A DNA stretch of 22,100 nucleotides from a virus, in IMG/VR virus record IMGVR_UViG_3300043172_000208, positions 1-22,100 of that record; one strand, written 5' to 3'. The notes under the pieces were generated by a model. It did not search any database. It saw only the letters and a program-made list of their open reading frames with translations, and was not told the origin of the DNA. This document shows, in pieces, positions 1 through 22,100 of the stretch. Positions within the stretch are counted from its first letter, which is position 1. Every line of letters begins with the position of its first letter. The position numbers were made by a program, and so were the translations under genes.

Positions 1-370
1 CAGTACCGACTGGACCTACAGCATCACGAGGAAGATCTTCAGGGACAGCACCGAGTTCTTCCATCACATCGTAGATACTATCTCCACTTCCAAGCGCAGA
101 ACTGACATCAATGCCAGCCGCGTTGAGGATGGCAGAAACTGCATCTACTGGAATTCCTACACTGTTTGAAATGCCTAGAGTAACTCCATGACCAAATTCT
201 TCAAACGGACTGTCAAGATGCTCTGCTCTTCTTTGGGCTGCTAAGAACAGACGCTCTCGCTCCGCTGATTCAGCTATGTATTGCTGACGGAGAGCTTCTA
301 ATTCATCAGCACCACCAACTTCACCTTCTGGTTGGAGTTGCTGTAATAGATCTTCTTCGGTAGTTGACAT
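1..370 (-). CDS. Start of a putative large internal virion protein, 3' end beyond window
   Basis: I read this gene directly from the sequence. ATG 370 has GAGG eight bases upstream, lies ten bases after the previous stop, and the frame stays open to base 1 (123 codons). It begins MSTTEEDLLQQLQPEGEVGG, close to the MATTEEEL start of the gene before it. A charged helix follows (LEALRQQYIAESAERERLFLAAQRRAEHLD). Next come FGHGVTLGISNSVGIPVDAVSAILNAAGID and GSGDSIYDVMEELGAVPEDLP. That Gly/Val-rich segment followed by a GSxxSIxxxxxxxG motif resembles the N-terminal region of large ejected virion proteins in podoviruses. Only the N-terminus is visible, so the call rests on this and on the neighbouring genes. 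Confidence 0.7.
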   Translation of the reverse strand, partial: MSTTEEDLLQQLQPEGEVGGADELEALRQQYIAESAERERLFLAAQRRAEHLDSPFEEFGHGVTLGISNSVGIPVDAVSAILNAAGIDVSSALGSGDSIYDVMEELGAVPEDLPRDAVGPVGT

Positions 371-380
371 CTAGTCATCC

Positions 381-1832
381 TCACTCATAAAAGTCATCCC
401 ATGCCTTACGATGTTCCATCGGCATGAGCTTCCATTGTAATTCTGATCCAGCCCATCCAGGAGGAGGCATCTCAAACTTAGCTTCTCCTTCTGCGTATTC
501 TGGTACATCCACAGAAGGAAGACCTGGGATTATTCGTGTTCTGCGTTTCTGTCGGTCAAGAGGAACACGTAGATCCCTCAAGAAGATATTAAGTAACCGA
601 GCATTCTGTTTGAGATCACTACGTTCTTGCTGCGGAAGTGTTACATCCTGCGCACCTTCTATAGCATCCAAGTAACGATCCCAAAGTTCACGATCCAAAG
701 CGACCATCCTGATCTTCATAAGTTCTGGAGTATCTAAGATTGAATGTTCAATGGCTGCTTCTTCAATCGCCATTTCAATCAATCGTACTGGCATCCTTGG
801 GTTATCAATTAGCGCTCTGGCAAGATCACGTGATCGCAGCATCAATCCGTGTCTACCTTCAATCGTCTTGACGGCGAGCGGAATTCCTACCCTTGAACCG
901 CCGAATATACTACTTATGATTGAACCGCCGACTCTAGCAGCAGCCCACGGACCTGTTCCGTCTGTCATATCCCAGAGTGATGTTCCTTCATCAATACGAC
1001 GCATCACTATATCATCTGCGAGCTTCTCTTCTTCACTACGGTAATCCACCGGACCATCACTCACTCCGTTCTCTGGTCTTGGAGGACGTGACTTTTCATC
1101 ATCTGGGAAGTATCCTTCAAACTGACTTAGATCATTCAGTGGTATTTCTCTGACTGAACCATTGATCTCGTTCACTAATCGTGCCACGCCGAGTCCTTCC
1201 ACAATTTCAATACCGACATAGCCATCGACAAGTGCCATCGCTTCACCTTCACTGAAGTTATGAAGTCTTACGAGATCGTCAACCTTAGCTTGTCGTGTCC
1301 TTGCTCCTCTACTACTCGTACCAGCATACCTGAGCGTTCGCAGAGCTTCCTGCCCCATCTTAGTCTCACGCTCAAATTCAAGCTTCGCCATTTCAAATTC
1401 AGCTTCAGTGAGAGGACCACCGACTCCGGCGAGCGCAAGATCTATTTCACTCAACCCTGCTGCCTGTGTAGCTTCAAACTTTCTTTGCTCAGCAGCGAGC
1501 GGCTGAAGGTTACGAGATACCGCAGCAGCAGTCTCACCGATTGATCCAGCCTTCGTCGTCGCTCCTAGACCGGCAGAGAGAGCAAAGAGTTTCTCTGCAC
1601 GTGACGGTCCTTCCATTTCCTGTATGCGCTTGCGAGCTTGCTCAAGCGCTCCTCTAATACTTTCTTGCTGTTCCTCAAGTGCTGCGAATGCTTCTTCTTC
1701 TCTCCCAGGTAATCTCATCATCTGCTGAGATAAGATCGCCCGAGCATAAGATAAACTCTCAGGAGATGACTGCTGGCCACCACCAAGAATATTTTGTAAT
1801 GCGACGGACAGTTCTTCTTCAGTTGTTGCCAT
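381..1832 (-). CDS. Helical internal virion-type protein, 483 aa
   Basis: I chose ATG 1832 (MATTEEEL) because it overlaps the previous stop by one base and has GGGGAGAA five bases upstream. An in-frame ATG at 1847 lies inside the previous gene. Residues 45-75 are a coiled-coil-like helix (EEEAFAALEEQQESIRGALEQ...). Residues 76-105 read GPSRAEKLFALSAGLGATTKAGSIGET, a Gly-containing segment I have seen in other phage virion proteins. More charged helix follows to about 165, then a region of about 300 residues without familiar motifs. That region is acidic at first and basic in part towards the end (RQKRRTRIIPGLPSVDVPEY). There is no clear membrane helix. Its place between two other ejection-type genes suggests an internal virion protein. 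Confidence 0.75.
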   Translation of the reverse strand: MATTEEELSVALQNILGGGQQSSPESLSYARAILSQQMMRLPGREEEAFAALEEQQESIRGALEQARKRIQEMEGPSRAEKLFALSAGLGATTKAGSIGETAAAVSRNLQPLAAEQRKFEATQAAGLSEIDLALAGVGGPLTEAEFEMAKLEFERETKMGQEALRTLRYAGTSSRGARTRQAKVDDLVRLHNFSEGEAMALVDGYVGIEIVEGLGVARLVNEINGSVREIPLNDLSQFEGYFPDDEKSRPPRPENGVSDGPVDYRSEEEKLADDIVMRRIDEGTSLWDMTDGTGPWAAARVGGSIISSIFGGSRVGIPLAVKTIEGRHGLMLRSRDLARALIDNPRMPVRLIEMAIEEAAIEHSILDTPELMKIRMVALDRELWDRYLDAIEGAQDVTLPQQERSDLKQNARLLNIFLRDLRVPLDRQKRRTRIIPGLPSVDVPEYAEGEAKFEMPPPGWAGSELQWKLMPMEHRKAWDDFYE

Positions 1833-2890
1833 TACAGTTCTCCCCATCCTTCCTGAGGCTTCCAGTAATCGGGGTCAGCTTCCTTCTCTACGAAGCCTCC
1901 TTTGGCGTACTGTACGAGACCTCCTTCTGAACGATTGAAGATATCATATGCTCCGGCTCCTGCTGATAGGAACGACCCAAGCTGAGACAGACCCGGTGGA
2001 GCGTAATCAAGATTCGCCATTGGTCCATATTCCTGCCTCGTTTGAGCAGTGTTATACGGCAGTCCCCTGACAGTAGCATTCATCCAATCTATAGTCTCTC
2101 TTGGGTAATCTCTCTGACGTTCAAAATCAGAGTACGCTAGATCTAGACTTCGCTGATCCATTCCTCTCCGTGTTCTACCGACTGCTTCCATTGCACCTGC
2201 ATCACCGTATCCCATCCTGGACGCCATCTCTCCGAGCGCTCCATACATGCGTGAGCCTTCAACGCCGAGTTCACCGGCGATGCCAGCCGCTTGAATATCT
2301 CTTGCAGCATCTGCGCCATACAATTCTCCAGCCTGACCATACCCTGTAGATAATGCCGCGAGTTGCTGAGAAGTAAGACTTTCAGACATATCTCTCGTTG
2401 CTCTACCAGCCATATCCATCATGCGATCACTACCGAAATGACCAGCACGAGTGAACGCACTTTGTAATCCTGGAAGTGTCTGCTCCGTAAACTGTCTTCC
2501 CGCAAGTTCTGCCTGACGATTCAACACATGACCTATGAACGGATCCATGTATTCTCCGACAGCAGAGGGGAATCCCTGTGTCCCCGCACCAAGATATTCT
2601 CCAGCTTGCGTAAGTCCACCTCCGAGTGTCTCTCCAGCCATCCCATGATAAGGTTGCCACGCTCCTACGTTCTCTTCGGTCATACCGAACGCTTGCTCTT
2701 CTTCTGGGCTGAAGTCCGCTATACGAGGACCTCCATAGGGTTGATATGGTTCCCCCGCTATTGCATTCGCACGAGAGATTATCCCTTGCGTATAGTCAGA
2801 CAACCATTGAGGCATTGTCTCAACTGTCTGTCCGTACTGCGAGACTGACGGAGGCGGTCTTCCTTCAAATAGAAAATCGTTGATTGGCAT
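1832..2890 (-). CDS. Putative internal virion protein, 352 aa
   Basis: A GAGGG sits about eight bases before ATG 2890, and there is no gap to the previous stop. Residues 46-68 (GEPYQPYGGPRIADFSPEEEQAF), 114-123 (YMDPFIGHVL) and 135-170 (LPGLQSAFTRAGHFGSDRMMDMAGRATRD) form a trio of motifs I know from a widespread family of podovirus internal or DNA-transfer proteins. Alanine-rich helical repeats continue to about residue 270. The C-terminus has a GGLVQYAKGGFV element like those of the 730 aa and 109 aa proteins, then an acidic Trp-containing end (YWKPQEGWGEL). No signal peptide is seen. The stop overlaps the next gene by one base (TAATG). Together with its neighbours it probably makes up the ejected protein set. 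Confidence 0.75.
   Translation of the reverse strand: MPINDFLFEGRPPPSVSQYGQTVETMPQWLSDYTQGIISRANAIAGEPYQPYGGPRIADFSPEEEQAFGMTEENVGAWQPYHGMAGETLGGGLTQAGEYLGAGTQGFPSAVGEYMDPFIGHVLNRQAELAGRQFTEQTLPGLQSAFTRAGHFGSDRMMDMAGRATRDMSESLTSQQLAALSTGYGQAGELYGADAARDIQAAGIAGELGVEGSRMYGALGEMASRMGYGDAGAMEAVGRTRRGMDQRSLDLAYSDFERQRDYPRETIDWMNATVRGLPYNTAQTRQEYGPMANLDYAPPGLSQLGSFLSAGAGAYDIFNRSEGGLVQYAKGGFVEKEADPDYWKPQEGWGEL
1838..1845 (-). promoter_or_regulatory. Ribosome binding site deciding the start of the 483 aa gene
   Basis: GGGGAGAA lies five bases before ATG 1832 and fits the TAATG-coupled start rather than ATG 1847. Confidence 0.6.
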
Positions 2891-5083
2891 CTACTTACCC
2901 TCTTCCTTTTTCGCTTCTTTCAAATCCTTTCTGAACCGTCTGATAAACTTAGAGTCTTTCTTAAACCCTCCAAGTTCTTCAAGCAATTCAGCCTTCTCTT
3001 TGTCTGACATTCTTCTGCCTTCTTTACGACCAGTTTTTCTTCTGGCTCTCACCCTCTTTTCTACTGGTCCTACTGCCGAAGTACTTTCACTTTCTGCCGC
3101 ACGTTCAAGAGCCGCTAGAATACGTTTAACTGATCCACCCTTCGCAAGTCCAGTGATCACCCTGCTTCCACCGTCTAGTGACTTGAGCTGAGAAGTGATT
3201 TCATTGACTCGCTTCTTATTACCAGACGTGATCGCTTGCTCTAACCTATTAGCTAGACGTTTGAGATTTCTCAGTGCTGTCTTACCAGTAGAAACTTTGC
3301 CGCCTTCTTCCATGTACAGTTCAGGTTTCTTGGCAGCATCACTGAAGCCTCCCTTCGCAAGCTTCTTCGCCTTGTGCTTGCGGAGCTTCTCGCGCATTTG
3401 ATCCAGACGACGCGCTCCGGCATCTGTACTTCCATCACCGAGTAACGCAACAGATTCACTGTCTATCACGTATTCACCGTCACTCAGCACTGCTGGAATA
3501 TCATCACTGCGACCAGTCCCAGGCCCACGAACGTGACCTCCGGTTTGATACTTCTGTATGAGTCCGCCGAGCGCAACATTAAGTCCTTGAGGGGGACCTC
3601 CGTATCCTCCGCCGTATCCTCCACTCGAATATCCCGGTGGGTACGCCATTCCGGAATTCTGATCGTACGTCCACCCTTGAGTTTGGAGTGATGCACCTTC
3701 AGTTGGAGATACCTGAAGAGGCTGAGTCCCCTGAATCATAGGACCACCTCCGCCAGTTGATCCCATCGGACCTTCTGGGGTCAGTGATGGAATCACGTTC
3801 GGCTCAAAGAATGATGCTTCACCTTCTTGCGGTCCGCTCGCTCTCCCATACGTGAAGTAGTCCGCCGCTGGCAACTGAGTCCTGTCAAACGAAAGATTCG
3901 GCAACGGATCATTGAACCCTGGAGGTAGATTAGCAGAGAAGTCTGGAGGTCCTTCGTCTCCACCACCGCCAAACGCTCCAGCCATTCCAGCAACACCGAG
4001 CGCTCCTCCGGCTGTGAGCCACGGATGTTCTTGCATCCAGTCTTTACTTCTATCCCACCAACTCGGGTCAGCTTGAGGAGCTCCACCAGATAACACTGCT
4101 CCGGGAGTGAGACCAGACCCGAGACCGGATATATCACCTGGATCTCCAGCGACTGTCTGTGGTAGGAGTTCACTGCCATAACCGAATGGATCTGCCGCAT
4201 TTGGATCGATACTCATAGACCCCGGAGTTACATCAAACTCACCCTTCATGCCTCCACCCATAGGAGTGAAGATATCTTTACCGATGTCAGTCAGCTTCCG
4301 CTCTATCTTCTGCATCGGTTTGCCCATCATAGACGAAATTGCTTGCCCGGTAGCTCCGGCTCCGAATCCTACACCTGTCGCTTCTCCTGCTACTCCACCG
4401 AGCAGAGCATCTCCAGCTATCTCTGCTGTCGCTCCACTCAATCCAATCTTCTTACCAATGTCAGCGCCGACTCCGCTCATCGTCAGACCACTGAGCGCTC
4501 CACTGATCGCTCCAGTCTTACCTCCACTGACTGCGCCGATACCAGTACGAAGAACCGTATTGCCGATCGTCGCCGCAGCTTTACCAGTAGCACCGAGCCA
4601 TCCGCCGATTGCACTGCCGAGCCCAGGAGCGAAAACATTCAATGCGATAGGAGCAAGGATGCTGAAGAGTGGGCTCTTGACAATCTTCTTAACTGTCTTC
4701 TTGATTCCTTTCCATAGCTTACTCAGGAATCCATACTCAGGAACACCTGTCGTCGGATTGATATCTGGCTCACCCCACATAGAAGTGATAGCTTCATACT
4801 CTTCAGGGGCTAGATGAAGAAGCATCTCGTCGTCACCGCGACCAGCTTGCCGAACTTCTTCAGCTTGCTGCTCCATGACCTGTCCGAGTCCGCCTTGTTG
4901 ATATCCATTGACCGCTCCGCCCATATTATACATACGAAGTTGTTTTGATTTTCCGCCCTTCGGACCACCGAGCTCTTCCGCTGCTACAGTCACGAGCATT
5001 TCTAATGCTCCAGGGACCTGAGCAAGAGAGCCGATCTGTTCGGTCATTTCTTTGCCGCGTTGAAATTCTGTTCGTCCTGTCAT
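2891..5083 (-). CDS. Putative internal virion / DNA-ejection protein, 730 aa
   Basis: The ATG at 5083 has AGGA five bases upstream. The protein has a mixed make-up. Residues 120-250 are a basic amphipathic helix (WKGIKKTVKKIVKSPLF) followed by Gly/Ala-rich hydrophobic stretches (ILAPIALNVFAPGLGSAIGGWLG, ISGALSGLTMSGVGADIG) that could enter a membrane. Residues 275-500 are Gly/Pro-rich and disordered. Residues 520-579 carry the GPGTGRSDDIPAVLSDGEY ... LGDGSTDAGARRLDQM motif known from many environmental phages. The C-terminal 130 residues are strongly basic. KGG or xGGx elements recur (MGGAVNGYQQGG, GGLIQKYQTGGHV, KLAKGGF, GLAKGGSV). The plan suits a protein packed in the capsid and injected with DNA. 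The next gene starts immediately after its stop. Confidence 0.7.
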   Translation of the reverse strand: MTGRTEFQRGKEMTEQIGSLAQVPGALEMLVTVAAEELGGPKGGKSKQLRMYNMGGAVNGYQQGGLGQVMEQQAEEVRQAGRGDDEMLLHLAPEEYEAITSMWGEPDINPTTGVPEYGFLSKLWKGIKKTVKKIVKSPLFSILAPIALNVFAPGLGSAIGGWLGATGKAAATIGNTVLRTGIGAVSGGKTGAISGALSGLTMSGVGADIGKKIGLSGATAEIAGDALLGGVAGEATGVGFGAGATGQAISSMMGKPMQKIERKLTDIGKDIFTPMGGGMKGEFDVTPGSMSIDPNAADPFGYGSELLPQTVAGDPGDISGLGSGLTPGAVLSGGAPQADPSWWDRSKDWMQEHPWLTAGGALGVAGMAGAFGGGGDEGPPDFSANLPPGFNDPLPNLSFDRTQLPAADYFTYGRASGPQEGEASFFEPNVIPSLTPEGPMGSTGGGGPMIQGTQPLQVSPTEGASLQTQGWTYDQNSGMAYPPGYSSGGYGGGYGGPPQGLNVALGGLIQKYQTGGHVRGPGTGRSDDIPAVLSDGEYVIDSESVALLGDGSTDAGARRLDQMREKLRKHKAKKLAKGGFSDAAKKPELYMEEGGKVSTGKTALRNLKRLANRLEQAITSGNKKRVNEITSQLKSLDGGSRVITGLAKGGSVKRILAALERAAESESTSAVGPVEKRVRARRKTGRKEGRRMSDKEKAELLEELGGFKKDSKFIRRFRKDLKEAKKEEGK

Positions 5084-5092
5084 AGTCCTATC

Positions 5093-5329
5093 CTAGTTAA
5101 GTTCTTGGGTCAAGAAAAATAAACTCGCCCACTCCCGCCAATCATCGAAGTCGTATGGGTTCGGAGTATCAAATCCTATGAAGTCTGGGTCTCCTACCAA
5201 ATTCAGAGCCCAATCTTGCCATTTTTCTGGGTCATCTAGTTTCTGTGTTGTTCCAGTGCCAATCTCAAAGAATGAATTCAACCTGTCAGTCCATTCTATG
5301 ACGCCCATGTGATCTGGAGCAAGTATCAT
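5093..5329 (-). CDS. Small acidic Trp-rich protein, 78 aa
   Basis: An ATGA overlap with the gp10-like gene makes co-translation likely. The protein has two similar segments, PEKWQDWALNLVG (about 44-56) and FDDWREWASLFFL (about 62-74). Both follow a WxxWAxxL/F pattern, and an earlier EWTDRLNSFFEIG may be a weaker third copy. It is acidic with five Trp and many Phe and Asp. Similar WxxWA proteins sit between tail and ejection genes in some environmental phages I know of, without a known role. No membrane or signal segment is visible. It may be a small tail-plug or assembly protein; this is a guess from position. Confidence 0.75.
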   Translation of the reverse strand: MILAPDHMGVIEWTDRLNSFFEIGTGTTQKLDDPEKWQDWALNLVGDPDFIGFDTPNPYDFDDWREWASLFFLTQELN

Positions 5330-6858
5330 GATTCTACTCTTTCGCCAGCTATATCTAACTGCGCCAACGTCTCGCCAAATTCGTAGTTTCCGCCCACTAT
5401 ATTAGATGTAAATTTGAAACTCATCAATCGTCTAATGGTTTTCAGTTTGATTGTCTCATCTGTAGAATCGCTTGCTACTTCAGGGAATGTTCTAGGTGCA
5501 TCTTCTATGAATGGAGCCTTTGAATTAACGCGACCTCGTATATTAAGTGTCATTTCTTCCTTCTGTACAAAATCAGGTTCCACGCGAGCTACTCTCATTT
5601 CCGCATTGCTCGGCTGCTGATCATCGACTGGCATTCCAATTTCTGCCGTTTCAAAGTGCGATGAAATTGCGGTAATTGTAGAACCATCTATTTCGTCCAC
5701 TCCAGTCTCATGCTGCCAAAGTGTAAACTTCATCGGAGCCCCGACATTATCTGCATCAACTAGGAATGGCTTGTTATATACTCGCGCATAGATTCCAGCC
5801 GTTCTTCCTGGAGTATTCCCAGGACTTCGTTCTAACGGTAGTTCCGTGTCGTACCATGATCCTTCTTTCACGTTGAAGATAATCGCATGAGTACACTCCC
5901 TCGCGCTTCCTCTTGGGTAGCACCACCATATTTCATGAAACCTGGGAACCTTGAATGCGAACACTTTCTGTCGTTGACTAAAATTCAAATTGTCAAAAAA
6001 GAAGTTGATATTAAAATCATTCGGTACATCACGCACGACACCATTGAACATGAGCCATCTATCTACTCCTGGCCAGAAGTACGTTCCATCATACTCGATG
6101 ACTGCCTGACTAGACAATATACTGATGTCAGATGCAAGCGTATCAAACTGCCATATCGCAAGTCCACCGACGAACACTGCACGAATGAGCGCATCCAATG
6201 ACCAGAAGATACCAGCCGGACCCTGACCTGCTCCGCGCAGAGGTAATCCGGCGACGACCTTCTGTTGCGTGATGAATGCTTCCGCCTCTAACGTAGTGGG
6301 GTCATTGACGTTAGACCAGCCGATGCGTCCATTGTTACCGAAGCTGAATAGGTATGGACCAAGAGTTACAATCCCTCCACTCACTTCTGGGAGAGTTGAA
6401 TCTACGAGTATAGAAGGATCTACTACTTCCCCAAGATAGATCTTTGAATTCACTGTACTATCTATGTCAGCAAGATTAGATCCAGGATGTGCGACCACAT
6501 CTGTGAAGATTGCGACTGCATCGAAGAAGTGATCAAACTGCCACAGAGCATTGACGTCTGTAAATCCTACAGGAGTTCGAGTGTTGAGCGCGCTCAAAGA
6601 TCCACTTCCAGTAACGATGTACTGAGTAAGATTACTCGCTCCACCGATGTGCAGATACCGAAGACCGTTCGCGCTGAAACTGGTCATTCCTCGTGCTATC
6701 TCTGGAACCTCGCTGGTCACTGCTTGATATCCGCCGATCTTTCGTGGACGTCCACGCTGGAACCGAACCCACTGTCCATCTATATAGTTCTCACCTTCAA
6801 GAACTGTTCCGTCCCGTTTAATACCAGGAGCAGACCTAATTTTAATCGGGTTGGCCAT
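5326..6858 (-). CDS. P22 gp10-like tail hub / DNA-stabilisation protein, 510 aa
   Basis: The start ATG overlaps the previous stop (TAATG). The N-terminus (IKIRSAPGIKRDGTVLEGENYIDGQWVRFQRGRPRKIGGYQ) is the pattern I associate with tail-hub (nozzle) proteins of P22-like and environmental podoviruses. Regular beta segments with aromatic ends follow (LRYLHIGGASNLTQY, ALWQFDHFFDAVAIF, GPYLFSFGNNGRIGWSNVNDP, AVFVGGLAIWQFDTL, EYDGTYFWPGVDRWLMFNG, HEIWWCYPRG), as in a beta-propeller. P22 gp10 is about 470 residues, so the length fits. The protein would extend the tail below the gp4-like adaptor. Its gene lies about 9.7 kb downstream of that adaptor, whereas in P22 the two are neighbours. The stop overlaps the next start by four bases. 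Confidence 0.7.
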   Translation of the reverse strand: MANPIKIRSAPGIKRDGTVLEGENYIDGQWVRFQRGRPRKIGGYQAVTSEVPEIARGMTSFSANGLRYLHIGGASNLTQYIVTGSGSLSALNTRTPVGFTDVNALWQFDHFFDAVAIFTDVVAHPGSNLADIDSTVNSKIYLGEVVDPSILVDSTLPEVSGGIVTLGPYLFSFGNNGRIGWSNVNDPTTLEAEAFITQQKVVAGLPLRGAGQGPAGIFWSLDALIRAVFVGGLAIWQFDTLASDISILSSQAVIEYDGTYFWPGVDRWLMFNGVVRDVPNDFNINFFFDNLNFSQRQKVFAFKVPRFHEIWWCYPRGSARECTHAIIFNVKEGSWYDTELPLERSPGNTPGRTAGIYARVYNKPFLVDADNVGAPMKFTLWQHETGVDEIDGSTITAISSHFETAEIGMPVDDQQPSNAEMRVARVEPDFVQKEEMTLNIRGRVNSKAPFIEDAPRTFPEVASDSTDETIKLKTIRRLMSFKFTSNIVGGNYEFGETLAQLDIAGERVES

Positions 6859-7232
6859 TACGGTTTGCCTATCCTCTGTCTGATAGCCGCGTTCACTTGA
6901 CCGAAATTCAAATCTGGAAGACTCTGCGTAGCTCGTAATGTGTTGAGTTCATCAACCAGAACTTTGATGATCGCTGTCAGATCTTTCTTTTCATCAAATA
7001 GATTCTGTGCAAATCCAGATTCCTGGTCTTCCAAAGCATCTACGAGTTCAGAATCTAGATTCGCCTGATCCGCAGTATAGGTGATGAGTCCAGCATCCAT
7101 CGTCGCTTGATCAATGTCTGGCAATTCAATTTCAAGAGTGTCGGGGTTAAAATATATCATCAGATCCATAGCGCCAACATGACGAGCGAAAGAATGCCAG
7201 TTGTGACCTACTAAAAGAGTAACTTTTCCCAT
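6858..7232 (-). CDS. Small acidic fibre-partner protein, copy B, 124 aa
   Basis: It begins inside the stop of the 795 aa fibre (TAATG), the same arrangement as copy A after the 1120 aa fibre. The sequence opens MGKVTLLVGHNWHSFARHVGAMDLM. Its middle (DQATMDAGLITYTADQANLDSELVDALEDQESG) and end (IIKVLVDELNTLRATQSLPDLNFGQVNAAIRQRI) line up with copy A over the full length, with mostly conservative changes. It is acidic and mostly helical towards the C-terminus, with no signal or membrane segment. Being tied one-to-one to a fibre gene, it is probably a fibre-specific chaperone or a small bound subunit. Its own stop overlaps the gp10-like start by one base. Family relation to copy A is visible directly; function is inferred. 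Confidence 0.8.
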   Translation of the reverse strand: MGKVTLLVGHNWHSFARHVGAMDLMIYFNPDTLEIELPDIDQATMDAGLITYTADQANLDSELVDALEDQESGFAQNLFDEKKDLTAIIKVLVDELNTLRATQSLPDLNFGQVNAAIRQRIGKP

Positions 7233-9619
7233 TATGCTATTATCTCCAATTCCAGCCAGATTGAACCGAACACAGTGAATCCACTGGAGTTCTGGCGCAG
7301 CACGTACACCTCAAAATAATCTCCGGCGTTCACGTTAAGGACTCCGGTGTTGAACTGCGTTCCCCACCAACTACCAGATCCGGCGGCGCTGTTTGTGTTC
7401 TGATAAAGGTATCCTGATGGTCCAACTTGAACTGGATCAGTAGGAAGATACCCACCATTCCTTCTTATCCGCATGTGACGATAGCCGCCGGACGTATTAC
7501 CTTGTATTCCGTATCCAGTACGGATGATTGCCTTAGTCACTCCCGGAGGTACATTGAACCGAGTTCGCTGCGCGATTGACCAGACAGCACCACCTTCGGT
7601 GTCATGTAGTATCACGCCGAATATTACTGCTGCCTCATCGTTGCCACCACCGAGACCCGGAACTGCAAGCGAGAAGTTCGGAGTGTTATTCAATGGCCAA
7701 TTCCCAGTGGTGTTCCGATATACTTTAGTCCCTCGGTATGCTCCTCCACCTCCTCCTCCGCCATTTAAGACAAAGTCAGTACCAACATCATCGGTAAATA
7801 TCAAGTTGTTTGGTACATCGTCCCTGACCCAAAGCGAACCGAAGTTAGCAACATTTGAAAGCGCAGCAGACTTTTCCTCAATACGAATCTCAATCCCATC
7901 GTGGAAAGCCCATGACCAATCATTCGCAGAATTTGGAGTCCAGCTAATTCCATTCGTACCAACAAAGGCATTGATATTGTTTCCGATGTCATCGCGGATC
8001 TGGAAGAAACCACTGGAATCTGTATTCACTCTAACGATCTTGTCTTGAATCGTCAAGGCGTTGTTGGCACCGACTTCGAACGATATAAAACCTGCGGCAT
8101 CTATTTTGAGTTGCAACGAGTTTACAGCTACGACTTCCATCGCAACATTAGAAACTATATTAACTGGTGCAGGTTCGGTGGCATCAATGGTTAAGAGTCC
8201 AGTGCTAGGGAATCCGCTTTGCACTGTGAGCGCTGCACCAAGTTGAATGTCGATGCCTTGTGTCGTGAACTTTCCAGCAAACGTGACAGTCTCGAGATCG
8301 GGTACTCCTCCTCCGGCTGCCGCGACAACATCAGCGACCGTCGCCTTACGACTAAGATCTGAATCATCTATATCCTGAAAGACCAAGAAATCTGCAGCAT
8401 CAGGAACAGCTATCGTGAGACCTAACAGAGCAACATTGAATGTGATGTCGGCGGCGAGAGTACCAGTACCATCTAATCCCTCTCCTGCAATGATCGCTCG
8501 TGTATTCGGAGGCACTCCCAGGTTCGTTCTCGCTCCAGGTGCAGAAATTGCTCCTGTCCCACCCTGAGCAATCGTAATGGGAAAGGTGATTACACTGGAT
8601 TCCGCATCCAACACGTTAGTTCCGTCACAGTACAGGATTACTCTGTTCCCTTGCGGAATTCCAACTGGTGTCACTTGTGTTGCTGTCGCAACTTCTAGAG
8701 CGAATGCTCCGGTCGTATTGTTGTCCACCCAATACTCTTGGATAGTACTCGGTACGATAATCTTTCTATTGGCAGTCAATGCTCCAATGAACCGATAAGC
8801 TACACGATCCAACTGAACGCCAGACAATACGAAGTCACCACCACCGGCAACATTGACCTCGATGAAATCAAAGCCAGTATCCAAAGCAGAAGTCAATCCG
8901 ACTGTGAACCAATCAGACCCATCCGTTATGAAGATACCTGACACTCCAGGGTTCAGTATCAAATTGATGTTACCATCAATAAGTCCAATCGGGGTTGATA
9001 TCGTCAGTACACCTGTTCCACCATTTCTTATGTATGTAAACCAGTCAGAGCCGACAGTTACCGGATCCGGTAGATTAAACGTGCCGACTCCTCCGTTCCA
9101 GATATTCAACTGCGCACGATCAGCGTCCGTCATGTTCAGTGGCGATTGTCCTGCACCAATCAGTGTGGGAGGAAGGGTCTGGTTGAGCTTCGTCATTATC
9201 GCTTTGAGACCAGCACCTGCGAGTGCAGCCGCAGCAGCGACAGAAACAGTCGCTCCAAGTTGGAACGTTCTCCATACTCCAGCCGCAGTGCTGTTATCCG
9301 TCAGGTAGATGAACCACGCTGTCCCGCCGATCGGAGTTATGATCGTACCTCCTGCGCTGTCCCGTACAGTGAAGTCGTCGAACCCTACGTTTGTGATTAA
9401 GGAAGTGTACCCGGTTGACACCTGACGAGCATCACTGAAGTCAACATTGAGTCCAGGAATAGTTGCATTGACATCAATAATATCTACCGCTACGTCATCA
9501 CCACCGATCTGCTGTTCTATCGGCCACTGAAGTACGACATCAGCACTGATCGTTAGATCTAAGTATGTCCTCTGTGCAGGGTTGATCGATCCGCCGCCGA
9601 AGACGTCATTGTATCCCAT
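7232..9619 (-). CDS. Composite tail fibre, 795 aa
   Basis: A perfect AGGAGG lies six bases before ATG 9619. The N-terminal part (SINPAQRTYLDLTIS, VLQWPIEQQIGGDDVAVDIID, AWFIYLTDNSTAAGVWRTFQLGA, residues 11-125) is a virion-binding region I know from environmental podovirus fibres. Around 350-370 lies an AQGGTGA...ARTNLGV motif common in fibres and often a recombination point. Residues 405-433 (PDAADFLVFQDIDDSDLSRKATVADVV) look like the attachment segment found at the very start of the other two fibres. One WVRDD module sits at 597-618, then Gly7, then a C-terminal jelly-roll-like tip (RTRFNVPPGVTKAIIRTGYG ... LNVNAGDYFEVYVL). The stop overlaps its small partner gene (TAATG). It is probably a receptor-binding fibre. 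Confidence 0.85.
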   Translation of the reverse strand: MGYNDVFGGGSINPAQRTYLDLTISADVVLQWPIEQQIGGDDVAVDIIDVNATIPGLNVDFSDARQVSTGYTSLITNVGFDDFTVRDSAGGTIITPIGGTAWFIYLTDNSTAAGVWRTFQLGATVSVAAAAALAGAGLKAIMTKLNQTLPPTLIGAGQSPLNMTDADRAQLNIWNGGVGTFNLPDPVTVGSDWFTYIRNGGTGVLTISTPIGLIDGNINLILNPGVSGIFITDGSDWFTVGLTSALDTGFDFIEVNVAGGGDFVLSGVQLDRVAYRFIGALTANRKIIVPSTIQEYWVDNNTTGAFALEVATATQVTPVGIPQGNRVILYCDGTNVLDAESSVITFPITIAQGGTGAISAPGARTNLGVPPNTRAIIAGEGLDGTGTLAADITFNVALLGLTIAVPDAADFLVFQDIDDSDLSRKATVADVVAAAGGGVPDLETVTFAGKFTTQGIDIQLGAALTVQSGFPSTGLLTIDATEPAPVNIVSNVAMEVVAVNSLQLKIDAAGFISFEVGANNALTIQDKIVRVNTDSSGFFQIRDDIGNNINAFVGTNGISWTPNSANDWSWAFHDGIEIRIEEKSAALSNVANFGSLWVRDDVPNNLIFTDDVGTDFVLNGGGGGGGAYRGTKVYRNTTGNWPLNNTPNFSLAVPGLGGGNDEAAVIFGVILHDTEGGAVWSIAQRTRFNVPPGVTKAIIRTGYGIQGNTSGGYRHMRIRRNGGYLPTDPVQVGPSGYLYQNTNSAAGSGSWWGTQFNTGVLNVNAGDYFEVYVLRQNSSGFTVFGSIWLELEIIA
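7742..7762 (-). repeat. GGA-type triplet repeat coding seven glycines
   Basis: Seven Gly codons in a row (mostly GGA) form a hinge between the WVRDD module and the tip of the 795 aa fibre. Triplet slippage could alter hinge length in frame. Confidence 0.8.
7762..7832 (-). repeat. WVRDD module, third copy (795 aa fibre)
   Basis: This encodes LWVRDDVPNNLIFTDDVG followed by TDFVLN and is related to the two copies in the 1120 aa fibre. It lies directly before the Gly7 hinge and the C-terminal tip. Confidence 0.8.
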
Positions 9620-9620
9620 G

Positions 9621-10265
9621 CTATGCCTCCTGTCTCGTTGAAGACCTATCTATGATCTTTTGTATATCTTCGCCGTTCAATAGTTGCAGATCACGATCGT
9701 ACGTCTGCTGCCACAATGGAACTCGTTTGTCGTTCACTAAGAACCTCGATGATTGGAGCAATGCTCCATGGAGCAGTGCGTTCGGTGCATACAACGACGA
9801 CCAGTTTGTTTGATTCGTCGCATCTAAAAGTGCCGGAAGCTCGTAGTACAGAAGTTCAAACGGATACGCAAAGTCCGGCGTTGGACTGAACAAGAAGTTG
9901 AAGTAGTCGTAGTCCGCGTAAAATCTTGGCTGATTTCGTAGATCTTCATCTGGCCAGTAGAGCCGACAGTACTCGTAAGAACGTGGGAACAGAGGGGTTC
10001 TCACCTGCTCTGCTCCCACGCCGAAGTTGATGCTTACTGTATCTCTCCAACGATCTGGCTTCTGGTACACTGAAGTTCCTATCGCCATTGTATTTGTCAC
10101 AACATTGATGAATCCTTGGATCTTCAACGCGCGAGCAAGATCTCGTTCCGCGAGGTTAATCAAGCGGGGGAGTTGATCAAACACCGTCGGATCGACTGAT
10201 GTGCCACGCTCCAGGTAATCTCTCAAATCATCTTGCAGAGAATCAAATGTCATTGCAGTAGGCAT
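9621..10265 (-). CDS. SU10-type head-tail adaptor-like protein, 214 aa
   Basis: The ATG at 10265 has AGGAG eight bases upstream. Residues 5-50 (MTFDSLQDDLRDYLERG ... FDQLPRLINLAERDLARALKIQGF) are the typical opening of phage adaptor proteins of the SU10 type. Then come a TSVYQKPDRWRDTVSINF segment, RSYEYCRLYWPDEDLRNQPRFYADYDYFNFLFSPTPD (about 103-136), YELPAL, and a helical end with NALLHGALLQSSRFL. These proteins form the ring below the portal. Finding it next to a fibre gene, with a separate gp4-like adaptor encoded about 6 kb upstream, is unusual. One of the two may connect fibres rather than head and tail. The family call is good; the exact place in the virion is open. Confidence 0.75.
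   Translation of the reverse strand: MPTAMTFDSLQDDLRDYLERGTSVDPTVFDQLPRLINLAERDLARALKIQGFINVVTNTMAIGTSVYQKPDRWRDTVSINFGVGAEQVRTPLFPRSYEYCRLYWPDEDLRNQPRFYADYDYFNFLFSPTPDFAYPFELLYYELPALLDATNQTNWSSLYAPNALLHGALLQSSRFLVNDKRVPLWQQTYDRDLQLLNGEDIQKIIDRSSTRQEA
9626..9631 (-). promoter_or_regulatory. Consensus ribosome binding site of the 795 aa fibre
   Basis: AGGAGG, six bases before ATG 9619, is the strongest Shine-Dalgarno I noticed in the window. It suggests high fibre output from the operon message. Confidence 0.7.
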
Positions 10266-10276
10266 CGTTCGTACTC

Positions 10277-10627
10277 CTACTCAGGCTCAGGCTCAGGTTC
10301 TGGTTCCGGCTCAGGTTCCGGCTCAGGCTTCGCTGCTGCCTCCGCCGCTTTCTGGATGGTATTGTGAGCCGCATCACTGCGATCTCGAAGCGTCTGCCAT
10401 TCAGTTGGAGTCGGGGCTCTGTTTCCTTCAGCCATCTTTTGAATTACCTCCGTGAACTCTTTCAGTTCTGTATGTGCTTCATCCCCACGTTCCAGCAACT
10501 CACCGAGCATAGCCAACAGTTCAGATGCTTCTTGCAACTTCAAGTTGGATCCACCACTGAGCGCCGGATTGTTAGTCAGCACAGATACTCCGCGAATTGC
10601 GACAAGGATCAATTGAATAATATTCAT
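10277..10627 (-). CDS. Helical protein with (Pro-Glu)8 tail, 116 aa
   Basis: The start overlaps the lipoprotein stop by one base (TAATG). The N-terminus (MNIIQLILVAIRGVSVL) is hydrophobic or amphipathic but short for a membrane helix. Residues 28-95 are helical and include LKLQEASELLAMLGELLERGDEAH and a PTPTEWQTLRDRSDAAH segment. The latter matches small phage proteins I know from lysis or tail-end gene neighbourhoods. Residues 101-116 are eight Pro-Glu pairs, a stiff acidic rod coded by a hexanucleotide-type repeat. Function unknown. Membrane contact through the N-terminus and a reach into the periplasm are inferences from its neighbours only. Confidence 0.75.
   Translation of the reverse strand: MNIIQLILVAIRGVSVLTNNPALSGGSNLKLQEASELLAMLGELLERGDEAHTELKEFTEVIQKMAEGNRAPTPTEWQTLRDRSDAAHNTIQKAAEAAAKPEPEPEPEPEPEPEPE
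10280..10327 (-). repeat. Hexanucleotide repeat coding (Pro-Glu)8
   Basis: There are eight near-copies of CCTGAG/CCGGAA-type units on the minus strand. They lie just before the stop and encode the acidic tail of the 116 aa protein. Such repeats can change in number by slippage without shifting the frame. Confidence 0.85.
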
Positions 10628-11043
10628 TACGTCGCTCCTCGCACTGCGGATATAAGATTAGCGATTAGAGGTCTCGCTCGTTCGACCCATGCGTTTAGCT
10701 CATTCATAGCTCTCACGAACTTCTCCTCTCCTGTTCCGCCAGCTTCATACTCTGCTTTGATCACTGTGAATTCCAGTGTCGCATCTAGCAATGAGTCTGC
10801 TACTGGCTTCGCCTGTGCATCCGCGCGTCCTATCGCTCGTATAGCACTGTCCGGAATAGTACCACTGGAAACGAGCTTCGCAGCTTGTTCCTCAATGATA
10901 ACGAACGTACCATACGTCGCGAATGCTCTCTGTTCAGTTGTTTCTGCCTTCGCGATTGGGTTCGATGCCGCACATGCTTGAAGCGCGAGCATAACCACGA
11001 ATAGGTAGAACGTCTGAACGTGATTCCATCTTACTGGTATCAT
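10627..11043 (-). CDS. Lipoprotein, possible o-spanin, 138 aa
   Basis: The N-terminus has a basic start (residues 1-8), a hydrophobic segment (YLFVVMLALQ) and a lipobox LQAC with the cysteine at position 24, followed by AAS. After signal peptidase II cleavage the mature protein would be about 115 residues. It is mostly helical and polar (AETTEQRAFATYG, IIEEQAAKLV, SLLDATLEFTVIKAEYEAG, MNELNAWVERARPLIANLISAV). Ala at +2 predicts sorting to the outer membrane of a Gram-negative host. Within the cassette it could pair with the one-TM coiled-coil protein as a two-component spanin. It is longer than most o-spanins, so a different envelope role remains possible. The start overlaps the holin-like stop by four bases. 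Confidence 0.75.
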   Translation of the reverse strand: MIPVRWNHVQTFYLFVVMLALQACAASNPIAKAETTEQRAFATYGTFVIIEEQAAKLVSSGTIPDSAIRAIGRADAQAKPVADSLLDATLEFTVIKAEYEAGGTGEEKFVRAMNELNAWVERARPLIANLISAVRGAT

Positions 11044-11273
11044 CCTACTGTACCTCCTCCGTCACCCGATCCTGTGACTTTGTTTACCAGACGTCGGGCT
11101 GATATCGCCTGGAAGTCTTTGAAGAATGTGATCGCGCCACCGATCAGCAGTATGGTCCACTGAAGACCGGAGATGTCACTCAAAGAAATGATTGATTCCC
11201 CGCTCAATAGTGCCAGTGCTGCCGTCAGTAAAGCAATGACGGTCGCAATAAATGCTCCTACGATTGTATTCAT
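11040..11273 (-). CDS. Two-TM holin-like membrane protein, 77 aa
   Basis: I chose ATG 11273 because AGGAGAG lies four bases upstream. An in-frame ATG at 11291 falls inside the previous gene. The product has two membrane helices (about 4-24, IVGAFIATVIALLTAALALLS, and 36-52, GLQWTILLIGGAITFFK). A short loop joins them, and a basic segment (ISARRLVNKVTG) and a Gly-rich tail follow. Size, two helices and a basic C-terminus fit class II-type phage holins. The neighbours (DUF5675-like protein, lipoprotein) fit a lysis cassette. Similar small proteins are found in other phages, but I know of no proven holin activity for this family. The stop overlaps the lipoprotein start by four bases (ATGA). Confidence 0.75.
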   Translation of the reverse strand: MNTIVGAFIATVIALLTAALALLSGESIISLSDISGLQWTILLIGGAITFFKDFQAISARRLVNKVTGSGDGGGTVG

Positions 11274-11274
11274 C

Positions 11275-11757
11275 TTACTCTCCTGTCCCACACTTGGAAC
11301 TGATTGTCAGACGATGAGTTTCCTCCCGCCCTAATTGTTCAGTGATGATCTTCATAGCTTCACCACTACTTGAAACGGCGCGCTCGTATTTTCCTGTTTT
11401 ACGATTCTTCATTACAGTGCGCCGAGTCCCAGGTCCGATGCATCCTACGACGTCACCAACGTAGTTCGCAATATGAATAAGAACAAGATAACGACCGAAA
11501 CTACGCGGTCTATCATCTTTCAACCTGTACACTCCCAGGTCAGGGTTCGATAAAATATACACTTCACCTCTGTTCGGTCTTGTCCATGGGTCAAGTATGT
11601 AATCCCCATCAGGGATGCAGGAAGCAAATGGCTTTCCTCCTCGAGCATCCCAAGACACCCACGGACGTTCAATAGTAGCCAGATCAAAAGAACCAATACT
11701 AAGAACACCCTCAGTTTCCGATGGTGCATAACTGAACCTCTCAAGCGTTAGATTCAT
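11275..11757 (-). CDS. DUF5675-like protein in endolysin position, 160 aa
   Basis: The features I recall for DUF5675 are all present: a short N-terminal strand then GVLSIG, the LATIERPW segment (26-33), FASCIPDGDY (44-53) and RYLVLIHIANYVGDVVGCIGPG (89-110). The family is common in phages and has no settled function. His95 and Cys106 lie close together in an IHxxN...GCI pattern. This recalls, but is not proof of, the His/Cys pair of L,D-transpeptidase-type enzymes. The gene sits between a one-TM coiled-coil protein and a two-TM holin-like protein, and no ordinary lysozyme, amidase or transglycosylase is in the window. That makes a role in the cell wall or lysis plausible. No signal peptide is seen, so it would need a holin to leave the cytoplasm. 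Family call fairly sure; activity unproven. Confidence 0.75.
   Translation of the reverse strand: MNLTLERFSYAPSETEGVLSIGSFDLATIERPWVSWDARGGKPFASCIPDGDYILDPWTRPNRGEVYILSNPDLGVYRLKDDRPRSFGRYLVLIHIANYVGDVVGCIGPGTRRTVMKNRKTGKYERAVSSSGEAMKIITEQLGREETHRLTISSKCGTGE
11278..11284 (-). promoter_or_regulatory. Ribosome binding site deciding the start of the holin-like gene
   Basis: AGGAGAG lies four bases before ATG 11273, within the end of the DUF5675-like gene. It supports the shorter 77-residue product. Confidence 0.6.
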
Positions 11758-12128
11758 CAGCTTGTGTTGTTCGCTACGAGAGCCGCCTTAGCTTCTTCCA
11801 ATGCAGCCAACTGAATTTCTAGATCAGCCAAATACTCTGCATCGCCCACAGTCCAATCCTCGTCTTGTCTTTGTCGGAACTCCAACGCCGCGATATCCTT
11901 TTTCGTAGCGTTGATGTCCCGTTGCAGCAAGGCAACGAATGCACTATTGATCGGATCCACCTGGGATGCGACCGTTTCCTTGATCGACTCCTGCATCTCT
12001 TCAGCTAATGCATCCACGAGGATGGGCTGAAGAATGAACCAGAAAATAGGCACGAGACCTGCGTAGGTAATGATCTGATTCACACCTATGCGAATTCCCG
12101 CCTCTTTAACTTCGGCCTTGCTTGCCAT
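11757..12128 (-). CDS. One-TM coiled-coil protein, possible i-spanin, 123 aa
   Basis: I chose ATG 12128 (MASKAEVKEAG). GGAGAAG ends four bases before it, and the previous stop lies one base away. An in-frame ATG at 12158 would overlap the previous gene. A charged N-terminus is followed by one membrane helix (about residues 16-38, VNQIITYAGLVPIFWFILQPILV). A long polar helical part (41-118), rich in Ala, Glu, Gln and Asp with heptad-like hydrophobics, comes next. This is the plan of inner-membrane spanin subunits: a cytoplasmic N-terminus, one helix and a periplasmic coiled coil. The lipoprotein three genes later could be its outer-membrane partner. It could instead be a holin-type or other membrane protein. 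The stop overlaps the next start by one base (TGATG). Confidence 0.75.
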   Translation of the reverse strand: MASKAEVKEAGIRIGVNQIITYAGLVPIFWFILQPILVDALAEEMQESIKETVASQVDPINSAFVALLQRDINATKKDIAALEFRQRQDEDWTVGDAEYLADLEIQLAALEEAKAALVANNTS

Positions 12129-12129
12129 T

Positions 12130-12402
12130 TTACTTCTCCGCTTTCTTCCCACCTTCAATGGGAACTATGCCTGACTTCTTCTCACCATCACCGTCACCTT
12201 CTTCCTTCTTGGCTGGTACATTGACGACGACTACTTGACCGTTAGCAATCGCTGTCAGGAGCGCATTCAACGTACCTATGACTCCACTGATAGCCATCGG
12301 ACTAGGGATACTCACTGCACCAGGAGTCTGTAGAAGTTGAACTCCTGCTGCCGCAGCTTGCTGTGTCTGTTCGTGAGTGAGATTTACAAGGTTCTGTTCC
12401 AT
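12130..12402 (-). CDS. Small Ala/Lys-rich protein, 90 aa
   Basis: The ATG at 12402 has AGAGGAAG five bases upstream. Residues 1-60 include an Ala/Gln-rich helix (THEQTQQAAAAGVQLLQ) and a mildly hydrophobic stretch (ISGVIGTLNALLTAIANGQVVVVNV, residues 38-62). That stretch is not convincing as a membrane helix because of its polar residues. The C-terminus is a charged low-complexity tail (AKKEEGDGDGEKKSG ... GGKKAEK). It opens the row of small genes that reads as a lysis cassette; its stop is one base from the next start. I do not recognise the family. It could be a minor lysis-related or structural protein. Confidence 0.65.
   Translation of the reverse strand: MEQNLVNLTHEQTQQAAAAGVQLLQTPGAVSIPSPMAISGVIGTLNALLTAIANGQVVVVNVPAKKEEGDGDGEKKSGIVPIEGGKKAEK
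12133..12139 (-). promoter_or_regulatory. Ribosome binding site deciding the start of the one-TM protein
   Basis: GGAGAAG lies four bases before ATG 12128, inside the coding end of the previous gene. It fits ATG 12128 better than the upstream ATG 12158. Confidence 0.6.
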
Positions 12403-12415
12403 GGTTACTTCCTCT

Positions 12416-12793
12416 TTATGTATTATCTATGGTGTTGCGAATTGCCGAACGAGCTTGATCTATCGTTCGGTTGGGTAAACCTTCTATTGTTCTAAGAATA
12501 TTGATTTCATCGAGTAGTATCTCTACCAGTGCGCGAAAGAGTCTGCGCACATCATACGCTTCCTTCTCCGAATCCTTCTCCGCAGTTTCTTGATCAGCCG
12601 CAGTAGCGGCGTCAATGTTTGTCTGGTCGGCTACGTAACTAGCGAATGCCGTGTCGAGAGTTGCCTGATCTGCACTCTCAACTTCCAGTTCGGTAGTAGC
12701 TGGATGCCAAATGTTGAGAAATGGATCGGCTCCCGCCATCTCTGCAATCTTAACCCAGTCGTGAGAAAGTGTTGCAACTACTTTGAATCCCAT
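12416..12793 (-). CDS. Small acidic fibre-partner protein, copy A, 125 aa
   Basis: The gene starts inside the fibre stop (TAATG), so it is surely co-translated with the fibre. The protein begins MGFKVVATLSHDWVKIAEMAGADPF. It has an acidic centre with a DQATLDTAFASYVADQTNID segment and ends in a helical part: ALVEILLDEINILRTIEGLP ... QARSAIRNTI. It is clearly a paralogue of the 124 aa protein that follows the other fibre in exactly the same way (6858-7232). Shared elements are DQAT-D, Y-ADQ-N-D, LV-DE-N-LR, LP and AIR-I. Size, acidity and place fit a fibre chaperone or a small subunit of the fibre complex. It does not match the known families of tail-fibre assembly proteins that I can recall, so the role is inference. 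Confidence 0.8.
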   Translation of the reverse strand: MGFKVVATLSHDWVKIAEMAGADPFLNIWHPATTELEVESADQATLDTAFASYVADQTNIDAATAADQETAEKDSEKEAYDVRRLFRALVEILLDEINILRTIEGLPNRTIDQARSAIRNTIDNT

Positions 12794-15700
12794 TATATTA
12801 ACCTCACAGCTTTCATTGAAATTTCATTTGCATTATCTGTACCTGCACCTCCACCGGTCAAAGTCTCACTGAGTTGCAACGTGATGAAGTCGGTGGCAGT
12901 TAGACTGACGATAAACGTGAAGGAGAGATGGTTATCGAATGGTGCAGTAGCATCTCTGTGGAAATCGGTATGATTAACAGAACCTGGGATGCCTGTCCCC
13001 GCATCATTGAGTCGTACTCTTGCGTTTATACTACGGCGACGATTTGCTGCTCCGGGATCCGGATCAGCAGTAACGTCAACCATAACCTCATAAGTGCCAG
13101 TCGCTCCGATTATGATATTATCGGTATTAGTGACAAGATCGTGATCTAACACGGTGGCGTCTGTCTCGACATCCGTCACGTCCATTGTGATGTCAACGAA
13201 TGCTGTAGTGAGTAAGTAGTCTGTCGTACGACGAGCCTGAACTGAATGATTCCGACCCGTTGTACCCAAATTCAATGCGAAGTCATTGCCAGCGTCATCT
13301 GTGAACATCGGAGTGTTCGGTGTGTCGTCGCGTACCCACCACTGCCCGTATCCAGCAACGTCAGCACCAGCAGCCGCTTGTTCATCCATCAATATCGGAT
13401 ACTCAATCTGCAGAGCGTCGGTGTTCACACCTCCCATCGTGAAGTAAGTTCCGTTGTGCGCCATCTGAACCCAATCAGTATTACCAGCATCTTCAATACG
13501 GAATCCTAATCCATCACCAATCGTGAAGATGCCTGTAGAAGGACCATCGAGATAAAGAATAGGTCCGATTGCGCCAACACCCTGATTCTGAATCCAGAAG
13601 TCATTAGTCTGTGCTCGATCTTCAAACCTAAGCGACATACCATCTTCGAGATTAAAGCCAGGATCAGCTTCATCCATGCCACCAACGTTGATAGTCGAGG
13701 CACCTAAACTATCAAGCGCATTCGTTAGCAATGCACCGACTGCAGTCATTCGGACAAGAGTGTTTTCAACCCACGCTGAGCCATTCCAACGAAGCGAAGC
13801 ATCAGTTACCGTACCAGCCGGAAGCTCACCTCCAGGTCCAACACCCGCATTCAGGACAAAGTCAGTACCAGCATCGTCAGTGAACATTGGGACGTTAGGA
13901 ACGTCATCTCGCACCCAGAATGCACCATCTGCTGCCCCTGGAACGGGTGAAGTATTTCGTTCATCGAATTCTAGAAACTTGGTTGCCGAAATGTGGAATG
14001 ACGTCTCATCAAAGAAATAGTTTTGCTGAATCATTGCAACCTGCTGAGTCGATGAACTCAGCCGCAAGATGTCATTGTGAGCGTTAGAACTAAAGTCTAA
14101 CCTGTGATTGAGGGATGATAATGAATAGTCATGTCGTATGAAGAAAAAGTTAGCTCCGGTCTGATCCCGCAGAGTAGCAAAGTTATATAGAGTACTGCCC
14201 GTCGGCAATACATCGATCACATCGGCACTTGGTGCTACGTTTATAATACTCAGATGAGGTCCAGGACCAGTCGTAGCGTCTATCGTCAAGTTATCTAAGA
14301 TATCAACAGTGATCGCACCGGCAACTTCAGTAACACTAAGTCCCAGAACTCCTCCAGCAGTTAATCCAAGAATGTCAAGCCCAGGATTGTACACGCCAGT
14401 ATCAGTGTCAACAGCGAAACTGTAAGTCGGTACTCCGACTCCACCGGAACTGAGCAACAGAGGATCTGTCGATCCTATCTCTGATACGAATGCCAGAGTC
14501 TCCGCACCCTGCTTGATCCGACCAGAAAGACCCGTAATGTTGATGTCAGTCGTACCGACTGTAGCTAACAGCCCGTCAACACCATCGTGACTCCACTTAA
14601 GAGAAAAGGCGTCAGTAGTATCATAGATGGCGAGGACGTTACCATGTCGGATGCCCACTTCGCCTGAACCCTCTATCCGTACCCTCTCAGTCGAATCCGT
14701 GAACAGTGAGAAAGGAGTAGCTGCGTTTTGAGTACCTATCCCTCCACTTTGACCGGCAGGTCCATTCACTATCACAGCAGCTACATGGTTGGCACCTGTG
14801 TGAAAGATTTGTACATCACCTCCGCCAGGAGTAGTTTCACGCTGACCAAAGATCTGTACATTAGTTCCACCCAGATCACCGACATTGTCATTTACAAATC
14901 TAGCTGTGACAAAATCAGAAGGGAAGTCAGAATCACCATGTACTTTGAAATATAAGTTACCTGCGGGACTCGAAGCATTTGATTCAATATCAATGCCGTC
15001 GCCCAATCCATTGATAATAAATGCTCCGCCATTGACGGCAGTCATGTTGAAATCAGTATTGTCATGCTCCATGCGCATACGACTACTGAGACCAGATCCA
15101 AAAATCTCAAGGCGCTTGTTGGTACGGTCCCATTGAAACTGTGCATCACCCTCAAGTGTACCGTCTCCGGTCCATACACCTATCTGCTCATCAACAGGAA
15201 TACCGACCTTGAATACGTTACCGAATCCACTTGAAGGTCCATTATAAAGTACATCCCAGAACTGCCCTGTTGAACCAGCACCACCGACAGCGATCAATGA
15301 ATCTCCAGCAGCGACAGTTATTGAATTGTTAGGTCCGTTACCGAAGTCATTGTTGGTACTTGGGAATACCTGCAGAACATTCGCACCACGATTGACGATG
15401 ACAAGTTGCATCCCTCGGTTCTTCTGAGGAGCCGTCACCACGTCGTTCGGGTTCGCTACAGTAATCACTTCACTGTAAGACGAATTCAGTTGACCTTGGA
15501 ATTGAGTCTGCGTAGTTGAGGCGACAATTCCATCTTCAAACTTATTCGTAACGGTCACTTCGCCCGAGAGAGCGCGGTAGCTGACTCCCGTCTCTCCATC
15601 TGCGACCAGTTCTACTTGATTCCCGGATCCACTAGCGAGTCCAGAACCAGTTCGTCCTTGATGTGGCAACACCGTGGGAGTGTTCGCTGACGTGTTCGCC

Positions 15701-16155
15701 GCTACAAGAGCGGGTCCACCGGAGAACTGATCAGACCTAAATTGATTGCCATTGTACTCCCACCTATTGACGCCAGCGATAGCAACCACCAAAACATCGG
15801 GGCCAGATAAGAAGAAACCTGTATTAGGATCAGACGCGAAACTATAAGAAGGTGCAGGAGCAGAACCGTCAGGAGCTAACAGTGGAAATGAGATACTGAC
15901 TGTAATTGGATTGCCTGCTCCACCATCAACAATGTTGATATTAGTTCCAGCAGTAAGAATTCGCTCGTTCGGAAGAACCGCATTCGGAGTAACCGTAATG
16001 AACGTCGCATCCAGTCCCAGTGCTGAACCCGCTAAGTCAGTAGCTGAGACTCTTCTACTATCGTCTTTCCCAGCTATAGTCTGAGTGAGTTCTAACTGTT
16101 CATTTCCAGTCAGCGGAAGAACTGCTTGAGGTAGATCTGAAATCTTTACAGTCAT
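12793..16155 (-). CDS. Tail fibre with C1q/TNF-like tip, 1120 aa
   Basis: I chose ATG 16155, one base after the previous stop and with GGGAA seven bases upstream. An in-frame ATG at 16185 would overlap that gene. The N-terminus (TVKISDLPQAVLPLTGNEQLELTQ ... SRRVSATDLAGS) is a classic fibre attachment segment. TG-centred units follow at about residues 97-140 and 563-610, like those of the 847 aa fibre. Two copies of a WVRDDxPNxPMFTDDAGxDF module sit at 747-769 and 940-962. The last 150 residues (TAFVDITMDV ... IIIGATGTYEVMVDV ... HLSFTFIVSLTATDFITLQL) look like a C1q/TNF-type jelly roll, a fold phages use as trimeric receptor-binding tips. The stop overlaps the next gene by one base (TAATG). 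The fibre role is firm; the receptor is unknown. Confidence 0.85.
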   Translation of the reverse strand: MTVKISDLPQAVLPLTGNEQLELTQTIAGKDDSRRVSATDLAGSALGLDATFITVTPNAVLPNERILTAGTNINIVDGGAGNPITVSISFPLLAPDGSAPAPSYSFASDPNTGFFLSGPDVLVVAIAGVNRWEYNGNQFRSDQFSGGPALVAANTSANTPTVLPHQGRTGSGLASGSGNQVELVADGETGVSYRALSGEVTVTNKFEDGIVASTTQTQFQGQLNSSYSEVITVANPNDVVTAPQKNRGMQLVIVNRGANVLQVFPSTNNDFGNGPNNSITVAAGDSLIAVGGAGSTGQFWDVLYNGPSSGFGNVFKVGIPVDEQIGVWTGDGTLEGDAQFQWDRTNKRLEIFGSGLSSRMRMEHDNTDFNMTAVNGGAFIINGLGDGIDIESNASSPAGNLYFKVHGDSDFPSDFVTARFVNDNVGDLGGTNVQIFGQRETTPGGGDVQIFHTGANHVAAVIVNGPAGQSGGIGTQNAATPFSLFTDSTERVRIEGSGEVGIRHGNVLAIYDTTDAFSLKWSHDGVDGLLATVGTTDINITGLSGRIKQGAETLAFVSEIGSTDPLLLSSGGVGVPTYSFAVDTDTGVYNPGLDILGLTAGGVLGLSVTEVAGAITVDILDNLTIDATTGPGPHLSIINVAPSADVIDVLPTGSTLYNFATLRDQTGANFFFIRHDYSLSSLNHRLDFSSNAHNDILRLSSSTQQVAMIQQNYFFDETSFHISATKFLEFDERNTSPVPGAADGAFWVRDDVPNVPMFTDDAGTDFVLNAGVGPGGELPAGTVTDASLRWNGSAWVENTLVRMTAVGALLTNALDSLGASTINVGGMDEADPGFNLEDGMSLRFEDRAQTNDFWIQNQGVGAIGPILYLDGPSTGIFTIGDGLGFRIEDAGNTDWVQMAHNGTYFTMGGVNTDALQIEYPILMDEQAAAGADVAGYGQWWVRDDTPNTPMFTDDAGNDFALNLGTTGRNHSVQARRTTDYLLTTAFVDITMDVTDVETDATVLDHDLVTNTDNIIIGATGTYEVMVDVTADPDPGAANRRRSINARVRLNDAGTGIPGSVNHTDFHRDATAPFDNHLSFTFIVSLTATDFITLQLSETLTGGGAGTDNANEISMKAVRLI
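13270..13338 (-). repeat. WVRDD module, copy 2 (1120 aa fibre)
   Basis: This encodes WVRDDTPNTPMFTDDAG followed by NDFALN. It lies immediately before the jelly-roll tip, the same relative place as the copy in the 795 aa fibre. Confidence 0.8.
13849..13917 (-). repeat. WVRDD module, copy 1 (1120 aa fibre)
   Basis: This encodes WVRDDVPNVPMFTDDAG followed by TDFVLN. The plus strand reads GACAAAGTCAGTACCA, 16 bases identical to the copy in the 795 aa fibre near 7769. In this fibre it precedes a Gly-rich hinge (GVGPGGELPAG). Confidence 0.8.
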
Positions 16156-16156
16156 A

Positions 16157-16525
16157 TTACAATTCCCACGGCGGAATTCCGCCATCTGGAGCCTGTTCTA
16201 TCTGACGATATTCACCAGACTCTGTCACACGAACATTCGCGTCTACGCCAGCAGTTCCGCGTACGACACCTAAGAATAAAGTCGGATCTGGTGTAATCAC
16301 ATTGTCTACTGGTCTATCTGGCCGAACATACAGCAGATTAATCTCTTCAGTCGGTCGTGCAGCCAAACGATATGGATCGTACTCATCCAGATCGTCAAGA
16401 CACACCATCAACCCTGGAGCATTGGGATCACTATACAAATCTTCAAGCTTCATCTTTCGGCTGCATCTCGCGCAGATACCAAGACCGAAGGTTGACGCGC
16501 CAGAAGGATCTATAAAGATGCTCAC
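16157..16525 (-). CDS. Small cysteine-motif phage protein (zinc-ribbon-like), 122 aa
   Basis: The start is GTG at 16525, in a GTGA overlap with the adaptor stop. Residues 17-48 read G-I-CARC-SRK ... GLMVC-LDDLDEYDP. This is the layout of a small metal-binding ribbon seen in many phage proteins encoded next to tail-connector genes. Three cysteines (18, 21, 42) are present. The usual fourth one, two or three residues after Cys42, is replaced by Asp44/Asp45. The middle (RPTEEINLLYVRPDRPVDN) also fits that family. The rest is Pro/Gly/Asp-rich and ends in GGIPPWEL. No enzyme motif is seen. It is probably a minor structural or assembly protein made together with the adaptor. The metal binding is a guess while the fourth ligand is unproven. 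Confidence 0.75.
   Translation of the reverse strand: MSIFIDPSGASTFGLGICARCSRKMKLEDLYSDPNAPGLMVCLDDLDEYDPYRLAARPTEEINLLYVRPDRPVDNVITPDPTLFLGVVRGTAGVDANVRVTESGEYRQIEQAPDGGIPPWEL
16163..16169 (-). promoter_or_regulatory. Ribosome binding site deciding the start of the 1120 aa fibre
   Basis: GTGGGAA on the minus strand lies seven bases before ATG 16155. It sits inside the end of the previous gene and favours this start over ATG 16185. Confidence 0.5.
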
Positions 16526-17595
16526 CTTGTATATACCCCTATTCTTGGGGTCAACATAACTGGAGAACCGTCATCCTCTCCAGTCCATACATTCTTGGCT
16601 TCAATTAGAAAATCATTATCAAGTATCGTAAGACGACTGATGTCAGCCTCCGGTATCTCACGTACAAGTTTCCGCGCTAGATCACAGATGACAAACTCAT
16701 ACCACCTCTGCGGAACTTCAATTTCTTGCACCATCGTACCGACATCCTGAATCTGACGTTTGATATACAGGACATACTGAAAGAACGTGAACTGCGTATC
16801 AGGCGGAGGCCAGACTGTTGCAATCTGCCGTCCACCCTGAGCGGCTGCAGATTTGTCGTACCAGAACTCTGTCGGCCTACTCAGAAACGTCTTATCTGGA
16901 AGATTGCTGTAGCTATCCAGGTTGATCTTCGGCATCGGTATTTCGTTCGCTGTATTACCAACGAAGAACTCAGCAACATCTAGCACAGTCGTACCGTTCG
17001 CCTGTAGACGAATGAATGCCCACGGAATCTGCTGTTCCAAATCAATCCAGAACCAATCACCAGCGACAGCCGCAAGTTCTGCGTTCACATATAGATCTGT
17101 GAACGTTATTCCATCCTGTGACCCTTGAATAGTTATATCCCAGGTCGCAGTCGCATTGAAGAAGATGCCATAGTTATCGGCTTGAACCGGGCCTCCCGTA
17201 GTAAACTGAACCTGAATGAATCCAGCAGGAGCCACCTGAATACACGCAGACAAAAGATTACCGTCAAACGCATTATCTGCAACTCCTTCACTCGCTGTAT
17301 TCGTTCCCAGGGTTCTGTTGAGATCACGGATATTCATTTCCATAACATCCACTGACCCGACTGGCAACGGAACAGAACGCTCTCCACGATATATGGGCAA
17401 GATAGTCTTCTCAATTACCCACAGAGGAATTCCGTACGAAGCAAGAGAAGACAGATTCAAGAACAGCAAATCTAGAGCAGTATCTAGATGCTCACTCCCC
17501 ATCGCCTGAGGAGGAATCTTACACCGACGAGCGGCATGATCAATCACCTTCCTCGTTTCGAAGACTGTCTGTCCTACTGTTCCTGAAGTTGCCAT
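16522..17595 (-). CDS. P22 gp4-like tail adaptor with discoidin-like insert, 357 aa
   Basis: The first 95 residues (ETRKVIDHAARRC ... LWVIEKTILPIYRGERSVPLP) and residues 225-357 (FLSRPTEFWYDK, ATVWPPPD, FFQYVLYIKRQIQDVGT, VPQRWYEFVICDLARKL) match the pattern I know for gp4-type adaptors. These join the portal to the short tail. Between them, about residues 100-212, lies an extra beta-rich domain (ASEGVADNAFDGN, GFIQVQF, TWDITIQGSQDGITFTDLY, WFWIDL, AFIRLQANG). It looks like an F5/8 type C (discoidin) carbohydrate-binding fold. P22 gp4 itself is much shorter (about 166 residues) and lacks this domain. The start has GGGAAG upstream. The stop overlaps the next gene by four bases. The adaptor role is fairly sure from family likeness; sugar binding by the insert is inference. 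Confidence 0.75.
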   Translation of the reverse strand: MATSGTVGQTVFETRKVIDHAARRCKIPPQAMGSEHLDTALDLLFLNLSSLASYGIPLWVIEKTILPIYRGERSVPLPVGSVDVMEMNIRDLNRTLGTNTASEGVADNAFDGNLLSACIQVAPAGFIQVQFTTGGPVQADNYGIFFNATATWDITIQGSQDGITFTDLYVNAELAAVAGDWFWIDLEQQIPWAFIRLQANGTTVLDVAEFFVGNTANEIPMPKINLDSYSNLPDKTFLSRPTEFWYDKSAAAQGGRQIATVWPPPDTQFTFFQYVLYIKRQIQDVGTMVQEIEVPQRWYEFVICDLARKLVREIPEADISRLTILDNDFLIEAKNVWTGEDDGSPVMLTPRIGVYTR

Positions 17596-17598
17596 TAC

Positions 17599-17928
17599 TT
17601 ACTTCCCGTGATACGGACACATCTTTCCACCCTTCATCATATACTTCTTTCCGCCCTTCTCGTAGTACGTCTTTCCGCCTTTCTTCATCTCGACGTATCC
17701 ACCCTTCTTGAAGCCAGCCAGCATCCTCTTCGTTCCGCCAGCCTCAATCTCTGCTTGATTACGACCCTTCCTTGCTGGTTGAACACCATGATCCATGGCG
17801 TCTTGCTTACTTGTCTTCATTACGAATTCGCCGGACGTATTCACCTGTCCACCCTTCGCGAATCCCATCGCCTCGCCGTGACTTTCAACTCCGACTCCGG
17901 GTTGTGCGCCTTTCTTGAAACCTTCCAT
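17599..17928 (-). CDS. Small basic KGG-motif protein, 109 aa
   Basis: The ATG at 17928 has AGGAG seven bases upstream, and the gap of 24 bases before it is the largest in the window. The protein is basic and full of short (F/Y/M)xKGG elements: GFKKGAQ, GFAKGGQV, GFKKGGYVEMKKGGK, YYEKGGKKYMMKGGKM. It ends in CPYHGK, with one Cys and one His. The middle part (residues 32-68) has little regular structure. There is no membrane segment. Similar KGG elements occur in two large proteins further down this operon (the 730 aa and 352 aa genes), so the motif may serve a common purpose in the virion. The function is unknown. The next gene, the tail adaptor, starts three bases after its stop. Confidence 0.8.
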   Translation of the reverse strand: MEGFKKGAQPGVGVESHGEAMGFAKGGQVNTSGEFVMKTSKQDAMDHGVQPARKGRNQAEIEAGGTKRMLAGFKKGGYVEMKKGGKTYYEKGGKKYMMKGGKMCPYHGK

Positions 17929-17952
17929 CTTCTTTCTCCTGTTAAGCAGTAA

Positions 17953-20496
17953 TCATCCGATCAGCCCGGTAGCTTGAAGGTCGGCAATCAGGGCTGCCAA
18001 TACATTATTGTTATTGAGGGTAGTTGCCGAAGCAGATGCCAAAAGAGCCCGAGATTCTACAATCGTAGCCGCTCGTGAGTAGGCAGCCGATTGGGAGACT
18101 GGCGTACTCGTGTAGAACCCTATTTGTCGAGCAGCGGCAGTCTCTCTAACTGCTATGCAACTCAATCCGCCAGCGATGAGATCCAACTGATCAGCGACAG
18201 CCGATCCGATTCCTGTGTCTATATCAGACCTTCTCGGTGTGAATACTGGATTCGTACTAGACGTAGCTTCATTTAGCATGGCGGGCGACGCACCGCCAGA
18301 GTTGGCAGCAAACGAATCCCCTGAGAGGAACCATCTTTGTGTACCCGCTATTGATATGCCTAAATTATCGTCAATTCCTTCAAAGAAGCCCGTATCACCG
18401 TCACCAAAAGCAAGTGATGGTAATGCTGCGCTACCGAGTAACGCAAAGGGAGATACGATAAATTGATCTTCGGAACTTTCTATCGCTCGTACGATCTCTA
18501 TACCGCCAGCGATCAAGGAAACTGCATCAGCTCCAGGCGAACCGAGGCCAGTATCAGTATCAGAGGATTGAGGATGTATGTTTGGAGTGGCCGGGCTTGT
18601 TGCTACATTTCTCAGTCCTGGTGTGCCAGCGGCAATACCACGAAGCTGATTAACGGCAAATTCAAACGTGTTGACTCCAGCAATAGCTATGGCCAAGGCA
18701 TCGTCACTGGATTCATAAAATCCTGTATCACCATCACCAAATGCTAGTGTTGGTGTTACTGGATCATTAGCTGATGGGAGAAGGAGAGAGTCTCCGTCCC
18801 ATGACACAGAAGCACCGTCAGAAGTAAGAGTGATCGTACCGTCTACACCGGAGCCAGTAGCAACACCTCCCGAAATGACTACAGCTCCGCCATCTTGGTC
18901 GGTGCCGAAACCGGGACCACCGAGTAGCCTCGCTTGACCACCAGGACCTCCTACAGTTGCCGTCCCACCTTCAACCTCTGCGAAGCCCGGTTGAGTGTCG
19001 CTCTCGCCACCGTAGAGGTGAGCGTTGCCACCAGAGCCTGATCCACCACCTTGACCTCCGCCAAAGAGCAGAAGATCGCCGCCGACTGCGGATCCGCCAG
19101 AACCGGCAGCATATCCACCCCAAAGTTCTAAGTCTCCTGCGGGTCCGTCAAAAGTACGTCCGACACCGTATATTGCTGTGAGGCCTGGGATAAGAACTTG
19201 CAGTCCAGCATCAGCGGTGAGACCAACCGTAGTGTTAACGAAGAAGTTTCCGCTCTTGCCGGGACCAGCGGCTCCGCCTGCGCCAACTTCAAAGAGTATG
19301 TCACCGCCAGCACCAGTGAAGAACCCGACACCTGATTTAATGCTTACGACACCACCGTCGCCGGTCGTTGCTACTGAAGAACCTGAAAGAATATTTACAT
19401 CACCGCCGATACCTGTTGCGCCGACACCTGAATCGCCTGAGGACAGGTCCAGATCACCACCGTCAGCAGCAGGGTCAGTGCCAGCAGTGATAGAAATCGG
19501 CGGTAGTAGCGTATTATTATTGACAATAAAACTACCTCGTGTGTCTATTTCAACTAATCCGAGTGCTTCCTGAATTCTTAGTCCCTCGACGCCACCTCCG
19601 ATCAACGATACTGCGTCGTTCGCACCTTTACCAATTCCCGTATTTGCATCACCTCTTTCTACGCAGATACTAGGTACGGTCGCAGATCCAAATGTATTGA
19701 ATAAGATCGGTCCATCACTGTGATCGGCAAAGAACGAACCACCGAGGAAATGCCATGATCGAACATTAGCGGCGATGAACTGAACTTCATTGGAACCTGT
19801 CCATCTGAATCCGGTGTCAGGATCTGCAAGGCCGGTAAGCTCAGGAACTGTTGAGGAACCTGACGCGATTATTGCGAATTGATTATTGCTTGCTAATTCT
19901 GTAGCGCGAGCTATCTCCACTCCACCTGCGATCAGTGAAAGTTGATCAGCACCCGCATTGCGGATACCAGTATTACGGTCTGTGAGAAAAACAAGTCCCG
20001 GTTCGCCGACCGATCCACTGGTAACTAGGAATTGTTCGTCGTCGGCATCTGCTCTTGCAATAAGAAACCCGGCAGCGATGATATCCAGACGGTCATTGCC
20101 AGCGTACATCAGTCCGGTTCCCGTCGAGCTTGCAAACGAGATTGATGGTGCGGCCAAAGTTCCGTCCGGTGCTTGAATTTGCCCAAAAGTTTGTAAGGTA
20201 ATTACAGCCGCAGCTTCAGTGACACGAATGCCTTCAACACCACCTGCGGCCAATGAAAGCTGATCGGCAGCCACATTGAAAACACCAGTGTCGTCATCGG
20301 CAGAAAACGAATAAGTTGGTGCCCCTACAGCACCAGCATTGAGCAACAGGGGATCAGTGACCCCCGGAAGAAGCGTGAGAAGTTGTGTAACCGTTAATTT
20401 TTTGTCTCGCGTGTCTCCGCTCTGACGCACACCAAATAAATCAGTGACCGCCGGAACAGTTACAGCAACGAGATTAGGTATAGTTGAATTAGCCAT
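17953..20496 (-). CDS. Long repeat-built tail fibre with glycine-rich core, 847 aa
   Basis: The N-terminus (STIPNLVAVTVPAVTDLFGVRQSGDTRDKKLTVTQLL, residues 4-40) matches a virion-attachment segment common in phage fibres. Residues 47-330 hold about five units of roughly 50 residues, each centred on (S/A)x(D/N)TG followed by a GADQLSLIAGGVE-like segment. Residues 345-560 are a glycine-rich core with GGD(L/V)xI/L units. Residues 570-790 hold four more TG-centred units. The C-terminus (STPVSQSAAY ... LIADLQATGLIG) is a fibre ending I know from other environmental phages. No signal peptide or enzyme motif is seen. The start is supported by GGAG seven bases upstream. Unlike the other two fibres here, it has no small acidic partner gene after it. 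It is probably a trimeric host-binding or baseplate-proximal fibre; the receptor is unknown. Confidence 0.85.
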   Translation of the reverse strand: MANSTIPNLVAVTVPAVTDLFGVRQSGDTRDKKLTVTQLLTLLPGVTDPLLLNAGAVGAPTYSFSADDDTGVFNVAADQLSLAAGGVEGIRVTEAAAVITLQTFGQIQAPDGTLAAPSISFASSTGTGLMYAGNDRLDIIAAGFLIARADADDEQFLVTSGSVGEPGLVFLTDRNTGIRNAGADQLSLIAGGVEIARATELASNNQFAIIASGSSTVPELTGLADPDTGFRWTGSNEVQFIAANVRSWHFLGGSFFADHSDGPILFNTFGSATVPSICVERGDANTGIGKGANDAVSLIGGGVEGLRIQEALGLVEIDTRGSFIVNNNTLLPPISITAGTDPAADGGDLDLSSGDSGVGATGIGGDVNILSGSSVATTGDGGVVSIKSGVGFFTGAGGDILFEVGAGGAAGPGKSGNFFVNTTVGLTADAGLQVLIPGLTAIYGVGRTFDGPAGDLELWGGYAAGSGGSAVGGDLLLFGGGQGGGSGSGGNAHLYGGESDTQPGFAEVEGGTATVGGPGGQARLLGGPGFGTDQDGGAVVISGGVATGSGVDGTITLTSDGASVSWDGDSLLLPSANDPVTPTLAFGDGDTGFYESSDDALAIAIAGVNTFEFAVNQLRGIAAGTPGLRNVATSPATPNIHPQSSDTDTGLGSPGADAVSLIAGGIEIVRAIESSEDQFIVSPFALLGSAALPSLAFGDGDTGFFEGIDDNLGISIAGTQRWFLSGDSFAANSGGASPAMLNEATSSTNPVFTPRRSDIDTGIGSAVADQLDLIAGGLSCIAVRETAAARQIGFYTSTPVSQSAAYSRAATIVESRALLASASATTLNNNNVLAALIADLQATGLIG
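18817..19464 (-). repeat. Glycine-rich GGDxxxxxG repeat core of the fibre
   Basis: This codes for residues 345-560 of the fibre. Short units start with GG and an Asp or small residue, then three to five alternating hydrophobic residues, then a Gly/Ser-rich turn. Examples are GGDLDLSSG, GGDVNILSG, GGVVSIKSG, GGDILFEVG, GGDLLLFGG, GGNAHLYGG and GGQARLLGG. Such spacing fits a beta-solenoid or a glycine-helix sandwich. It is a protein-level repeat; the DNA copies have diverged. Confidence 0.75.
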
Positions 20497-20497
20497 T

Positions 20498-20773
20498 TTA
20501 GTTCTCCACTAGACGCAAGTCTGCAGTCGCGTCATCAATAAGAAGATTATCCCCATTGTCGTCAATGAGAAAAAGATTGGGGACGACACTCTGTCCCAAC
20601 AAACGGAAGTCTGCAGCTACATCGTCAATGAGTAAAAAATCTCCACCATCGTCGATGAGAAGAATATCATCTCCAATGGGCGGAGGTGGTCCTGGTGGGG
20701 TGACACTATCACTAGTCACAAGAGCGGCAGTGACCGAGGTTCCGGTCACTCCGCTTCCAGTTACGCCAGACAT
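20498..20773 (-). CDS. Small protein with two LLIDD repeats, 91 aa
   Basis: Residues 1-30 are a low-complexity Gly/Ser/Thr/Val stretch with VTG triplets, followed by a run of prolines (PPGPPPP). The rest is two imperfect copies of a unit of about 27 residues (35-60 and 65-91). Each unit carries two (L/F)LIDD motifs and ends in a D(F/L)RL(L/V) segment. The regular hydrophobic-hydrophobic-Ile-Asp-Asp pattern suggests stacked beta strands. The protein is strongly acidic and has no membrane segment. It is coupled to the gene before it by a one-base overlap and is separated from the long fibre gene by a single base. I do not recognise a function. Its place suggests a small virion or fibre-associated protein. 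Confidence 0.75.
   Translation of the reverse strand: MSGVTGSGVTGTSVTAALVTSDSVTPPGPPPPIGDDILLIDDGGDFLLIDDVAADFRLLGQSVVPNLFLIDDNGDNLLIDDATADLRLVEN
20501..20671 (-). repeat. Tandem repeat of LLIDD units inside the 91 aa gene
   Basis: Copy 1 (about 20594-20671) and copy 2 (about 20501-20581) encode related units. Both DNA copies read AAGTCTGCAG on the plus strand near their left end and CAATGAG or CGATGAG in several places. The likeness is visible at DNA as well as protein level, so the duplication looks fairly recent. Confidence 0.75.
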
Positions 20774-21405
20774 CAGACGAGTCCGGCTTGTGCGACCCTC
20801 AGGACTGCTGTACCCGTACCAGAGTTAGTTAGCAGTCTACAGGCGGTGACAGGAGAGATAAATGTACCCTCATCGTCAGCCGTTATGTTAGTTATATCTG
20901 GATGGGGGGTCCAGGCGAAAGGTCCAGGGTACTCACCGAAGATGTCGTCAAACGTGTATTGCAACGTGACGTTGACGGTTCCAGTAATCTCTACTCCTAC
21001 GCTTACTTGGAATGGAGAGATGTACTGGTCCAACACAATGATTGCAGATGCTCCAGTCAGTTGAGTTCCTATTGTAACAGTGGATCCAACAAGCGCATCA
21101 ACCGAGATGCGAGTTACTGTCGCGAAGTTCTGTACAGTGGTAACTGTCGTATTATTAGGACCAACAATAGTCTCGAAGATCTGATCTCCAGCATCAGTAG
21201 TACCTTCAATGCGAAAGTTGATGAGTAAGAGATTGCCACCAGAGGTAATATCCAAGAACCGTTGAGAACCTAACTGTGCAACTCCATTAGCATCAACGAG
21301 AGCGCCATTGAGCGACAGATCGGCAGGCCCAGTTGTAGTCTGAGCTTCGCACACTCCATCTGCATCAGGCGCAGGTAACTGTCGTGTAATTGAAATGGGT
21401 CTCAT
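20773..21405 (-). CDS. Conserved phage structural-type protein, 210 aa
   Basis: The ATG at 21405 has an excellent Shine-Dalgarno, AAGGAG, seven bases upstream and overlapping the stop of the previous gene. The protein has a two-part beta-rich make-up. The first half (about residues 25-115) contains LSLNGALVDANGVA, RFLDITSG, an IVGPNNTTVTTVQNF segment and TRISVDALVGSTVTIGT. This is a pattern I know from a common family of small phage proteins encoded near the capsid and tail-connector genes. The second half ends in TNSGTGTAVLRVAQAGLV. No signal peptide or membrane segment is visible. Its stop overlaps the next start by one base (TGATG), so the two are probably translationally coupled. The exact role (head decoration, head-tail joining or other) cannot be told from the sequence. 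Confidence 0.85.
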   Translation of the reverse strand: MRPISITRQLPAPDADGVCEAQTTTGPADLSLNGALVDANGVAQLGSQRFLDITSGGNLLLINFRIEGTTDAGDQIFETIVGPNNTTVTTVQNFATVTRISVDALVGSTVTIGTQLTGASAIIVLDQYISPFQVSVGVEITGTVNVTLQYTFDDIFGEYPGPFAWTPHPDITNITADDEGTFISPVTACRLLTNSGTGTAVLRVAQAGLV

Positions 21406-21416
21406 GACGTTTCTCC

Positions 21417-22100
21417 TTAGCGTGAACCACCGAAGAGAACGTAGTCGACATCCAGTGTCTTCGCTGCGCCATCAGCACCATCGGAGAACAAGAATCCAGG
21501 ATTCAATCCGAGCGCTGTCAGATTCGCTCCTGGGGTCACAGTTCCGCCACCACCGACAACTCCATCTGGGCTAACGAACTGACCAGAAACTTTGTCAATG
21601 CCATCCCAGTACAGAGCAGCCTCGTACCACGTATCCGCGACGAGAGAACCGAGTGGAGTTGTTGACGTACCTCCAGCAGCGGCAATCGAAACCAGATTGA
21701 GAACATCAGAAACATCATCTGATCTTAAGAAGACACCATCAAGCGGAGCTACCGTTTCATCGAACGGAGTAAAGCCGAAGACGAGAATGGTATTGAGCGG
21801 ATCATCGATCCTGAAACGAATACCGAACCACGCTTCCGCACCAACTGCGATCCCGAATGTATCCACGCCAGCAAGCTGAAGTGAAAGTTTGTTTCCGTCG
21901 GTTGCCGCTCCTGCGGAAACCTGTTGAAGAACGCCGCTGGAACTGAGGGGGAAGACGTCGCCGCCAACTCCCGCACCGATTACGAGATCGGTCCAGTCTG
22001 CGATCTGTGTAGCTTGACCAAAGTCCTCAACCGATAACTGCGCACCTGGGAGAGGAAGAGGAACGGCATTCAAAACACTGTTGTCTTTCGCAGTGCCGAC
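21417..22100 (-). CDS. Beta-rich structural-type protein, 5' end cut by window edge
   Basis: The reading frame stays open to the right-hand edge, so 227 residues are visible and the start is missing. A TTG at 22073 could be read as a start, but the frame continues upstream of it (VGTAKDNSVLNAV...), so I treat the gene as partial. The protein is rich in Gly, Ala, Val, Asp and Ser, with alternating hydrophobic residues. It has segments such as WFGIRFRIDD, DTWYEAALYWDG and TLDVDYVLFGG, which resemble the strands of a concanavalin/LamG-like jelly roll. That fold is an inference, and I recognise no catalytic motif. It is followed after 11 bases by another small beta-rich protein. The position upstream of the fibre and tail genes suits a capsid decoration or other minor virion protein. 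Confidence 0.75.
   Translation of the reverse strand, partial: VGTAKDNSVLNAVPLPLPGAQLSVEDFGQATQIADWTDLVIGAGVGGDVFPLSSSGVLQQVSAGAATDGNKLSLQLAGVDTFGIAVGAEAWFGIRFRIDDPLNTILVFGFTPFDETVAPLDGVFLRSDDVSDVLNLVSIAAAGGTSTTPLGSLVADTWYEAALYWDGIDKVSGQFVSPDGVVGGGGTVTPGANLTALGLNPGFLFSDGADGAAKTLDVDYVLFGGSR

Follow-up and report, generated by a model that had tools for sequence, protein, structure and literature searches.

The stretch of DNA analysed here, which we call the window, is 22,100 nucleotides long and comes from a viral record that is a 22.1 kb linear fragment. On its minus strand, positions 11275..11757 encode a protein of 160 aa with an ATG start, which matches the Pfam family PF18925 (DUF5675) at 51.2 bits, the Pfam cut-off being 26.7. 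The gene is real and its product is a confident member of DUF5675, which is also its sole Pfam match at E<=1. The same protein matches PHROG 1501, annotated as 'unknown function', and NCBIfam holds no family that matches it. The only hydrophobic peak in its hydropathy profile is internal, and that profile revealed no signal peptide and no N-terminal hydrophobic segment. The plus strand of 11275-11757 was also considered as coding, and was rejected on account of its stop codons and lack of a gene.

The gene is part of a cassette transcribed in the order fibre-like protein, 12416-12793 protein, a 90 aa protein, a transmembrane (TM) protein, DUF5675, a holin-like protein, a lipoprotein, a 116 aa protein and an SU10-type adaptor. 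At its two ends lie the fibre-like protein (12793-16185, minus strand), which matches a tail-fibre PHROG at 2.9e-6, and the adaptor (9621-10265; PF24175, 1.9e-25). The TM protein (11757..12158, minus strand, 133 aa, its start possibly an internal ATG) has, by hydropathy, one TM segment and a charged C-terminal part, and is a possible inner-membrane spanin-like or holin-like partner. On the other side of DUF5675, the holin-like protein (11040..11291, minus strand, 83 aa) carries a strong hydrophobic segment with a hydropathy of 2.57 over residues 10-28, with no holin match in Pfam or PHROG, and the lipoprotein (10627..11043, minus strand, 138 aa) has the lipobox LQAC at residue 21 and is a possible outer-membrane spanin-like partner. 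Hydropathy and the lipobox thus bear out the cassette of holin-like, one-TM and lipoprotein genes described in a first-pass annotation of this DNA. The order TM protein, DUF5675, holin-like protein, lipoprotein is kept in 4/4 close relatives (L002-L005), one of which, L002, is 100% identical to the window over the cassette genes and is consequently not an independent relative. In another genome, L044, the TM protein beside DUF5675 (1593-1937, minus strand) is 64% identical to that of the window and the DUF5675 proteins are only 26% identical, so that there the TM partner is better conserved than the enzyme.

Several other features of the window were observed. The minus-strand genes at 6858-7232 and 12416-12793 encode small paralogous proteins (34% identity, E 4e-23), each lying directly downstream of a fibre-like protein (7232-9619 and 12793-16185, respectively), and they may perhaps represent two fibre plus chaperone modules. 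The three fibre-like proteins, at 7232-9619, 12793-16185 and 17953-20496 (minus strand), have repeated segments in common, and two of them match a tail-fibre PHROG weakly. Short KGG-type repeats are present in three otherwise unrelated proteins encoded at 1832-2890, 2891-5083 and 17599-17928 (minus strand).

The first-pass annotation had compared His95 and Cys106 of the DUF5675 protein with the catalytic pair of L,D-transpeptidases, and had proposed structure prediction and a fold search as a check. An AlphaFold2 model built from 105 aligned sequences reached a pLDDT of 93.6 and a pTM of 0.88, and the L,D-transpeptidase fold came out on top of the search. In Foldseek against the PDB there was no match to the model at E<=0.001; the two best were Tlde1a structures (E 0.021 and 0.048; probabilities 0.87 and 0.82), and the next row had a probability of 0.07. 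In a VIA-align comparison with the top 998 chains, rows 1-17 were all L,D-transpeptidases, L,D-carboxypeptidases, Tlde1a or DpaA, with Z from 10.4 to 6.7, and the next value was 2.9. These rows included Pgp2 (10.4), Csd6 (9.4), Tlde1a (8.8), the M. smegmatis L,D-transpeptidase (8.7), LdtMt2 (8.4), DpaA (7.9), B. subtilis Ldt (7.3) and V. cholerae LdtA (6.9); a Z below 8 can reflect a common arrangement, and the weight rests on the gap to unrelated rows and on the single family at the top. The protein is therefore predicted from its model to have the L,D-transpeptidase (YkuD) fold and to belong to that superfamily. Among predicted viral structures there were ten matches at E<=0.001, including proteins named DUF5675 and, from BFVD, the crAss-like phage protein A0A7M1RYB0, which is named 'L,D-carboxypeptidase/transpeptidase'.

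Sequence comparison points suggestively the same way. The family was extended with a purpose-built HMM (184/185 loci), and 114 non-redundant sequences were aligned (alignment A2) and scanned against the 24736 models of Pfam. All 114 matched DUF5675, 41 matched PF10908 (Tlde1_dom; best 1.3e-4) and 11 matched PF03734 (YkuD; best 2.3e-3), the next-commonest family being matched by 6; the other 73 did not match PF10908 even at E<=1, and at that threshold the window protein itself matched neither PF03734 nor PF10908. The motif of YkuD proper, H-x(14-17)-[S/T]-H-G-C-x-R/N, is not that of DUF5675, where the spacing between His and Cys is 11, the second His is not conserved and the position two residues past Cys is never Arg. 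Neither the protein nor the 114-row profile found an L,D-transpeptidase among PDB sequences, their matches being chance ones only. When hhalign was run against E. coli LdtA, LdtB, LdtC and LdtE, without and with DpaA, the E value was 0.043 and the score 19.4, near chance given a best score of 19.2 among 40 shuffles; in the register of this near-chance alignment, IHxxN faces IHGTN and GCI faces GCV, and His95 and Cys106 pair with the catalytic His and Cys of the Ldt enzymes. As a link to L,D-transpeptidases by sequence alone this is suggestive, and it is the fold that decides.

The residues in question are at the positions given by the first-pass annotation. On the minus strand, the codon of Cys106, the proposed nucleophile, is at 11440..11442, that of His95, the proposed general base, at 11473..11475, that of Asn98, conserved beside His95, at 11464..11466, and that of Cys47 at 11617-11619. 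Tyr53, His95, Asn98, Gly105 and Cys106 are invariant in A2 (114/114), most rows of which were found with a DNA pattern demanding His, Asn and Gly-Cys, so that conservation there is by construction; the loci L017-L136, found by a pattern requiring His and Gly-Cys, are excluded from what we claim about His and Cys. Twenty-eight A2 rows did not come from the DNA-pattern scan, some of them coming from peptide patterns that included the His segment, and all 28 have Tyr53, Arg89, His95, Asn98, Gly105 and Cys106. A set free of this bias was obtained by running the Pfam model over 369 gammaproteobacterial genomes, which gave 14 places in 12 genomes, one of them (L330) below the Pfam cut-off. His95 is kept in all 14 of these bacterial copies and Cys106 in 13, the exception being L331, where Tyr replaces Cys and a stop codon interrupts the frame; Asn98 is replaced in L322, L328, L329 and L330. 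Furthermore, the His/Cys motif is present in all 15 fetched phage records and in the 4 close relatives. Together with the predicted fold and the family profiles touching Tlde1 and YkuD, this conservation upholds the comparison with the L,D-transpeptidase pair.

Cys47 fared differently. It had been placed in a conserved-looking segment, but its position is occupied by Cys in only 58/114 sequences of A2, with Ala in 40 and Arg in 13, and a catalytic or disulphide role for it was rejected on that count. Among the 28 rows obtained through relatives instead of the pattern, 26 have Cys there, which makes it a feature of a subgroup. The residue two positions past Cys106 is Arg in 0/114 sequences, being Leu, Gly, Ala, Ile or Val in 114/114, and DUF5675 shows no conservation of the second His in (S/T)HGC.

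The position of DUF5675 genes in better-known phages bears on their function. Mu has its late activator C followed by endolysin gp22, Rz-like gp23, gp24 and the DUF2730 gene gp25. In the Mu-like Vibrio phage ZX4290, C is followed by DUF5675, two small genes, a DksA-like gene and DUF2730, and phage Martha 12B12 shares this arrangement except for an extra gene that separates C from DUF5675. The HP1 series runs sheath, orf24, hol, lys, an Rz-like gene and orf26, and the HP1-like Vibrio prophages PQ189330 and PQ189350 have sheath, tube, a YbiI-like gene, DUF5675, an uncharacterised gene, a lipoprotein and an orf26-like gene. DUF5675 thus occupies the endolysin slot in two unrelated phage plans. 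It shares this genome place with Mu gp22 and HP1 lys, which are of the muramidase type and differ from it in having the PF00959 lysozyme fold and glycosidase chemistry.

Elsewhere, too, DUF5675 genes have membrane-protein neighbours. In phage 1.122.A, DUF5675 and a 'holin of 3TMs' form an isolated two-gene unit; in phages 1.206.O and 137E35-1, DUF5675 is followed immediately by a TM gene, and in Salinibacter phage M8CC-19 a holin lies three genes beyond it. Over 183 loci, small TM genes were found at position -1 in 65/163 cases and at +1 in 57/138, as against 190/1641 elsewhere (p about 1e-17), and lipoprotein-like genes at +1 in 11/154 and at +2 in 7/134, against a background of 9/1688; the loci counted are not independent of one another, and TM segments and lipoboxes were called by simple hydropathy rules. 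Among named holin families, PF11351 and PHROG 3427 occur downstream (6/104 each) and PF05105 upstream (4/103); the alignment of '+1' neighbours (A5) consists of 99 such proteins and five hand-added rows (L187, two from L186 and two from L006), so that its holin counts lean slightly to known cases. Most DUF5675 neighbours have no known holin or spanin profile. The gene is accordingly found where an endolysin gene would be expected, in a lysis locus beside holin and spanin genes, which in the window are recognised by hydropathy and lipobox only.

The first-pass annotation also stated that the cassette lacks a known endolysin, and this was confirmed: Pfam revealed no ordinary endolysin among the 23 complete ORFs of the window, and a PHROG scan of about 16 of its larger and cassette ORFs found none either, an absence that applies to the window and not to the whole virus. 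The DUF5675 protein itself has no profile match to the known endolysin families PF00959, PF01510, PF13539, PF08291, PF00182, PF01464, PF05838 and PF07486, and the longest close relative, G003 (37.9 kb), has none of eight lysin families. An ordinary endolysin together with a non-conserved His/Cys pair had been named in advance as evidence against a cell-wall role; neither was seen, the endolysin search covering the window and His and Cys being conserved.

We extended the search to a census of eight Pfam lysin families in 50 records, made up of 31 with DUF5675, 17 random contigs, Mu and HP1. The DUF5675 records were 13 named phages, taken from 53 phage records found by tblastn, and 18 IMG/VR contigs, chosen by length (37-67 kb) among more available; two microviruses lay outside the census. 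The controls were random IMG/VR contigs of 26-61 kb, their DUF5675 status unchecked and their hosts unmatched, and with this reservation lysin families were found at E<=1e-3 in 3/31 DUF5675 records and in 9/17 random contigs (Fisher p 0.0017), or in 3/31 and 6/17 when only matches above the Pfam cut-offs were counted (p 0.051). The three DUF5675 records with another lysin match were M8CC-19 (Hydrolase_2), L018 (SLT) and L028 (GH108), and the tail cluster of phage 1.122.A includes an NlpC/P60 gene. Both positive controls, Mu and HP1, matched PF00959, a family found in 0/31 DUF5675 records. In the accessible text of papers on the DUF5675-bearing Vibrio phages R21Y and Virtus, no lysozyme or holin is named, and endolysins are referred to generically or go unmentioned.

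Taken together, these observations lead us to propose, with a probability of roughly 70%, that the phage uses the DUF5675 protein as its endolysin, and that this protein is a cysteine peptidase, small and soluble, with the L,D-transpeptidase (YkuD/Tlde1) fold. The target of Cys and His in YkuD-type enzymes is the L,D bond at position 3 of the stem, and the activities of these enzymes are described as transpeptidase, carboxypeptidase and endopeptidase (PMC12729407). An Arg two residues past Cys is common in cross-linking members, and DpaA, which has Ala there, hydrolyses (PMC10653827); the lack of this Arg in 114/114 aligned sequences points to hydrolysis in DUF5675 as well. We infer the enzymatic activity, the exact bond, lysis by the DUF5675 protein and its dependence on a holin, the last of these because there is no hydrophobic segment at its N-terminus. 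According to this model, the signal-less protein would accumulate in the cytoplasm until the neighbouring holin-like protein opens the membrane, and would then reach the periplasm. There, His95 would activate Cys106, whose thiolate would attack the meso-diaminopimelate (meso-DAP) carbonyl at stem position 3, releasing D-Ala4 and, in a 4-3 cross-linked stem, the neighbour bonded to it, after which water would hydrolyse the thioester. Such L,D-bond cleavage would open ordinary 4-3 cross-links and trim tetrapeptides, and the TM/coiled-coil protein and the lipoprotein would then complete the outer-membrane step. Since a cut between meso-DAP3 and D-Ala4 severs a 4-3 cross-link, a hydrolase of this fold could serve as an endolysin provided that the cross-linked partner fits into its groove.

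L,D-carboxypeptidase activity on its own would not lyse cells, a point against the proposal. The main alternative is that the protein is an L,D-carboxypeptidase, a D-amino-acid exchange enzyme or a DpaA-like amidase releasing Braun lipoprotein, which would remodel the envelope and aid an unrecognised main lysin or the outer-membrane step. The nearest structural matches agree with this, being L,D-carboxypeptidases (Pgp2 and Csd6), Tlde1a and DpaA, enzymes that trim or detach and that do not by themselves degrade sacculi, and some DUF5675 phages do have another hydrolase. We nevertheless consider it unlikely, given that two unrelated phage plans have DUF5675 in the very slot of the endolysin and that 28/31 records lack any of the eight lysin families searched. 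The same fold and Cys/His pair would also suit a true L,D-transpeptidase, whose 3-3 cross-links might, for instance, keep the infected cell from lysing too early or shield it against other phages, but a location in the lysis slot, and the absence from all 114 sequences of the Cys+2 Arg that many transpeptidases have, make this extremely improbable.

Two further explanations place the protein outside lysis altogether. A virion-borne enzyme opening the wall for DNA entry would fit a gene lying among tail and head genes, and the relative in Ralstonia phage RP31 is a domain of a very long protein; most records, however, have a small free-standing gene beside membrane-protein genes, and Mu-like and HP1-like phages carry DUF5675 in the lysis slot and not among their tail-tip genes, so that we give this explanation little credence. 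It seems similarly improbable that the fold is used otherwise in the present phage, for binding or regulation, by a protein that is not an enzyme. Such a use has a possible precedent in L315, which has lost both residues and kept the domain beside a peptidoglycan-binding one, but the window protein, like nearly all others, retains both His95 and Cys106, and the joint loss of the two in L315 is itself what a catalytic pair would be expected to show.

The proposal of an endolysin of the L,D-transpeptidase fold has been anticipated in part. One sentence of a 2022 paper on Mu lysis proposes that the Martha 12B12 protein is an L,D-transpeptidase-like endolysin, from synteny and HHpred (PMC9239132). 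We found that this protein, YP_007877532.1 (NC_021070, matched by position), is a DUF5675 member about 40% identical to that of the window. The earlier proposal, as worded in that sentence, concerns one Mu-like phage, names no family and is a prediction only, and the present phage is not Mu-like in the window; it precedes ours all the same, and the kind is not wholly new. The first-pass suggestion of a cell-wall enzyme or lysis factor of an undescribed kind is therefore supported in its first part, a lysis enzyme being the best reading of the gene's context, and goes too far in 'undescribed'. A family-wide case for DUF5675 as endolysins was not found in the open-access literature, subscription papers and preprints lying outside the search. 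We came to the view put forward for Martha 12B12 independently, and what is added to it here is the predicted fold, the conserved catalytic pair, a second phage plan, the lysin census and the family-wide lysis context. PhaLP lists YkuD among the catalytic classes of phage lytic proteins, with 10 proteins assigned through PF10908, cd16913 and PF03734 (PMC8310338); this is the same superfamily, but PF18925 is not listed in the accessible part of that source.

Among the closest known systems are the Tlde1 proteins (PF10908), whose Tlde1a structures 7uma and 7uo3 were the best Foldseek PDB matches, with a VIA-align Z of 8.8, and whose profile is matched by 41/114 DUF5675 members at E<=1. The spacing between His and Cys is short in both, 10 residues in Tlde1a by the numbering of PMC9638812 and 11 in the window protein, and the Tlde1 motif as quoted in that paper has, like DUF5675, no Arg after Cys. 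DUF5675 differs in lacking a conserved second His of (S/T)HGC, in forming its own Pfam family and in being mostly a free-standing phage gene beside holin-like genes. Pgp2, Csd6 and DpaA resemble it in fold, with high Z (10.4, 9.4 and 7.9), and DpaA shares with it the absence of the transpeptidase Arg; they differ in being exported bacterial enzymes with extra domains, 9-12% identity and another gene context.

DUF5675 was also observed outside the phages considered so far. The genomes of two microviruses, each about 5 kb long, include such a gene (L007, 3009-3419; L008, 7-384), a candidate for an enzymatic lysis gene in ssDNA phages. In the gammaproteobacterial locus L326 (262-1890, plus strand), DUF5675 (2.1e-17) is the C-terminal domain of an Rhs protein with TEN_YD-shell (8e-20) and RHS_repeat (1.6e-9) domains, an arrangement seen with antibacterial toxin domains. 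In L315 (1182-1853, plus strand), from a Flavobacteriales MAG outside the sets used for conservation, DUF5675 is fused to PG_binding_1 (3.5e-14), and His is replaced by Gln and Cys by Ser, both being lost together; it is probably an inactive, binding-only relative. Both fusions associate the domain with the cell wall or with an antibacterial context. Finally, L321 and L322 have an N-terminal DUF5675 in proteins of about 420-440 aa with a common unnamed C-terminal part (Pfam scan: L321).

A broader reading, on which we regard the odds as evenly poised, is that DUF5675 is a widespread, unnamed class of endolysin, made up of thiol L,D-peptidases that have the transpeptidase fold and cut meso-DAP3-D-Ala4 inside cross-links. 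Such a class would have repeatedly displaced muramidases, in Mu-like and HP1-like phages, and would serve marine podovirus-like phages, including the present one, as well as microviruses with single-gene lysis, its domain being reused as a toxic Rhs tip. If this is right, it would give a function to a large family of uncharacterised proteins and account for host escape by the many marine and Vibrio phages in which no endolysin is recognisable, and annotation pipelines could fill that gap in many phage genomes. L,D-peptidase chemistry would join the short list of endolysin activities, and a fold with which bacteria make 3-3 cross-links would have been turned by phages into a tool for breaking the wall.
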